Shown here one piece after another: positions 1 to 64,000 of a stretch of 64,000 bases of DNA. Every line of letters begins with the position of its first letter. The stretch's first letter is position 1. The DNA comes from Nocardioides marinus (GTDB taxonomy: Bacteria > Pseudomonadota > Alphaproteobacteria > Rhodobacterales > Rhodobacteraceae). The stretch lies in assembly GCA_019801415.1 (NCBI GenBank), contig JAHVJD010000002.1, positions 124,001-188,000 on the forward strand. Reading direction: 5' to 3'. Under the pieces are notes generated by a model. The model was not told the origin of the DNA and searched no databases. It saw only the letters and a list, made by a program, of their open reading frames with translations. The position numbers and the translations under genes are program-made.

Positions 1-85
1 CCTTGCGGGCGGTAAAAATCGCGGTGTTCAGCGTGCTGCCGTTCCACCAGGTCACGGCGCGCAGAAGAGTGTTCAGGATTCCCAT
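1..85 (-). CDS. NADH:ubiquinone oxidoreductase NDUFA12-like subunit (5' part only)
   Basis: Reading the minus strand from the ATG at 85 gives 28 residues that run off the left edge of the window. They begin MGILNTLLRAVTWWNG and continue NTAIFTARK. This is the characteristic N-terminus of the alphaproteobacterial homologue of mitochondrial complex I accessory subunit NDUFA12 (B17.2), a small peripheral protein of the NADH dehydrogenase matrix arm. Only the start is present, so length and C-terminus cannot be judged. It lies about 140 bases downstream of ridA on the same strand. The identification rests on recalled family sequence and is fairly secure for such a short fragment. Confidence 0.75.
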   Translation of the reverse strand, partial: MGILNTLLRAVTWWNGSTLNTAIFTARK

Positions 86-226
86 GGATGCCTCCGGATT
101 TATCCGCAACCGATATGACCCAATTTCCCGCCAAGGTCCAGTGGCTTGGCCTCTGCAAGCCGTTTGGACGGCGGGAATTGGCAGTTTTGCCCCACAAGGG
201 TTTCCGCCAGCCTAATGCTGGACTGA

Positions 227-586
227 TCAGGCCGGAGCCAGTGCCGTGACCTCGATCTCGATCCGGTACTTCGGATCAATCAGATTGCATTCGATCATCG
301 TCGCCGCGGGCGGGTTGGCGCCAAAAGTTTCGGCCAATACCGGCCAGCACGGCTCGAACTCGGCCGCGTCCGGCAGGTAATAGTTCACCCGCACGACATC
401 CGCAAAGGTAGCTCCGGCTTCCTCCAGTGCGGCTCCAATCGTCTGCAGTGCCGAACGGCACTGTTCGACCACGTTATCGCCCTGCCCAACGGTTCCCGCG
501 ACGTGGACAAAACCGCCCGCCACAACCGCGCGGCAGTACCCGATTTTGGCTTCGAATTCACCGCCCGATGAAATCCGTCTGATCAT
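227..586 (-). CDS. RidA/YjgF family protein
   Basis: A 119-residue protein of the RidA (YjgF/YER057c/UK114) family. RidA enzymes deaminate reactive enamine/imine intermediates such as 2-aminoacrylate, protecting PLP enzymes; other members act on different substrates. Visible family features are the N-terminal strand after MIRRIS, the segment VAGGFVHVAGTVGQG, and the C-terminal RIEIEVTALA strand carrying the family arginine. I use the ATG at 586 rather than the in-frame TTG at 601, because AAGGA sits at a good distance before the ATG. A terminator-like hairpin separates it from clpX. The substrate cannot be told from sequence. Confidence 0.85.
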   Translation of the reverse strand: MIRRISSGGEFEAKIGYCRAVVAGGFVHVAGTVGQGDNVVEQCRSALQTIGAALEEAGATFADVVRVNYYLPDAAEFEPCWPVLAETFGANPPAATMIECNLIDPKYRIEIEVTALAPA

Positions 587-602
587 CTCGTAATCCTTCA
601 AA

Positions 603-631
603 AGAAAACGGCGCGGAAGGCCCCGCGCCGC
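603..631 (-). terminator. Intrinsic terminator after clpX
   Basis: An 8-bp GC-rich stem (610-617 paired with 624-631) is followed on the minus strand by TTTTCTTTTG. It lies just after the clpX stop and just before the ridA ribosome-binding site, so clpX transcription should largely end here and ridA would be read only by read-through or from a promoter not seen. Confidence 0.65.
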
Positions 632-652
632 TATATCGGTAATCTTCGTGGG

Positions 653-1921
653 TTATCCCGCCGAGGCCGGCTCTTTCTCGGCATCGGCGTGGATCATCAG
701 CGGCTGCGCATCGGAGGTCACGGCCTCCTCGTTGACGACAACCTTGGTGACACTGTCCATGCCCGGAAGTTCGAACATGGTATCCAGCAGGATGTCCTCC
801 ATGATAGAGCGCAGGCCACGAGCGCCGGTTTTGCGCTCGATCGCCTTGCGGGCAATCGCTTTCAGCGCTTCTTCGGTGAAATCCAGCTCGGTGTCTTCCA
901 ACTCGAACAGGCGCTGGTACTGCTTTACCAGGGCGTTCTTCGGCTGGGTCAGGATGATGACAAGCGCATCCTCGTCCAGATCTTCCAGCGTCGCCAGAAC
1001 CGGCAAGCGGCCGACGAATTCCGGAATAAGGCCGAACTTCAGCAGGTCTTCCGGCTCCAGATCCTGGAAGATTTCGCCAACACCGCGCTCGTCATTGTCA
1101 CGCACATCGGCGCCAAAGCCCATCGCCGAGCCCTTGCCGCGCTGCGCGATGATCTTGTCGAGGCCGGCGAACGCACCGCCACAGATGAACAGGATGTTGG
1201 TCGTATCCACCTGCAGGAATTCCTGCTGCGGGTGCTTGCGCCCGCCCTGCGGCGGCACCGAGGCCACGGTGCCTTCCATCAATTTCAGAAGCGCCTGCTG
1301 CACACCCTCGCCCGACACGTCGCGGGTGATCGAGGGATTTTCCGACTTGCGGGTGATCTTGTCGACCTCGTCGATGTAGACGATGCCGCGCTGCGCCCGC
1401 TCGACGTTGTATTCCGACGCCTGCAAGAGCTTCAGAATGATGTTCTCGACATCCTCGCCCACATAGCCCGCTTCGGTCAGCGTGGTCGCATCGGCCATGG
1501 TGAAAGGCACATCCAGAATCCGCGCAAGCGTCTGCGCCAGCAGCGTCTTGCCGCAGCCGGTGGGGCCAATCAGCAGAATGTTCGACTTCGCCAGTTCGAT
1601 ATCTGATCCTGCCTTCTGGGCGTGGTTCAGACGTTTGTAGTGATTGTGCACAGCAACGGACAGCACCCGCTTGGCGGTGGCCTGGCCGATCACGTAGTCA
1701 TCCAGAACCTGGCAAATGTCCTTGGGCGTGGGCACGCCGTCGGTCGCCTTCAGGCCAGAGGCCTTGGTCTCTTCCCGGATGATGTCCATGCACAGCTCAA
1801 CGCATTCATCACAGATGAACACTGTGGGGCCTGCGATCAGCTTGCGCACTTCATGCTGGCTCTTGCCGCAGAAGCTGCAATAGAGGGTGTTCTTGCTGTC
1901 GCCGCCTGAATTCGTTGCCAT
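653..1921 (-). CDS. clpX: ATP-dependent Clp protease ATPase subunit ClpX
   Basis: A full-length 422-residue ClpX, the AAA+ unfoldase that delivers substrates to ClpP in the cytoplasm. The N-terminal C4 zinc-binding domain is visible (CSFCGKS with a second pair in [10 protein letters not shown]). It is followed by Walker A GPTGCGKT, Walker [10 protein letters not shown], the pore-2 segment [10 protein letters not shown] and the sensor region of the C-terminal small domain. Length matches the family. It lies 146 bases downstream of clpP on the same strand, the usual clpP-clpX order. A hairpin at 2025-2044 lies between them, so clpX may also have its own promoter. Confidence 0.98.
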
Positions 1922-2024
1922 GATCTACCTTTCAGTCCGCTCGGTCTTTGGTGTCCGCAAGGCGGAGCAATCCTACTTTGTGCCAGCTTATGCCACTGCT
2001 CAACCCGCCACAATGTGAAAGTGC

Positions 2025-2044
2025 GCCCCGGTCCGAACCGGGGC
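2025..2044 (-). terminator. GC hairpin between clpP and clpX
   Basis: A perfect 8-bp inverted repeat, GCCCCGGT and ACCGGGGC with a 4-base loop, lies shortly after the clpP stop. On the minus strand it is followed by GCACTTTCAC, a weak T stretch. It may act as a partial terminator or a processing/stability element separating clpP from clpX mRNA. Confidence 0.5.
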
Positions 2045-2067
2045 ACCGGTTGTGCCAAGCAGCGACC

Positions 2068-2700
2068 TCAGCCCTGCTCGTCATCGCCCTTGGCGCGGTT
2101 TTCGACGATTTCGTCAATCAGGCCGAATTCCTTGGCTTCCTCGGGCGACATGAAGTTGTCGCGTTCCAGCGCGTTCACGATGCTGTCGTAATCCTGGCCG
2201 GTGTGCTTCACATAGATCTCGTTGAGGCGCTTTTTAAGCTTCAGCGTTTCCTCTGCGTGGATCATGATGTCGGTCGCCTGCCCCTGGAAGCCACCGGACG
2301 GCTGGTGAACCATCACACGCGAGTTCGGCAGAGAGAAGCGCATGCCCGGCTCACCCGCGGTCAGCAGAAGCGAGCCCATCGACGCTGCTTGGCCGATCAC
2401 CAGAGTGGAAACCTTGGGCTTGATGTACTGCATCGTGTCATAGATCGACAGGCCCGAGGTCACCACACCGCCGGGGCTGTTGATGTACATCGAGATTTCC
2501 TTGGACGGGTTTTCCGCCTCAAGGTGCAGCAGCTGCGCCACGATCAGGGAGCTCATCCCGTCGTGCACCGGACCATTCAGGAAAATGATCCGCTCCTTCA
2601 ACAGGCGGGAAAAGATGTCGTATGCGCGCTCGCCCCGGCTGGTCTGCTCAACCACCATCGGGACCAGGGTATTCATGTATGTTTCTCTGGGATCAATCAT
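2068..2700 (-). CDS. clpP: ATP-dependent Clp protease proteolytic subunit ClpP
   Basis: A 210-residue ClpP serine protease, which forms the tetradecameric barrel that degrades proteins fed by ClpX or ClpA. The catalytic serine is in [11 protein letters not shown] and the histidine in [10 protein letters not shown]; the Asp of the triad lies in the C-terminal third. The N-terminal [20 protein letters not shown] is typical of the processed family. A second in-frame ATG nine codons in (MNTLVP) is an alternative start. The gene is divergent from the AraC-type regulator at 2955. Confidence 0.97.
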
Positions 2701-2827
2701 TTCGACCTGCCTGCGTTGTTTATGTCCGGTACCATACCCGACACAGTGTTACCTGAGTCTTAGTCGCGCCCCTTTTGGGCTGCAAGAGGCGGCAGTGATT
2801 TTCGCAACGGCGCAAAGCTGCAACAGG

Positions 2828-2857
2828 TGTCGCAATCTGCCAGAACGCTGTCGCAAT
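2828..2857 (+). promoter_or_regulatory. Direct repeat TGTCGCAAT x2, 21-bp period
   Basis: TGTCGCAAT occurs at 2828-2836 and again at 2849-2857, exactly 21 bp apart, in the divergent region before the GlxA/ArgR-type regulator. A weaker copy TTTCGCAAC lies at 2800-2808. Two direct half-sites on the same helix face suit an AraC-type dimer. The TGTCGC core and 21-bp period resemble the Pseudomonas aeruginosa ArgR site as I recall it. Binding here is inferred. Confidence 0.45.
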
Positions 2858-2954
2858 TCTTGGGCTTGAGAGAGGCATGGCATCTTAGGAAACGACTAAG
2901 AAGTCTGCAACTTGCCGGGCCCGCTATGCCCTGGCTTTCGCATTGGGAAACGTC

Positions 2955-3962
2955 ATGACCGATGACAGCTTTGTACAGAAAGGGGCGGCAGCCAATCTGG
3001 CCATCCCCTTTGATGGCGCGCCAAAGGATTTCTACTTCCTGCTGCTGCCCAAAGCGACAATGCTACCGGTGGCTGCGGCCATCGAACCCCTGCGCATTGC
3101 CAATCAGGTTACCGGTACCCGGCTTTATCGCTGGTTCATCATGACCGAGGATGGGCATCCCGTCAGATGTTCCAACGGAATGGTGGTAACCCCCGACATG
3201 CCGCTTCAGCCGCTGCCCGCGGAGTCGATGGGCTTTGTCTGCGCAGGCGTCGAACCGCAGAATGCAGCCAGTGAAGTCACCCTGAACTGGCTGCGCCGCG
3301 AAAGCCGCTTTGGCCGCGCCATTGGCGGCGTCTGCACCGGCGCATTCGCGCTGGCTCAGGCCGGTCTGATCAAGGAACACAAGTTTACGCTGCATTGGGA
3401 GAACCAACCGGGGTTTCTGGAAAGCTATCCGAATCTCACCCCCTCTCCCAACATCTTCGAAATCTCGGGGCCGCTGATGACATGCGGAGGCGGCAATGCC
3501 GCGACCGACATGATGCTGCACCTGATCGAGGAGCACCACGGCAAGCAACTGGCAATCATCGTGGCCGATATGTGCCTGCACGTGCGTTCCGGCGGTCAGG
3601 CTGCGCCGCAGAAATCGAACTATGCCGTCGCCATCGGCAGCCGCAACCAGAGATTGCTGAACGCCCTCCAGCTGATGCAGGAATCGATAGAGGAACCGCT
3701 GTCGATCGGTGAACTCTGCGACCGGCTCGACATCTCGCGCCGCCAGCTGGAACGGCTGTTCTCTCGCTACCTGAACCAAAGCCCGATGCACGTCTATTTC
3801 GACATGCGGCTGAGCCACGCCTTTGCGCTGATGAACGAAACCTCCATGAGCGTGACAGAAATTGCGCTGGCCTCGGGTTTCAACTCCGCGACGCATTTCT
3901 CGCGCCAGTTCAAACGCAAATTCGGCGCCAGCCCGCATTTCTTCCGCAAAGGCTGGAGCTGA
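2955..3962 (+). CDS. GlxA/ArgR-type AraC family transcriptional regulator
   Basis: A 335-residue regulator with two domains. Residues about 20-190 form a DJ-1/PfpI-like (class I glutamine amidotransferase-like) sensor (FYFLLLPKATMLPVAAAIEP, then IGGVCTGAFALAQAGL). Residues about 225-330 form an AraC-type double helix-turn-helix (LDISRRQLERLFSRYL and EIALASGFNSATHFSRQFKR). The class includes ArgR, GbdR and CdhR of Pseudomonas, which sense arginine or quaternary amines. I use ATG 2955; the upstream in-frame TTG at 2943 has no better ribosome site. The effector is unknown, and no obvious target operon adjoins it apart from the direct repeats in its own upstream region. Confidence 0.88.
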   Translation: MTDDSFVQKGAAANLAIPFDGAPKDFYFLLLPKATMLPVAAAIEPLRIANQVTGTRLYRWFIMTEDGHPVRCSNGMVVTPDMPLQPLPAESMGFVCAGVEPQNAASEVTLNWLRRESRFGRAIGGVCTGAFALAQAGLIKEHKFTLHWENQPGFLESYPNLTPSPNIFEISGPLMTCGGGNAATDMMLHLIEEHHGKQLAIIVADMCLHVRSGGQAAPQKSNYAVAIGSRNQRLLNALQLMQESIEEPLSIGELCDRLDISRRQLERLFSRYLNQSPMHVYFDMRLSHAFALMNETSMSVTEIALASGFNSATHFSRQFKRKFGASPHFFRKGWS

Positions 3963-4077
3963 TTACGGCAGAAACCGAAAGCATCAGGAATTTCTGTGGC
4001 AGCCTTATCACTGCCGCAATCATAGGCGAACCTTCTTGGCACGACTATCTTTTCGGTTGCTGCCGAGACCTGCCTTT

Positions 4078-5574
4078 ATGTTTGCAAAATTGTCCCCTTT
4101 GGGCCCGAAAACTTCCGTTGCTCCACATCGTCAAGCCTTTGTGATTGCGGTTGCCGTTGCCGGGCCGCTTCTGCTGGCCCTCTCAGCGGGCAACCTCCTG
4201 GATCCCATTGTCCGCTACGACGACTACCCGGCCTTGCTGGCACAGCCTGACGGATTTTGGGACAAGACCCTGACCGAAGGGCGCTGGCTGAACTACCTGT
4301 GGCACTTGCGCGGGCTGGCGACGCCTGCTGGCGTGAATTTTGCTCTCTACCAATTGCTTTGGGCAACAACCGCAGCCGCGCTGGCAGCTGCTGCGGCAGG
4401 CGCATATGAGCGGCGCTGGTTCACCGTGGTTCTGGCTTTGGTGTTGCTGCCGACACCACCGGTCTTTCTCATGGCACCCTGGGCCAGCACCGTCATTCCC
4501 GGCTTGGCGGTTCTGGCGCTTTATGCGTGGCTAGCCCTGCGGCTGTCTCAAAAGCACATGCGACTGTTGCTGCCACCATTCACGCTACTCGCGTTTACTG
4601 CTTATACGACCTTTCCCATCATCATCCTGATCATCTGCGCTGTCGCGACCCGCAGGCGGTCGTTGCGTGATTTGACCAGCCTTATCCTGCTATTTTCAGT
4701 CAGCCTCGCCGCCAGCCTGGTACTGGTCTATACGCTAAACTGGCTGGTTCACGGGATTTTCGGAATTCAACTGGACCCGCGCCGCAGCGCGGACCCAGCG
4801 CAGGGACTGGCCGAAATGGCCGCCCATCTGCCACTGCTGCGTGAAACCTTCGCAGTGTTCCTGCAAAAGATGACCTTTCAATCAGATCTGGTGCTGGCGT
4901 TCCACATTGGACTTCTGGCCGTGTCGACGGCGGTCGTCGCGTATAGGAAACCGCTGGAGGCAATCTACCTCTGGACTGTCATGGCACTGGGTCTCGCGCT
5001 CATGGCACTGCAGATACTGAAACTCGGTTTTACTATTCCGGCCAGAGCCTTTCATTTTGCCTGGATCCTCTATGCCGTGCTGATCGTCCGGTCTGCCCAG
5101 GAGTTGAGCCAATCCAGCAACCTGGCTGGACGACTGGCGCGCAATGCAGTGCTTCTTGTGGCCGCAAGCTATCTGGTTCAGACAGCGGTGCAATTCACCC
5201 TGTTTCGCCCCTGGCAATCCGAAACCAGGATCATCGCGCGAAACATTCAGGATCTGCCGGGCCTCGTGCTGATCAGCGGCGATGTCCGCAATTACCCCAG
5301 CGCCCGCAAGGCAGGGGTCCATGAGGCCAGCAGCCTTGCCAGTCGACTAAACCTTCTGACCCAACGCGACGTGATCCTCTGCGAGGACCATCCATTCAGG
5401 CAACCGCCCCCGTCGGTCTGCGACACTCTACCGGCCCACCTGCGCAAGCCAAAGCCAGAAGCCGAGCCCAGCTGGCGTATCGAGCCCTTCGCCGGAGGTC
5501 ATGTGATCTTGTTCCCTCCGGCGCAAGGTCACGCCGTAACCCATCCGGCAATATCTAGTCGGACTGCGCCTTGA
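4078..5574 (+). CDS. Polytopic membrane protein, GtrII-like glycosyltransferase candidate
   Basis: A 498-residue integral membrane protein with about ten hydrophobic segments between residues 15 and 390 and a soluble C-terminal tail. After the first segment it has VRYDDYPALLAQPDGFWD followed by EGRWLNYLWHLRG. This acidic-pair loop followed by GRW-N resembles the first periplasmic loop of GtrII-type GT-C glucosyltransferases that use a polyprenyl-linked sugar, but I assign it only tentatively. I use ATG 4078; the frame stays open upstream into the preceding gene, where it is only a shadow. Its stop codon lies 20 bases inside the 3' end of soxD, which is convergent. Confidence 0.6.
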   Translation: MFAKLSPLGPKTSVAPHRQAFVIAVAVAGPLLLALSAGNLLDPIVRYDDYPALLAQPDGFWDKTLTEGRWLNYLWHLRGLATPAGVNFALYQLLWATTAAALAAAAAGAYERRWFTVVLALVLLPTPPVFLMAPWASTVIPGLAVLALYAWLALRLSQKHMRLLLPPFTLLAFTAYTTFPIIILIICAVATRRRSLRDLTSLILLFSVSLAASLVLVYTLNWLVHGIFGIQLDPRRSADPAQGLAEMAAHLPLLRETFAVFLQKMTFQSDLVLAFHIGLLAVSTAVVAYRKPLEAIYLWTVMALGLALMALQILKLGFTIPARAFHFAWILYAVLIVRSAQELSQSSNLAGRLARNAVLLVAASYLVQTAVQFTLFRPWQSETRIIARNIQDLPGLVLISGDVRNYPSARKAGVHEASSLASRLNLLTQRDVILCEDHPFRQPPPSVCDTLPAHLRKPKPEAEPSWRIEPFAGGHVILFPPAQGHAVTHPAISSRTAP

Positions 5575-6610
5575 GATAAGCAATCACGGCGGCGATATCC
5601 TCGGCCTTTCGCAGCCCGGAAAATGACATCTTGGTGCCTTTCAGAAATGCCTTCGGCTTGGCCAGAAAGGTGCCGAGTGTTTCCTCGTCCCAGACCAGGC
5701 CATCAGCCGCAGCCGCCGACATCGCTTTGGAATACCGGAACCCCTCTACTTGCGCGACCGGCGCACCCACCACGTCATTCAGGGCCGGACCGCTGCGGGA
5801 TTGCGCCCCTTTGCCGACCTGATGGCACGCCTTGCACTTGCGAAACACTTTTTCGCCTGCAGCAACCAGCTCTGGATCCGGCGCCGGTTCCAGCGCTTTT
5901 GTCGCATCACTTTGCTGGGTCACCGCCGTTTCAGGCTGGGCAGCAGACGGTGTCTCCGGGGTCACGTCCAGTGTCCGCGCACGCATGGTGATCTCCACCG
6001 TGGTCTTGCAATTCTCCATGCAAGGCGAGTCGGTCCAGAAATGCCGCTCGGCCTCCTGCCGGTCATCCACGACGAACCCCTCCCGGTTCGGCATGCGGAC
6101 CTCCAGGATATTCTGGTCCGTCAGGGTAAAATCGTCGTCCACCAGATCATTGGAATAGAGAATATAGGCGGTTACCGCGTAGACCTCATCCGCCGACAAC
6201 GTCTGCGCCGCGCCAAACGGCATCGAGCGGTTGATGTAATCCCAAACTGACGTCACATGCGGCCAATAGCTGCCGACAGTCTTGACCGGATCGTCATGAT
6301 CCAGCGTGTCCCAGCCACCCGCAAGCTTCGGCCAATTTCCGACACCTTCGGCAAAATCGCCATGACAGGCGGCACATTTTTCCGCGAAAATCTCTTCACC
6401 TGTCAGGACATCGCCTGATCCCTCCGGCAAGCCACTGCCATCGGGTGGGACGTCCACATCCCAGGCCGCGATTTCCTCTGGCAATGCGGGGCGGCCCAGG
6501 CCGAATTGTCCGGCTGACGCGGGCAAAGCCGCCAGGCAAACCAGCGTTGCGGTCACTGCGATGTATCGTCCGGCTTTCAGATCCGGGCGCGCCTCAAGAA
6601 ACCTCGACAT
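5555..6610 (-). CDS. soxD: Sulfite dehydrogenase diheme cytochrome c subunit SoxD
   Basis: A 351-residue periplasmic c-type cytochrome with an N-terminal signal/anchor (about residues 13-33, ending LPASA). It carries two haem motifs, CAACH near residue 79 and CKACH near residue 260, with MSFSGL near the C-terminus as a possible haem ligand. The two cytochrome domains are joined by a proline- and glutamate-rich linker. SoxD partners molybdoprotein SoxC to oxidise the SoxY-bound sulfane sulfur, yielding six electrons per cycle. The start overlaps the soxC end by 17 bases, implying translational coupling. Its 3' end overlaps a convergent gene by 20 bases. Confidence 0.94.
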   Translation of the reverse strand: MSRFLEARPDLKAGRYIAVTATLVCLAALPASAGQFGLGRPALPEEIAAWDVDVPPDGSGLPEGSGDVLTGEEIFAEKCAACHGDFAEGVGNWPKLAGGWDTLDHDDPVKTVGSYWPHVTSVWDYINRSMPFGAAQTLSADEVYAVTAYILYSNDLVDDDFTLTDQNILEVRMPNREGFVVDDRQEAERHFWTDSPCMENCKTTVEITMRARTLDVTPETPSAAQPETAVTQQSDATKALEPAPDPELVAAGEKVFRKCKACHQVGKGAQSRSGPALNDVVGAPVAQVEGFRYSKAMSAAAADGLVWDEETLGTFLAKPKAFLKGTKMSFSGLRKAEDIAAVIAYLKAQSD

Positions 6611-7865
6611 TCTCCGCCTCCCCGTTTGCCTTCACCCACCAGGTCTGGATGGCATTGTTGTGATAGATCGAATTCAGGCCCCGTACCTCGCGCAGCTGCG
6701 CCTTGGTGGGCTGCACATAACCGCTGGTGTCCCTCGCCCGGCTTTGCAGCAGCATTTCCGCGCCGTCCCAATTAATGTCGAGGTAAAACCGTGTCAGCGC
6801 CTTGTCGGCGCCCGGAGCCGCCAGCCGCGCCTGCTGCCAGGTCTTGCCGCCGTCCAGCGACACATCAACGCCGCTGATTGCGCCGCGCCCCGACCATGCA
6901 AGACCGGTGATCACCAACGGCCCCTTGCCATGCGTAACCGGCGCCTGTGGACTGGGACTTGTGATGACGGATTTGGCATCCATCTCCCACGTCCATTTGC
7001 GGCTGATGCCATTGGCCAGGGTATCGGTGTATTTCGAGGTCTCCTCGCGGCTTTCCACCGGCTGGTCCATCACCTCGACCCGGCGCAACCACTTGATCCA
7101 CAGGTTGCCCTCCCAACCGGGCACCACCAGCCGCACCGGGTAGCCATGTTCCTTGCGCAACGCTTCGCCGTTGGCCTTGAAGGCGACCAGCACATCGTCC
7201 ATCGCCTTCTCCAGCGGGATCGAACGGCCGTTGGAGGAGGCATCCGCCCCCTCGACATAGACCCATTTACTCTGGGGGCTGACTCCCGCCTCTTCCAACA
7301 GGGTGCGCAGCGGCACGCCGGAGTATTCCATGTTGTGGATCATGCCATGGGTGAACTGCGCGCCATTCAGCTGGGCGCCCGCCCATTCCATCCCGGAATT
7401 CGCCGCGCATTCGCAGAAATACACCCGGTTTTCGCGCGGAAAACGTTCAAGATCAGCATAGGTGAACACCAGCGGCGTATCCACCAGCCCGTTGATCATC
7501 AACCGGTAGTCTTCTTTGCGCAGCTCAATTGCGCCGGAATGATGCCGCTCAAACGCGCAGCCCTGCGGCGTGATGGTGCCGTCCAGCGCATGGATCGGCG
7601 TGAAGTTGATTGAGCTGATGGTGTCCGCCGTCAGCCACTCCACATTGCGGCGCACCACGTCGCTTTCGTATTCGATCGGCAACCCATAGGGAGTGACGTC
7701 GACGCCATCGCCCAGACCACTGGCCCAGTCCTGCACCTCCGTAATCAGCGGATCGGGTGCGGCGGCGCGCCCCGCCCCGGCAGCCACCGCCCCGGCCCCG
7801 GCTGCCGCCGCCCCGGTTAAAAACTGGCGGCGCGAGGGCGCCATGCCCTTGGCATCATCACTCAT
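6594..7865 (-). CDS. soxC: Sulfite dehydrogenase molybdopterin subunit SoxC
   Basis: A 423-residue molybdenum-cofactor protein of the sulfite oxidase fold. A Tat signal is clear (SRRQFLTGAAAAG at residues 11-23). The molybdenum-binding cysteine lies in VYFCECAANSGMEW (C151 or C153), and a C-terminal dimerisation domain follows. With SoxD it forms Sox(CD)2, the sulfur dehydrogenase that lets the pathway run without accumulating sulfur. The ATG at 7865 has AGGAGG eight bases upstream. An inverted repeat shared with other sox promoters lies at 7891-7906, so soxCD may be separately regulated although soxB lies just upstream on the same strand. Confidence 0.96.
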   Translation of the reverse strand: MSDDAKGMAPSRRQFLTGAAAAGAGAVAAGAGRAAAPDPLITEVQDWASGLGDGVDVTPYGLPIEYESDVVRRNVEWLTADTISSINFTPIHALDGTITPQGCAFERHHSGAIELRKEDYRLMINGLVDTPLVFTYADLERFPRENRVYFCECAANSGMEWAGAQLNGAQFTHGMIHNMEYSGVPLRTLLEEAGVSPQSKWVYVEGADASSNGRSIPLEKAMDDVLVAFKANGEALRKEHGYPVRLVVPGWEGNLWIKWLRRVEVMDQPVESREETSKYTDTLANGISRKWTWEMDAKSVITSPSPQAPVTHGKGPLVITGLAWSGRGAISGVDVSLDGGKTWQQARLAAPGADKALTRFYLDINWDGAEMLLQSRARDTSGYVQPTKAQLREVRGLNSIYHNNAIQTWWVKANGEAENVEVS

Positions 7866-7890
7866 CTTGCTTGCCTCCTCACATAGATAA

Positions 7891-7906
7891 ATTCACGTTC
7901 GTGAAT
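7891..7906 (-). promoter_or_regulatory. Predicted SoxR operator before soxC
   Basis: The 16-mer ATTCACGTTCGTGAAT is an inverted repeat (ATTCACG / CGTGAAT) between the soxB stop and soxC start. It extends outwards to AATTCACG / CGTGAATT (7890-7907). It matches the ATTCA-N6-YGAAT pattern found before three other sox units. Binding by SoxR is inferred. Confidence 0.6.
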
Positions 7907-7975
7907 TCAACTGCGCAAATTTTTTTCAATGAGCGCCGGGACGGCTCCTTGCCGCCCCAGCGCCAGCGGGTGCCT

Positions 7976-9673
7976 TCAGACGCCCGCCACCTGAACCGAG
8001 GTATTCGGGGCCAGGCTGACGGTTCCCAGCTTGCGGATGTGGTCCTCCACCACATCCCAGATCATCGGACCTTCGGTGCCCTCGTTGACGCTGGCCCAGC
8101 CAGAGACCACGTAGGATTTCGATGGATCGATCAACTCGCCGGTGCGCAGCAGGGTCATTTCGCTGATCCGTTCACCTTGCGGCTTGCTGATGTCGATGCG
8201 GTAACCCATGCCGCCGATCCGCACCATGTCACCGCCCTGCTGGTAATAGGGGTCGGGGTTGAAGATGTTGTCAGCCACGTCTTCAAGAATGACCTTAATG
8301 AATTCCCCGGTCATCTCGGACCGGTAGGCAGCGCCATAAGACATCGAGGTGACGTTCCAGATATCTTCGCGGGTGATGTCATCGCCCGGCACCAGCGACG
8401 GCCCCCAACGCACCCCCGGCGACATGGCGATATCTGCCTCCCGCTCGCTCAGCAACGAGTCGCAGATCAAATCGTCCCAAGTGCCGTTAAAGTTGCCGCG
8501 CCGGTACAACAGTGTATCCGTCTGGCCGATCACCTCCGCCAGTTGGTCCTTGAAGGGCGCGCGCTCCGCCTCGATCAGCTGCGCAACCGCCGGGTCCGGT
8601 GCGATCACGTCCGAGAACACCGGGATCAGCTTGTGCCGCAGCCCCATCAGCTGGCCGTCGCGCACATCCAGATCGACGCGGGAGACGAATTTCCCGTTGG
8701 AGCCAGACGCGATGATATGCGTCTTGCCCACCAGAACCGGCTCCGGCAGCGCATCGTGGGTGTGGCCCGACAGGATCACGTCGATGCCCCGCACCTTGCC
8801 AGCCATCTTCTTGTCGACGTCAAAGCCGTTGTGGCTGAGCACTACCACCAGATCGGCACCGGCCGCGCGGACCTCGTCCACCATGGCCTGCATATTCTCG
8901 TCCCGGATACCAAAGGAATACTCCGGGAACATCCAGCCGGGGTTGGCAATCGGCATGTAAGGGAAAGCCTGACCGATCACCGCCACCTTTGCGCCGCCGC
9001 GTTCAAAGAACTTATAGGGCTTGAACAGCTCGGCCGGTTCGTCCCACTCGGCGTCAAAGATGTTCTGACCAAGCGCCGCAAAGGGCAGGCTTTCGACGAT
9101 TTCCTGCACGCGTTCCGATCCGAGCGTGAACTCCCAATGGAAGGTCATCGCATCCGGCTTCAGCGCATTCATCACGTTGACCATGTCCTGTCCCGCCGTG
9201 TGGTGGCAGGTGTAGGAGCCATGCCAGGTGTCGCCGCCATCAAACAGCAGCGCATCAGGGCGGTCGGCGCGGATAGCGTTGATGATCGTCGCCACCCGAT
9301 CCAGCCCACCAACCCGGCCATAGGCCTGCGCCAGCGCGGAAAAATCATCATGGGTCAGCGCATAGGCCGACGGGCTGCCATCGGCGATGCCATAGGCCTT
9401 GCGGAAATCGGCACCGGTGATGTGGGGCACATGCCCCTTGTTGGCGCCCACCCCGATATTCACCGAAGGTTCGCGGAAATAGATCGGCTTCAGTTGACCG
9501 TGGATATCGGTCACATGGATCAGGCTGATGTTTCCGTAGGTGTCGAACTCCAGCAGTTGATCCTGCGATAGCGACTGCTGAGCCGCCAAGCGCGCCCAGT
9601 TGCCAAAGCCTGACGCCCCCACCAATGCGGAGGCAGCCATTGAAACCTGAAGAAAATCGCGGCGCGAGATCAT
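7976..9673 (-). CDS. soxB: Thiosulfohydrolase SoxB
   Basis: A 565-residue di-manganese hydrolase of the 5'-nucleotidase/metallophosphatase superfamily that cleaves the terminal sulfone from SoxY-bound cysteine as sulfate. A Tat signal starts at once (ISRRDFLQVSMAAS). Metal-site motifs are HVTDIHGQL, FDGGDTWHGS and GHTHDALPE. The usual nucleotidase GNHEFD is replaced by FHWEFTLG, which distinguishes SoxB from nucleotidases. I use ATG 9673 because GAGG lies six bases before it; an ATG four codons upstream (9685) has no room for a ribosome site. An operator-like repeat and a terminator precede it, so it should start its own transcript. Confidence 0.97.
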   Translation of the reverse strand: MISRRDFLQVSMAASALVGASGFGNWARLAAQQSLSQDQLLEFDTYGNISLIHVTDIHGQLKPIYFREPSVNIGVGANKGHVPHITGADFRKAYGIADGSPSAYALTHDDFSALAQAYGRVGGLDRVATIINAIRADRPDALLFDGGDTWHGSYTCHHTAGQDMVNVMNALKPDAMTFHWEFTLGSERVQEIVESLPFAALGQNIFDAEWDEPAELFKPYKFFERGGAKVAVIGQAFPYMPIANPGWMFPEYSFGIRDENMQAMVDEVRAAGADLVVVLSHNGFDVDKKMAGKVRGIDVILSGHTHDALPEPVLVGKTHIIASGSNGKFVSRVDLDVRDGQLMGLRHKLIPVFSDVIAPDPAVAQLIEAERAPFKDQLAEVIGQTDTLLYRRGNFNGTWDDLICDSLLSEREADIAMSPGVRWGPSLVPGDDITREDIWNVTSMSYGAAYRSEMTGEFIKVILEDVADNIFNPDPYYQQGGDMVRIGGMGYRIDISKPQGERISEMTLLRTGELIDPSKSYVVSGWASVNEGTEGPMIWDVVEDHIRKLGTVSLAPNTSVQVAGV

Positions 9674-9703
9674 CGGTACCCTCATCCTCTATGCACGCGC
9701 TAC

Positions 9704-9723
9704 ACATTCACGCGAACGAATGT
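9704..9723 (-). promoter_or_regulatory. Predicted SoxR operator before soxB
   Basis: ACATTC at 9704-9709 and GAATGT at 9718-9723 form a perfect inverted repeat; the core 9706-9721 reads ATTCA-N6-CGAAT. It lies 31 bases upstream of the soxB start and just past the terminator of soxXYZA, a position suited to repressing a soxB promoter. Confidence 0.58.
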
Positions 9724-9730
9724 TTAAAGA

Positions 9731-9765
9731 AAGAAAAGCCCCGCGCCATGGTTCAGGCGCGGGGC
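9731..9765 (-). terminator. Intrinsic terminator after soxA
   Basis: A perfect 10-bp stem, GCCCCGCGCC (9738-9747) with GGCGCGGGGC (9756-9765), and an 8-base loop. On the minus strand it is followed by TTTTCTTTCTTT. It should end the soxXYZA transcript just before soxB. Confidence 0.85.
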
Positions 9766-9772
9766 AAATAAG

Positions 9773-10621
9773 TCAGTTGCGAACGGAGGGCGCTTCGACC
9801 GACAGCCCGTTTCCACGCGAAGCGACATACAGCTCCAACGCTACGAACTCCTCGGAACCCGGCGCATAGGTTTCAGCGCGGGTGTCGCGCACGCACCCTT
9901 TGAAGCGCGCATGTGCCGTGTTCAGCTTTGTGTTCTTCAAGCGATAAACAGGGAAGCCGTTGATCTGGCCCTGGCTCAGATGGTCGGCGCGGATCATATT
10001 GCCATAGTTGTCCTCGTGGCAGTTCGCGCAAGACAACTCCAGCTGGCCGGTGCGGGTGTAATACATCTCGCGGCCCTTCTCCCAAACCGATTGGGCGGGA
10101 CCATCAATCGCCACATTCACCGGCAGCCCGCGCGATTGCACCGAGATAAGCGCCTCCATCGCTGCCATCTTGCCGCCGGTGTATTTCCACGGCTCGGCCC
10201 CCATTTGGGTTTCGCGACAGTCATTGATTTGCATGTTCAAAGTGCGGACTTCACCGGCGGTCTCGTTCCACTTGGGATAGACCGCACGCACCCCCGCCAT
10301 GCTCTCCTCGACGTCACCATGGCACGCGGCGCAAGACTTGCCCTTGGAGCCCTCAACCGTTTCCCAGGTCTCAAGCGCTTGGTCTACGAACACCATGGCC
10401 GGGTTCTCGAAATCGTCCATCTGCAGCGCCTGCGTCTCATCCGAACGGAAATGCCAACCTGACATTATCTCGTCCATGACATCCGACAGATGCTCCGGAG
10501 CCGCTGCTTTGGTGACCATTTCGATCTCGTCGTTCACCACGAGCGTGTCGTCATCAGGGCCAGCGCCCGCGGCGAAAGGCAGCGCCAGCGCGGCGGCGGC
10601 TGCAATTACCTGTCTCTTCAT
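9773..10621 (-). CDS. soxA: Diheme cytochrome c SoxA, thiosulfate-SoxY coupling
   Basis: A 282-residue periplasmic cytochrome with a Sec signal (residues 1-20) and two haem motifs, CAACH at 97-101 and CANCH at 198-202, so it is the diheme form. The catalytic haem ligand is the cysteine in RFKGCVRD (C243), which in the family is a persulfide. With SoxX it joins thiosulfate oxidatively to the SoxY cysteine. The ATG at 10621 directly begins the signal peptide; the frame stays open upstream but that part shows no protein character. It lies 76 bases after soxZ and ends at a strong terminator. Confidence 0.96.
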   Translation of the reverse strand: MKRQVIAAAAALALPFAAGAGPDDDTLVVNDEIEMVTKAAAPEHLSDVMDEIMSGWHFRSDETQALQMDDFENPAMVFVDQALETWETVEGSKGKSCAACHGDVEESMAGVRAVYPKWNETAGEVRTLNMQINDCRETQMGAEPWKYTGGKMAAMEALISVQSRGLPVNVAIDGPAQSVWEKGREMYYTRTGQLELSCANCHEDNYGNMIRADHLSQGQINGFPVYRLKNTKLNTAHARFKGCVRDTRAETYAPGSEEFVALELYVASRGNGLSVEAPSVRN

Positions 10622-10697
10622 TCCTTGTCCTCCCGTGGGTGCCTGCCCTGCCCGGCCAAGCCCCGGCCAGTGCGCGTGCCTGAAGATCCGGACCGGA

Positions 10698-11027
10698 TCA
10701 GGAAACGGCGATCTTCTTGCTTGTGTCATAGACCGAGCCGTCATCGTCGTACCAGGTGAAGACAAACTCACCCGACTCGGACACCACGGCATCGAACTGG
10801 AAGTAAGGGTTGGTCGAGATCGCAGGCTCCATCGCAACGTCCACCACCATCTCGCCGTTGAAGGCACAGGTGAAGCGGTTGATGATCGAACGCGGGATGG
10901 TGTTGCCATCCTTGTCCTTGCGCTGGCCGCTTTCCATCTTGTGACTGATCAGGGTCTTGATCGTGACCGTCTCGCCGGCGGCAGCTGTTTTCGGGACCTT
11001 GACGCGGGGTTTAACACCGGATGCCAT
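10698..11027 (-). CDS. soxZ: Sulfur carrier complex subunit SoxZ
   Basis: A 109-residue protein without a signal peptide, as expected because SoxZ is exported bound to the Tat-signalled SoxY. Recognisable parts are ASGVKPRVKVPKTAAAGE, ISHKMESGQRKD and IINRFTCAFNGE, the immunoglobulin-like fold that forms a heterodimer with SoxY. The complex presents the SoxY C-terminal arm to SoxXA, SoxB and SoxCD. It lies 42 bases after soxY. Length is standard for the family. Confidence 0.97.
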   Translation of the reverse strand: MASGVKPRVKVPKTAAAGETVTIKTLISHKMESGQRKDKDGNTIPRSIINRFTCAFNGEMVVDVAMEPAISTNPYFQFDAVVSESGEFVFTWYDDDGSVYDTSKKIAVS

Positions 11028-11069
11028 GTCTTTGTTTCTCCTTCATAATACCGATTGGAGCGAGGCTAT

Positions 11070-11486
11070 TTAGCCGCCGCAACCGCCGATCGTGACCTTG
11101 ATCGTGGCACTGGTCTTGGCAAAGCTGCCATCGGCCAGCTTGGCGACCGCCACAACGTCCTGCGTGCCAGCCAAGCGGATCCGCGTGGACGCCGCCTGCT
11201 GCGCAGCTGCAGGGCCGAATTTGAAAGTGGCAACGCCCGGCTCGGGGTTCCCGGTCGCCAGAAGCATGATGGCAGTGGCCCCCGGTGCCTCAACCGAGAT
11301 CGGAACGGTGTTGCCGTTCTCGGCGATTTCCGGTGCGTTCAGCGTGATGTCGGCATCCGCCATCTCAGCTCCACCGGTGAATTCGGCGATCCGGTCTTCA
11401 GCTTTTGCGTTCACGCGGAACGGCAGCACGGTTACCATGGCGGCGCCCAGGCCCAAGGCCAGGGTCTCACGGCGTGAGAACTCCAT
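11070..11486 (-). CDS. soxY: Sulfur carrier protein SoxY
   Basis: A 138-residue protein with a Tat signal (FSRRETLALGLGAAM from residue 3) that ends exactly in GGCGG, with C136 as the sulfur-carrying residue on a flexible arm. All pathway intermediates stay covalently attached to this cysteine. I use ATG 11486, preceded by AGGAG, rather than the in-frame start at 11537, which would bury the twin-arginine motif. It sits 57 bases after soxX and 42 before soxZ in one transcription unit. Confidence 0.97.
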   Translation of the reverse strand: MEFSRRETLALGLGAAMVTVLPFRVNAKAEDRIAEFTGGAEMADADITLNAPEIAENGNTVPISVEAPGATAIMLLATGNPEPGVATFKFGPAAAQQAASTRIRLAGTQDVVAVAKLADGSFAKTSATIKVTIGGCGG

Positions 11487-11543
11487 CTTATTTCTCCTTT
11501 GATTGTCCCGCGGTCGGTCAGCGGCTTGGAACCGCAACCAGCG

Positions 11544-12056
11544 TCATTCTTCCTTCAGGGTCTCCAGAAAGGCGACCACATCCTCGATTTCCTGTGCCGT
11601 CAGGATAGGCGGAAGCGGTTCTGTCCCGGCTTTCCCGGTGTAGGCATCGCCGGGGCGGATGAAGCCCTCGACCTTGTAAAATGCGGGCATCATCGTGCCC
11701 TCGAACGTCTTCTTGGCATTGGCCACTAGACCGCGCAGCTCGGCCGCGGTCCAGCGGTCCCCGGCGCCATCCAGCGAGGGGCCGATTTCGCCGTGGAACG
11801 GCACATCCGCCAACGCGCTTACCTGATGGCACGCAACGCAGTTGCCCTTGGATTTGCTACCGGCAATCACGGCGCCCGCTTCAGCGTCGCCCGGCACGCC
11901 GGTCAGCGAAGTTTCCACTTCACCGTATTCCCCGTATTGCACCGCGTTCGGCGCGACCTCCTCCGCCAGAGCCGCGGTCCCGGCCAGCGCCAGACCTGCG
12001 CCCATAGTTGCGGCCAGACCGGCGGCCTGCGCCAGTGTCACAGTTAGATGCTTCAT
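11544..12056 (-). CDS. soxX: Monoheme cytochrome c SoxX
   Basis: A 170-residue periplasmic cytochrome with a Sec signal ending LAGTAALAEE and one haem motif, CVACH, at residues 73-77. The methionine in GTMMPAFY is a plausible axial ligand. SoxX partners SoxA, accepts its electrons and passes them to a small cytochrome c. The ATG at 12056 begins the signal peptide and has GGGAGG just upstream. It is the first gene of soxXYZA; an operator-like repeat lies 90 bases upstream. Confidence 0.95.
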   Translation of the reverse strand: MKHLTVTLAQAAGLAATMGAGLALAGTAALAEEVAPNAVQYGEYGEVETSLTGVPGDAEAGAVIAGSKSKGNCVACHQVSALADVPFHGEIGPSLDGAGDRWTAAELRGLVANAKKTFEGTMMPAFYKVEGFIRPGDAYTGKAGTEPLPPILTAQEIEDVVAFLETLKEE

Positions 12057-12145
12057 GTGTCCTCCCGTTGGCTGCCGCACGCGCTTGGCGGCCTGGCTAG
12101 CTGCGGACCAGCCTAGGCGGCGGCCCGGGCAATACGCAACAACAA

Positions 12146-12161
12146 ATTCAATCATGTGAAT
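12146..12161 (-). promoter_or_regulatory. Predicted SoxR operator before soxX
   Basis: ATTCAATCATGTGAAT, an inverted repeat with arms ATTCA and TGAAT (extendable to AAATTCA / TGAATTT). It lies in the soxW-soxX gap, a gap where SoxR binding has been described in related bacteria. It shares ATTCA-N6-YGAAT with three other sites here. Confidence 0.62.
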
Positions 12162-12185
12162 TTTTCCAAAAGCTGCGCCGACCCC

Positions 12186-12767
12186 CTAGTCCGTCGACCC
12201 ATTGTTGCGCTCGCGGATGCGGCGCGCGTGGTAGCGCTGGAAATCTTCCTCATTCTCAAGCGCATAGCGCTTTTCATTGACCCATGTAAACATGTCCATC
12301 GTGGTTCCCGGTCCAAAAGCGCCGGGCATCACCGCCACTGCGGCCTGTGGGGCGGTTTTGCCTTCCTCCACCTCTTCCGGCAGGAAAAGAATCGTCGGCG
12401 TGAACAGCAAACCCCACTTTCGGGCCATGTCTTTCTCCGCCAGAACCTCGCCGTCGAAATCGGTCACTTCGATGTCACCGTGCAGGTTCAGCTGCACAAC
12501 AAAGAAGTTTTCAGCGATGTATTTGCTGATGTCCGGCCGCGACAGCACCTCTTCGTGCATCTGGGTGCAATAGATGCAGCCGCGCTGCTCAAAGATCAGC
12601 GCCAGCCGTTTGCCCTCAGCGTTTGCTTCCTGCAGGTCTTCGCGCAAATCCTTGAAGGTGTCGCGCATCCAGGGCGCCTTGTGCAGACCGTCGTCGCCCA
12701 GCTCAGCAGCGGCAAGCGGCGTCGCAACGGCCAACGCCACAACAAATTTTGCAATGTATTTCAGCAT
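12186..12767 (-). CDS. soxW: Periplasmic thioredoxin SoxW
   Basis: A 193-residue thioredoxin-fold protein with a Sec signal (residues 1-21) and a CIYC redox motif at residues 64-67 preceded by IFEQRG; the cis-proline region is LFTPTILFL. SoxW receives reductant from membrane protein SoxV and helps keep the SoxY cysteine reduced. I use ATG 12767 with GGAGGA upstream; the frame extends four codons further to a TTG. It starts 19 bases after soxV and is probably co-transcribed with it. Confidence 0.93.
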   Translation of the reverse strand: MLKYIAKFVVALAVATPLAAAELGDDGLHKAPWMRDTFKDLREDLQEANAEGKRLALIFEQRGCIYCTQMHEEVLSRPDISKYIAENFFVVQLNLHGDIEVTDFDGEVLAEKDMARKWGLLFTPTILFLPEEVEEGKTAPQAAVAVMPGAFGPGTTMDMFTWVNEKRYALENEEDFQRYHARRIRERNNGSTD

Positions 12768-12786
12768 GCTATCCTCCAAACCTCAG

Positions 12787-13524
12787 TCAACCTATTGTGC
12801 TGAACGCGGGCATCCAGCGGATCATCGCCTCGGCAATCAGCCGCACGCCGCCGGTTGCTATCAGCACCGCGAATACCACCAGCATCGCGCCCATGCCCTT
12901 TTCCACCCAGGCAAAAGCCGCGCGGTGGCGCGCCACCCAGGCCAGGAACGGCCGCGCAAACAGCGCTGCAACCACGAAGGGCGCAGTCATGCCCAGCCCG
13001 TAGACCAGCAGCAGCAACCCGCCGCGCCAGACGTCCCCCATGCCCGAGGCAATCATCAGGATCGAGGCCAGCGCCGGCCCCACGCAGGGGGTCCAGCCAA
13101 AGCCGAAGGCGAGCCCCATCAGATAGGCTCCCAGCACCGTTGACGGCTCGGCACGGCTTTCCATCCGCGCCTCACGGTAGAGCAGCGGGATTTTCACGAC
13201 ACCCAGGAAATGCAGCCCGAACAGCAGCAGCAGCGCGGCCGCGCCATACGATAGGATGTCCAGGTACTGCCCGAACAGCTGCCCCAGCGCAGTGGCGCCC
13301 ATGCCCATCAGCATGAACACCGTCGTCACCCCGGCGGCGAAACAGACCGCCGAAATCAGCAACCGCCGCTGCGCACCCGGCGCAATCGCGCCATTTCCGC
13401 GCAGTTCGGTCATGGACAGCCCCCCCATGTAAGACAGGTAGAACGGCACCATTGGCAAAATGCAGGGCGTGAAAAAGCTCAGCAGCCCAGCCGCCAGCGC
13501 ACCAAACAGGGTAATTTCCAGCAT
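12787..13524 (-). CDS. soxV: CcdA-type thiol transporter SoxV
   Basis: A 245-residue inner-membrane protein with six predicted helices, of the CcdA/DsbD family. The two redox cysteines lie in SFFTPCILPMVP and GWTPCVGPALAS, symmetrical in the two halves. It passes electrons from cytoplasmic thioredoxin to periplasmic SoxW. I use ATG 13524, where MLEITLFGALAAGLLSFF begins the first helix. It is divergent from soxS across a 108-base promoter region holding an operator-like repeat. Confidence 0.94.
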   Translation of the reverse strand: MLEITLFGALAAGLLSFFTPCILPMVPFYLSYMGGLSMTELRGNGAIAPGAQRRLLISAVCFAAGVTTVFMLMGMGATALGQLFGQYLDILSYGAAALLLLFGLHFLGVVKIPLLYREARMESRAEPSTVLGAYLMGLAFGFGWTPCVGPALASILMIASGMGDVWRGGLLLLVYGLGMTAPFVVAALFARPFLAWVARHRAAFAWVEKGMGAMLVVFAVLIATGGVRLIAEAMIRWMPAFSTIG

Positions 13525-13583
13525 CCCGTTCCCGCCCTTCTTTTGCCGCGCCCACAGGGTCGTCAACGGGTCCGGCTTGTATC

Positions 13584-13599
13584 ATTCACATATTCGAAT
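13584..13599. promoter_or_regulatory. Predicted SoxR operator in the soxV-soxS divergent promoter
   Basis: ATTCACATATTCGAAT has ATTCA and CGAAT half-sites six bases apart, the same arrangement as at 9706-9721. It lies between the divergent soxV (60 bases away) and soxS (34 bases away), so one bound repressor could shut both transcripts. Confidence 0.6.
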
Positions 13600-13632
13600 T
13601 ACGTTGAATCTCGACGAACCGTCAACAGATGG

Positions 13633-14025
13633 ATGACACGGATGCGGCGCTTTCGGCAACTGCTGACCCTGGCAGCCCTGACACTGGCGCCCCTGCCCGC
13701 GCTGGCGGCTGAACTGGTCATGGTGGAACAAACAGGCTGCGAATGGTGCGCGCGCTGGGACGCCGAGATCGCACCGATATACCCGAAGACAGCCGAGGGG
13801 CGCTTTGCACCGCTGCGCCGGGTGGACCTGCAAGATATGCCACCAGATCTGCAACTGCGTCGCCGCGTCCTTTTCACTCCCACGTTTCTTCTGGTCGAAA
13901 ACGGACAGGAAATGGCCCGACTGGAAGGATATCCGGGAGAAGACTTTTTCTGGCCCCTTTGGGCCGATCTGCTCACCGACCACACAGACTTTGCCGACAC
14001 CACGCAATCATCAGACGGCAGCTGA
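13633..14025 (+). CDS. soxS: Thioredoxin-like protein SoxS
   Basis: A 130-residue periplasmic thioredoxin-fold protein with a Sec signal (residues 1-26, ending LPALAAE) and a CEWC motif at 36-39. The cis-proline region is LFTPTFLLV. SoxS of Paracoccus reductively reactivates SoxYZ. No strong ribosome site is visible; ATG 13633 and ATG 13642 are both possible and the signal works from either. Divergent from soxV and followed after 54 bases by soxR, with which it probably forms an operon. Confidence 0.9.
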   Translation: MTRMRRFRQLLTLAALTLAPLPALAAELVMVEQTGCEWCARWDAEIAPIYPKTAEGRFAPLRRVDLQDMPPDLQLRRRVLFTPTFLLVENGQEMARLEGYPGEDFFWPLWADLLTDHTDFADTTQSSDGS

Positions 14026-14079
14026 GCGCGCTGTCGATTTCGCAAACGGAAACAGGCGCGGAACCGCCAGGAGACAAAA

Positions 14080-14418
14080 ATGCCCCTACCGCAGTTTTCT
14101 GCTGACATGGAGCCCGAGGACATGGACCGCATGGTCAGCAATGCCGCGAAGGCATCGAATTTCCTCAAGGCGATCAGCCACGAAGGGCGGCTGATGATCC
14201 TGTGCCACCTGGTCTCCGGCGAAAAATCCGTGACCGAGCTGGAAGAGCTATTATCTGCACGGCAAGCTGCTGTTTCCCAGCAACTGTCGCGCTTGCGTCT
14301 CGAAGGGCTGGTGATCCCGAGACGCGAAGGCAAGGCGATTTACTACCGACTGGCCGATGACAAGCCGCGCCGCATACTTGAAGTTGTCTATGATCTGTTC
14401 TGCAAGGACGGCAGCTGA
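14080..14418 (+). CDS. soxR: ArsR-family repressor SoxR
   Basis: A 112-residue winged-helix regulator of the ArsR/SmtB type. The recognition helix region reads SVTELEELLSARQAAVSQQL and the wing RREGKAIYYRL. Two cysteines are present, in ILCHLVSG and near the C-terminus (LFCKDGS); in SoxR proteins such a pair senses sulfur species. Position next to soxS and soxT and the four inverted repeats in the cluster support a role as sox repressor. AGGAGA precedes the ATG. Confidence 0.92.
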   Translation: MPLPQFSADMEPEDMDRMVSNAAKASNFLKAISHEGRLMILCHLVSGEKSVTELEELLSARQAAVSQQLSRLRLEGLVIPRREGKAIYYRLADDKPRRILEVVYDLFCKDGS

Positions 14419-14436
14419 TGCCACCTGACACAAAAC

Positions 14437-15495
14437 ATGCTTGAGCTTTTGACAGAACACCAGCTCGCAGCCTTGATCGGGCTGTTTGGCGGTATTCTGT
14501 TGGGGCTGGCCGCCCGGCTGGGTCGCTTCTGTACACTGGGCGCCATAGAAGATGTCATCTATGGCGGATCCTCGCTGCGGTTGCGAATGTGGGGTGTGGC
14601 CATCGGTGTGTCGGTCATTTCCACATTCTCGCTGACCGCCGCCGGTTTGGTGGAGATGAAAGCCTCCCTCTACCTTTCGACCCGCTGGATGCCGATGGCC
14701 TCGATCCTGGGCGGGCTGATGTTCGGCTACGGGATGGCTCTGAGCGGCAACTGCGGCTACGGCGCGATTGCACGGCTGGGAGGGGGCGACCTGCGCAGTT
14801 TCGTGATCGTACTGGTAATGGGGATTTCCACCTACGTGGTGCTGGCAGGACCGTTGGCACCGCTGCGGCATTGGCTGTTCCCCCAAGAGGACGTGACCAC
14901 GGAGCTGCCGCCCGGACTGGCCCAGATGGTCGCCGCCGAAACCGGCGTGCCGCCAACGGCAGTCGGCCTCGGGATTGGGGCGGTGATCCTGCTCGCCTCG
15001 CTCTGGGGCGGCGGCATCCAGAAGGAGCCCCGCGCCTTGATGTGGGCCGCGATTGTGGGGGTTGCCATCACGTCCGGCTGGCTTGGCAGCAGCGTTCTTG
15101 CGACGACTGGCTTTGACGCGCTGCCGGTGGTCTCACACTCTTTTTCCGCCCCATTGGGAGAGAGCATCCTGTGGTGGATGACCGGCAGCCTGCGACCGGT
15201 GTCGTTTGCCGTCGGTTCGGTCGGCGGCGTGTGGTGCGGCGCTTTTCTGGGCTCATTGATCAAGGGACATTTTCGCTGGGAGGCCTGCGAAGACGCGCGC
15301 GAATTGCGCCGCCAGATCATCGGAGCCGCCATCATGGGGGCTGGCGCCGTGATTGCGATGGGCTGTACGGTTGGCCAGGGGCTCAGCGCGTTTTCTCTCT
15401 TGTCACTCTCGGCCCCGGTGACCACTGCCGCGATCTTTGTCGGCGCCGCACTGGGATTGCGCCAGTTGATCGTTGGCTTTCGCCCCGCGGCCTGA
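14437..15495 (+). CDS. soxT: YeeE/YedE-type sulfur transporter SoxT
   Basis: A 352-residue membrane protein with about nine hydrophobic segments, of the YeeE/YedE (TsuA) family. Conserved cysteines sit in RLGRFCTLGAIEDV, SGNCGYGAIARLGGG and MGCTVGQGLSAFS; in TsuA the equivalent residues line the thiosulfate path. It starts 18 bases after soxR. In Sox clusters this permease is called SoxT and is thought to import thiosulfate or a signal for SoxR, or to move sulfur compounds in general. The substrate direction is not known. Confidence 0.9.
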   Translation: MLELLTEHQLAALIGLFGGILLGLAARLGRFCTLGAIEDVIYGGSSLRLRMWGVAIGVSVISTFSLTAAGLVEMKASLYLSTRWMPMASILGGLMFGYGMALSGNCGYGAIARLGGGDLRSFVIVLVMGISTYVVLAGPLAPLRHWLFPQEDVTTELPPGLAQMVAAETGVPPTAVGLGIGAVILLASLWGGGIQKEPRALMWAAIVGVAITSGWLGSSVLATTGFDALPVVSHSFSAPLGESILWWMTGSLRPVSFAVGSVGGVWCGAFLGSLIKGHFRWEACEDARELRRQIIGAAIMGAGAVIAMGCTVGQGLSAFSLLSLSAPVTTAAIFVGAALGLRQLIVGFRPAA

Positions 15496-15631
15496 CCGCC
15501 CCGCAATTATGATAATTTTATTATTTTTCATGGGGTTTCAAACAGCTGTTACAGAACCATCCATGATGCAGGCGATCCGCAGCTGAACAGCCTTGGCTGC
15601 GCCAACCGAGCGACAGAATTTGGAGCCAGAC

Positions 15632-17665
15632 ATGGACCGCAAACAGATCATCAATGATCCGCAGACCGGCAACAAGGGCGAAGCCTTCGAAGCCTATGAC
15701 GACATTCCTGCCAATCCCAATCTGCAGCGCACGATCGGCGACGTTATTGCCGCCCGGTATGGTCGCCGGGAACTGCTGAAGGGCATCCTCGGAGTCTCCG
15801 CAACCACCGCGCTGTTCGGCGCGACCGCGCTCAGCGCTCCGCGCCCGAGCGCGGCTGCCGTGTCGCCCGAACAGGGGCGCTACAACTTTGCAGAGCTACA
15901 ATGGGGCAACGACGAAACCCACCACGTCGCCGACGGCTATGACGCTGACATTCTGCTGCGCTGGGGCGATCCGATTACCGCCGACGCCCCCGAATTCGAC
16001 GTCATGAACCAAAGCGCCGAAGCCCAGTTGAAGCAATTTGGCTACAACAACGACTACGTCGGCTTCGTGCCACTGAACGAGGACGGCAGCCGCGGCCTGC
16101 TGTGCGTCAACCACGAATACACCAACGAAGAGGTCATGTTCCCGGGCCTTGGCCGTCAGGACCGCGCGGATTTCGCCGGTATGACCCGCGAACTGGTGGA
16201 CACCGAAATGGCTGCCCACGGTGGCTCTGTCGTAGAGATCGCCCGAGGTAACGATGGAAAGTGGCAAGTGGTGCGCGATGGCAAAATGAACCGGCGCATC
16301 TCGCCGCTGCACACCGAGATGACCATCGACGGTCCAGCTGCCGGACATCCGCGGATGCAAACCAGCGCCGACCCCACCGGCACCCGGGTGATCGGAACGC
16401 TCAACAACTGCGCCGGCGGGATGACCCCATGGGGCACCTGGCTGATGGCCGAGGAGAACTTCCACGGCTACTTCTGGACCGACAAACTGGACGAAGACGG
16501 CAAGCCGGATCTCTCCGGTCAGCCGGAAGCGGAACAGATGAAGCGTTACGGTGCACCGGGGCGCTGGTACGCCTGGGGCAAGTATCATGATCGCTTCAAT
16601 ATCGATAAGGAACCCAACGAGCTGAACCGCTTTGGTTGGGTGGTCGAAGTTGACCCGCGCAATCCTGACGCCACACCGGTGAAGCATACGGCCCTGGGCC
16701 GCTTCCGCCACGAAGGCGCGGAAACCACCGTTTCCAGCTCTGGGCGCCTCGTGGTGTACATGGGCGATGATGCGCGTTTTGATTACCAGTATAAATATGT
16801 CTCCGACGGCGTGGTCTCCGAAGATCCTGCAGCCAACGCCCGACTGCTCAGTGAAGGTACGCTTTACGTGGCGCGGTTCGACGAGGACGGCTCGCTGACC
16901 TGGCTGCCGCTGGTGCATGGCGAGGGACCGCTGACAGCGGAAAACGGCTTTGCCAGCCAGGCGGACGTGTTGATCGACACCCGGCTGGCAGCGGATGCGC
17001 TTGGCGCAACCCCAATGGACCGCCCGGAGGACGCACAGCCGCGCGGTGATGGCACGGCCTACGTGATGTTGACGAACAATACCCGCCGCGGGGCGGATCA
17101 GGTCGATGCGGCCAATCCACGTGCCGAATCCAGCTTTGGTCACATCATCGAGATCAAGGAAGCCGGGGGCGATCACGCCGCGACCCACGGTCACTGGTCC
17201 ATTCTCGTGAAATGCGGTGACCCGGCCTTGGCCGAGGTCGGGGCCGAATGGAACCCGGAGACCTCTGAAAACGGCTGGTTCGGCTCTCCGGACAATTGCG
17301 CCTTTGATGCCGAGGGTCGCCTGTGGGTCTCAACCGACCAGGGCAGCGGCTGGGGCAAGACGGGCAAGTCCGATGGGCTTTATGGTGTCGAAACCGAGGG
17401 CGAACTGCGGGGGCATTCCAAACTGTTTTTCCGCTGCCCGGTCGGCGGAGAGCTGTGCGGCCCCTACTTCACGCCGGACAACGAAACCCTGTTCCTGGCG
17501 GTCCAACACCCCGGCACCGATGGAACCAAGGCTCTGAAGGGGTTCGAGCGCGCGTCGACGTTTGAAGATCCGGCCACCCGCTGGCCAGATTTCGATCCGA
17601 AGATGCCGCCGCGCCCATCGGTCGTCGTGGTCACCCGCCAGGGCGGTGGCAAGATTGCGGTATAA
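15632..17665 (+). CDS. PhoX-family alkaline phosphatase (DUF839)
   Basis: A 677-residue PhoX/DUF839 protein. PhoX enzymes are calcium- and iron-dependent periplasmic phosphatases exported by Tat. The N-terminus has RRELLKGILGVSATTALFG (about residues 49-67), a twin-arginine signal with an unusual Glu after RR and a long leading segment. Family motifs seen are LLCVNHEYTNEEVMFPG, NCAGGMTPWGTWLMAEEN and PDNCAFDAEGRLWV. ATG 15632 has GGAGCC before it; the frame extends 13 codons more. No good Pho box is visible upstream. It follows soxT with a 136-base gap and ends at a clear terminator, so it is a separate unit. Confidence 0.88.
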   Translation: MDRKQIINDPQTGNKGEAFEAYDDIPANPNLQRTIGDVIAARYGRRELLKGILGVSATTALFGATALSAPRPSAAAVSPEQGRYNFAELQWGNDETHHVADGYDADILLRWGDPITADAPEFDVMNQSAEAQLKQFGYNNDYVGFVPLNEDGSRGLLCVNHEYTNEEVMFPGLGRQDRADFAGMTRELVDTEMAAHGGSVVEIARGNDGKWQVVRDGKMNRRISPLHTEMTIDGPAAGHPRMQTSADPTGTRVIGTLNNCAGGMTPWGTWLMAEENFHGYFWTDKLDEDGKPDLSGQPEAEQMKRYGAPGRWYAWGKYHDRFNIDKEPNELNRFGWVVEVDPRNPDATPVKHTALGRFRHEGAETTVSSSGRLVVYMGDDARFDYQYKYVSDGVVSEDPAANARLLSEGTLYVARFDEDGSLTWLPLVHGEGPLTAENGFASQADVLIDTRLAADALGATPMDRPEDAQPRGDGTAYVMLTNNTRRGADQVDAANPRAESSFGHIIEIKEAGGDHAATHGHWSILVKCGDPALAEVGAEWNPETSENGWFGSPDNCAFDAEGRLWVSTDQGSGWGKTGKSDGLYGVETEGELRGHSKLFFRCPVGGELCGPYFTPDNETLFLAVQHPGTDGTKALKGFERASTFEDPATRWPDFDPKMPPRPSVVVVTRQGGGKIAV

Positions 17666-17690
17666 CCGCCACCTATCATGACAAAAGCCT

Positions 17691-17720
17691 GCGCGCGCCT
17701 CGAAGGGTGCGCGCTTTTCG
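17691..17720 (+). terminator. Intrinsic terminator after the phoX-like gene
   Basis: A 9-bp stem with one G-U pair (17691-17699 with 17706-17714) and a 6-base loop, followed by TTTT. It lies 25 bases after the stop codon. Confidence 0.7.
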
Positions 17721-17965
17721 TTCATCCTCCTCGGCCGTGGCAGATATGGAAGCCTTACGTCCAAGCCATCCACCGATTGCGTGTCGCCCCCGGCATGTAT
17801 GCGCAGATAGCCTGCCACTGCCTATTTCAGCGGCACCCAAGGTTCGAACGTGGGTGGATTTCCGCGCTTCGCTGCCGTCACCAAGTGTCACACTGGCGTG
17901 AGAGGGCTTGCGCGCGCTGACAACCTCGGCAATCTGGCGATAATTCAACAAGCTGGACAACGGGC
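17721..17965. other. Intergenic stretch without recognised features
   Basis: About 245 bases between the terminator and the TPP-enzyme gene. Short reading frames here have no family resemblance or ribosome sites. It must contain the promoter of the following operon, but I cannot point to convincing -35/-10 boxes or an operator. Confidence 0.4.
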
Positions 17966-19579
17966 ATGACACCGAAACATCGAGCTGCTGACGTACTGGC
18001 GCAGCGCCTTTATCAAGCAGGCTGCCGCCACGCCTTCGGCATGCCCGGCGGCGAAGTCCTGACACTGGTCGATGCCCTGACACGGGCGGGAATCGCGTTC
18101 CATCTGGCAAAGCACGAAAACTGTGCGGGTTTCATCGGCGAGGGCGTCCACCACGCGGATGGGGCCCCGGTTGTGCTGGTGGCCACCCTCGGCCCCGGCG
18201 CGCTGAACGGTGTCAACGTCGTCGCCAATGCCTTGCAGGATCGTGTTCCAATGCTGGTGCTGACAGGCTGCGTCGACGCCGACGAGGCCCATTGCTACAC
18301 CCACCAGGTTCTCGATCATCAGGCGGTCATGCGCCCCATCACCAAGGCGAGCTTTCGGCTCGACGCAAATGCAGCGGGGCTGATTGCCGACAAGGCGATC
18401 GCGATTGCGACCGCACCACGCAACGGGCCGGTGCACATCGACGTTCCGATCTCCGTTGCGGATGCACCAGCCCCGAGCGCCTCGCCACGCAGCGCGCCCG
18501 CAAGTGCAACTGTGCCAGACAGCGTGGCGCTGGCGCGGGCGCACGACTGGCTCGCTGCGTCAGACCGACCGCTGGCGGTGATCGGGCTGGATGCCTTGCA
18601 GGAAAATGCGGGCGATACGCTTCGCAGTTTCCTCGAGAAATTCCAGATCCCCTTTGTCACCACGTACAAGGCCAAGGGTATCATCCCCGAAGACCACGCG
18701 CTCTGTCTTGGCGCGGCCGGCCTGTCGCCGCTGGCTGACAAGTTCCTGCTGCCACTGTTGCGCGCGGCCGACCTCGTGCTGTGTCTCGGCTATGATCCGA
18801 TCGAGATGCGGCCGGGCTGGCGCGATGTGTGGGATCCGGATCGACAAAGAGTGATCGACATCGCCCCCGAGGCAAACACCCATTACATGCACCATGCAGG
18901 GCTGAACTTCGTCGCAGCCCTCAAACCCACACTCACGGCCCTCTCAACTGGCGCAGCGCCTCGCGCGACCTGGACCTGCGGGCAGCATCTCGAAGTCAAA
19001 GCCGCGCTGGCCGAGGCGTTTCCACACAATGATGCTTGGGGACCAGCGGGCGTCATCGCGGAATGCCGCGCGACCTTGCCGTCGGATACGCTTGCCACGG
19101 CCGACAGCGGCGCGCACCGAATTCTGCTCAGCCAGATGTGGCAGTGCACCGAGCCTCGCGGACTGATCCAATCTTCCGGGCTTTGCACAATGGGCTGCGC
19201 CGTGCCGATGGCCATTGGTCGAAAACTGGCACAGCCGGACCGCCCGGTTGTCAGCTTCTCCGGAGACGCGGGCTTTTTGATGGTCGCAGGCGAACTCGCC
19301 ACCGCGGCTGAACTGGGCGTTGCTCCGATCTTCGTGGTATTTGCAGATGCCAGTCTCGCCCTTATCGAGCTGAAGCAACGCCAGCGACAGTTGGAAAACG
19401 CCGGGGTGGACTTTGGCAGGCACGATTTTGCCGCCATGGGTCGCGCTTTTGGTGGCAATGGAGCAACCGTGCGCAATCGCCTTCAGCTGCGCGAGGCGTT
19501 GCAAGAGGCGTTGAATGCCGACACATTTACCGTAATTTCGGCAGAGATCGACGCAGGAGGGTACGATGGGCGGATCTGA
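17966..19579 (+). CDS. Thiamine-diphosphate enzyme of the acetolactate synthase family
   Basis: A 537-residue ThDP enzyme with the usual three domains: pyrimidine-binding (residues about 5-170, activating glutamate E51 in AKHENCAG), central (about 185-320) and pyrophosphate-binding (about 365-530). The ThDP/Mg motif reads SGDAGFLM with FADASLALIELKQR about 27 residues on, so the usual GDG is GDA and the usual NN is replaced by AS. Relatives include acetolactate synthase, oxalyl-CoA decarboxylase and various keto-acid decarboxylases. It overlaps the following CoA-transferase gene by 14 bases, so the two likely act together. Substrate unknown; a catabolic rather than isoleucine/valine role is inferred because no small regulatory subunit gene adjoins it. 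Confidence 0.8.
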   Translation: MTPKHRAADVLAQRLYQAGCRHAFGMPGGEVLTLVDALTRAGIAFHLAKHENCAGFIGEGVHHADGAPVVLVATLGPGALNGVNVVANALQDRVPMLVLTGCVDADEAHCYTHQVLDHQAVMRPITKASFRLDANAAGLIADKAIAIATAPRNGPVHIDVPISVADAPAPSASPRSAPASATVPDSVALARAHDWLAASDRPLAVIGLDALQENAGDTLRSFLEKFQIPFVTTYKAKGIIPEDHALCLGAAGLSPLADKFLLPLLRAADLVLCLGYDPIEMRPGWRDVWDPDRQRVIDIAPEANTHYMHHAGLNFVAALKPTLTALSTGAAPRATWTCGQHLEVKAALAEAFPHNDAWGPAGVIAECRATLPSDTLATADSGAHRILLSQMWQCTEPRGLIQSSGLCTMGCAVPMAIGRKLAQPDRPVVSFSGDAGFLMVAGELATAAELGVAPIFVVFADASLALIELKQRQRQLENAGVDFGRHDFAAMGRAFGGNGATVRNRLQLREALQEALNADTFTVISAEIDAGGYDGRI

Positions 19580-20765
19580 ACAACTACCCTACGGGGCGTT
19601 GAAAGGCGTCAAGGTTCTCGACCTGTCGCGCATTCTGGCAGGTCCCACCTGCACCCAGCTGCTGGGCGACCTCGGGGCCACGGTCATCAAAGTGGAAAAC
19701 CCCGCAACCGGCGGGGATGACACCCGCCAATGGGGGCCACCCTACGTCGTGGTCTCCGCTGGCAAACAATCCGATCTCTCGGCCTACTTCATGGCTGCGA
19801 ACCGCAACAAGCATTCGATCGCGGTGGATATCGCCAGCGCAGAGGGCCAACGCACCATCCGCCGCCTCGCGGCGGAGGCCGACATCCTGATCGAGAATTT
19901 CAAACCCGGCGGCCTTGCAAAATACGGACTGGATTACGCCAGCCTGCGCGACGAGTTTCCAGGGCTGATCTATTGCTCGATTTCCGGCTACGGCCAGACC
20001 GGTCCGAACAGCCACAAACCGGGTTATGACATCATGGCCCAGGGTTTCGGCGGGTTCATGTCCCTGACCGGAGAGCCGGACGGCGAACCGATGAAGGCGG
20101 GCGTCGGCATCGCCGACGTGATGTGTGGCATGTATGCCTGCATCGGCATCCTGTCCGCGCTGCACCACCGGGAGAAGACCGGCGAAGGTCAGCAAATCGA
20201 TCTGTCGCTTGTCGACTCCCAGATCGCCTGGCTGATCAACGAGGGTGTCGCCCATCTTAACACCGGCATGAATCCCCGGCGGCGAGGCAACGAACATCCC
20301 AGCATCGTGCCCTATGGAACCTATGAAACCGCCGATGGTCATGTCATTCTGGCCGTCGGCAACGACAGCCAATTTCGCCGCTTCATGGAGTTTCTGAAGC
20401 TGGAGGGGCTGGCCGAAGACCCGCGATTTTCCACCAACCCGGCGCGCCTGGACAACCGCGACGCTCTGAACGCGATCCTCCGCCCGGCTGTGCAGCGCCA
20501 CACGACCGAGGCAGTGCTGGCGGCCATGGAAGCACGCAAGGTCCCCGCTGGACCGGTGCAGGACCTGCCAACCCTCTTCAAGACAGAACAAGTGGCAGCC
20601 CGCAACATGGTGGTCGAGATGGATACGGTCGCCGGTCCCGTGAAACTGCTGGGCAACCCGCTTAATTTCTCCCGAACCCCGGTCACATACCGTCGCCCGC
20701 CCCCCGCCTGCGGCGACAGCACCGATGAAATCCTGGGCGCGTCCTCCCCCTTTGACCTGACCTAG
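19566..20765 (+). CDS. Class III CoA-transferase (CaiB/BaiF family)
   Basis: A 399-residue family III acyl-CoA transferase. Typical motifs are VLDLSRILAGPTCTQLLGDL, KVENPATGGDDTRQWGPP and YCSISGYGQTGP; the catalytic aspartate should be the one in PGYDIMAQGFGG. Family members move CoA between carboxylates, for example formate/oxalate, carnitine, succinate/itaconate or mesaconate. The start lies inside the end of the ThDP-enzyme gene, with GGAGG just upstream, a sign of translational coupling. A ThDP lyase plus CoA-transferase recalls the oxalate pathway, but the partner lacks clear oxalyl-CoA decarboxylase features. Substrate unknown. Confidence 0.87.
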   Translation: MGGSEQLPYGALKGVKVLDLSRILAGPTCTQLLGDLGATVIKVENPATGGDDTRQWGPPYVVVSAGKQSDLSAYFMAANRNKHSIAVDIASAEGQRTIRRLAAEADILIENFKPGGLAKYGLDYASLRDEFPGLIYCSISGYGQTGPNSHKPGYDIMAQGFGGFMSLTGEPDGEPMKAGVGIADVMCGMYACIGILSALHHREKTGEGQQIDLSLVDSQIAWLINEGVAHLNTGMNPRRRGNEHPSIVPYGTYETADGHVILAVGNDSQFRRFMEFLKLEGLAEDPRFSTNPARLDNRDALNAILRPAVQRHTTEAVLAAMEARKVPAGPVQDLPTLFKTEQVAARNMVVEMDTVAGPVKLLGNPLNFSRTPVTYRRPPPACGDSTDEILGASSPFDLT

Positions 20766-20812
20766 GGCGCCGTCCTGCGGCAGATTTTTGCCAAGTATTT
20801 CAGTTTCCGGCA

Positions 20813-20837
20813 AAACACCGCCAAAACGGCGGTGTTT
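20813..20837 (+). terminator. Terminator after the CoA-transferase gene
   Basis: A perfect 10-bp stem (AAACACCGCC with GGCGGTGTTT) and a 5-base loop, followed by CTGTCGTTTCTC. The A/T ends of the stem let it act in both directions. It lies 48 bases after the stop. Confidence 0.7.
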
Positions 20838-21024
20838 CTGTCGTTTCTCGCCGTGAGCTCTTGCAAAAAAATCTCTAGAAATCTTACACCTGCGCCAAAT
20901 TCTGCCGTCTGGACCACACGGGCAATCACCAAAGCGCGAGCAGGGTTCGCCGGAAGCAATACGATGATCTAACCTTTCTTGGACCGGCCTGACCGCGATT
21001 GCTTTACGACAGAGATTGGACCCC

Positions 21025-22386
21025 ATGACGCATGATATCTTCGGCCAAGACACCAGCCTGACCGCTGGCGCCGCCCTGAACGACTGGAACGCGGTGCAGC
21101 TTGGGATATTGTCCCATTCCGCGTCCACGGCCCAACACCTCGCCGCAGTGCTGCAGAGCGCGCCGCGATTTGCCCTCGGCCATGCGATCAAGGGACTGTC
21201 GCTTTTGATGTTGGGCCGCAGCGAACTCATCCCCTCGGCGCGAGAGGCACTTCGTGACGCCCGTGCCTGCTACGAGACTGCCCTGCCGCGCGAGCGCAAG
21301 TATATCGACGCCCTGGGCAGCTGGCTGCAGGGCCAGCCCAGCCGTGCAGTCAGCCAAATGGAAGAGGTCCTGGCCCGTTGGCCGCAGGACAGCCTCGCGA
21401 TGAAGCTGAGCCACGGCATCCGCTTCATCCTCGGCGATGCCAAGGGGATGCGCGGTTCGCTTGAACGGGTGCTGCCCGCCTACGCCCCGGACCATCCCGG
21501 GCACGGCTACCTGCTCGGATGCCACGCCTTTGCCCTTGAAGAAACCGGCGAGTACGAGCGTGCGGCAACAGCCGGGCGGCAGGCGCTCTGGACGGCACCT
21601 GACGACGCTTGGGGGCTGCACGCGGTCGCACATGTCCACGACATGACAGGCAACGCCCGAGCCGGTCTCGAGTGGTTTGAGGGCCGCGAGGGCGCCTGGG
21701 CCCATTGCAACAATTTCCGCTATCACGTGTGGTGGCACAAGGCGCTGATGTATCTGGATCTGGGCCAGATGGACCAGGCTCTCGCGCTCTATGACACGAA
21801 AGTGCGCAGCGACAAGACTGACGATTACCGCGACATCTCCAATGCCACGTCTCTCTTGATGCGGCTGGAACTGGAAGCCGTCAGCGTCGGAGATCGCTGG
21901 GAGGAACTGGCCGAGCTCTGCGCGCAACGGACCGAAGACGGCAGCCTGGTGTTTGCTGACCTGCATTACCTGATGGCGCTGGTCGGCCACCGGCCGGAAG
22001 AGGCGCATCGTCTGGTGCAGCGCATTCATGCCGATGGACGCAGCCCACAGACCGAAGCACAGACACGCATGGCCTCTCCCGGCTGCGCCGCCGCCGACGG
22101 TCTGGAGGCTTTTGGAGAGGGCAACTACGCCGCTGCCTTTGCCCACCTGTGCGCGGCGCGCCCCACCATGCAGCTGGCCGGCGGAAGCCACGCCCAGCGC
22201 GACGTCTTCGAGCGCATCACCATCGACGCAGGCTTGCGCGCGGGACGACTGGACGAGATCGAGACACTCCTCGATGACCGCCGCCGACTGCGCGGCGGCA
22301 CTGAAGACAACTATTCTCTGGCCCGACGCGAATTAATTGCGGAGGCGCGGAACCCGCCTGCCCCAACGAGCGTTCCAGCGGAATAG
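21025..22386 (+). CDS. Tetratricopeptide-repeat protein (TTC38-like)
   Basis: A 453-residue soluble protein built from helical TPR units along most of its length (for example HAIKGLSLLMLGRSELIPSA, LGCHAFALEETGEYERAATA and ALMYLDLGQMDQALALYD). The order and length match the bacterial homologues of TTC38, whose function is not established. There is no signal peptide. ATG 21025 is used; an in-frame TTG three codons earlier is less likely. It lies 55 bases before opgC on the same strand and could be co-transcribed with the glucan genes, which would be a new association. Confidence 0.75.
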   Translation: MTHDIFGQDTSLTAGAALNDWNAVQLGILSHSASTAQHLAAVLQSAPRFALGHAIKGLSLLMLGRSELIPSAREALRDARACYETALPRERKYIDALGSWLQGQPSRAVSQMEEVLARWPQDSLAMKLSHGIRFILGDAKGMRGSLERVLPAYAPDHPGHGYLLGCHAFALEETGEYERAATAGRQALWTAPDDAWGLHAVAHVHDMTGNARAGLEWFEGREGAWAHCNNFRYHVWWHKALMYLDLGQMDQALALYDTKVRSDKTDDYRDISNATSLLMRLELEAVSVGDRWEELAELCAQRTEDGSLVFADLHYLMALVGHRPEEAHRLVQRIHADGRSPQTEAQTRMASPGCAAADGLEAFGEGNYAAAFAHLCAARPTMQLAGGSHAQRDVFERITIDAGLRAGRLDEIETLLDDRRRLRGGTEDNYSLARRELIAEARNPPAPTSVPAE

Positions 22387-22441
22387 ATTGCAGCGGTTTT
22401 CCGCATTCACATTTCAACCCACCAAGGACCAGAAACGACAG

Positions 22442-23722
22442 ATGTCCACCGTTGCGCCCTTTCCCGGGCCCGTCAAAGACCCCGGCGCCGCCAATCAAGC
22501 GGTGCCGCCACAGCAAACGGCCGAAGCCCCAAAGTCTGCATCGCCACGCCCACGTGATCCGCGTCTCGATTTCTATCGCGGTATCGCCATGTTCATCATC
22601 CTCGTAGCCCATATTCCCGGCAACCGCTGGGCCAACTGGATCCCGGCAAGATTTGGGTTTTCCGATGCAACGGAGATTTTCGTCTTCTGCTCCGGGATGG
22701 CCTCGGCGATTGCCTTCGGCGGCACATTCGACCGGCAAAGCTGGTGGTTGGGCACGGCGCGCGTGGTGTTCCGATGCTGGCAGGTGTTCTGGGCGCACAT
22801 CGGCTTGTTCTTCTTTCTCGCGATGTCGATGGCAGCGCTGGACCTCTATGGCGGCTTCGAGAAAAGCTATGTGAACTCGCTGAACCTTGGGCATTTCTTC
22901 AAGGATCCGATGACGCAGATCGTCGGCATCTTCACCCTGACCTACGTGCCCAACTATTTCGACATCCTACCGATGTACCTTGGGGTCCTGGTGCTGCTGC
23001 CCCTGATGATGGCGTTGCATAAAGCCGGAATGTGGGCAGTGGTGACGGCCAGCTGCCTGATCTGGCTCACGGCCAACCCCTATATCCTGGGCCTCGGCCC
23101 CAACGGCATTTCCTTCCCGGCCGAGCCATGGTCGGATCGCGAATGGTTCTTCAACCCGCTCGGCTGGCAACTGCTGTTTTTCACCGGGTTCGCCTTCATG
23201 AAAGGGTGGCTGCCGAACCCCCCGGTCTCCAGACTGCTGGTGGCGCTGGCTCTGGCCTTTGTCATCCTGTCCGCCCCCTTCGGCAGCCACAAAGTCTTCA
23301 CCTGGGTGAACGCGGCCAGCCCGGAGTTGGCGCAATTGATCGAACCGGGGCGCGAAGCGATCCGGGAATGGCGCGAGAAGACCGACTTTGGCTTGCTGCG
23401 CTACGGCCACTTCCTGGCGTTGGCATACCTGGGCTGGGTCGCGGCAGGCACCGGCGGCAAACGGCTCGTTGCAGCAGGGCAGACAGTCGGTGCGCGCACA
23501 TGGGCGCTGTTCCTCCGCCTGGTCACCAAGGTTGGACAACAATCGCTGGCGGTCTTCGTGTTCTCGATGGCGTTGGCGCGCTTTATCGGGTTTGCCCTGG
23601 ATCAGACCGAGCGTGCGGTCCTGACCACCGCCGCGGCCAACCTTGCAGGGTTTGCACTGATCATCGGTTGCGCCTATGGCGCTGCCTGGTTCAAATCCCA
23701 ACCGTGGAGGGCGCGCAAATGA
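22442..23722 (+). CDS. opgC: OpgC-type membrane protein, periplasmic glucan modification
   Basis: A 426-residue membrane protein with about ten helices of the acyltransferase-3-like OpgC family. A proline-rich cytoplasmic N-terminus (residues 1-35) precedes RDPRLDFYRGIAMFIILVAH, the family signature with catalytic-type R/D/H residues. OpgC adds succinyl groups to osmoregulated periplasmic glucans; in alphaproteobacteria it also sits in opgGH operons. ATG 22442 is used. Its stop overlaps the opgG start (ATGA). Confidence 0.88.
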   Translation: MSTVAPFPGPVKDPGAANQAVPPQQTAEAPKSASPRPRDPRLDFYRGIAMFIILVAHIPGNRWANWIPARFGFSDATEIFVFCSGMASAIAFGGTFDRQSWWLGTARVVFRCWQVFWAHIGLFFFLAMSMAALDLYGGFEKSYVNSLNLGHFFKDPMTQIVGIFTLTYVPNYFDILPMYLGVLVLLPLMMALHKAGMWAVVTASCLIWLTANPYILGLGPNGISFPAEPWSDREWFFNPLGWQLLFFTGFAFMKGWLPNPPVSRLLVALALAFVILSAPFGSHKVFTWVNAASPELAQLIEPGREAIREWREKTDFGLLRYGHFLALAYLGWVAAGTGGKRLVAAGQTVGARTWALFLRLVTKVGQQSLAVFVFSMALARFIGFALDQTERAVLTTAAANLAGFALIIGCAYGAAWFKSQPWRARK

Positions 23723-25223
23723 CTTCGCTCACTCGTCGCTCTTTCCTCACGACCGCCCTGGGTACGACCATACTGGCGGCTCTGCCGATGAAAGGCCGGG
23801 CCGATCTTCCCTTTAGCCATGACAGGGTGGTGGAAAAGGCCCGCGCGCTGGCCCAAGAGGTCTACGCGGAACGCCCCACAGTACCGAAAGACTGGCTCGA
23901 ACTATCCTATGACGATTACCGAACGCGCTGGTTCCGCACCGCCGACGCGTTGTGGTCTGACACGCAACGCAGCTACAACGTGGACTTCTTCCTGCCCGGC
24001 CTCTACTTCCCACGTCCCGTGCAGATCAACACGGTGACCGAGGGGGTAACAGCGCCGGTACCGTTTGATCTGTCGCTGTTCGACAAATCCGACAAGGCAC
24101 CAGAGCTTTCGAGCGAGGGGTACCTCGGCTATTCCGGCCTTCGCCTGCGCACCAATCTGGACACGGCGGACCACAAGACCGAGTTCTGCGTCTTTCAGGG
24201 GGCCAGTTATTTTCGCGCCATCGGGATCGGCAACACATATGGGCTGTCTGCCCGAGGGCTTGCGCTGAAAACCGCAGACCCGGAAGGCGAGGAATTCCCT
24301 GAATTCATCGAATTCTGGCTCGAAGCACCAGAGCCGGAACAGCGCCATTTCATCCTGCATGCCCTGATGGATTCGCCCTCGGTCACCGGCGCCTACCGGT
24401 TTCATGTCACCCCGGGGGCCAACACCGTGATGGATGTGGAGGCGACACTTTTCCCTCGAAAGGAACTGAAACATGCGGGTCTCGCGCCCCTTACCTCCAT
24501 GTTCCTGTTCGACGCCACCAATCGCCATCGCTTTGATGATTTCCGGCCCGCGGTACATGACAGCGACGGGCTGCTGGTCGCGAATGGCAACGGCGAGATC
24601 CTGTGGAGACCCTTGGCCAATCCCAACCGTTTGGAAGTCTCTTCCTTCGTCGACGAAAATCCGCGCGGCTTCGGGTTGATCCAGAGAGCGCGGAGGTTGA
24701 CCGATTACAATGATCTCGAGGCTCTGTACCACAAACGCCCCAGTCTTTGGGTGGAACCAAAACACGAGTGGAGCAAGGGGGCCGTCACGCTTGTCGAAAT
24801 TCCGGCCGACAAAGAAATCTATGACAATATCGTCGCGTATTGGCGACCGCAAACGCCCTATGCCGCAGGGTCCGAAGTCAACCTCAGCTACCGGTTGAGC
24901 TGGGGCGCGGAACCGTCCCTGCCCCTGCCCCGCGTGGTGGAAACCGCAAGCGGCGCACGGATCTTTGGCGGGCCGGGACGGATCATGACCATCGAATATG
25001 AGCCGCACCCTCTGCACGAGGGCAATCCGGAGGGGCTGACCGTGCATATCCATTCTCCGCACGTTCAAACCACCAACGGCATCCTGCAACGCAACCCGGA
25101 AACCGGCGGCCTGCGCCTGGCGTTCTATTTCGATCCCGGTGATCGCGATCATGTGGAATTGCGCGCGCAACTTCGCAAGGATGGCGCCCCCGCGTCCGAA
25201 GTCTGGCTTTACAGGTGGACAGC

Positions 25224-25227
<4 letters not shown>
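23719..25227 (+). CDS. opgG: Periplasmic glucan biosynthesis protein OpgG
   Basis: A 502-residue periplasmic protein of the MdoG/OpgG/OpgD family with a Tat-type signal (TRRSFLTTALGTTILAALPM at residues 5-24). Family segments include YFPRPVQINTVTEG, GYSGLRLRTNL and ASYFRAIGIGNTYGLSARGL. OpgG is required for building beta-1,6 branches on, or for processing of, the glucan backbone. The twin-arginine signal makes it like OpgD in export route. The start overlaps opgC by four bases (ATGA) and the end overlaps opgH likewise. A much longer frame upstream is only a shadow of opgC. Confidence 0.92.
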
Positions 25228-27152
<1,925 letters not shown>

Positions 27153-27160
27153 AAGCGATT

Positions 27161-27194
27161 GCGACGCGCCTCCTCGGGCGCGTCGCGCATTTTT
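27161..27194 (+). terminator. Intrinsic terminator after opgH
   Basis: A perfect 10-bp stem, GCGACGCGCC (27161-27170) with GGCGCGTCGC (27177-27186), followed by GCATTTTTCG. It lies between opgH and the convergent rhodanese gene and may serve both. Confidence 0.8.
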
Positions 27195-27207
27195 CGCCGT
27201 CCTGTAG

Positions 27208-27684
27208 CTATTCTGCAGGCCAACGCGCCACGGGAAGTTTGCGCGCAATCCACCCTGGCCCCTCTGCCGAGCCCAGCATGCCTTCGGCGACATCGACCAC
27301 GTTGCTGAATCCCATATCCGCGAGGAGCCGCGCCTGTCGGGCGGAGCGCACTCCGCGCGCACAAATCAGCGCCACCGGCGCGTGTTTGTCTCCGCCCAAG
27401 GCGGCAAGCAGCTGCGGCGCAAAATCAGCACGCCGCATGTCGATCTGGTGGCTATCCAGAGGAACGCCCGTGGCCCGCCATTCCTTTGGCGTCCGGACAT
27501 CGACCAGGGTAAGGGCACCAGCCTGCGTTGCCGAAAACGCCTGCGCCGCGCCAAGCTTGGGCTGTTCAGGAGAGTTCGGGCGCTGCCAAAGCGCATAGCC
27601 CGCACCGGCCACGACTGTTGCAAGGCCGAGCACGAGCACCCGACGCCGCGACCAGCCGGTGCCATCATCACCTCTCGTGTTCAT
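27208..27684 (-). CDS. Membrane-anchored rhodanese-like protein
   Basis: A 158-residue protein with an N-terminal membrane segment preceded by WSRRRVLVLG (residues 11-34), suggesting a periplasmic anchored protein or Tat substrate. A single rhodanese domain follows: VDVRTPKEW near residue 61 and active-site loop CARGVRSA with C108. Rhodaneses move sulfane sulfur to thiol or cyanide acceptors. ATG 27684 with GGAGAG upstream is preferred over ATG 27696. It is convergent with opgH and alone. A link to the sox system is possible but only by function, not by position. Confidence 0.82.
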   Translation of the reverse strand: MNTRGDDGTGWSRRRVLVLGLATVVAGAGYALWQRPNSPEQPKLGAAQAFSATQAGALTLVDVRTPKEWRATGVPLDSHQIDMRRADFAPQLLAALGGDKHAPVALICARGVRSARQARLLADMGFSNVVDVAEGMLGSAEGPGWIARKLPVARWPAE

Positions 27685-27975
27685 GTCTCTCTCCATTGCC
27701 GCCCCGGACGGACGTTTGCGGATGTCCCGCCACGCCCCCCCTCCCAAGTAGTAGCCGCCACACCCCGGCCAATCACCAAAAACAGGCATTTTCGGGCGGT
27801 CAAGTTCTTGTTATTGCGCCAACGCACCCCAATTATGCCGATGACAAGCGTCCGGCTTGCACGATGGCCTGCGGCATTCCGACCGCAGCATGAGCAGCAA
27901 GGGTGGTTCTGAGCGCGAAAATCGCTTAGCACTGACCAAAAACAAGACGCGCGAAAACCGACAGGAGACCTGCAC

Positions 27976-30837
27976 GTGTCCCTTTTCCTGATTGCGGCCC
28001 TGCCCTTTCTCGGAGCCGTTTTCCCAGCGCTATTGATCCGCGCTGGACGTAACGCCGCGGCCTCTGCCGCAGGTTTCACCACTCTTTTGGCCTTTGTCGG
28101 GCTGATGCTGCACATCCCCGCAGTCTTCCGCGGCGATACCGTGCAAGCAAGCATAGACTGGCTGCCGGCATTGGGTCTGAACGCCAATTTCTTTCTGGAC
28201 GGCCTCGGCTTCCTGTTTGCCGCGATGATCCTCGGCATCGGGCTTCTGATCATCCTCTACGCCCGTTTTTACCTTTCGCGCGAAGACCCGATGGGGCAGT
28301 TCTTTTGCTACCTGCTGCTGTTCCAGGGCGCTATGGTTGGCATAGTTTTGTCCGACAACATATTGCTTTTACTGGTTTTCTGGGAGCTAACCTCGCTAAG
28401 CTCCTTCCTCCTTATCGGCTATTGGAAACATCTCCCCGAAGGGCGCCAGGGCGCGCGTATGGCGCTCGCCGTCACCGGCTCCGGCGGCCTGGCGATGATC
28501 GCAGGCATGCTGATGCTTGGGCACATCGTCGGCTCCTACGATCTCAGCGTGATCCTGCAAAACAAGGACGCGATTCAAGCCTCGCCGCTGTACCTGCCCG
28601 CACTGATCCTGATCCTGCTGGGCTGTTTCACCAAATCCGCGCAGTTCCCGTTCCATTTCTGGCTGCCACATGCGATGGCGGCGCCGACACCGGTTTCCGC
28701 CTACCTGCACTCGGCAACGATGGTGAAGGCCGGTCTGTTCCTGATGGCGCGGCTGTGGCCGGTTCTGGCCGGCACGCCGGAGTGGTTCTACATCGTCGCA
28801 ACCACCGGATTGGTGACCATGCTGGTGGGCGCCATGATTGCGTTGTTCAAGGACGATCTCAAAGCGCTTTTGGCCTTTTCCACCGTCAGCCACCTGGGCC
28901 TGATCACCATGCTGTTGGGCTTTGGGACCAAGATTGCTGCGGTGGTGGCCGTGTTCCACATCATCAACCACGCAACGTTCAAGGCGGCGCTGTTCATGAC
29001 CGCCGGCATCGTCGATCACGAAGCCGGAACCCGCGACATCAAACGTCTGGGTGGGCTGCGACACCTGATGCCTGTCACCTTTGCCATCGGTACGGTGGCG
29101 GCGCTGTCGATGGCAGGCATTCCGCCGCTCAATGGCTTTCTGTCCAAGGAAATGATGCTGGAAGAAGCGGCTCATACCACCTGGTACGGCTCCGCTCTGC
29201 TGGTGCCGGTTCTCGTCACCGTGGCGGCGCTGTTTTCTGCCGCCTATTCGTTCCGCTTCATCGCCCATGTCTTCCTTGGCCCCAAGCGTGACGACTATCC
29301 CGGGCACCCACATGACCCGAATACCGGCATGTGGATCGGGCCAGCTTTCCTGGTCACCTTGGTGGTGTTGATCGGCCTCGCCTCAGCCAAGATCGCCGGG
29401 CCGCTGGTGGCGACGGCTGCCGGTGCCGTGATCGGCGGCGGCGAGCTGCCTTATTACTCGCTCAAGCTGTGGCACGGGCTGACACCGGCGCTCTACATGT
29501 CGATTGTCGCCGTCATCGGTGGTGTGGTGTTCCTCGCGCTGCACGCCCAACTCACACGGATCTGGACTGCACTGCCGCGCCCCGAAGCCAAGCAGATCTT
29601 CGAAGCCCTGGTCCGTGCCCTGACCCGCACGGCGCGGGTGGTGACGGACGGGCTGCACAATGGTGCGTTGACGCGATACGCGGCGATCATGGTGACCTTC
29701 ACGGTGATCATCGGCTATGCCGCCTACCGGGGCGGTACGCTGGGCGCCGCCACGCGTGAAATGCAGACGGCCGGGCTGCTGCCCGTTGTCGGGTGGTTCG
29801 CTCTCGTCGTGTCCACGCTTTTCATCGTAGCAAAGCACCGCAACCGCCTGGTTGCCTTGGTGTTGATCGGTGTCGTCGGTCTCGTCGTCTCGATGGCGTT
29901 CAACTATCTCTCGGCACCGGATCTGGCCCTGACGCAGATCTCGGTCGAAGTGGTTACCATCATCCTGATGCTTCTGGCGCTGAATTTCATGCCCAAGGAA
30001 ACCCCGGTCGAGACGCCGTTGCCCACCCGTCTGCGGGATGGTGCGATCTCGGTGGTCGCCGGTCTGGGCGCAGGTGGTCTGATCTACGCCCTGATGATGC
30101 GCGATTTCGCCTTCCCGACGATCTCGGACTACCACCTGGCCAATTCGTACAAGGGCGGTGGCGGCACCAATGTGGTCAACGTGATCCTTGTGGATTTCCG
30201 CGGCTATGACACGTTCGGTGAAATCATCGTTCTTGGCATCGCCGCGATGGTGATCTTTGCCCTCACCGAGGCCGTGCTGAACAGCCGGGTGCGCGCCTAT
30301 CTCCTGAACCGCAAACCCGATCTGCCGCAGGCTGGCGACGCGCACCCGCTGATGATGGTCGTGGCAACACGGGTGATGATGCCGCTGGCACTGATGGTGG
30401 CGGCCTACATCTTCTTCCGTGGGCACAACCTGCCGGGCGGTGGCTTCATCGCCGGTCTCATCGCCGCCATTGCCATCATCATGCAGTACATGGCCTCCGG
30501 CTTTGGCTGGGCAACCGAGCGGCAGCGCTACCCGTATCATGCGATCATCGGGTCAGGCGTATTGATTGCCGCCGCCACCGGCATGGGCGCCTGGTTCAAT
30601 GGCATGCCCTTCCTGACCAGCGCCTTTGGATACATCCATTGGGAACCGCTGGAGGAATTTGAATGGGCCACCGCGGCGCTGTTCGATCTTGGCGTCTTCC
30701 TCGCCGTGGTCGGGGCGGTGCTGTTGGCACTTGAAAGCCTGTCGCGCTTTGCCTGGCAACCCGGCATCAGCTCCGAACATGCAATGGACATCAACCCGGC
30801 ACGCGACGAAGCGGCCAAGACCGGGACGGAGGGATAA
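27976..30837 (+). CDS. mrpA: Na+/H+ antiporter subunit A, fused MrpA-MrpB
   Basis: A 953-residue membrane protein with some 24 helices. The N-terminal two thirds match MrpA/NuoL-like subunits (WELTSLSSFLLIGYW, HFWLPHAMAAPTPVSAYLHS, lysine and histidine residues of the proton path). From about residue 790 a MrpB domain follows (RVMMPLALMVAAYIFFRGHN, LPGGGFIAGL). This A-B fusion is the group 2 arrangement of alphaproteobacteria (PhaAB). The GTG start at 27976 follows AGGAGA. The complex exports Na+ or K+ in exchange for protons. It is first in a six-gene operon with very short gaps. Confidence 0.95.
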   Translation: MSLFLIAALPFLGAVFPALLIRAGRNAAASAAGFTTLLAFVGLMLHIPAVFRGDTVQASIDWLPALGLNANFFLDGLGFLFAAMILGIGLLIILYARFYLSREDPMGQFFCYLLLFQGAMVGIVLSDNILLLLVFWELTSLSSFLLIGYWKHLPEGRQGARMALAVTGSGGLAMIAGMLMLGHIVGSYDLSVILQNKDAIQASPLYLPALILILLGCFTKSAQFPFHFWLPHAMAAPTPVSAYLHSATMVKAGLFLMARLWPVLAGTPEWFYIVATTGLVTMLVGAMIALFKDDLKALLAFSTVSHLGLITMLLGFGTKIAAVVAVFHIINHATFKAALFMTAGIVDHEAGTRDIKRLGGLRHLMPVTFAIGTVAALSMAGIPPLNGFLSKEMMLEEAAHTTWYGSALLVPVLVTVAALFSAAYSFRFIAHVFLGPKRDDYPGHPHDPNTGMWIGPAFLVTLVVLIGLASAKIAGPLVATAAGAVIGGGELPYYSLKLWHGLTPALYMSIVAVIGGVVFLALHAQLTRIWTALPRPEAKQIFEALVRALTRTARVVTDGLHNGALTRYAAIMVTFTVIIGYAAYRGGTLGAATREMQTAGLLPVVGWFALVVSTLFIVAKHRNRLVALVLIGVVGLVVSMAFNYLSAPDLALTQISVEVVTIILMLLALNFMPKETPVETPLPTRLRDGAISVVAGLGAGGLIYALMMRDFAFPTISDYHLANSYKGGGGTNVVNVILVDFRGYDTFGEIIVLGIAAMVIFALTEAVLNSRVRAYLLNRKPDLPQAGDAHPLMMVVATRVMMPLALMVAAYIFFRGHNLPGGGFIAGLIAAIAIIMQYMASGFGWATERQRYPYHAIIGSGVLIAAATGMGAWFNGMPFLTSAFGYIHWEPLEEFEWATAALFDLGVFLAVVGAVLLALESLSRFAWQPGISSEHAMDINPARDEAAKTGTEG

Positions 30838-30839
30838 CA

Positions 30840-31193
30840 ATGGAACTTCTCGTCGCCTCGGCCGTGGGCATCCTGACCGCGGCCGGTATCTATCTGATCC
30901 TGCGTCGCCGCAGTTTCCCGGTGATCCTGGGCCTGTCGCTGCTGACCTATGCAGTCAACGTGTTTCTGTTCGCCTCAGGACGTCTGATGTCCGGCGCGCC
31001 ACCGATCCTCAACAAATACGAGGAGGTTCTGTACACGGATCCGTTGCCGCAGGCGCTGGTGCTGACCGCGATCGTAATTTCCTTCGGCATGACCGCGGTG
31101 GTGGTGATGATTGCGCTTGGCGCCTATCTGTCGTCGCGCGATGATCGTACCGCCCTCAACGCAGAACCCGAGGGATCCGGAGGCGACGCATAA
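30840..31193 (+). CDS. mrpC: Na+/H+ antiporter subunit MrpC
   Basis: A 117-residue NuoK-like protein with three helices (about residues 2-22, 27-47, 66-92) and the motif DPLPQALVLTAIVI typical of MrpC. Starts two bases after the mrpA stop and overlaps mrpD by one base (TAATG). The charged C-terminal tail is cytoplasmic. Required for assembly and ion coupling of the Mrp complex. Confidence 0.95.
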   Translation: MELLVASAVGILTAAGIYLILRRRSFPVILGLSLLTYAVNVFLFASGRLMSGAPPILNKYEEVLYTDPLPQALVLTAIVISFGMTAVVVMIALGAYLSSRDDRTALNAEPEGSGGDA

Positions 31194-32725
31194 TGGACCA
31201 CTTGCTGATTGCCCCGGTTGTGCTGCCGGCCCTGGTGGCGCCCTTCATCATCATGGCGGTGCGCCACCACATCGACCTGCAGCGAATTTTCTCGGTCGCC
31301 AGCGCCGTTTTGCTGGCCGCGATCTCGGTGACACTGGCGGCGAAGGCCGCCGACGGCAGCGTTTACGTCTACGAGCTGGGTGACTGGCCTGCCCCCTTTG
31401 GCATCGTGCTGGTTCTGGATCGTCTGTCCGGCATGATGATCGTGCTGACCGCCCTGCTGGCATTGCCAGTTCTGCTCTACGCAATCGGGTCCGGCTGGGA
31501 CACCCGCGGCAGCAACTTCCATGCGCTGTTCCAATTTCAGCTGATGGGCATCATGGGCGCCTTCCTGACGGGCGACGCCTTCAACCTTTTCGTATTTTTC
31601 GAAGTCCTCCTCATCGCCTCTTACGGCCTGATGATCCACTCCGGGGGCACCCGCCGCTTTCAGGCAGGCGTTCAATACGTTGTATTCAACCTCCTTGGGT
31701 CTACCCTGTTCCTGTTCGCGCTTGGCACGCTCTATGCCGTGACGGGCACGCTGAATATGGCCGATCTCGCCGTGAAGGTCGCCCAGACCCCTGCCGAGGA
31801 AACCGCCTTGCTGCGCGTCGCCGCAGTGCTCCTGTTGCTGGTCTTCGCAATCAAGGCAGCCCTGCTGCCGTTGCACTTCTGGTTGCCCTCCGCCTACGCC
31901 AACGCGCCGATGCCGGTCGCCGCACTTTTTGCCATCATGACAAAGGTCGGTGCCTATTCGATTCTGCGGATCTACACGCTGGTGTTCGGTCCAGAAGTTG
32001 AAGCGACCAATGGGCTGACGCAAAGCTGGCTCCTGCCCGCGGCGCTGCTGACCCTTCTCGCCGGGGCAATCGGTGTGCTGGGTTCGCGCAAGCTGGGGCG
32101 CCTTGCGGCGTTCGGCGCGATCTCCTCCATGGGGACATTGCTGATTGCAATCTCCCTGTTCACCCCTGCTGCCACGGCTGCCGCGCTCTATTATCTGGTC
32201 CATTCGACCCTGGCGGCCGCACTTCTGTTTCTGGTCGCGGATCTGGTCATCGAGCGCCAGGGACGCTGGATCCTGCCACAGCTGCCGATGCCGCAAACCG
32301 GATTGATCTCGGCGCTGTTCTTTGCCGCGGCCATCGCGCTGGCAGGCATGCCGCCTCTGTCGGGTTTCCTGGGCAAGCTTCTGGTGCTGGACGCCACCCG
32401 AAACGACACGATGGCGACCTGGATCTGGGGCGTCATACTGGTGGGCTCGCTCATCACCATCCTGGGGATGGCGCGTGCCGGCTCGCAACTGTTCTGGAAG
32501 GGGCACGGCTTGCCGCAGGAAACCGCGGATGAACCGGGGGAAGTGCCCGCTGTGGCCGCACCTGTTGCCCAGCTGCCCTTCGTTGCCTGCTTCGGCCTGC
32601 TGTTCGGACTGGTGGTGCTGACAGTCTTTGCCGGACCGGCAACCCGCTATGCCGAGGCCACTGCTGCGCAACTCTTCACGCCGACGGCCTATATCGAAAC
32701 CGTACTTGGCACGGAGGCCGAATGA
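31193..32725 (+). CDS. mrpD: Na+/H+ antiporter subunit MrpD
   Basis: A 510-residue NuoM/NuoN-like subunit with about 14 helices. The proton-channel motifs include FVFFEVLLIASYGLMIHSGG with the conserved glutamate, and AIKAALLPLHFWLPSAYANA with the conserved lysine. A low-complexity cytoplasmic stretch near residues 440-460 (ADEPGEVPAVAAP) precedes the last helix. Overlaps mrpC by one base and mrpE by four (ATGA). Confidence 0.95.
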   Translation: MDHLLIAPVVLPALVAPFIIMAVRHHIDLQRIFSVASAVLLAAISVTLAAKAADGSVYVYELGDWPAPFGIVLVLDRLSGMMIVLTALLALPVLLYAIGSGWDTRGSNFHALFQFQLMGIMGAFLTGDAFNLFVFFEVLLIASYGLMIHSGGTRRFQAGVQYVVFNLLGSTLFLFALGTLYAVTGTLNMADLAVKVAQTPAEETALLRVAAVLLLLVFAIKAALLPLHFWLPSAYANAPMPVAALFAIMTKVGAYSILRIYTLVFGPEVEATNGLTQSWLLPAALLTLLAGAIGVLGSRKLGRLAAFGAISSMGTLLIAISLFTPAATAAALYYLVHSTLAAALLFLVADLVIERQGRWILPQLPMPQTGLISALFFAAAIALAGMPPLSGFLGKLLVLDATRNDTMATWIWGVILVGSLITILGMARAGSQLFWKGHGLPQETADEPGEVPAVAAPVAQLPFVACFGLLFGLVVLTVFAGPATRYAEATAAQLFTPTAYIETVLGTEAE

Positions 32726-33219
32726 ACTTGTTTCGCCGCCTGTTTCCGCACCCGCTGCTCACCCTGCTGCTGACCGTAACGTGGCTTTTGCTGGTCAACG
32801 GCTGGTCACTGAACTCGCTTTTGTTCGGCTTGGGACTGGGGATAATGATCCCCTTTCTGACCCAGGCCTATTGGCCGAACCGCCCGCGGCTGAGCCGCCC
32901 CTTGAAGGTGATTGAATATGTTCTGGTGGTTCTGGCGGACATCGTGCAGGCCAATATCATCGTTGCCCGCATCGTCCTGTTCAAACCCAATGCCGAACGC
33001 CGCCCCAACTGGATCACCATCCCGCTGGACCTGAAAACGCCCGAAGCGATCACCGCCCTTGCGGGGACCATCACCATGACCCCCGGGACACTGTCCGCAG
33101 ATGTCTCGGACGAAGGCCACACGCTGCTTGTCCACTGCCTTGATGCGCCAAATCCGGAAGCGGTGCGTGCCGAAATCAAGGAGCGCTACGAACACCGCCT
33201 GAGGGAGATCTTCGAATGA
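32722..33219 (+). CDS. mrpE: Na+/H+ antiporter subunit MrpE
   Basis: A 165-residue protein with two N-terminal hydrophobic stretches (about residues 12-50) and one near 65-85, then a soluble domain with MTPGTLSADVSDEGHTLLVH, the MrpE signature. MrpE has no complex I counterpart. Its four-base overlaps with mrpD and mrpF indicate coupled translation. Confidence 0.94.
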   Translation: MNLFRRLFPHPLLTLLLTVTWLLLVNGWSLNSLLFGLGLGIMIPFLTQAYWPNRPRLSRPLKVIEYVLVVLADIVQANIIVARIVLFKPNAERRPNWITIPLDLKTPEAITALAGTITMTPGTLSADVSDEGHTLLVHCLDAPNPEAVRAEIKERYEHRLREIFE

Positions 33220-33485
33220 TCGGAATTGCCACCTATTTCGCCTTTGGCTGTTTCGCGCTGGCGCTGTTGATGAACCTCTGGAAGATCGTCACGGCGCCCG
33301 ATGTCGCCGACCGCATTCTGGCGCTGGATACCATGTTCATAAACGCGATCGCCCTGATGGTGCTTTATGGCCTGGCTCTGGGGAGCGCGATTTTCTTCGA
33401 GGCCGCCATGATCATCGCGATGCTCGGCTTCGTGTCCACAGTGGCTTATGCGCGCTTCATCCTGCGCGGAAACATCATCGAGTGA
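33216..33485 (+). CDS. mrpF: Na+/H+ antiporter subunit MrpF
   Basis: An 89-residue protein of three helices. The motif APDVADRILALDTM between helices 1 and 2 is diagnostic, with the aspartate that matters for transport. Starts within the mrpE stop (ATGA) and ends nine bases before mrpG. Confidence 0.94.
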   Translation: MIGIATYFAFGCFALALLMNLWKIVTAPDVADRILALDTMFINAIALMVLYGLALGSAIFFEAAMIIAMLGFVSTVAYARFILRGNIIE

Positions 33486-33494
33486 GGGGCGGAC

Positions 33495-33893
33495 ATGGAC
33501 AGCCTGTTTGAATTTCTGGTTTCAGCCTTTCTGGTGATCGCCGGCATTTTCGGCATCGTCGGCTCCTTCGGGCTGCTCAAGCTCGACGACCCGATGTCCC
33601 GTCTGCACGCCCCCACAAAGGCCACTACTCTGGGTGTGGGCGGTGTGCTGTTGGCGTCAATGCTGAACGCGGCGGCCTTTGGCGAATACTTCTCGATGCA
33701 TGAGCTGATGATCACGCTGTTTTTGTTCCTGACGGCGCCGATCACCGCTCATTTCATCGCAAAGGTCCATATCCACCGGCAGGAGACCCGTGAAACCATG
33801 CCCGCCGCCGGGGAAGACGATCATTGGGCGACCCATGACACCCCCGAAGACGAGGAACGCCGCAACGCCGCCGCAGATCCCGCAGATCTCTGA
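33495..33893 (+). CDS. mrpG: Na+/H+ antiporter subunit MrpG
   Basis: A 132-residue protein with three helices and the family motif LLKLDDPMSRLHAPTKATTL after the first helix. The hydrophilic tail from about residue 92 is histidine- and acid-rich (EDDHWATHDTPEDEE), common in this position. Last gene of the mrp operon; the selD fusion starts 30 bases later and may be read through. Confidence 0.94.
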   Translation: MDSLFEFLVSAFLVIAGIFGIVGSFGLLKLDDPMSRLHAPTKATTLGVGGVLLASMLNAAAFGEYFSMHELMITLFLFLTAPITAHFIAKVHIHRQETRETMPAAGEDDHWATHDTPEDEERRNAAADPADL

Positions 33894-33923
33894 GGCCCGC
33901 AGCACAGAAAGACTGAGCACGCC

Positions 33924-36098
33924 ATGCACGCCCCTCCTCTGCCCCTGACCCGTGACCTGGTGCTGATCGGCGGCGGCCATAGCCATGCGCTGGTGCTGCG
34001 CAAATGGGCGATGAAACCCTTGCCCGGGGCCCGGCTGACCCTGATCAACCCCGGGCCTTGCGCGCCCTACTCGGGAATGCTGCCCGGGTTTGTTGCAGGT
34101 CATTATCGCCGCGAGGAGCTGGACATAGACCTCGTCTGCCTCGCACGATTTGCAGGTGCCCGCATCATATTGGGAGCCGCGGAGCATATCGATACGGTGC
34201 AGCAACGCGTGCATGTGCGGGGACGCGCGCCGATTGCCTATGACGTCGCTTCCATCGACATCGGGATCACCTCGGACATGCCTGACCTGCCGGGCTTTGC
34301 CGACCATGCGACCCCGGCGAAACCCCTGGATGATTTTGCGGCCCGGTGGCGACAGTTCCGCGAAGAAAGCGGTCCCGCACATGTGGCAGTGATCGGTGGC
34401 GGCATTGCTGGAACGGAGCTTGTCCTGGCGATGGCGCATGCCTTGAAATCCCGCGGGCGACTTGCGCAGGCGACGTTGATCGACAGCGACAAGGCGCTGG
34501 CGACGGTCAATGATCAAGCTCGGCAAACCCTGCGGCGCGCCATGAGCGCTCTGGGTGTGCGGTTGGAGGAATACGCCTCGGTCGCGCGGATCGAGAAAGA
34601 TCACATCCGGTTGCAGGACGGCCGCGAGATCCTGTCGGACTTCACCACCGGGGCCGCGGGTGCCCTGCCCTACGGCTGGCTGGAGAACAGCGGACTGGAC
34701 TTGCAGGACGGGTTCATCCGCGTAGGCCCGACGTTGAAAAGTTCGGCTGCCAATCTGTTTGCGGTCGGCGATTGTGCCCACATGGATCACGCACCTCGCC
34801 CCAAGGCCGGGGTGTACGCCGTGCGCCAGGCCCCCGTCTTATTTCACAACTTGCGGGCCAGCCTGACGGGCGACCCGCTGCGCGCATATCATCCGCAAAA
34901 GGACTACTTGAAACTCGTCTCTCTGGGGGAACGTCAGGCCTTGGCCGAGCGCTTCGGCCGCAGCTTCAGCGGTCCATTGATGTGGCGATGGAAGAACCGG
35001 ATCGACCAGAGCTTCATGGAACAATTCCGCGTGCTGCCAGCCATGGAGCCGCCGGAACTACCCGCCGAGCATACTGTTGGCATGGCGGAAGCCTTGGGAG
35101 ACAAGCCATTGTGCGGAGGGTGCGGCGCCAAAGTTGGCCGCGGTGCTCTGTGGTCGGCTCTGGGCGGCATCAAGACAGCGGAACGGGAGGACATCACCCC
35201 CTTGCCCGGTGATGACGCAGCACTGTTGTCTACGGGCGGGGCCCGACAAGTGATATCGACAGATCATCTTCGCAGCTTCTGCACTGACCCTGCGATGATG
35301 ACCCGGATCTCGGCGGTGCATGCACTGGGAGACATTTGGGCCATGGGCGCCGAACCGCAAGCGGCGACTGTGAACGTCATCCTCCCCCGCATGTCCCCAG
35401 AGCTTCAGACCCGCAGCCTGGCTGAAATCATGGCGGTCGCCAGCGACGTCTTTACCACGGCAGGTGCCGCGATTGTGGGCGGTCATACCTCCATCGGGGA
35501 TGAGTTGACGATCGGTTTCACCGTGACCGGTCTCTGCCCCAAAGCGCCCATCACGCTCGCAGGCAGCCGCCCCGGTGACGCCCTGATCCTGACCAAGCCG
35601 ATCGGCTCCGGGGTGCTGATGGCGGCCGAGATGGCCGGCAAGGCAAATGGCGCCTGGGTGGCCAGCGCGTGGCAGCAGATGTGCCAACCGCAAGACATCG
35701 CCTCTCAGATCTTGAGACCTGCGTGCCATGCAATGACCGATGTGACGGGCTTTGGCCTGATAGGCCATCTTCTGGGCATCTGCGAGGCCTCATCTGTTGG
35801 TGCAGAGGTGTTCACCGGCCAGGTTCCCCTGATCCAGGGAGCCAAGACTTTGGCTGAAGCCGGGATCCGCTCTTCGCTTTTCGGCGCAAATCAAAGGGCC
35901 ACCCCCGAACTGGTGACGCGCGGCTGGAAAGAGCTGCTGTTCGACCCGCAAACCGCCGGTGGTCTGCTGGCAGCCGTGCCCGCCTCCGATGCCCCGGCGC
36001 TTCTCGGCCAGTTGAAGGACGCGGGATACCCGGCGGCAATCATCGGCCGGACCAATGCCGTTGCCGGCGCGATCACCTTGAGCGAGGGACATCCCTGA
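33924..36098 (+). CDS. selD: Oxidoreductase-selenophosphate synthase fusion (SelD)
   Basis: A 724-residue two-domain protein. Residues 1 to about 370 are an FAD/NAD(P)-dependent pyridine nucleotide-disulfide oxidoreductase (LVLIGGGHSHALVL, VIGGGIAGTELVLAM, NLFAVGDCAHMD). From about residue 385 it is SelD, which makes selenophosphate from selenide and ATP: CGGCGAKVG with the catalytic Cys (coded TGC, not UGA) and lysine, PGDDAALLSTGG, ISAVHALGDIWAMGA and VTGFGLIGHL. The fusion suggests the flavin domain supplies reduced selenium or reductant to SelD. Convergent with mnmH, which consumes selenophosphate. No selA or selB is in the window. Confidence 0.94.
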   Translation: MHAPPLPLTRDLVLIGGGHSHALVLRKWAMKPLPGARLTLINPGPCAPYSGMLPGFVAGHYRREELDIDLVCLARFAGARIILGAAEHIDTVQQRVHVRGRAPIAYDVASIDIGITSDMPDLPGFADHATPAKPLDDFAARWRQFREESGPAHVAVIGGGIAGTELVLAMAHALKSRGRLAQATLIDSDKALATVNDQARQTLRRAMSALGVRLEEYASVARIEKDHIRLQDGREILSDFTTGAAGALPYGWLENSGLDLQDGFIRVGPTLKSSAANLFAVGDCAHMDHAPRPKAGVYAVRQAPVLFHNLRASLTGDPLRAYHPQKDYLKLVSLGERQALAERFGRSFSGPLMWRWKNRIDQSFMEQFRVLPAMEPPELPAEHTVGMAEALGDKPLCGGCGAKVGRGALWSALGGIKTAEREDITPLPGDDAALLSTGGARQVISTDHLRSFCTDPAMMTRISAVHALGDIWAMGAEPQAATVNVILPRMSPELQTRSLAEIMAVASDVFTTAGAAIVGGHTSIGDELTIGFTVTGLCPKAPITLAGSRPGDALILTKPIGSGVLMAAEMAGKANGAWVASAWQQMCQPQDIASQILRPACHAMTDVTGFGLIGHLLGICEASSVGAEVFTGQVPLIQGAKTLAEAGIRSSLFGANQRATPELVTRGWKELLFDPQTAGGLLAAVPASDAPALLGQLKDAGYPAAIIGRTNAVAGAITLSEGHP

Positions 36099-36154
36099 TC
36101 GCAACGGTCCAGAATATCATTGAGACCGGAAGTCGAGATCAGCCGAGAGGCGCC

Positions 36155-37207
36155 TCACTGCGCCGCCAAAAGCTCCGCCACTTTCCGCGCGGTCTCGTCC
36201 AACCCCGTATCGTCCAACCTGTCCGTGTCAAAGCGCGCCAGCACCTTTGCCCCGATCGCCGCCCGCGACTTGCGGTAGGCCGGGTCGTAATGCTCGACCA
36301 TCAGCGCTTGGGTCAAACCGGCACGGTCCCCGGCCGAAATGCATTTGAACCAGCCATCCACCACGGCCCCGGATCGATGCGCCCGCAGCGGCGCCAGTTT
36401 TTCGCGCAGGCGGTCCGCATCCGACAAGATGTCGTCATAGGCGCGAACCAGATAGCTGCTGCGCGCCTCCACTGGCGCATGAATTTCCACCCGGGGCGAC
36501 TTTTTCATGGCCTCCCAAAGGGTCGGTGGGAGGATACGTTGGCCAATCTTGTTGGATTCCGCCTCGACCAGGACCGGCCGTTTGGGATCCAGCTGCATCA
36601 ACGCCCCGGCCACGGCCGATTCAAACGCTTTCTGCGATGGCTGCGGTGTGGACCGCTCGCCCAGCAGTGACCCCCGGTGATTGGCTAGCCCTTCAAGATC
36701 CAGAACCTGCGAGCCAAGCGCGCCCGCGCGCTTCAGGATTTCTGTCTTGGCCGAGCCGGTGTACCCGTCCAGCAGAACCAGTCGATGGGGCAGCTCGGTT
36801 TCATACATCGCCTGATGCACCAGCCGACGATAGCATTGATAGCCTCCGGCCACGACCTCTGCCCGCCAGCCAATCTGCTGCAACATCCAGGTAAACGAAC
36901 CCGACCGCTGCCCGCCACGCCAACAGTAGACCAATGGCTTCCACCCGCCTTCGTGGTGGCTGAGGCTGCGCTCGATGTGGTCAGCGGCGTTGCGAAACAC
37001 CAGTGCCGCGCCAAGTTTGCGCGCCTTGAAAGGGCTGTCCTGAACGTAAATGGTGCCGACCCGCGCGCGCTCCTCGTTGTTCAGTACGGGAAGGTTGATC
37101 GCACCCGGAACATGGTCCTCGGCGTGTTCGGCAGGGCTGCGCACGTCGATCACCGTATCGAACCCATGGGCGTAAAAGTCTTGCAATGATGTGAAAGTCA
37201 GCGCCAT
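36155..37207 (-). CDS. mnmH: tRNA 2-selenouridine synthase MnmH
   Basis: A 350-residue protein, formerly SelU/YbbB, that replaces sulfur by selenium at the wobble 2-thiouridine of Lys, Glu and Gln tRNAs through a geranylated intermediate. An N-terminal rhodanese domain carries the active cysteine in VYCWRGGQRSGS (C95), and a P-loop domain starts at GYTGSAKTEILK (about residue 148). ATG 37207 gives the standard N-terminus; the longer frame upstream has no family match. Together with the neighbouring selD fusion it forms a complete set for the selenouridine trait. Confidence 0.95.
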   Translation of the reverse strand: MALTFTSLQDFYAHGFDTVIDVRSPAEHAEDHVPGAINLPVLNNEERARVGTIYVQDSPFKARKLGAALVFRNAADHIERSLSHHEGGWKPLVYCWRGGQRSGSFTWMLQQIGWRAEVVAGGYQCYRRLVHQAMYETELPHRLVLLDGYTGSAKTEILKRAGALGSQVLDLEGLANHRGSLLGERSTPQPSQKAFESAVAGALMQLDPKRPVLVEAESNKIGQRILPPTLWEAMKKSPRVEIHAPVEARSSYLVRAYDDILSDADRLREKLAPLRAHRSGAVVDGWFKCISAGDRAGLTQALMVEHYDPAYRKSRAAIGAKVLARFDTDRLDDTGLDETARKVAELLAAQ

Positions 37208-37369
37208 GCCACCGGTGTAATCCGCGATCCCGCGTGGGGGAAGCGGCAATTGACCGCTTCGTGGCAATAAACCTTGCCCCCTGCGCGCGACGGGGGCTAT
37301 GGCAGGAGAAATCACGAAAACCACTGCGCCGCGGACGCATCCGCGGGCCGTAATCGGGAAAATGCCGCG

Positions 37370-37882
37370 ATGGACACCGACGCACTGGACACTGACCCCC
37401 TGGATATTCACGCTCTGCCGGGCCATCTGATCCGGCGCCTGCACCAGATTTCCGTTGCCCAGTTCATGGACCGCATGGCCGAGGAAGACATCGACCTGAC
37501 GCCTGTGCAGTTCTCGGCAATGGCCGCGATCCGCCGCCATCCGGGGATCGACCAGGCCACGGTGGCTGGTCTGGTCGCCTACGACCGGGCGACTCTGGGA
37601 AAGGTCGTGGACAGGCTGGTCGACAAGGGGCTTGTGGCCCGACAGATTTCGTCAGTGGACAGGCGGGCCCGCGAAGTGCGGCTCACCGACGCTGGCATCG
37701 CCTTGCTGGACCGGGTTCTACCAATCGTGAAGGCTGCGCAGACACGCTTCTTGTCCGGGTTGAACGCGGAAGAGCGCGAGCAGTTCATCAGCCTTTTGCA
37801 AAAGGCGACGCTTGCCGCGAATGAACTTAGCCGTGCGCCGCAGCGCGACCTGCCCGAGAACCAGTCCGGCGACCTGACCTAG
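37370..37882 (+). CDS. MarR-family transcriptional regulator
   Basis: A 170-residue winged-helix protein. The central region has IDQATVAGLVAYDRATLGKV (recognition helix) and SSVDRRAREVRLTDAG (wing), the signature of MarR proteins, which often answer to phenolic or oxidant ligands. ATG 37370 is used; the frame continues 32 codons upstream without protein character. It is flanked by convergent or divergent genes (mnmH divergent, SRAP convergent), so the target is not indicated by context; autoregulation is likely. Confidence 0.88.
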   Translation: MDTDALDTDPLDIHALPGHLIRRLHQISVAQFMDRMAEEDIDLTPVQFSAMAAIRRHPGIDQATVAGLVAYDRATLGKVVDRLVDKGLVARQISSVDRRAREVRLTDAGIALLDRVLPIVKAAQTRFLSGLNAEEREQFISLLQKATLAANELSRAPQRDLPENQSGDLT

Positions 37883-37906
37883 CGTTCTGACAACCCAGTA
37901 TCGATT

Positions 37907-38599
37907 TCATAGCAACCGCCCCGGCGGGGTGTCTGCGGCGTGGAAGGGCTCGATCAACGCCTCCCCTTCTGCCCGGTTTGAATTCACCTGCGGGTCCACC
38001 GGATGGTAGCACAGGATGTCCTCCGCAGCGGGCTGCATCAGGCTGGCGGCGCCATGGCCTTCCTCGCCGAGCCATTTCGCCCAGACATCCGGTTCCAGCA
38101 CCAGCGGCATCCGGTGATGGATCGCCGCGACATGCTCGTTGGCAGCGGTGGTTACGATCGCGCAGGTCTGAATGGCCTCAGTCTCGCCGCCCCAGCTCTG
38201 CCAGATCGCCGCGAAGGCCAGGATCCCCCCGTCACGACGCTGAAAATACCAGGGCTGGCGACTGCCGTCATCGGCCTTGGTCCATTCAAAGAAGCCGCTG
38301 GCGGGAACGAGGCAACGGCGCTGACGGCAGGCCTCGGCAAAGGCAGGCTTCTGCGCGAGGGTCTCTGCGCGGGCGTTGATGAGCAAAGGACCGTCGCTCG
38401 GGCTGCTATACCAATGCGGCAGGAAGCCCCAGCGCATCGAAACCAGCCGCCGCCCATTTTCCCCGCATTGCACCACATGCACAGGGTTGGTTGGACACAC
38501 GTTGTAGTTCGGAACTTTGGGCAGATCGTTGCTGGGCTGCGCGGAAAATAGCTGCGCCATCGCATCGCTGGGCGTGGTTATGGCAAATCGTCCGCACAT
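37907..38599 (-). CDS. SRAP (YedK/HMCES) family abasic-site DNA protein
   Basis: A 230-residue SOS response-associated peptidase-like protein. The second residue is the catalytic cysteine (MCGRFAI), which after Met removal forms a thiazolidine crosslink with abasic sites in single-stranded DNA. Further family residues are in INARAETLAQKPAF, RCLVPASGFFEW and IHHRMPLVL. The ATG at 38599 is fixed by the need for Cys2; the open frame upstream must be untranslated. It starts 59 bases after the DUF1992 gene on the same strand. Confidence 0.94.
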   Translation of the reverse strand: MCGRFAITTPSDAMAQLFSAQPSNDLPKVPNYNVCPTNPVHVVQCGENGRRLVSMRWGFLPHWYSSPSDGPLLINARAETLAQKPAFAEACRQRRCLVPASGFFEWTKADDGSRQPWYFQRRDGGILAFAAIWQSWGGETEAIQTCAIVTTAANEHVAAIHHRMPLVLEPDVWAKWLGEEGHGAASLMQPAAEDILCYHPVDPQVNSNRAEGEALIEPFHAADTPPGRLL

Positions 38600-38657
38600 C
38601 TCAGGCTCCCTCTTTGCCGGTTTGCGCCGTTTGAGCCGGCCTGCGCCTGCCGCAACG

Positions 38658-38966
38658 CTATTTGGCGTAGGCCTTGCGTGCCAATTCCAACCGCGCATCC
38701 ATCATGGAGATCTCTTTCAGGATCTCCTGACGGCGGCTTCGGTCTCCCGCCTCCCGCAAGTCTTGTCGCAGGCGCTGCAATTCTCGGGACAGGCTGATGA
38801 ATTCCGGGACACCGCCACTTTCACGGACCAGCCGGTTCAGCATTTCATTTTCCGGATCGTCCGAGGTCGGCAGCGGCTTGCCCGCCCCAGGCAAATTGTC
38901 GAATGCCCCGTCTTTCTCGGCGGCTTCGATGCGGGCGTTTATCAGATCGATCAGCGGGTGGTCCAT
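38658..38966 (-). CDS. DUF1992 (DnaJ homologue subfamily C member 28-like) protein
   Basis: A 102-residue protein with the conserved segment GAFDNLPGAGKPLP, typical of DUF1992, followed by a long charged helical stretch (about residues 45-100). Eukaryotic relatives include DNAJC28; the bacterial function is not known. No J-domain or signal is present. It probably forms a two-gene unit with the SRAP gene downstream. Confidence 0.85.
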   Translation of the reverse strand: MDHPLIDLINARIEAAEKDGAFDNLPGAGKPLPTSDDPENEMLNRLVRESGGVPEFISLSRELQRLRQDLREAGDRSRRQEILKEISMMDARLELARKAYAK

Positions 38967-39087
38967 ATCGGAATGATAGTCACGCCAAAAGGCCGCTGCA
39001 ATGGCGCATCAGCAGAGCTTCGGTCCCCCAGCGCGCCGCCACGCCCCCGATCTTGCGAGCATTGATCCGAACCCGGTTTGGGCAGTC

Positions 39088-39118
39088 GCCCCGGCGTTGG
39101 TCGGGCCAACACCGGGGC
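39088..39118 (-). terminator. Hairpin downstream of the 5'-nucleotidase gene
   Basis: A 13-bp arm with one internal mismatch: GCCCCGG-CG-TTGG (39088-39100) pairs with CCAA-CA-CCGGGGC (39106-39118). It lies just after the nucleotidase stop on the minus strand, but no T-run follows, so Rho-independent termination is uncertain. Confidence 0.4.
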
Positions 39119-39130
39119 AAAGCCAGACGC

Positions 39131-40711
39131 TTATTTTGCGACAATGCGCCCGTCCGTGTAGGGGCTGTAGGGGCCAACCTCGGCGAGATACTCCGCCACC
39201 ACATCCGCAAGGTCCGGGCCGAAGTCATAGGCGTTTTTGTCGTCGCCTGCGAACATCTTGTAGCCGTCGCCACCATTGCGAACATAGTTGTTGGAGACCA
39301 CGTTGTAGGTCTTGGCCGGGTCGATCTCGGTCCAGGATTCGCCCTCTTTGACCATCACGTCGGACACCCGTGCCCCGGCCTCTTTCGACGCATCAAAGGC
39401 GAATTTCATACCCGCCACCTGCGGGAAACGGCCAGCGCCATCCTCGATCTGGCTGACGCCGTTTTCCAATGCGTCGATCAAGGTCTGGCCAGTGACCTGG
39501 AAGGTCGACAGCGTGTTCTGGAACGGCAGCACCGAGAGCACTTCGCCCATGGTTACCTCACCCTGATCGATCGACGCGCGCAAACCACCGCCGTTCTGGA
39601 AAGCAATGGTCACGCCCTGATCCTTGACGCGCGCCAGCATGGCGTCAGCCACCAGGTTGCCCATTGCACATTCACCCGACCGGCAGGCCTCGCGTGATCC
39701 CTCGACCGCCTCGGTGGTCTCGGCCACCACGCGGGTCTTCATTTCCTCGATCGGCGCTCCCATTTCCGCGACACGCGCCGCGATGTCGGCATCCGGTGTC
39801 ACCGAGGCGTCCAAAAGGATCGGCTCTCCCTCGGCGGCGGTCACGTTGCCGGCATCATCAAAGGTCACCGTCAGTTCGCCCAGATACTTCGAATAGGCGT
39901 AGGCCTGCACGACCGGAACATCACCAGCCATCGTCGGATACGGCCCGGCGGCCTTGTCGGAGGTGTTGGACAGCAGCGTATGAGAATGGCCGCCAACCAC
40001 CACGTCGATGCCTTCCACCTTCTCCGCGATCTCCAGATCCTTCGGCAAACCCACATGGGTCAGCGCGATAATCTTGTTGACGCCTTCGGCCTCCAGCGCT
40101 GCAACATCGGCCTGCAGGCTTTCGATTTCATCCTGGAACACCACATTCGGCCCCGGCGAGGACGTCTCGACCGTGTCAGTGGCCAAGGCGGAGATGATGC
40201 CGATCTTCTCGCCCCCGACCTCCAGTACAACATGGTTTCCAACCTTGCCCTTCAGCGCCGGTTCCGAGGTGAGATCGAGGTTGCCCGAAATGACCGGGAA
40301 GGAAACGGCATCGACGAATTTCTCCAGTCCGGCCGGGCCGTCATCGAATTCGTGGTTGCCGACCGCCATCGCATCGTAGCCGATCGCCTCCATGAACTCG
40401 GCCTCTGCCGCCCCCTTGTAAGTGGTGTAGAACAGCGAGCCCTGGAATGGATCACCTGCATCCAGCAACAGCACGTTCTGCCCCTCCAGCGCCGCCCGGC
40501 GCTCGGTGACCTTGGTCATGATGCGCGCCACGCCGCCAAAGCACTTACCCTCGGCCTCGTCCTCCGCGCCGCAGGTGGAGTCATATTTGTTGATCGACTC
40601 GATCCGGCTGTGAATGTCGTTGGTGTGCAGGATGGTCAGCTTGAACTCCGCCGCGGCTGCACCGGCAGTCAGCGCAAGCACTGCAACCGACGTAAGAAAT
40701 TTTCCAGTCAT
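39131..40711 (-). CDS. Periplasmic 5'-nucleotidase / cyclic phosphodiesterase family
   Basis: A 526-residue secreted metallophosphatase. A Sec signal (residues 1-20, ending GAAAAEF) precedes LTILHTNDIHSRIE, LLDAGDPFQGS, VGNHEFDDG and GGHSHTLL, the two-metal site motifs. The C-terminal 5'-nucleotidase domain has FQNGGGLRASI and NYVRNGGDGYKMF for substrate binding. Such enzymes release phosphate and nucleosides from nucleotides. It is a distant paralogue of SoxB but keeps GNHEFD. ATG 40711 with GGGAG upstream is preferred over the frame start at 40756. A cysteine-bearing insert follows the first motif (TCGAEDEAEGKCFGG). Confidence 0.93.
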   Translation of the reverse strand: MTGKFLTSVAVLALTAGAAAAEFKLTILHTNDIHSRIESINKYDSTCGAEDEAEGKCFGGVARIMTKVTERRAALEGQNVLLLDAGDPFQGSLFYTTYKGAAEAEFMEAIGYDAMAVGNHEFDDGPAGLEKFVDAVSFPVISGNLDLTSEPALKGKVGNHVVLEVGGEKIGIISALATDTVETSSPGPNVVFQDEIESLQADVAALEAEGVNKIIALTHVGLPKDLEIAEKVEGIDVVVGGHSHTLLSNTSDKAAGPYPTMAGDVPVVQAYAYSKYLGELTVTFDDAGNVTAAEGEPILLDASVTPDADIAARVAEMGAPIEEMKTRVVAETTEAVEGSREACRSGECAMGNLVADAMLARVKDQGVTIAFQNGGGLRASIDQGEVTMGEVLSVLPFQNTLSTFQVTGQTLIDALENGVSQIEDGAGRFPQVAGMKFAFDASKEAGARVSDVMVKEGESWTEIDPAKTYNVVSNNYVRNGGDGYKMFAGDDKNAYDFGPDLADVVAEYLAEVGPYSPYTDGRIVAK

Positions 40712-40919
40712 ACAATTTACTCCCGTTGTTATATTTTGGAGTGATCGTGCGCCCAAATCCGCAATCCGTCAAAGGGGAAAACCGGCCTTGAGCGACTTTT
40801 GCCCGAACGTTCCGAACCATTGCCTGCACTTCGCGCACCGCGCGGCGGGGGCACGATCCGTGCCCGCATGAGGCCAGCTCCCCCTTGATTTAGCGCCCTT
40901 CGCAGGGCATCACGCGACC

Positions 40920-41258
40920 ATGCTGATCTACAAGATTTTCCGCGCGGACGAATGGGCCGCCCTGCAAGCCGACGGCGAGACCCAAGGCGCGCCAATCGAC
41001 GTGAACGATGGATATGTGCATTTTTCCACTGCTGACCAAGCGGCAGAAACGGCCGCCAAGCATTTCAGCGGTGCGGAGGGGCTGGTACTGCTGGCCTGTG
41101 ACACCGATGGAATGGCGGATGACCTGAAATGGGAAGTCTCCCGCGGCGGCGCAAAATTCCCTCACCTCTACCGCAAACTCCGCCTGTCGGACGTGATCTG
41201 GAGCAAACCGCTGCCGCTGGTTGACGGCGTCCACCAATTTCCGGAGGAAATGGCGTGA
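40920..41258 (+). CDS. DUF952 domain protein
   Basis: A 112-residue protein of the DUF952 family, recognisable by [21 protein letters not shown] and FPHLYRKL. These small cytoplasmic proteins have an ADP-ribosyltransferase-like fold in some structural comparisons, but no function is established. It overlaps the pyrD start by four bases (GTGA), so it is translated with pyrD and the ArsC-like gene. Confidence 0.88.
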
Positions 41259-42313
41259 ATCTGGTTGAAAAGCTGGGGCTTTCCGCGCTGCATCGGCTGG
41301 ATCCCGAAACGGCCCATGGGGCATCGATCAAGGCGCTCAAGCTGGGGCTGACACCCGCACCGGGGCCAGTGACCTCGTCGCGTTTGCAGACTTCCCTAGC
41401 CGGGATTTCCCTGCCCAATCCAGTTGGACTGGCCGCTGGGTTTGACAAGAACGCCGAGGCATTGGCACCCCTGTCCAAAGCCGGGTTTGGTTTCATCGAA
41501 GTCGGCGCCGCTACCCCGCGTCCACAGCCCGGCAATCCCAAGCCAAGGTTGTTCCGTCTGACGGAGGACCGCGCCGCGATCAACCGCTTCGGCTTCAACA
41601 ACGAAGGCATGGAGGTGGTTGGCGCCCGGTTGTCACAACGGCCACGCGATGCGGTGATCGGGTTGAACCTGGGTGCCAACAAGGACAGTGAAGACCGCGC
41701 TGCGGACTTTGCCCGTGTCCTCGCCCACTGTGGTGCACATCTTGATTTTGCCACGGTCAATGTTTCCTCGCCCAACACCGAAAAGCTGCGGGATCTGCAA
41801 GGCAGGGAAGCGCTGTCGGCGCTGCTGGCCGGGGTGATTGACACGCGCAATGGTCTTGGCCGCCGGGTGCCGGTGTTCCTCAAGATCGCGCCGGATCTCG
41901 ACCGTGCAGGGATCGAGGACATCGCTGCCGTCGCACTGGACAGCGGCATCGACGCTGTCATTGCCACCAATACCACCTTGTCCCGCGACGGTTTGCGCAG
42001 CCCCCACAAGGCCGAGGCAGGCGGGCTTTCCGGCGCACCGTTGTTCGAAGCGTCCACCCGGGTTCTGGCGCAGTTGTCGGAATTGCTGGATGGCAAGGTA
42101 CCGCTGATCGGTGTCGGCGGCATCAGCACGGCTGAGCAGGCCTACGCCAAGATCTGCGCAGGTGCATCGGCGGTGCAGTTCTATACCGCGATGGTCTATG
42201 GCGGGCTGTCATTGGCGGGCGAAATCGCCACGGGGCTGGACAGGCTGCTGGAACGGGACGGCTTTGACAACGTCGCCCAAGCGGTTGGAACAAAACGGAA
42301 AGACTGGCTATGA
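41255..42313 (+). CDS. pyrD: Quinone-dependent dihydroorotate dehydrogenase
   Basis: A 352-residue class 2 PyrD, the membrane-associated flavoenzyme of pyrimidine synthesis that reduces quinone. The N-terminal helices (residues 1-40) bind membrane and quinone. Motifs seen are [27 protein letters not shown] and [14 protein letters not shown] with the catalytic serine, and later IATNTT and IGVGGI. The GTG start at 41255 overlaps the DUF952 stop; GGAGG precedes it. Overlaps the ArsC-like gene by four bases. Confidence 0.97.
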
Positions 42314-42651
42314 TCACCTATTGGCACAATCCCCGTTGCTCGAAATCCCGTGCTGGCCTGAAACTGCTGGAGGACCGTGGTGTCGAGACCTCGCTTCGCC
42401 TCTACCTGAAGGAACCGCCATCCGTGGACGAGCTGTTGGCCGTTCAATCGGCGCTTGGAGTGCCTGCCCTGCAGATGATGCGCCGCGGTGAAGCGGTGTT
42501 CAGGGAACTGGGACTGCACGCGGACACGCCCGAGGACACCCTGCTGCAAGCGATGGCGGAGCATCCGATCCTGATAGAACGCCCGATTGCGATCAAAGGT
42601 GCCAAGGCGGTGATCGGTCGCCCAACTGAAGCACTCGAAGCCCTTCTGTAA
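42310..42651 (+). CDS. ArsC-family reductase-like protein
   Basis: A 113-residue thioredoxin-fold protein of the ArsC/Spx/YffB group. The active cysteine C10 lies in [11 protein letters not shown], and the late arginine motif in [18 protein letters not shown] matches glutaredoxin-dependent arsenate reductases. There are no ars genes nearby, and its coupling to pyrD through an ATGA overlap makes a general reductase role possible. True arsenate activity is not proven. Confidence 0.88.
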
Positions 42652-42681
42652 CCGCGCCCGTCAAGGCACGGCGCTGTGCAC

Positions 42682-42702
42682 GGCAGCCGGGTTCCGGCTG
42701 CC
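42682..42702. terminator. Hairpin between convergent genes
   Basis: A perfect 9-bp stem, GGCAGCCGG and CCGGCTGCC, with a 3-base loop between the ArsC-like and MATE genes. Neither side has a T-run, so its strength as a terminator is uncertain. Confidence 0.4.
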
Positions 42703-42713
42703 TCCACGCCTGC

Positions 42714-44033
42714 TCACACGGCGACCCGTGCCTCCAACTTGGGGTAGCGTAGACCCAGCGTGATCCCTCTGGCCAGGTTCAGGACCATCAGCGCCGCCCA
42801 AAGCCCGTGGTTGCCGAAGACCGGCACCAGAACGGCCAGGGCCACGACATAGGCCACCACCGACTGTATCATGGCGTTGCGCATGTCTCGGGTCCAGGTG
42901 GCGCCGATAAAGATGCCATCGAACATGTAGCTGCCAACGCTCAGCACCGGGGCAACGACCACCCAGAACAAATAGACCCGCCCGGCCTCGCGCACCGCCG
43001 GGGCCGTGGTCATGACATCAATGACCGCAGGTCCGGCCACCGCGAACCCAAGGCCCAGAAGCACCGCACCCCCAAGGCTCCACTGCGCGGCAACAATCGC
43101 GGCGCGGCGCAGCTCTGCCCGGCACTTGGCCCCCACCGCGGAGCCCACGAGCGCCTCAGCCGCAAAGGCGAACCCATCAAGGCCGAATGCTGTCACCGAC
43201 AGGAACTGCAAAAGGATCTGATTGGCCGCAAGGTTCACGTCTCCCACGCCGGAGCTGATGAACAGGAAAGTGGTAAAGGATCCGGTCAACAACACCGAAC
43301 GCAACATGATGTCCGCGTTCACCTGCATCATCCGTCGCAGTCGCGCCCGGTCGAACACGCGACCCCAGTCACGCCATTGGCTACCGCCAAAGGCATCTCG
43401 GCAAAGGTAGAGCCCGAGGGCCAGACCGCTCCATTCGGCAATCAAGGTGGCCAGGGCCACCCCCTCGACTCCCCAGCCCAGTCCCAACACGAACCACAGA
43501 TCCAACAGGATGTTCAGCCCGTTCATCCAGACCTGCAAAACGAAGACACCCCGGGTACGCTCCACCGCGATCAGCCAGCCTGTCACGGCGTAAAGCGCGA
43601 TGGTCGCGGGCGCGCCCCAGATCCGAATTTCGAGGTAGCCACGCGCCAGCGCTTCGACGTCATCGCTCGCCGGGGCGATCGAAAAGGCCGCCCAGAACAC
43701 TGCCGCCTGACACAGGATGAAGGCCACCCCCGCGGCGAGGCCGAGCAACAGGCCGCGCATCAGCAATGCGCCCGTTTCCGCATCGTCTCCGGCTCCTCGC
43801 GCCTGGGCGGCGAGCCCGGTGGTTCCCATCCTCAGGAACCCGAAAACCCAGTAGATCGAGGACAGCACGACCGCGCCGATCCCAACCGCGCCAATTGGTG
43901 CCGCAGCCCCCATTTGCCCAACGACACCAGTATCCACCGCGCCAAGGATGGGCACCGTTACATTGGACAGCACGATGGGCAGCGCGATTTTCAGCACCCG
44001 GCTGTGGGTGATCTCGGCCTGCGTCTCTGCCAT
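42714..44033 (-). CDS. MATE-family efflux transporter (DinF-like)
   Basis: A 439-residue membrane protein with twelve hydrophobic segments in two related halves, of the DinF branch of MATE exporters. Markers are LPIVLSNVTVPILGAVDTGV at the start and FGLDGFAFAAEALVGSAVGA at the second half. MATE proteins export organic cations or other toxins against Na+ or H+. It starts seven bases after a thioesterase gene and is probably translated from the same mRNA. Confidence 0.92.
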   Translation of the reverse strand: MAETQAEITHSRVLKIALPIVLSNVTVPILGAVDTGVVGQMGAAAPIGAVGIGAVVLSSIYWVFGFLRMGTTGLAAQARGAGDDAETGALLMRGLLLGLAAGVAFILCQAAVFWAAFSIAPASDDVEALARGYLEIRIWGAPATIALYAVTGWLIAVERTRGVFVLQVWMNGLNILLDLWFVLGLGWGVEGVALATLIAEWSGLALGLYLCRDAFGGSQWRDWGRVFDRARLRRMMQVNADIMLRSVLLTGSFTTFLFISSGVGDVNLAANQILLQFLSVTAFGLDGFAFAAEALVGSAVGAKCRAELRRAAIVAAQWSLGGAVLLGLGFAVAGPAVIDVMTTAPAVREAGRVYLFWVVVAPVLSVGSYMFDGIFIGATWTRDMRNAMIQSVVAYVVALAVLVPVFGNHGLWAALMVLNLARGITLGLRYPKLEARVAV

Positions 44034-44040
44034 CTGCGGT

Positions 44041-44559
44041 TCAGCCGACGGCGTCCGTATCCTGCGGCATCAGAAAGTGACCGGTGGCCTGGGCAAACAA
44101 CTTGTCTTTGTGATCCTGCCAGGCTTCGACATGAACCGACGCATATCGGCGTCCGGAGCGGTTGACCCGCGCCCGCGCATAGGCATCCCGCGGCAGGCCA
44201 GAACGCAGATAGTCCACCGTGAAGTCGATGGTTTTCGGCTGTCTCGGCAAGGTCCCCAGCGCCATTTCTGCCGGATCCAGATCCCCGGATTCGATCCGCG
44301 GCCAGAGGTGCGACCAGTTCAGGGTGATAACGGCCGTGATCTCGAGGAAGGCGGCAGTCACGCCACCATGGATCGCCGGCAGGAACGGGTTGCCGATGAG
44401 TTTGTCATCATAGTTCAACTGCGCCGTCAGCTCATCGCCGCGGCGATCGAAGGTGACGTTCAGAAAGCGGATGTAAGGCACGGAATCGACCAGCGCCGAC
44501 AGCGCCATGTCGCGCCGCTGCTTGATGACCTGGATGGGTTCGGGACGGGGGCGGCTCAA
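44041..44559 (-). CDS. PaaI-type hotdog-fold thioesterase (first of two)
   Basis: A 172-residue hotdog protein. The conserved segment is [20 protein letters not shown] followed by AAFLE; the HGG turn and a nearby acidic residue form the acyl-CoA thioesterase site. An extra N-terminal helical stretch of about 35 residues is present. It overlaps the second thioesterase gene by four bases. Substrate unknown; aromatic or medium-chain acyl-CoA is possible. Confidence 0.87.
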
Positions 44560-44978
44560 AACTTGTCCTCCACGGTAAAGGCACCGGAGGCGGTGGCCAC
44601 GGGACGATCCTCGTCCTCGTCCATCGCGACGGCGCGGACGAAGGCAACCGATCGGGTGATGTGATGACAGGTGGCACGGGTGGTGATGGCATGGCCCGGT
44701 GTCGCCGGACGCATGTAGTCGATGCGCAGATCGATCGTCGCGGTTCCGCCGGGTGCTGCCGGATGGCTCATCACCGCGGCACCGCAGCAGGTGTCCATCA
44801 GCGCCGAGACCGCGCCCCCGTGAATGACCCCGGTGGCCGGATCGCCAATCAGCTTGTCATCATAGGGCATGCGGATCTCGGCGGTGCCGTCGCCGATCTG
44901 CGTCAGCGTCATGCCCAACTGCCGGGCATGGGGAATGGCTTCGATGAATTGCCGCGCGAGCCGGGTCTGATCCGCCAT
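44556..44978 (-). CDS. PaaI-type hotdog-fold thioesterase (second of two)
   Basis: A 140-residue hotdog thioesterase with [20 protein letters not shown] and [12 protein letters not shown], closely matching the neighbouring gene in its core, so the two likely arose by duplication or form a heteromer. It is the first gene of a unit with the second thioesterase and the MATE gene and is divergent from the MerR regulator at 45103. Confidence 0.9.
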
Positions 44979-45052
44979 GGTTATGCTCCCCTAAAATTGT
45001 TTCACCATCTTTGGCCGCGCGTCCGGCAAAGCGCAAGGGCGCGCAGCAGGCG

Positions 45053-45075
45053 CTTGCACTGGTTGCTGCAAGTGC
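45053..45075 (+). promoter_or_regulatory. Inverted repeat before the first merR gene
   Basis: CTTGCA (45053-45058) and TGCAAG (45067-45072) form a perfect inverted repeat with an 8-base spacer; GCACT/AGTGC adds overlapping symmetry. A possible -35 TTGCAC lies at 45054-45059 with TAGGTT at 45077-45082. It sits in the divergent region between the thioesterases and the MerR gene and may be its own operator. Confidence 0.45.
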
Positions 45076-45102
45076 ATAGGTTCCCCGCAAGGGAGAAGCA
45101 GG

Positions 45103-45471
45103 ATGAGCGACAACAGACTGTCATTCAAAGAAATGTGCGCCGAGTTCGACGTCACACCGCGAACGCTGCGCTATTACGAATACATCGAACTCTTGCAGCC
45201 GGACCGCGAAGGCCGCGCCCGGTTCTACGGCCCTCGCGAACGGGCACGCATGAAGCTGATCATGCGCGGGCGCAAGTTCGGCTTTCCCCTGGAGGAGATC
45301 CGCCAATGGCTGCTGATCTACGAAGAACAGGGCAATGACGTTCAGAACCAAGCCTTTATCGAGATGGCGGACCGGCAGCTGGTCGAATTGAAGAAGCAAC
45401 GCGAGCAGATCGACGAGGCCATCACCGAATTGGCAGACCTGCGCGAAGCCACAAGGGCGCTGCTGAATTAG
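45103..45471 (+). CDS. MerR-family regulator (first of two)
   Basis: A 122-residue MerR protein. The N-terminal winged helix reads FKEMCAEFDVTPRTLRYYEY and continues through RFYGPRERARMKLI; a coiled-coil dimerisation helix follows (about 80-118). It has no clear ligand domain or metal cysteines. About half of the DNA-binding domain is identical to the second MerR protein downstream. Such regulators (LiuR type) control acyl-CoA and branched-chain amino acid catabolism, which fits the cluster that follows. Confidence 0.88.
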   Translation: MSDNRLSFKEMCAEFDVTPRTLRYYEYIELLQPDREGRARFYGPRERARMKLIMRGRKFGFPLEEIRQWLLIYEEQGNDVQNQAFIEMADRQLVELKKQREQIDEAITELADLREATRALLN

Positions 45472-45653
45472 GCGGCGCCAAGCCAACTCCAGGGCTTTCC
45501 CCCCTTCCAATAGTCTTTTTCAAAACCGACCGGCTCGCGCCGGTCGGCAGGTCTGTCTGTTCGGGTACAACCTGCCCTAGCCGCGCGGATTCGCGGCTAA
45601 ACACCCCTGTTTGTCTGACTTCCAGCCAATGTGACGCACGCGCCCGCTCTAGG

Positions 45654-45678
45654 AACGTTGCGTAATTTTACGAACGTT
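45654..45678 (+). promoter_or_regulatory. AACGTT-N13-AACGTT element with inner palindrome
   Basis: AACGTT at 45654-45659 and 45673-45678 flank GCGTAATTTTACG, whose core CGTAA-TT-TTACG is a palindrome. TTGCGT at 45658 and TATTGC at 45683 are 19 bases apart, the long spacing typical of MerR-controlled promoters. Function is inferred. Confidence 0.42.
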
Positions 45679-45719
45679 TTGCTATTGCCGCGAAGCGACC
45701 TCGAGTGACGCAACGTACA

Positions 45720-45738
45720 ACTTACGTCAACGTCAAGT
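45720..45738 (+). promoter_or_regulatory. LiuR-like operator candidate
   Basis: ACTTACGTCAACGTCAAGT has symmetric ends (ACTT/AAGT) and two ACGT-type cores. It resembles the ACGT-containing sites I recall for LiuR, a MerR-family regulator of acyl-CoA catabolism. It lies 65 bases before the second merR gene. Confidence 0.42.
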
Positions 45739-45803
45739 TTCTCTTGCAAGACGCCTACGCTGATCCCAGCCTGAAGACGCACCCAGCCGTAAGAGTGACG
45801 ACA

Positions 45804-46205
45804 ATGACCGATAAAACCATGACCATCCGGGAAATGTGCGAGGCCTTTGACGTGACCCCCCGCACGCTCCGTTTCTATGAAGCCAAGGAGCTTTTGTTCC
45901 CGATCCGTGAGGGGCAAAAACGGCTGTTCACGTCGCGCGACCGCGCCCGGCTGAAACTGATCCTGCGCGGAAAGCGGTTCGGCTTCAGCCTGGAGGAGAT
46001 CCGCCAGCTTCTGGACCTCTACCATGTGGGTGACCAGCAGCTGACCCAGCTGAGCCGCACCTATGAGATTGCCCAGGAACGCCTGGCCGACATGGAGCGC
46101 CAGCGCGAAGAGCTGACCGAGGCGATTGAAGATTTGAAGGAGCAACTGGCCTGGGGCGCACGAATGATCGCCTCGATGAAGGCCGACAAGAAGGCTGCGG
46201 AATAA
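45804..46205 (+). CDS. MerR-family regulator (second of two)
   Basis: A 133-residue MerR protein: REMCEAFDVTPRTLRFYEAK, SRDRARLKLILRGKRFGFSL, then a coiled coil to the end. Very like the regulator at 45103, so a tandem duplication is likely. I use ATG 45804; a second ATG five codons later is possible, and the frame also stays open 33 codons upstream over the operator elements. It starts the beta-oxidation cluster and is the likeliest regulator of it. Confidence 0.88.
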   Translation: MTDKTMTIREMCEAFDVTPRTLRFYEAKELLFPIREGQKRLFTSRDRARLKLILRGKRFGFSLEEIRQLLDLYHVGDQQLTQLSRTYEIAQERLADMERQREELTEAIEDLKEQLAWGARMIASMKADKKAAE

Positions 46206-46254
46206 CCAGCCTGCCCCTTCCCCGCATCAGACATAATTCAAGACGAGGACGAAA

Positions 46255-48036
46255 ATGCCTTCCTACACTGCCCCAGCCAAAGACGCTCAATTCATCCTGC
46301 ACGACGTACTGAAAGTCGCGCAAAGCGACATCCCTGGCTATGCCGAACTGGAACCGGATTTCACCAATGCGGTGCTGGAGGAAGCCGGCAAGGTCGCCAG
46401 CGGCGTGCTGCATCCGCTGAACGTGGTTGGCGACACCGAAGGCTGTCGATTGGAAAACGGCGTTGTCCACACGCCCAAGGGCTTCCGCGAAGCCTTTGAG
46501 CAGGTGAAGGAAGGCGGCTGGCCCGGCATCGACATGCCGGAAGAGTTCGGCGGCCAGAACATGCCCTATGTGATCGGCACCGCGGTGGGTGAGTTTTTCT
46601 CGGCCGCGAACCAGGCGTTCACCATGTACCAGGGCCTGACCCATGGCGCAGCCTCGGCCATTCTGGCGCATGGCACCGATCAGCAGAAGGCAACATATTT
46701 GCCGAAAATGGTCAGCTGCGAATGGACCGGCACCATGAACCTGACCGAACCGCACTGCGGCACTGATCTGGGCCTGATGCGCACCAAGGCAGAACCGCAG
46801 GGGGACGGCAGCTTCAAGATTTCCGGCCAGAAGATCTTTATCTCGGCAGGCGATCACGACATGGCCGAAAACATCGTGCACCTGGTGCTGGCCAAGATCC
46901 CCGGCGGCCCCGAGGGCATCAAGGGTGTCAGCCTGTTCATCGTGCCGAAGTTCCTGGTGAATGAAGACGGCAGCCTGGGCGCGCGCAACGGCGTTTCAGT
47001 CGGCAAAATCGAAGAAAAGATGGGCATCCACGGCAACTCGACCTGTGTGATGAACTATGACGAGGCAACCGGCTACCTCCTTGGCGAGGAACACAAGGGC
47101 ATGCGCGCCATGTTCACCATGATGAACGAGGCCCGTCTGGGTGTCGGCATGCAGGGACTGGCGCAGGCCGAAGCCGCCTACCAGAACGCTGTCGAATACG
47201 CCAAGGACCGCCTGCAGGGCCGCGACGTGACCGGCGCCAAGAACCCGGACGGCCCGGCCGATCCTCTGATCGTGCATCCCGACATCCGCCGCTCGCTGAT
47301 GGATCAGAAGAGCTTTGCCGAGGGCGCGCGCGCCTTCCTGCTGTGGGGTGCCACCCTGATCGACCAGGCGCACCGCGCCGACGACAAGGATGCCGACGGG
47401 CTGATCTCCTTGTTGACGCCGGTGATCAAGGGCTTCCTGACCGATCAGGGCTACGACATGACGGTGCTGGCGCAGCAGGTCTATGGCGGCCACGGCTACA
47501 TCGAGGAATGGGGCATGTCGCAATACACCCGCGACGCCCGCATCGCGATGATCTACGAGGGTGCCAACGGCGTGCAGGCGCTGGATCTGGTGGGCCGCAA
47601 GCTGGGTCAGCACGGCGGCAAATATGTGCTGGCCTTCTTTGACATGGTGAAAACCTTCTGCCAGGAAAACAAAGAGATTTCCGAGGATTACACCAAGGAC
47701 TTCATCAAACCGCTGCAAGCGGCCTCCAAGGACCTGCAGGCGGCGGGCATGTTCTTCATGCAGAACGGCATGAAGGATCCCAACCAGGCACTGGCGGGGT
47801 CTTACGACTTCATGCACCTGTTCGGGCATGTCTGCCTTGGCCTGATGTGGGCCCGCATGGGCAAGGCGGCGCAGGAAAAGCTAGACGCTGGGGCCGCTGA
47901 CGCGGCGTTCTATGAGACAAAGCTGGCCACCGGGCGGTATTACATGGCCCGACGCCTGCCGGCGACCAAGCTTCACCTGGCCCGGATCGAAAGCGGTGCC
48001 GATGTTGTGATGGCGCTGGACGCAGAAGCCTTCTGA
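46255..48036 (+). CDS. Acyl-CoA dehydrogenase with C-terminal domain (DmdC/FadE5-like)
   Basis: A 593-residue flavoprotein of the large acyl-CoA dehydrogenase type with an extra C-terminal domain (from about residue 465). Markers are [20 protein letters not shown] for FAD/substrate and [20 protein letters not shown] with IMIYEGANG-like [16 protein letters not shown] carrying the catalytic glutamate. The same family includes DmdC, the methylthiopropionyl-CoA dehydrogenase of DMSP demethylation, and long-chain dehydrogenases. Context with thiolase and FadJ favours fatty acyl-CoA oxidation. Confidence 0.9.
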
Positions 48037-48109
48037 GACAGCCGGGGTGCGCCCGCGCGGCGCACCCTGCCCGCGCCGCCGATGCCGTTCGAACGCTAAG
48101 GATCAAACC

Positions 48110-48322
48110 ATGCCCAAGCGCTTCCGCCTGACCCGCCGCCTCCCCATCGCCATGACGGAAGATGGGTATCGGCGACTGAAAAGCTTCGCGCACGAAGCCG
48201 GTCTGGACGAGGGCGAGGCGCTGTCCTTCCTGTTTGAGAATTTCGACAGCGTTACAAACCATGACAACCTGACCCACCGGTTGCGGCTGTTCAATGCCGA
48301 GCTGGAAAGCCGCAAGAAGTAA
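48110..48322 (+). CDS. Small conserved-looking protein of unknown function
   Basis: A 70-residue basic protein between two acyl-CoA dehydrogenase genes, 73 bases after one and 32 before the next. It begins [20 protein letters not shown], has a helical middle ([20 protein letters not shown]) and ends ESRKK. The strand-helix-helix order recalls ribbon-helix-helix DNA-binding proteins, but I cannot assign a family. The frame continues 21 codons upstream without protein character. Placement suggests it is co-transcribed with the beta-oxidation genes. Confidence 0.65.
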
Positions 48323-48354
48323 CCCCCACCGCGGGGAAGCACGGGGAGAGAGCG

Positions 48355-49503
48355 ATGACCAGTAGCCAGTCCGCCTGGATGACGGAAGAGCATCAGATGC
48401 TTGCCGAGATGACGGCCCAGTTCATCACCAACGAATGGGCGCCGAAGTTCGAGACTTGGCGCAAGCAAGGCATGATGGACCGCGAGACCTGGCAGCAGGC
48501 GGGTGAACTCGGCCTGCTCTGCCCCTCGGTGCCGGAAGATTTCGGCGGCGCAGGCGGCGATTTCGGTCATGAAGCGGTGATCCTGATGGAAGGCAGCCGC
48601 GCCAACCTGGCAAGCTGGGGCCACGGCATACACTCGGGCATCGTTGCGCATTACATCCTCGCCTATGGTACCGAGGAGCAGAAGGCGCGCTGGCTGCCGA
48701 AGATGGTGACCGGCGAGTTGGTCGGCGCGCTGGCGATGACGGAGCCTTCGACCGGCTCCGACGTGCAGGCGATCAAGACCAAGGCAGCGCGCGACGGCAA
48801 CGCCTACAAGCTCTCGGGCCAGAAGACCTTCATCACCAACGGCCAGCACGCCAACCTGATCCTGGTCGCCGCCAAGACCGATCCGTCGGCAGGCGCCAAG
48901 GGCGTGTCGCTGGTGGCGGTGGAAACCGATGGCGCCGAGGGCTTCAGCCGCGGCCGCAACCTCGACAAGATCGGCTGCCACGCGGCGGATACCTCCGAGC
49001 TGTTCTTCGACAACGTGGAAGTGGCGCCGGAGAACATCCTCGGCGGCGCCGAGGGCCAGGGCTTTTACCAGATGATGCAGCAGCTGCCGCAGGAACGCCT
49101 GATCATCGCCTGCGGCGCGGTTGGCGCGATGGAGGGCGCAGTGGAGCGCACGATCGCCTACTGCAAGGAGCGCGAAGCCTTCGGCGGGCCGATCCTGCAA
49201 TTCCAGAACACCCGCTTCAAGCTGGCCGAATGCCTGACCAAGACCAAGGTGGCACGCGCCTTCCTCGACGAATGCATCGCCGAGCACCTAGGGGGCCGCT
49301 TGAGCGTTGAGCAGGCGGCGATGGCGAAATACTGGATCACCGACACGCAAGGAGAAGTGCTGGATGAATGCCTGCAGCTGCACGGCGGCTACGGCTACAT
49401 GCAGGAATACGCCGTGGGCGAGATGTGGGCCGACGCCCGCGTGCAGCGGATCTACGGCGGCACCAACGAGATCATGAAGGAGCTGATTGCGCGGTCGTTG
49501 TAG
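48355..49503 (+). CDS. Acyl-CoA dehydrogenase
   Basis: A 382-residue FAD-dependent dehydrogenase of normal short/medium/long-chain size. FAD and substrate motifs are [18 protein letters not shown] and [16 protein letters not shown]; the C-terminal [18 protein letters not shown] closes the family pattern. It performs the first step of beta-oxidation, passing electrons to ETF. GGGGAGAG precedes the ATG. Chain length is not predictable. Confidence 0.93.
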
Positions 49504-49689
49504 ACGCAAGGGCCGAAGCGGCACCACGGGAGGCAGAGGATGGATTTTGAGTATTTAGGGAAAGATGAAGCAACGGCAGTGTCCCTGCCCCCAAGCCTTC
49601 GCCAAATGGGCAGGGACGACTTCACCTTTCACGGCCATCGGCTCTCCAGCCTGTACCGCGGGATCAGGGTAGCACACCGCGCGCAGACT

Positions 49690-49754
49690 GGGGTTAACGC
49701 CCCATCATCTTTCCAAAAATACTCCACGGGGGCGCGGGGGGGGGAAACCCCCGC
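49690..49754. repeat. GC hairpins and a nine-G run before the GST gene
   Basis: GGGG-TTAAC-GCCCC (49690-49703) and GCGGGGG...CCCCCGC (49734-49754) are inverted repeats in the 278-base gap after the acyl-CoA dehydrogenase. Nine consecutive G precede AAACCCCC. No T-run follows. The gap otherwise shows only an implausible short reading frame. Confidence 0.45.
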
Positions 49755-49781
49755 TCCGCCATCCGATACAGGGAGCAACAC

Positions 49782-50414
49782 ATGACAATAGAACTGCATT
49801 GCTTCGGCGAAAGCGGCCATTCTTACAAGGCAGCCTTGGCGCTGGAACTATCGGGGCTGGCTTGGGAGCCGGTGTTTGTCGACTTCTTCGGTGGCGCGCA
49901 CCGCACCGACGATTACCGCGGCCTCAACGTGATGGCCGAGGCGCCGGTGCTGGTGGACGGCGATCTGCGCCTGTCGCAGTCCGGCGTGATCCAGCAGTAC
50001 ATCAGCGACAAGACCGGCAAGTTCGGCGGCGCACCGGAAGACAAATACGAAGTTCTGCGCTGGGTCCTGTGGGACAACCACAAACTGTCCAGCCAGGCCG
50101 GCATGACACGCTTCCTGATGAACTTCATCCCCGAGAACAAGCGTCCGCAGGAGGTGATTGCCTTCATGCAGGGCCGCTTGAAGGCTGCCTTCAAGACCCT
50201 GGACACCCATTTGCAGGGCCGCGACTGGATCGTGGGCGATGGCCTCACCAACGCCGATCTGACCTGCTGCGGCTACCTGTTTTACCCGGAGCCCTTCGGC
50301 TTCGACCGGGCCGATTGGCCCCATATCGACGCTTGGCTGGACCGCATCAGCGCCCTGCCCGGCTGGAAACACCCCTATGACTTGATGCCCGGCAACCCGT
50401 CGGACCGGGCCTGA
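49782..50414 (+). CDS. Glutathione S-transferase family protein
   Basis: A 210-residue cytosolic GST-like protein: N-terminal thioredoxin domain (LHCFGESGHSYKAALALEL, cis-proline region EAPVLVDGDLRLSQSG) and an all-helical C-terminal domain. The SGHS segment is where the catalytic serine would lie. It starts after GGGAGCAACAC and ends 10 bases before the thiolase gene, so it belongs to the beta-oxidation unit. Substrate unknown. Confidence 0.9.
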   Translation: MTIELHCFGESGHSYKAALALELSGLAWEPVFVDFFGGAHRTDDYRGLNVMAEAPVLVDGDLRLSQSGVIQQYISDKTGKFGGAPEDKYEVLRWVLWDNHKLSSQAGMTRFLMNFIPENKRPQEVIAFMQGRLKAAFKTLDTHLQGRDWIVGDGLTNADLTCCGYLFYPEPFGFDRADWPHIDAWLDRISALPGWKHPYDLMPGNPSDRA

Positions 50415-50424
50415 GGAGAGCAAG

Positions 50425-51636
50425 ATGACAGACGCATATATCTATGACGCGCTGCGCACCCCGCGCGGCAAAGGACGCAAGGACGGCTCCCTGCATGAGG
50501 TGACCTCGGTCCGCCTGTCCGCCCTGACACTGAATGCGATCAAGGAGCGCAACAACCTCGAAGGCCACGCCGTCGAGGACGTGATCTGGGGCAACGTGAC
50601 CCAGGTGATGGAACAGGGCGGCTGCCTGGCGCGCTCTGCCGTGCTGGCCTCGGACCTCGATGAGCGCATCCCGGGCCTCGCCATCAACCGCTTCTGTGCG
50701 AGCGGCATGGAAGCCGTGAATCTGGCGGCAAACCAGGTGAAGGGCGGCGCGGGCGATGCCTATATCGCGGGCGGCGTCGAGATGATGGGCCGGGTCGCGA
50801 TGGGCTCGGACGGGGCGGCAATCGCCGTGGACCCGAGCCTCGCGATGGAGACCTATTTCGTGCCGCAGGGCATCTCGGCCGACATCATCGCAACCGAGTA
50901 TGGCTTTACCCGCGACCAGGCCGATGCGCTGGCGATGGAATCCCAGCGCCGCGCCGCCAGGGCGTGGGAGGAAAAGCGTTTCGAGAAATCGGTCATCACC
51001 GTGCGCGACCAGAACGGTCTGCCGATCCTGGACCATGACGAATACATGCGCCCCGGCACCGACATGCAGGCCCTGGGCTCGCTGAACCCGGCGTTCCAGA
51101 TGATGGGCGAGCAGATGCCCGGTTTCGACAAGGTGGCGATGCTGAAATACCCGCATCTGGAGCGGATCAACCACATCCACCACGCGGGCAACTCCTCGGG
51201 CATTGTGGACGGCGCAGCGGCGCTCTTGATCGGCAACAAGGAATTTGGCGAACGCCACGGCCTGAAGCCGCGCGCGCGCATCAAGGCGACCGCCAAGATC
51301 GGCACCGATCCGACCATCATGCTGACCGGCCCGGTGCCGGTGACCGAGAAGATCCTGGCCGACACCGGCATGAAGATCGGCGACATCGACCTGTTCGAGG
51401 TGAACGAAGCCTTCGCCTCCGTCGTGCTGCGCTTCCAGCAGGCCTTTAACGTCGATCCGGAGCTGGTCAACGTGAACGGCGGCTCCATCGCCATGGGCCA
51501 CCCGCTGGGCGCCACCGGCGCGATCATCATCGGCACGCTCTTGGACGAGCTGGAGCGCCAGGACAAGGAAACCGGCCTCGCCACGCTCTGCATCGCGTCC
51601 GGCATGGGTGCCGCCACCATCATCGAGCGCGTGTAA
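50425..51636 (+). CDS. Acetyl-CoA C-acyltransferase (thiolase, FadA-like)
   Basis: A 403-residue thiolase that releases acetyl-CoA at the end of each beta-oxidation round. The acyl-binding cysteine is in INRFCASGMEAVNLAA, the histidine in NGGSIAMGHPLGATGA and the second cysteine in LCIASGMGAATIIERV. GAGGAG precedes the ATG. Its partner FadJ gene follows after 40 bases, forming the multienzyme pair. Confidence 0.95.
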   Translation: MTDAYIYDALRTPRGKGRKDGSLHEVTSVRLSALTLNAIKERNNLEGHAVEDVIWGNVTQVMEQGGCLARSAVLASDLDERIPGLAINRFCASGMEAVNLAANQVKGGAGDAYIAGGVEMMGRVAMGSDGAAIAVDPSLAMETYFVPQGISADIIATEYGFTRDQADALAMESQRRAARAWEEKRFEKSVITVRDQNGLPILDHDEYMRPGTDMQALGSLNPAFQMMGEQMPGFDKVAMLKYPHLERINHIHHAGNSSGIVDGAAALLIGNKEFGERHGLKPRARIKATAKIGTDPTIMLTGPVPVTEKILADTGMKIGDIDLFEVNEAFASVVLRFQQAFNVDPELVNVNGGSIAMGHPLGATGAIIIGTLLDELERQDKETGLATLCIASGMGAATIIERV

Positions 51637-51676
51637 GCGCCAAAGCCTCACCTGAACAGGGTTGGAGACACCAAGA

Positions 51677-53875
51677 ATGACCGATTTCAAATATGACGTG
51701 GACGCCGACGGCGTCGCCATCATCACCTGGGACGCCGAAGGCAAAAGCATGAACGTCCTCACCCGCGAGGCCTTTGGCCTGGTGGAGCAATATGTCGACC
51801 GGGCGCTGGAAGACGACAACGTGAAGGGCATCGTGATCACCTCCGGCAAGAAGGACTTTGCCGGCGGCATGGACCTGAACGTGCTGGCGACGATCCGCGA
51901 GGAGTCCGGCGAGAACCCCGCGCAAGGCCTGTTCGACTTCACCATGAGCGGCCACCGCATCCTGCGTAAACTCGAACTCGCAGGCATGGACCCGAAGACC
52001 AAGAAGGGCGGCAAGCCGGTGGCCTGCGCCATCAACGGCACCTGCGCAGGCATCGGCACCGAGATCGCGCTTGCCTGCCACCACCGGGTGATGACCGACA
52101 ACCCGAAGGCCAAGATCGGCCTGCCGGAAATCATGATCGGCATCTTCCCCGGCGGCGGCGGCACCACGCGCTATTCGCGCATGGTGGGCGCAATGGCGGC
52201 GGCACCGGTGCTGCTCGAAGGCAAGATGATGGACCCGAAGAAGGCCAAGGGAGCGCAGCTGATCGACGCCGTGGCCGAGGATCCGCTGGCCGCAGCCAAG
52301 GAATGGGTGCTGAACGCCAAACCCGCCGACCTGGTGAAGCCCTGGGATGCCAAGGGCTACAAGATGCCCGGCGGCGCGCCGTATCATCCGGCGGGCTTCA
52401 TGACCTTTGTCGGTGCCTCGGCAATGGTGCACGGCAAGACGCAAGGCGCTTTCCCGGCGGCCAAAGCGCTACTGTCGTCGATCTATGAAGGCGCGCTGGT
52501 CGATTTCGACACCGCGCTGAAGATCGAGGCGCGCTGGTTCACCCATGTGCTGATGAACCCCTCGTCTTCCGCGATGATCCGCTCGCTGTTCCTCAACAAG
52601 CAGGCGCTGGAAAAAGGCGCGGTGCGCCCCAAGGACGTACCAGACCAGTCGGTGAAGAAGATCGGTGTGCTGGGTGCCGGCATGATGGGCGCAGGCATCG
52701 CGCTGGTCTCGGCTCAGGCGGGCATGGAAGTAGTGCTGATCGACCGGGATCAGGCAGCCGCCGACAAGGGCAAAGCCTATTCGGCCGCCTACATGGACAA
52801 GGGTATCAAGCGCGGCAAGGCAACCGAGGAGAAGAAGGAAGCCCTGCTCGGCCAGATCACCGCGACGGCGGATCTGGAGGCGCTGAAGGGCTGCGACCTG
52901 ATCATCGAAGCGGTGTTCGAGGACCCGGGCGTGAAGGCCGAGATGACCCAAAAGGTCGAGGCGATCATCCCTGAGGACTGCATCTTTGCCTCCAACACCT
53001 CCACCCTGCCGATTACCGAACTGGCCAAGGCCTCCAGCCGCCCGGAGCAGTTCATCGGCATCCACTTCTTCTCGCCGGTCGAGAAGATGTTCCTGGTGGA
53101 GATCATCAAGGGCCGCGAAACCGGCGACCGGGCCGTCGCCAAGGCGCTGGATTACGTGCGCCAGATCCGCAAGACGCCGATCGTCGTGAACGATGCGCGG
53201 TTCTTCTACGCCAACCGCTGCATCATCCCCTACATCAACGAGGGCATGCGGATGATCACCGAGGGCGTGTCGCCGGTGCTGATCGACAATGCCGCCCGCC
53301 AGCTGGGCTTCCCGGTGGGACCGGTGCAGCTGACCGATGAGACCTCGATCGATCTGGGCGCGAAGATTGCCCGTGCCACCAAGGCGGCGATGGGCGACGC
53401 CTACCCGGAAAGCCCGGCGGATGATCTGATCTTCTGGATGGAAGAACAGGGCCGTCTTGGGCGCAAGGCCAATGCCGGCTTCTTCGAGTATGACGACAAG
53501 GGCAAGCGCATCGAGTACTGGAAAGGCCTGCAGGAGAAATACCCGCTGGCAGCCGAGCAACCAGACCTTATCGAAGTGCAGGAACGGCTGATGTTCGCGC
53601 AGGTGCTGGAAGCGGTTCGGGCGCTGGAGGAAGGCGTGCTGATGGACATCCGCGAGGGCGACGTGGGCGCCATTCTGGCCTGGGGCTTTGCGCCCTGGTC
53701 CGGCGGGCCGCTCAGCTGGCTTGATATCCTTGGCACGCCCTACGCAGCCGAGCGCTGCGATGCGCTGGCGGAAAAGTTCGGCGAGCGTTTCACCTGCCCG
53801 GCGCTGCTGCGCGAAATGGCGGACAAGGGGCAGAGCTTCTACACTCGCTTTGCCCCCGAGAAATCCGCGGCCTGA
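51677..53875 (+). CDS. fadJ: Bifunctional enoyl-CoA hydratase/3-hydroxyacyl-CoA dehydrogenase (FadJ-like)
   Basis: A 732-residue multifunctional beta-oxidation protein. Residues 1 to about 300 are enoyl-CoA hydratase/isomerase (ACAINGTCAGIGTEIALACH, LPEIMIGIFPGGGGT). From about residue 325 an NAD-binding 3-hydroxyacyl-CoA dehydrogenase follows (GVLGAGMMGAGIALVSAQAG, FIGIHFFSPVEKM with the catalytic histidine). ATG 51677 is used; five codons upstream also lie in frame. It ends at a strong terminator and closes the cluster. Confidence 0.95.
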   Translation: MTDFKYDVDADGVAIITWDAEGKSMNVLTREAFGLVEQYVDRALEDDNVKGIVITSGKKDFAGGMDLNVLATIREESGENPAQGLFDFTMSGHRILRKLELAGMDPKTKKGGKPVACAINGTCAGIGTEIALACHHRVMTDNPKAKIGLPEIMIGIFPGGGGTTRYSRMVGAMAAAPVLLEGKMMDPKKAKGAQLIDAVAEDPLAAAKEWVLNAKPADLVKPWDAKGYKMPGGAPYHPAGFMTFVGASAMVHGKTQGAFPAAKALLSSIYEGALVDFDTALKIEARWFTHVLMNPSSSAMIRSLFLNKQALEKGAVRPKDVPDQSVKKIGVLGAGMMGAGIALVSAQAGMEVVLIDRDQAAADKGKAYSAAYMDKGIKRGKATEEKKEALLGQITATADLEALKGCDLIIEAVFEDPGVKAEMTQKVEAIIPEDCIFASNTSTLPITELAKASSRPEQFIGIHFFSPVEKMFLVEIIKGRETGDRAVAKALDYVRQIRKTPIVVNDARFFYANRCIIPYINEGMRMITEGVSPVLIDNAARQLGFPVGPVQLTDETSIDLGAKIARATKAAMGDAYPESPADDLIFWMEEQGRLGRKANAGFFEYDDKGKRIEYWKGLQEKYPLAAEQPDLIEVQERLMFAQVLEAVRALEEGVLMDIREGDVGAILAWGFAPWSGGPLSWLDILGTPYAAERCDALAEKFGERFTCPALLREMADKGQSFYTRFAPEKSAA

Positions 53876-53895
53876 ACCGGACTGAAATACAAAAA

Positions 53896-53929
53896 CTGCG
53901 GCCGACGTGATCGTCGGCCGCAGCTGTTT
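53896..53929 (+). terminator. Intrinsic terminator after fadJ
   Basis: A perfect 11-bp stem, CTGCGGCCGAC (53896-53906) with GTCGGCCGCAG (53913-53923), followed by CTGTTTC and preceded by AAAAA, so it may also stop minus-strand transcripts of the Hint-fold gene. Confidence 0.75.
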
Positions 53930-53961
53930 CAAAGGGATGTGCTTTAAAATCGTGGGGCTGG

Positions 53962-54642
53962 TCAGATCAACGGCGCTTGGGTGTCTCTCGCGCCTGCGAC
54001 CGTGGCAGCACTGCTCCAGCCGTCTTCCTCGGCAATCATTGCCAGCACCAGTCCGCGCGCTTCATCGGGGGCAAGAACCCGATAGGCACTCTCATCGTTG
54101 AAGACCCGTCCACACATCAGATTGCGCGATGCGGCCGTGAAACCGAGCATGCCTGCCTCTAGATAAATCACCTGGTCCTGTGCGAACCGCGGGATCACCA
54201 GTTCCAGTTCACCGCCCGGATGCATGCGGCGGATGCCTCGGTAACCGTCCAGCGCACAGGCGGGCACGATCGCGAAGGGATCACCCTGCGCGTCCTCGAC
54301 CAGCTCACTCTCCAGCAGCACCCCCTGATCCGGCATCAGCCAAAGGGGGACGCGGTTCATCAGCGCATCACGCGGAACGTACAACGGGCAACGAAAATCG
54401 CTCAGATGCCCCGACGGGACCGCAATGGTTTCCCGGTGCAGCTCCGCAATGAGCTGCATGCCATGGTCAAAGGTCAAGACCTTGTCGCCTGGCGTCAGGG
54501 CCTCCACCGGACGCCATCCGAGGTTCGATGCCACATGCGTGCCCGCAAGCAAACCGCCCTCTGCAACGGGGACCATCGGAAAACCGCTGCCGTTCAAGAG
54601 GTCGGTCGGGCCTTGCCTGTTCTTCATCAGCCAATCCAGCAT
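53962..54642 (-). CDS. Hint-domain protein lacking the usual N-terminal cysteine
   Basis: A 226-residue protein with a Hedgehog/intein (Hint_2) fold region: LGWRPVEALTPGDKVLTFDH (41-60) followed by VPRDALMNRVPLWLMPDQGV and a C-terminal half with ALDGYRGIRRMHPGGE. In such proteins the domain normally opens with Cys just before GT; here the equivalent is GGLLAGTHVAS, so the nucleophile appears to be missing. Rhodobacteraceae carry many Hint proteins of unknown role. There is no signal peptide. Convergent with fadJ. Confidence 0.75.
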   Translation of the reverse strand: MLDWLMKNRQGPTDLLNGSGFPMVPVAEGGLLAGTHVASNLGWRPVEALTPGDKVLTFDHGMQLIAELHRETIAVPSGHLSDFRCPLYVPRDALMNRVPLWLMPDQGVLLESELVEDAQGDPFAIVPACALDGYRGIRRMHPGGELELVIPRFAQDQVIYLEAGMLGFTAASRNLMCGRVFNDESAYRVLAPDEARGLVLAMIAEEDGWSSAATVAGARDTQAPLI

Positions 54643-54825
54643 CCGCGTTCCTTTCCCGCGCCCTTGGGTGATACCACCCTGAAAACTCTACCGGGTTGTT
54701 GCCAAGCAAACGGGGCCATCGCGGACCATTTTGTGGCGGAAACCCGGCATTGTTGCCGTTTGCGCACCAGCCGCCCGAAGCATCGCGGATTTCGCCGCTA
54801 TCTTCGGACAAGGTGCCCTGTCCTG

Positions 54826-55491
54826 TTACCGGGATACGGAAAAATCGTTAAAAGAGTATTCAAATTGCGTGATGTCATCCGAACAGGCCGTCGCCACGGC
54901 CTCCGCGCTGGCATCATCGTAATAGTGCCGCCAATCGCGACGGCGCGTGCTCTCATTCACCCGCGGAAGATCCAGTTCAAAGCCGAGGTGCTGAAAAAGC
55001 GGCTGAGCATCCAGTTCAAAATGTTCCAGTCGGATGAACAGATCACATTGCTCCTGACCATCCGCGTGGCGCACGTAAGCGCGCGCGGGATGGCGCCGAA
55101 GCGCGCGCAGGGTTTGCGGATGCTGTATAAACGCGCGGAAACTTAGCTGCTGTGCCAACCTCACGGCCGGGTGATCAAAGCTCTGCCCTGCCAGCCAGTG
55201 ATAGTAACTGACCATGCGATCCCAAGGATTTCGCACGAGCGTAAAGGTGAACAGGCCGCGCAAGACGCCCTGCGGCACCAGACCTTCGATGTCTGCCAGG
55301 GTGGAGTGTTTCCACAACCTGCCCCGCGTTTGCGCCGTCTTCAGACGGCGGCGGCGTTTCAGCGCCTTGGGGGTGTCGCCCAACATCATGTCATCCGCCA
55401 TGGCACGCGCTTCCAGCGCCATGGCCAGCGCCGTGCCGCCGGTCTTGGGGATATGCACAAACAGGTATTTTCGGCCCGGCGAAAGGATCAT
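54826..55491 (-). CDS. Sulfotransferase family protein
   Basis: A 221-residue protein with the sulfotransferase_2-type signature: YLFVHIPKTGGTALAMALEA near the start (PAPS 5'-phosphosulfate loop) and FTLVRNPWDRMVSYYHWLAG (3'-phosphate loop). It would transfer sulfate from PAPS to a carbohydrate or similar acceptor. There is no signal peptide. Placed between a Hint-fold gene and an exporter without obvious pathway context. Confidence 0.86.
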   Translation of the reverse strand: MILSPGRKYLFVHIPKTGGTALAMALEARAMADDMMLGDTPKALKRRRRLKTAQTRGRLWKHSTLADIEGLVPQGVLRGLFTFTLVRNPWDRMVSYYHWLAGQSFDHPAVRLAQQLSFRAFIQHPQTLRALRRHPARAYVRHADGQEQCDLFIRLEHFELDAQPLFQHLGFELDLPRVNESTRRRDWRHYYDDASAEAVATACSDDITQFEYSFNDFSVSR

Positions 55492-55628
55492 GACCCGACA
55501 CTAGGCAATCGTGGTGACGAAGAAAACGCCGTATTTGCAGGCCCGCAGGCCCGGCGGCAGGCGGGGCACCATGGCGATCCGAGCCCGATGCACCATCGGC
55601 TTCGCAAGTCCCGTCCGCCTGCCCCGCG

Positions 55629-56585
55629 CTAGGACGAGCGCCGCGAGATGGTGATCCCTGCCGCCATGATCAACCCGATACCAAGGATCTGCCAACCATT
55701 CAGCACCTGGCCATAGAGCAACCAAGCCACGCCCGGTCCCACGATCATCACCGAATATTCAAAAACTGCGACAAAGGATGCCTCCCCCAGCTGATAGGCC
55801 CGCGTGATCAGGAAGACCCCACCGACTGCGGCAAAGCCCTGCAACAGGATCAGATGGGCGATCTGCCACAGATCCCACACCCAGCCGCGGGTCAGGAAGC
55901 CGTCCGCGCCCGCCGCCACCTCTTGTGGCCAGAGCTGCAACCCCAAGAGCATCGCTGCCCCCATGAGCCCCTGCACAAGCAGGTAGACAAGCAGCATCGA
56001 CACTGTGCTTTCCCCCTGGCACAGCCGTCCGGTCGCAATGGATCCGAGGGCGTAGAACACGCCCCCCGCCACCGGTAAAAGGATCAAGGCATCAAACGCC
56101 CCCGGATCCGGTTGCAGGACCAGAAGGACCCCGACAAAACCGGCCACAACCGCACCAACGCGCACCAGCCCGATCCGCATTTGCAGGAACAACACCGAAA
56201 CCAGCACGATGATGATTGGCGACGTGAACAGACCCGCCAAAGCCTGGGCCAAAGGCATCAATGCAACCGCAGAGAAATAGAACACCATCGACACGGCGAG
56301 CAGCAGCGCCCGCAAGGTCACCGCGCCCAGTTTAACGGGTCGCAGGCATCCCAGCCCGGCGCGCGCCATCAGCAGCAAAAGCGGCAGGGCAATCAGCGTG
56401 CGCAACAGGTAGAATTGTCCTAAGCCAATATGTTCCGCCATCAGCGGAACAGCGTTGTCGGTGATCCCGATAATCAACATCGCGGCGAGCATGGACTGCG
56501 CGGCCCGCGCCTGGCGCAGCTTGTCGGCAGAATGACTTGCAACCGGACCTGCACCGGCTGAGGAAATGGTTGCTAAATGTTTCAT
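55629..56585 (-). CDS. DMT-superfamily (EamA) transporter
   Basis: A 318-residue membrane protein with ten helices in two EamA repeats, such as the segment LMPLAQALAGLFTSPIIIVL in the first and VFEYSVMIVGPGVAWLLYGQ in the second. DMT exporters carry amino acids, nucleotides or other metabolites. The first 30 residues are a hydrophilic extension. Divergent from the CoA ligase gene at 56665. Confidence 0.92.
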   Translation of the reverse strand: MKHLATISSAGAGPVASHSADKLRQARAAQSMLAAMLIIGITDNAVPLMAEHIGLGQFYLLRTLIALPLLLLMARAGLGCLRPVKLGAVTLRALLLAVSMVFYFSAVALMPLAQALAGLFTSPIIIVLVSVLFLQMRIGLVRVGAVVAGFVGVLLVLQPDPGAFDALILLPVAGGVFYALGSIATGRLCQGESTVSMLLVYLLVQGLMGAAMLLGLQLWPQEVAAGADGFLTRGWVWDLWQIAHLILLQGFAAVGGVFLITRAYQLGEASFVAVFEYSVMIVGPGVAWLLYGQVLNGWQILGIGLIMAAGITISRRSS

Positions 56586-56664
56586 ACTCTTCCCTTAGCC
56601 CGCAACTTTCCGCAGTATCTGTCCTTAAAACGACATCAAAATGATTCATGCCGGGAGGATAACA

Positions 56665-58293
56665 ATGGGGTGGATGGCAGACGAAACCGGGCTGGACAAG
56701 ACAGCCGCTAACTTTGTGCCCCTGACGCCTTTGTCGCACCTGAAGCGCGCCGCTCAAGTGTTTTCGGATCGCACCGCAGTTGTGTACGGTCAGCACCGGG
56801 TGACCTACGCGCAATATCATGAGCGTTGCAGCCGTCTCGCGTCCGCCCTTGTTGGGTTGGGCGTTGCGCCGGGCAATGTGGTGGCAACTCTACTGCCCAA
56901 CCTGCCCGCCCAGGCCGAGGCTCATTTCGGCGTGCCTGCCTGCGGGGCCGTGTTGAACACGATCAATACCCGGCTGGAGGCCGACACGGTTGCCTATATC
57001 CTCGATCATGGCGAGGCCAAGGTATTGCTGGTGGATCCGCAGTTCCTGCCGATGGCGCAGGACGCAATCGCGCGGATGGAAGGCCCCGCCCCCGTGGTGG
57101 TCGAAGTTGCCGATCCGCAAGCGGGCTTTCCTGCCAGCGGCAAGAACCTGGACTATGAAGCGCTTCTGGACCAGGGCGACCCTGTCTTTGACTGGATCAT
57201 GCCGCAGGACGAATGGGAAAGCCTCGCGCTGAACTACACCTCCGGTACGACTGGGCGTCCCAAGGGCGTGGTCTATCACCACCGCGGCGCCTACCTGATG
57301 ACCATGGGAACGGTGGTGTCCTGGCGTATGGTGCTGCACCCCGTCTATCTGACCATCGTTCCCCTGTTCCACTGCAACGGCTGGAACCATACGTGGATGA
57401 TGCCGCTGGTGGGTGGAACACTGGTCTGCTGCCGCGACATCAGCGCCGAAAATATCTTCAATGCCATCAAACACGAAGGCGTCACCCACTTCGGCGGCGC
57501 GCCGATCGTCCTGAACATGCTGGTCAACGCCCCCGAGACCGTGCGCCAGGAGTTTGACCACCAGGTCGAAGTCTTCACCGCGGGCGCTCCCCCGGCCCCC
57601 TCCACCCTGGCCAAGATCGAGGCGCTTGGCTTCAATGTCACGCATGTCTACGGGCTCACCGAAACCTATGGCCACGTCACCGAGTGCTACTGGAACGCGG
57701 AACGCTGGGACGGCTTGGACGCGGATGAGACCGCGGCAATCAAGGCCCGTCAGGGCGTGGCGATGCCCATGCTGGAACCGGTGATAATCCGCGACAGCGC
57801 GCACAAGCCACTGCCGATGGACGGAAAGACACAAGGCGAAATCGCCCTGCGCGGCAATGTTGTGATGAAAGGGTATCTGAAAAACCCCGAGGCCACGGCG
57901 GAGGCCTTCAAGGGCGGCTATTTCAATTCCGGTGACATCGCGGTGCAGCACCCGGACGGCTACGTGCAAATCGCTGACCGGGCCAAGGACATCATCATCT
58001 CTGGCGGGGAAAACGTCTCCTCCGTTGAGGTGGAGGGCGTGTTGATGGGGCACCCGGATGTATCGCTTGCTGCCGTGACCGCAAAGCCGGACGACACCTG
58101 GGGAGAAGTGCCTTGCGCCTTTGTGGAGCTGAAGCCCGGCGCCTCGGCCGACGAAGCCGCATTGATCTCATATGCGCGGGAACGGCTGGCTGGTTTCAAA
58201 TGCCCCAAGAAGGTGGTCTTTGCGGAGCTGCCGAAAACGGCCACCGGCAAGATCCAAAAGTTTGAACTCCGCAAAATAGCCAAGGATTTGTAG
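56665..58293 (+). CDS. Acyl-CoA ligase, DmdB-like
   Basis: A 542-residue AMP-forming ligase. Motifs are YTSGTTGRPKGVVYHHRGAY (ATP), VYGLTETYGHVTECYW, the hinge IADRAKDIIISGGENVSSVE and catalytic lysine in PKTATGKIQKF. In roseobacters close relatives activate methylthiopropionate (DmdB) in DMSP demethylation as well as short and medium fatty acids. I use ATG 56665 with GGGAGG before it; the frame reaches eight codons further. No dmdC or dmdD lies beside it, so the DMSP role is a family-based suggestion. Confidence 0.9.
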   Translation: MGWMADETGLDKTAANFVPLTPLSHLKRAAQVFSDRTAVVYGQHRVTYAQYHERCSRLASALVGLGVAPGNVVATLLPNLPAQAEAHFGVPACGAVLNTINTRLEADTVAYILDHGEAKVLLVDPQFLPMAQDAIARMEGPAPVVVEVADPQAGFPASGKNLDYEALLDQGDPVFDWIMPQDEWESLALNYTSGTTGRPKGVVYHHRGAYLMTMGTVVSWRMVLHPVYLTIVPLFHCNGWNHTWMMPLVGGTLVCCRDISAENIFNAIKHEGVTHFGGAPIVLNMLVNAPETVRQEFDHQVEVFTAGAPPAPSTLAKIEALGFNVTHVYGLTETYGHVTECYWNAERWDGLDADETAAIKARQGVAMPMLEPVIIRDSAHKPLPMDGKTQGEIALRGNVVMKGYLKNPEATAEAFKGGYFNSGDIAVQHPDGYVQIADRAKDIIISGGENVSSVEVEGVLMGHPDVSLAAVTAKPDDTWGEVPCAFVELKPGASADEAALISYARERLAGFKCPKKVVFAELPKTATGKIQKFELRKIAKDL

Positions 58294-58397
58294 CTTTTCA
58301 GCTCTCTCAGGCTGCGTCAGGCAGCAAAGCAAATTGCCCGCCCGGTCTTATGTGATTATTCTGCCCGCAACACAGGATTGGGGACCGGGCTGGCTGC

Positions 58398-59408
58398 ATG
58401 ACGGCACTGAAGGAATTTGAACGGCTGGAAGCCGCCGGGCTTTGGCGCGCAGATCCCAAGGCGCAACGGCGTGATGTCATCATCTCGCTCGGGGATGCAA
58501 CATTGACCATCGCCGACATGAACGACCGTCCGCTGGCGCATTGGTCGCTGGCGGCGGTTGAACGCGCTAATCCGGGTGATTTCCCGGCGATTTTTCATCC
58601 CGATGGCGACCCCGGCGAAACCCTGGAACTGCCGAGCGACGAAACCGCCATGCTGGATGCCATCCAGCGGGTGCAGGCCGCAATCGGGCGGACCCGCAGC
58701 CACCCCGGGCGCCTGCGCACAGTCAGCCTGGTGGGCGTTCTGGCACTGGTCATGGCGCTGCTGCTGGTCTGGTTGCCCGGTGCGATCACCCGTCACGCCG
58801 TCAGCGTGGTGCCCGAGATCAAGCGCAAGGCGATCGGACAGGCCCTGCTCGGGCGTATCGAACGTGTCTCGGGACCGGCCTGCGCCACCCGCGAAGCTGC
58901 GCCAATCCTGACAAAACTGGCGGATCGCACGGGGGTGAGGCAACTGGCCATTCTGCGTTCTGGGATTCCCGGCAGCCTCTATCTTCCGGGTGGGATCGTG
59001 CTGCTGAACCGCAGCTTTGTCGAAGACTTCGAGGACCCCGCGGTTGCCGCCGGCGCCATTCTTGTCGAACGCGCCCGCGCCGGTGTTACCGACCCGATGG
59101 CAGAACTGCTGGAGGCCGGTGGGTTTCTTGCCACGCTGAAACTGCTCACCACCGGAGAGCTGGACCGGGCCACACTGGACGCCTATGCGGAAACCACGCT
59201 GGGTAGCCCGCGCCCGACGCTGCCCGATGATGTTGTTCTTGCGGAATTTTCCCGCGCTGCGCTGCCTTCCTCCCCCTATGCCTATGCACTGGACATAACG
59301 GGCGAAACAGTGCTTGGGCTGATCGAGGCGGATCCGATGGCAGGCCGGGAACTGGAACCGGTTCTGAATGACCGTGACTGGGTGCGACTGCAGAATATCT
59401 GTGGCTGA
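58398..59408 (+). CDS. Membrane protein with degenerate M48 peptidase-like domain
   Basis: A 336-residue protein. Residues 1-105 form a soluble N-terminal part with an alpha/beta look, a single transmembrane helix lies at about 107-130, and a periplasmic C-terminal domain follows. In that domain SLYLPGGIVLLNRSFVEDF and AAGAILVERARAG line up with the M48 pattern (NAF-LPGG-I ... LAHExxH), but HExxH is VERAR at 223-227, so the zinc histidines are gone. A pseudo-peptidase or adaptor is inferred. The function is unknown. Confidence 0.65.
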   Translation: MTALKEFERLEAAGLWRADPKAQRRDVIISLGDATLTIADMNDRPLAHWSLAAVERANPGDFPAIFHPDGDPGETLELPSDETAMLDAIQRVQAAIGRTRSHPGRLRTVSLVGVLALVMALLLVWLPGAITRHAVSVVPEIKRKAIGQALLGRIERVSGPACATREAAPILTKLADRTGVRQLAILRSGIPGSLYLPGGIVLLNRSFVEDFEDPAVAAGAILVERARAGVTDPMAELLEAGGFLATLKLLTTGELDRATLDAYAETTLGSPRPTLPDDVVLAEFSRAALPSSPYAYALDITGETVLGLIEADPMAGRELEPVLNDRDWVRLQNICG

Positions 59409-59518
59409 CATATCTTGAATCCTTGGCCCGCGCCTATAGGTTGGCCATTGGCGAGGACGGCCTCCGACCATATCTGCACATCCGCCGGGACGACCCGGCC
59501 AATCAGAGGAGAGTGGCC

Positions 59519-59962
59519 ATGCGCAACACCAAGGATCGCATCCGCCATGCCCTGTCATTTGAAATCATCGGCCTGCTGATCGTGACCCCCCTGGGGGCTT
59601 ATTTCTTTCACATGCCCATGCACCATATCGGTGTTGCCGCGCTGGTTGCGGCCACGGTCGCGACCCTTTGGAACTATGTCTACAACCTGCTCTACGATCA
59701 CGCGATGCGGCGCCTGCTGGGACATGTTCGCAAATCCCTGCGCCAACGCGTGTTGCATGCAGTGCTGTTCGAGTTCGGGCTTCTGCTGGCGCTCATGCCC
59801 TTCTTTGCCTGGTATCTCGACATCTCGCTGCTTCAGGCCTTTGTCATGGACGCAGGCTTTGCCGCATTTTACCTGGTCTACGCATTCTTGTTCAACTGGG
59901 GCTACGACCTGCTCTTTCCCATCGACGGCCTGCCTGCGCCGCCCTTGGCCAAGGCCGAGTGA
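59519..59962 (+). CDS. PACE-family efflux transporter
   Basis: A 147-residue membrane protein with four helices in two bacterial transmembrane pair domains. Markers are RIRHALSFEIIGLLIVTPLG in repeat one and RVLHAVLFEFGLLLALMPFF in repeat two, each with the conserved glutamate, and WNYVYNLLYDH and FNWGYDLLFP closing each repeat. PACE proteins (AceI type) export chlorhexidine and polyamines such as cadaverine. AGGAGAG precedes ATG 59519; the longer frame upstream is not coding. Confidence 0.93.
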   Translation: MRNTKDRIRHALSFEIIGLLIVTPLGAYFFHMPMHHIGVAALVAATVATLWNYVYNLLYDHAMRRLLGHVRKSLRQRVLHAVLFEFGLLLALMPFFAWYLDISLLQAFVMDAGFAAFYLVYAFLFNWGYDLLFPIDGLPAPPLAKAE

Positions 59963-59973
59963 CCTTGCAGTTG

Positions 59974-60000
59974 AAAAAGGCCGGGCATCCCCCCGGCCTT
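59974..60000 (-). terminator. Terminator between the PACE and SPOR genes
   Basis: A perfect 9-bp stem, AAGGCCGGG (59977-59985) with CCCGGCCTT (59992-60000). Read on the minus strand it ends in TTTTT, so it best serves the SPOR gene; it also lies just after the PACE gene stop. Confidence 0.78.
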
Positions 60001-60040
60001 CGCATAAACCACCGTCGCGGCACTTGAACCTGGCGACAAC

Positions 60041-61375
60041 CTAGCGGCTCAACTTGGCTCCAGTGAAGCCAATCTCTCTCACTCGCGTCAACGCGGCTTC
60101 CGCCCGCTGTGGGTCCTGAAACGGCCCTGCGAGCACGACGTTGAAACTTTGCCCGCCGCGGCTGAGCCGACCGAGCCGCACCGGCAGCCCTGATGCCGCC
60201 AATTTGCGCGCCGCGGCTTTCGCCTCGCTGCCCTCCGCATAGGTCGCGGCGCGGACGTAGCGATTGCCGACTTTGGGCTGCGCCGGGGTCTCTGCCCCAG
60301 GCGCCGAACGGGTCGACAACCGCAGCGCGGGTGCTTTTGCTTCGGCGGGGCTGCGGCTCGCCCGGCGAGACAGGGTCACCACCGGTCGATCGAGCGGCTT
60401 TTGCACCAAACGGCGCGGCAGGCCATCGGTCCAGACCTCGGCCATCTGCGCATCACCCATTGCGGTACGCTGACCGCGCATCGGGTTCATCCGGCCATCC
60501 TCACGTTCCACGACCTCATACCCGGCAGGCGCACCCGAAAATGCCGTCACCATCGCTGGCCGCAAAGTGCGCTCGGCACGACGTGGGTTCAGACGCCCAT
60601 CATCCCACACGGGCCGATAGCCGTTGGGCACCTCGAAACTGTTTGACTGGCGGCGGGTTTGATAGATGTGGGCCTGCACCACCCGCGTATTCGGCGTCAA
60701 GAGCACCGAAGATTGCTGTTCATAGGTCACAGGCGCGGCGCCCTGCGGACCGCAGCGCGCACCTGGGGCATTGCTGTATTGACGACTGATATCGGAAAGC
60801 CCCGCACAGCCACCAGCGCCGCTTTCAGCCGGGATTGTGGGTTGAGCGCGCGGAACCACCATCGGTTTGGGATTGGCCCGAACCACGGGTTTGGCCCGCG
60901 CAGTCGACGTAGCCGCGGTGGCCGTCGCTGCCTCAACAGGCTGCGCCGTCGGGACGCTGGACGTGCGCGCCGTGCGCTGCGGTTTCGACGTGGTCACCAC
61001 CTTGGGCGGGGAGCTGGCAGCAGGTTTGGGAGAGGTCTGCGCAGGCGACTTGGCGATCTGCTGATCGGGCTCAAGCGTGATCAACTCCGGGGCCGGGGCG
61101 CGTGGCGGTTGCCGCGTGGCGCCAACGACGGGCGTCGGCTCATAGCCGCAGATCTGCTTGCGGGACCGGGTCACCCGCGGCACCCAGGTCACGTTGCCAT
61201 CAATGCCCGCGCGCACGTAAATGCACCCACGGCTGTCCACATACTGCTTGCCCTTGAAGGAGGCTGGTGGAAACTCCGCTGGCGGGCTGGTTGGGCGCAG
61301 GGTCTGTGCCTGTAGTCCTGCAGTGCCCGAAATCCCCGCGATGGCGGCAAGTGCAATAATTCTAGTTATTTTCAT
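60041..61375 (-). CDS. SPOR-domain cell-envelope protein
   Basis: A 444-residue secreted protein with a Sec signal (residues 1-23, IALAAIAGISGTAGLQAQ). A small domain with SRGCIYVRAGIDGNVTWVPR (cysteines paired with RKQICGYEP) is followed by a long low-complexity Ala/Pro/Thr region (about 90-185), a middle domain with two repeats of GYRPVWDDGRLNPRRAERT and GYEVVEREDGRMNPMRGQRT, and a C-terminal SPOR domain (about 365-444). SPOR binds denuded septal peptidoglycan, so a division-site role is likely. ATG 61375 starts the signal peptide. Confidence 0.85.
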   Translation of the reverse strand: MKITRIIALAAIAGISGTAGLQAQTLRPTSPPAEFPPASFKGKQYVDSRGCIYVRAGIDGNVTWVPRVTRSRKQICGYEPTPVVGATRQPPRAPAPELITLEPDQQIAKSPAQTSPKPAASSPPKVVTTSKPQRTARTSSVPTAQPVEAATATAATSTARAKPVVRANPKPMVVPRAQPTIPAESGAGGCAGLSDISRQYSNAPGARCGPQGAAPVTYEQQSSVLLTPNTRVVQAHIYQTRRQSNSFEVPNGYRPVWDDGRLNPRRAERTLRPAMVTAFSGAPAGYEVVEREDGRMNPMRGQRTAMGDAQMAEVWTDGLPRRLVQKPLDRPVVTLSRRASRSPAEAKAPALRLSTRSAPGAETPAQPKVGNRYVRAATYAEGSEAKAAARKLAASGLPVRLGRLSRGGQSFNVVLAGPFQDPQRAEAALTRVREIGFTGAKLSR

Positions 61376-61507
61376 CCCTGCACCCCACAAAATATGGCGA
61401 CAGGATGCCTGAAACAGGTGAGCGAGTAAAGATTCCGTGGCAACAATATGGCGCGGCGGGTGACATTTTTGCGTCCCCACCAACCACTTGCCGCAAGATG
61501 GCAAGCC

Positions 61508-61540
61508 AGCGCGTCGCAGCTATGCGTGCCGCGACGCGCT
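61508..61540 (-). terminator. Hairpin downstream of upp
   Basis: A perfect 10-bp inverted repeat, AGCGCGTCGC (61508-61517) and GCGACGCGCT (61531-61540), 22 bases after the upp stop on the minus strand. No real T-run follows; it may stabilise or end the message. Confidence 0.45.
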
Positions 61541-61562
61541 CACGCCGAGACGGCCGATTTAT

Positions 61563-62195
61563 TTACTTGGTGCCGAACATCCGGTCGCCGGCGTCGCCCA
61601 GTCCCGGCAGGATATAGCCTTTGGCGTCAATTTCACGATCCAGCGACGCGGTGACGATCGGCACATCCGGGTGCGCCTCTTTCATCCGTGCAACACCCTC
61701 GGGCGAGGCCAGCAGGCACAGGAAACGAATATTGTTTGCGCCCGCCTTCTTCAGAAGGTCAATCGCCGCCGCAGAGCTGTTGCCGGTCGCCAGCATCGGG
61801 TCCACCGCGATCACCAGGCGGTCTTCCAGCGCCTCGGGCGCCTTGAAGTAATATTGCACCGGCTCCAAGGTTTCCTCGTCGCGGTAAAGGCCGACAAAAC
61901 CGACCCGGGCCGAGGGGATCAGCTCCAGCACCCCGTCCAGCATGCCGTTGCCCGCGCGCAGGATCGACACCAGCGCCAGCTTCTTGCCAGCCAGGATCGG
62001 CGCTTCCATTTCTTCCATCGGGGTTTCGATGGTGGTGGTGGTCAGCGGCATCTCGCGGGTGATCTCATAGGCCAGAAGCTGTGTCAGCTCCCGCAGCAGC
62101 TGGCGGAAACTGGCGGTGGAAGTGCCCTTTTCCCGCATCAGGGTCAGCTTGTGCTGCACAAGCGGGTGATCAACAACGGTCAGGTGGTCGGTCAT
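61563..62195 (-). CDS. upp: Uracil phosphoribosyltransferase
   Basis: A 210-residue enzyme that makes UMP from uracil and PRPP. The PRPP loop is [18 protein letters not shown], the uracil-binding end is [18 protein letters not shown], and the segment [20 protein letters not shown] is typical. Together with the deoA-deoB genes upstream on the same strand, 75 bases away, it forms a pyrimidine salvage group. Confidence 0.97.
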
Positions 62196-62270
62196 GGGGC
62201 TCTCCTAAAGTCTGTTTGCAGCGCTTTTATGGGTTTGGTCGGGACTGGCAAGCGGGTTTTGACCATCAGG

Positions 62271-63482
62271 TCAAAGAAAGCTCTTGCCTGCCCCTTGGGC
62301 CGGAACATTCAGATGTGCCGCAACGGAGGCGGCCACATCGGCGAATTTGACTTGCCCGATGGGGCCTGCGTCAAGCCCGGCAATCAGAACCGGCACCTGT
62401 TCGCGGGTGTGGTCAGAGCCCGGCCAGCTGGGGTCGTTGCCGTGATCCGCGGTCAGCAACAGCATGTCCCCCGGGCGCAGCCGCGGCAGCAGACGGCCCA
62501 GTTCGCTGTCAAACCACTCCAGTGCTCGGGCATAACCTGCGATATCGCGGGTGTGGCCATACAGGCTGTCGAACTCGACAAAATTGGCAAATGTCAGGCT
62601 GCCATCCTCGGCTTCCTCGACAGCATCAAAAAGATGCTCCATCAGCTTGGTATCACACCCCTTTTTCAGGGTATCGATGCCCGACATGGTGAAGATATCG
62701 CCGATCTTTCCGATTGCATGCACCTTGCGGCCCGCGTCCTGCACCCAGTTGGTCAGCACCGACGCGGGCGGCGCAATGGCATAGTCGCGGCGGTTGGTTG
62801 TGCGACTGAAGCCCTGGTCAGAGTTGCCAACGAAAGGCCGCGCGATAACCCGCCCCACCTTCATCGCGTGCAGTTCGGGCGCGATCGCCTCGCACAGCGT
62901 CAACAGCCGGTCGAGACCAAAGGCCTCCTCGTGCGCGGCGATCTGAAACACGCTGTCGGCCGAGGTGTAGCAAATCGGCCAGCCCGTCTGCAGGTGCCGT
63001 TCTCCCAATTCATTGATGATGACCGTGCCAGAGGCATGGCAATTGCCCAAGACCCCTTCCGTGCCCGCCAGTTCTGCCACCCGTGCGGTCAGATCCGCCG
63101 GGAAAGACGGAGCGGTGTCCGGGAAATAGTGCCAGTCCCAAGGCACCACCAGCCCAGCCAGCTCCCAGTGGCCCGAGGGGGTGTCCTTGCCGGGGCTAGC
63201 CTCTTTTGCGCAGCCCCAGCGCCCTTGCGGTTCCGCCGAAAAGCCTGGAAACGGAACGGATGATGCCAGCCGCATCGCCGCCCCCAGGCCCAGCCGGTCA
63301 AGATTGGGTAGCTGCAACGGACCGCTGCGGCCTTGCTCTGCCCGACCAGCGGCGCAAGCCTGGGCGATATGAGCCAGCGTGTTGGCGCCCAGATCCGGCA
63401 GATCGCCGTTGAAGAACTTCCCGGCATCCGCCGCGCCGCCGATGCCGACCGAATCCATGACAACAACAAAGGCACGCGGCAT
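62271..63482 (-). CDS. deoB: Phosphopentomutase
   Basis: A 403-residue alkaline-phosphatase-superfamily enzyme that interconverts (deoxy)ribose 1- and 5-phosphates. Metal-binding segments are VVMDSVGIGGAADAGKFF at the start, GKDTPSGHWELAG, LLLTADHGNDPSW and GSDHTREQVPVL near the end. The start overlaps the deoA stop by one base (TGATG), so the two are coupled. Confidence 0.97.
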   Translation of the reverse strand: MPRAFVVVMDSVGIGGAADAGKFFNGDLPDLGANTLAHIAQACAAGRAEQGRSGPLQLPNLDRLGLGAAMRLASSVPFPGFSAEPQGRWGCAKEASPGKDTPSGHWELAGLVVPWDWHYFPDTAPSFPADLTARVAELAGTEGVLGNCHASGTVIINELGERHLQTGWPICYTSADSVFQIAAHEEAFGLDRLLTLCEAIAPELHAMKVGRVIARPFVGNSDQGFSRTTNRRDYAIAPPASVLTNWVQDAGRKVHAIGKIGDIFTMSGIDTLKKGCDTKLMEHLFDAVEEAEDGSLTFANFVEFDSLYGHTRDIAGYARALEWFDSELGRLLPRLRPGDMLLLTADHGNDPSWPGSDHTREQVPVLIAGLDAGPIGQVKFADVAASVAAHLNVPAQGAGKSFL

Positions 63483-64000
63483 CAGCTGATCCTTTCATGC
63501 ACCAGTGACGGCCGCTCTGGCGCCACGTCCGCAATCCCGATGGCCGCGCGGATCGCCGTTTCCGCCACATCTGCCGCCGCTTCACTGTCGGCGTGGATCC
63601 GGGCCAGCGACGCGCCCTTGTCGACCAGATCGCCCAGCCGCACCAGGTCCGAGATACCCACGCCGGGATGGATCTGGTCTCCCTCGACCATGCGACCACC
63701 GCCGAGGCTGACGACCGCAAGCCCCAGCGCCTCGCCATTCATCGCGGCGACATATCCTGTTTCCAGAGCCGCAACATCACGGACGACCTCAGCCCCCGGC
63801 AGGTGATCCTGCCAGCGCGCCGCAAAATCCGCAGGGCCGCCCATATGCGCAATCATGCGCTCGAACCGCTCTGCGGCACGTCCATCGCACAAGGCGGCTT
63901 CGATCATCTCGCGGCCTATGACAGTATCAGGTGCCAGCCGCCCCTGCACCAGTGTCTCAGCCCCGAGCGCAACTGTAATTTCCGCCAGCGGGCCGCCGGT
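63482..64000 (-). CDS. deoA: Thymidine phosphorylase, 3' part
   Basis: The reading frame is open from the right edge of the window; its first residues read GGPLAEITVALGAETLVQGR, matching the C-terminal third of DeoA. Thymidine phosphorylase releases thymine and deoxyribose 1-phosphate, the DeoB substrate. The visible part includes VVSLGGGRMVEGDQIHPGVG and ISDLVRLGDLVDKG of the pyrimidine phosphorylase C-terminal domain. The N-terminal two thirds lie outside the window. A GTG at 63949 is internal, not a start. Confidence 0.93.
   Translation of the reverse strand, partial: TGGPLAEITVALGAETLVQGRLAPDTVIGREMIEAALCDGRAAERFERMIAHMGGPADFAARWQDHLPGAEVVRDVAALETGYVAAMNGEALGLAVVSLGGGRMVEGDQIHPGVGISDLVRLGDLVDKGASLARIHADSEAAADVAETAIRAAIGIADVAPERPSLVHERIS

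Follow-up and report, generated by a model that had tools for sequence, protein, structure and literature searches.

Two overlapping genes in the window, as we call the whole 64,000-nucleotide stretch of DNA analysed here, encode a ThDP-dependent enzyme and a class III CoA-transferase (CoAT), and we see about an even chance that both act in an organosulfur pathway around 3-sulfinopropanoate (3SP), with the ThDP protein as an omega-sulfinyl 2-oxo-acid decarboxylase. The results point to a thiamine enzyme without earlier assignment that would feed the sulfite-releasing 3SP pathway, and offer a candidate function for a ThDP clade found in marine roseobacters, Planktomarina, SAR324, Rhizobiales and Cupriavidus, whose members, where annotation was seen, are called only "thiamine pyrophosphate-binding protein". 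So far 3SP has been known mainly from the breakdown of synthetic thioethers and disulfides. The proposal suggests a second source, homocysteine sulfinate or the sulfinate of a similar amino acid, and with it a pathway that would degrade sulfur amino acids to propionyl-CoA and sulfite.

The ThDP-dependent enzyme (537 aa; 17966..19579, + strand) was characterised by its open reading frame, NCBIfam and Pfam profiles, tree, residue conservation and fold match, and carries all three Pfam ThDP domains. The CoAT (399 aa; 19566..20765, + strand), characterised by its open reading frame, profiles and tree, is a CoA_transf_3 protein scoring 444 bits against PF02515. The genes overlap by 14 bp (19566..19579, + strand), exactly as an earlier note on this DNA had claimed, and a ribosome-binding-like GGAGGG located within the ThDP gene precedes the ATG of the CoAT. 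Of 50 related loci whose CoAT lies at most 200 bp from the ThDP stop, 43 have an in-frame ATG yielding the identical overlap, and 55 of 82 loci carry a same-strand CoAT no more than 150 bp away from the ThDP gene. The pairing is therefore conserved in other genomes, which supports the joint task that the same note had suggested; its idea of a reaction tied to a CoA-activated acid we consider likely.

The immediate neighbours in the window include, as stated earlier, no regulator, transporter or dehydrogenase. This does not hold for the relatives, and the earlier view that the substrate cannot be read from the neighbours is not supported either: across genomes they point to 3-sulfinopropanoyl-CoA (3SP-CoA) desulfinase. 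In many relatives the gene upstream of the ThDP gene passes the NCBIfam cut-off for this enzyme (654.7, 661.6 and 672.2 bits vs 600). The closest solved structure for such a neighbour is 5af7, whose Arg84 and Gln246, which we take to be functional residues of the desulfinase, are retained in 41/41 sequences. Our initial reading of the LysR-CoAT-dehydrogenase order as a glutaryl-CoA pathway was abandoned, since the "dehydrogenase" scored as 3SP-CoA desulfinase and the CoAT clade leaves out the sampled dehydrogenase- and thiolase-linked CoATs.

Desulfinase and ThDP genes share a locus in 27 of 123 loci, mostly at most 60 bp apart. Among 385 alphaproteobacterial genomes the ThDP gene occurs in 31 and the desulfinase in 49, with both in 17 against 3.9 expected (Fisher 2.9e-9); counted by genus (277 genera), co-occurrence was 14 vs 3.1 expected (p 2e-8), and a phylum sample of 398 genomes held both in 4 (p 1.4e-5). 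According to the coordinates, the two genes are not adjacent in 9 of the 17 co-occurring genomes. In four split genomes (G242, G267, G106 and G031) the desulfinase is encoded at another site that has no CoAT, and the sole CoAT of this kind (54-65% identity; runner-up 36-39%) adjoins the ThDP gene. At the locus on the Cupriavidus necator plasmid pBB1, which also has a TauE-type exporter, genes for an aspartate-type aminotransferase, the ThDP enzyme and a succinate-semialdehyde (SSADH)-type dehydrogenase are consecutive, with CoAT and desulfinase about 5 kb off; in L075, L076 and L108 an aminotransferase sits between ThDP and CoAT. We counted against the proposed pathway that such aminotransferase or SSADH-type neighbours occur near the ThDP gene at only few loci, and that the window genome and 14 of the 31 ThDP genomes of the alphaproteobacterial class sample are without desulfinase.

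A ProX-type transporter was noticed at L072/L175 (one strain), L090 and L092. A CDO-like gene was present in 0/16 ThDP+desulfinase loci (at least 18 kb) vs 2/13 desulfinase loci without ThDP; the idea that the ThDP enzyme and thiol dioxygenase are mutually exclusive feeders was dropped, these loci being too few for a claim of exclusion.

In the CoAT tree, the 55 rows located beside ThDP and/or desulfinase, including L184, L185 and L186, form a single clade (100/95), and glutarate/adipate-context and formyl-type CoATs fall outside it. One row, L173_A, is a 23%-filled fragment, and the tree was redone without it for the change count. The window CoAT lies inside this clade of sampled CoATs adjoining 3SP-CoA desulfinase, and we propose it as a putative succinyl-CoA:3-sulfinopropanoate CoA-transferase. 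Its top family model is the succinate-glutarate CoA-transferase (SUGCT/GcdG type; 454.8 bits, below the cut-off of 750), with which a shared succinyl-CoA logic is our assumption. This match, together with the absence of desulfinase from most window-type genomes, would also suit a carboxylate in place of the analogous sulfinate, the ThDP enzyme acting on e.g. 2-oxoadipate or 2-oxoglutarate, the CoAT on glutarate or another dicarboxylate, and the desulfinase being recruited only in some lineages. We regard such a scheme as possible, though unlikely: CoATs adjoining acyl-CoA dehydrogenase or 3-oxoadipyl-CoA thiolase genes branch outside the clade, three desulfinase-linked CoATs without ThDP lie inside it, and the desulfinase and OpgC contexts (the latter described below) interchange within one ThDP clade. 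The context count omitted 3 outgroup rows as well as the ThDP rows (5 "n", 2 "c") that adjoin neither desulfinase nor OpgC.

The ThDP protein forms its own well-separated clade on the acetolactate synthase (ALS) side of the superfamily, the side where the earlier note had placed it. NCBIfam ALS models are its top matches, and all AlsS/IlvB equivalog cut-offs were missed (bits/cut-off: 341.7/509, 288.4/510, 260.3/551.1 and 243.7/538.35). The top fold match is Bacillus AlsS (PDB 4rji/4rjj/4rjk; TM 0.89-0.91), with which the protein has in common the fold, the ThDP/Mg site and the HQ motif, but to which it is only 28-29% identical. The cofactor site looks intact, because E51, the catalytic Glu, and D434 and D461, the Mg-ligand Asp residues, are invariant in 75/75 clade members. 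Of the motif deviations described earlier, GDA for GDG is correct for the window protein but not uniform in the clade (A in 65/75, G in 10/75), and it also occurs in an outgroup protein 32% identical to it. The reported AS for NN resulted from a misalignment: D461 is in register with the second Asn, presumably a metal ligand, and A462-S463 are the next two positions, so that the argument from this motif is not supported.

Two further residues invariant in 75/75 members, Lys235 and Lys470, occupy substrate-pocket positions that in AHAS are held by Met and Trp of IlvI. An excerpt of PMC5727371 describes the AHAS Trp at the Lys470-equivalent position as binding 2-ketobutyrate. Both Lys are shared by two outgroup proteins beside which no desulfinase is annotated, and therefore they suggest an anionic substrate, not specifically a sulfinate. 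They also bear on a rather improbable alternative, in which the ThDP protein would be an ALS-like carboligase that couples a C2/C3 unit with an acceptor, with its linkage to 3SP enzymes indirect. The AlsS fold and the best-scoring ALS models agree with a carboligase, but every ALS equivalog cut-off is missed widely, the 2-ketobutyrate-binding Trp is replaced by Lys throughout the clade, and an aldehyde dehydrogenase adjoins the ThDP gene in C. necator and several outgroup ThDP loci.

We give little credence to a CoA-first order, in which a 2-hydroxyacyl-CoA or 2-oxoacyl-CoA would first be formed by the CoAT and serve the ThDP enzyme as substrate for cleavage by the logic of 2-hydroxyacyl-CoA lyase (HACL) or oxalyl-CoA enzymes; the gene overlap is suggestive of translational coupling and HACL enzymes belong to the same superfamily, but the HACL model gives 163.2 bits vs a cut-off of 600. 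The combination of an oxalyl-CoA-decarboxylase-like (Oxc) enzyme and a formyl-CoA transferase (Frc), two superfamilies that stand side by side here and as Frc and Oxc in E. coli, is hardly credible and largely refuted by trees and cut-offs, as the ThDP protein branches outside Oxc and the CoAT (211.6 bits vs the Frc cut-off of 504.2) outside Frc and YfdE. Identity as Xsc was rejected as well: the ThDP protein yields pieces of 78.9 and 52.7 bits vs a cut-off of 676.4 and lies outside that clade, and the true Xsc of the window genome is encoded elsewhere (917.3 bits).

For the favoured 3SP pathway, we infer the ThDP reaction, its substrate and the pathway direction as follows. Homocysteine sulfinate, the probable amino acid, would be transaminated to 2-oxo-4-sulfinobutanoate, the most likely omega-sulfinyl 2-oxo acid to be decarboxylated by the ThDP enzyme, giving 3-sulfinopropanal. 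An SSADH-type dehydrogenase would oxidise the latter to 3SP, the CoAT would transfer CoA from succinyl-CoA to form 3SP-CoA, and the desulfinase, where present, would release propionyl-CoA and sulfite. Homocysteine sulfinic acid is a published substrate of E. coli glutamate decarboxylase, as an excerpt of the report states.

The known 3SP pathway of Advenella mimigardefordensis DPN7 and Variovorax paradoxus TBEA6 employs Mdo, Act or SucCD, and Acd. It has the same LysR-class III CoAT-desulfinase core with the identical desulfinase family, and the CoAT described here shares a clade with desulfinase-linked CoATs of other bacteria. In contrast, ThDP+desulfinase loci also encode the ThDP enzyme, accompanied in some cases by an aminotransferase and an aldehyde dehydrogenase; a thiol dioxygenase gene was not found in them, and the window genome has no desulfinase. 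The canonical pathway, according to an excerpt of PMC5373536, can do without a ThDP enzyme, which we counted against the proposal. In the Variovorax 3SP cluster, deletion of a "putative acetolactate synthase", which may belong to this ThDP clade, left growth on thiodipropionate unchanged, according to an excerpt of PMC6370202; this, too, we counted against the proposal. A literature search for sulfinopropionate with thiamine found no related work.

The search for 3SP-CoA desulfinase in the window genome gave at best 255.2 bits vs the cut-off of 600, and a protein search of congeners found it in only 2/20, each time beside a second ThDP copy. The window pair belongs to a second recurrent module, adjoining a sox cluster, whose further members are a TPR protein (456 aa; 21016..22386, + strand) and an OpgC-type membrane acyltransferase (PF10129; 22439..23722, + strand), both recurrent partners of the ThDP gene. 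The puzzle is thus that desulfinase-less genomes retain both enzymes beside OpgC and, in the window genome, the sox cluster; we infer that the window copy keeps the same activity. One doubtful explanation is that in such modules the sulfinyl acyl-CoA is used and not degraded, OpgC adding 3-sulfinopropanoyl to a periplasmic or surface glycan, which would give a sulfur-acid-decorated polymer from waste sulfur amino acids.

The 3-sulfinopropanoyl group is a look-alike of succinyl, and OpgC normally succinylates periplasmic glucans, as in the O-succinylation systems of Rhodobacter sphaeroides and E. coli; unlike in the known systems, several lineages here have OpgC with ThDP and no opgH nearby. 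A literature search for OpgC with thiamine pyrophosphate found nothing. In the window, OpgG/MdoG (PF04349, periplasmic glucan synthesis; 23719..25227, + strand) and the OpgH/MdoH glucosyltransferase (25215..27152, + strand) follow, which are in the module only in some lineages. The TPR protein gives a good model, predicted as a plain TPR solenoid (pLDDT 94), and matches generic TPR only; its likeness to human TTC38 is our guess. According to an excerpt, a paper on human TTC38 mentions unidentified metabolites and no function. A relative of the YeeE/YedE sulfur transport family protein of the window (PF04143; 14437..15495, + strand) adjoins the module in 5 divergent loci.

The ThDP enzyme (537 aa, 17966-19579) and the class III CoA-transferase (CoAT, 399 aa, 19566-20765) are encoded on the same strand by genes that overlap by 14 bp, with GGAGGG ahead of the CoAT start, and the in-frame ATG and the overlap are conserved in 43 of the 50 related loci whose CoAT is no more than 200 bp away from the end of the ThDP gene. 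The finding of the earlier note is real and can now be explained better than before: the ThDP clade is new and so far unassigned, the CoAT belongs to the 3-sulfinopropionate (3SP) clade, and we infer that both may catalyze steps of the 3SP pathway. In the window, the pair is followed 3' by genes for a TPR protein, OpgC, OpgG and OpgH, and preceded 5' by those for a PhoX-family protein, a YeeE/YedE protein and the sox cluster. This thiosulfate/sulfite oxidation cluster (5555-14418) is located immediately 5' of the module together with an ArsR-type regulator and the YeeE/YedE protein; its SoxB, SoxC, SoxX, SoxY and SoxZ exceed the NCBIfam cut-offs. A DUF302 protein is encoded next to the ThDP module in many loci (L034 9384-9854, L147, L154, L156, L176); the window has none in its PhoX-ThDP interval. 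The ThDP gene was present in all 20 same-genus genomes searched (identity 79-82%), and the best matches with a name are Leisingera; the window's genome is thus that of a Leisingera-like roseobacter.

The ThDP protein scored below all NCBIfam cut-offs (bits/cut-off: ALS 341.7/509, AlsS 288.4/510, 2-hydroxyacyl-CoA lyase 163.2/600). In a 90-row tree obtained by a quick method, all 75 window-like proteins formed a single clade (SH-aLRT 100, stem 1.87), separate from Xsc, IlvI, Gcl, PoxB and Oxc; the branching order among the reference rows is unsure because several are long branches. The predicted structure (pLDDT 93.4) matched best to Bacillus AlsS (TM 0.89-0.91, 28-29% identity). The catalytic residue Glu51 and the metal-site residues Asp434 and Asp461, as well as Lys235, Lys237, Arg282, His384, Arg385 and Lys470, are invariant in all 75 members. 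The ThDP motif had been described as having GDA instead of GDG, which holds for 65 of the 75 proteins, the other 10 carrying G, and AS instead of NN, which resulted from a wrong alignment register. At the AHAS substrate-pocket positions Lys235 and Lys470 the aligned E. coli IlvI has Met and Trp, respectively, of which the Trp binds 2-ketobutyrate (PMC5727371); judging from sequence, the lysine pair would suit a 2-oxo acid bearing a second negative charge. The pattern is not specific for sulfinates, since outgroup proteins L196 and L197 carry all or most of Lys235, Lys237 and Lys470. The outgroup ThDP proteins L196, L197, L198 and L177 (32-34% identity) are probably further decarboxylases; aldehyde dehydrogenase genes are found near them, too.

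Loci of relatives were taken from named genome records (79) and from further genomes and plasmids. Neighbors within 9 kb were counted in 82 loci of at least 18 kb with the ThDP gene, a sample dominated by close roseobacters. OpgC was accompanied by CoAT and TPR in 53 loci, by TPR in 6 and by CoAT in 2; 3-sulfinopropanoyl-CoA (3SP-CoA) desulfinase occurred with CoAT in 8, by itself in 5 and with TPR in 3; the remaining loci had CoAT (1), CoAT and TPR (1) or none of these (3). On the same strand and within 150 bp of ThDP we noted CoAT 55, desulfinase 11, OpgC 7 and TPR 3 times. ThDP and desulfinase were both present in 27 of 123 loci, a set including some fetched via desulfinase itself. In five SAR324 records (L093, L096, L099, L107, L112) desulfinase adjoins or lies near ThDP, which is fragmented in L112, with CoAT nearby in four. 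On Parasedimentitalea marina pW43B the region 5' of ThDP (L183 8976-11617) matches desulfinase only as two separate segments with lower scores (88 and 212 bits) and is possibly a broken desulfinase gene.

Three proteins of this acyl-CoA-dehydrogenase-family neighbor were scored, giving 654.7, 661.6 and 672.2 bits against the desulfinase cut-off of 600, and the nearest solved structure is 5af7 (520 bits). The equivalents of 5af7 Arg84 and Gln246 are conserved in all 41 desulfinases aligned, which have Gly or Ala at the usual MCAD catalytic Glu position. The cluster core of A. mimigardefordensis, as described in PMC5373536, comprises LysR, class III CoAT, Acd and Mdo, the first three being the same as the core of our desulfinase loci. 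For V. paradoxus TBEA6, PMC6370202 describes a cluster of mdo, act, acdA and a "putative acetolactate synthase IlvX". The abundance of IlvX was higher on thiodipropionate and on 3SP, whereas its deletion left growth on thiodipropionate unchanged. Apart from this possible case, no ThDP enzyme tied to the 3SP pathway was found in the literature searched, which included few subscription papers.

Among 385 alphaproteobacterial genomes (ThDP called at E≤1e-90, desulfinase by cut-off) ThDP occurred in 31, desulfinase in 49 and both in 17 versus 3.9 expected (Fisher p 2.9e-9, species tree ignored); by genus, both occurred in 14 versus 3.1 expected (277 genera, p 2.1e-8, species tree likewise ignored). 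According to the coordinates, the genes lie no more than about 2 kb apart in 8 of the 17 and not in the other 9, therefore adjacency alone does not explain the association. A phylum-wide sample of 398 genomes gave ThDP in 14, desulfinase in 6 and both in 4 (p 1.4e-5). Counting against the association, desulfinase is missing from 14 of the 31 alphaproteobacterial ThDP genomes, including that of the window.

In a 66-row tree, the 55 CoATs adjoining ThDP and/or desulfinase, among them the fragment L173_A, whose position carries no meaning, formed one clade (100/95). It includes the CoATs of L184, L185 and L186, which are linked to desulfinase without ThDP; a CDO-like gene is present in two of the three loci. 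Outside the clade fell L199 and L200 (beside acyl-CoA dehydrogenase), L202 and L204 (beside 3-oxoadipyl-CoA thiolase), Frc, YfdE and two further CoATs encoded in the window's genome. The three plasmid proteins that match the window CoAT best (54-57% identity) all adjoin desulfinase. In genomes G242, G267, G106 and G031 the CoAT next to ThDP is the sole one of its kind (54-65% identity, next best 36-39%), and desulfinase is located elsewhere without CoAT, that of G031 being identified by protein match instead of family cut-off. Seven of the nine non-adjacent genomes of the class sample were examined by reading of the loci: in G564 and G727 CoAT accompanies ThDP, the same split, in G774 it accompanies desulfinase, and in G490, G690, G761 and G590, some of them on short contigs, it accompanies neither. 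At least four changes between desulfinase and OpgC context are required on the ThDP tree and three on the CoAT tree, and a single clade of desulfinase-context ThDPs was rejected (delta lnL 519, p-AU 0.0014); because of this, we read ThDP and CoAT as one putative enzyme pair serving exchangeable contexts.

Plasmid pBB1 of C. necator N-1 carries, in this order and by Pfam names, genes for a TauE-type exporter, FAD oxidase, LysR, CoAT, desulfinase and a binding protein, then transporter and LysR genes, aminotransferase, ThDP, aldehyde dehydrogenase and M20 deacetylase. The best models of its aldehyde dehydrogenase (succinate-semialdehyde dehydrogenase, 606.4 bits) and aminotransferase (aspartate transaminase, 451.8 bits) remain below their cut-offs of 646.35 and 617. 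The same type of aminotransferase lies between ThDP and CoAT in L075, L076 and L108, and in one strain (L072/L175) an aldehyde dehydrogenase is about 7 kb from ThDP. Such a line would act on the sulfinate analogues of glutamate, 2-oxoglutarate, succinic semialdehyde and succinate and end in 3SP-CoA; if correct, it would for that reason give the ThDP enzyme 2-oxo-4-sulfinobutanoate as substrate and homocysteine sulfinate as the starting amino acid. Were sulfur oxidized later, with 4-mercapto-2-oxobutanoate coming first, a thiol dioxygenase would be needed, but none was found in the 16 loci of at least 18 kb with ThDP and desulfinase. Propionyl-CoA carboxylase and methylmalonyl-CoA mutase adjoin desulfinase in L185, as expected for a propionyl-CoA product. 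On this Mesorhizobium loti plasmid, a relative of the TPR protein is encoded next to members of the glutamine-synthetase and gamma-glutamyl hydrolase families.

Beyond Rhodobacteraceae, ThDP with OpgC, usually with the TPR protein, was found in genome families f10, f16, f26, f34, f54 and f118 and on Rhizobium, Sinorhizobium and Bosea plasmids, in whose examined stretches no opgG or opgH is annotated. According to PMC4726272, OpgC succinylates periplasmic glucans in E. coli and R. sphaeroides; a bold reading would be that in genomes without desulfinase it transfers the acyl group from the CoA thioester. YeeE/YedE proteins are encoded near the module in L153, L154, L156, L158 and L166. NrsF-type or DUF1109 genes lie beside it in L160 (8074-8730, NrsF), L181 (7543-8843) and L187 (3522-5513), in the latter two with an ECF sigma gene; such combinations, found near the module in Bosea and Sinorhizobium, suggest stress control.
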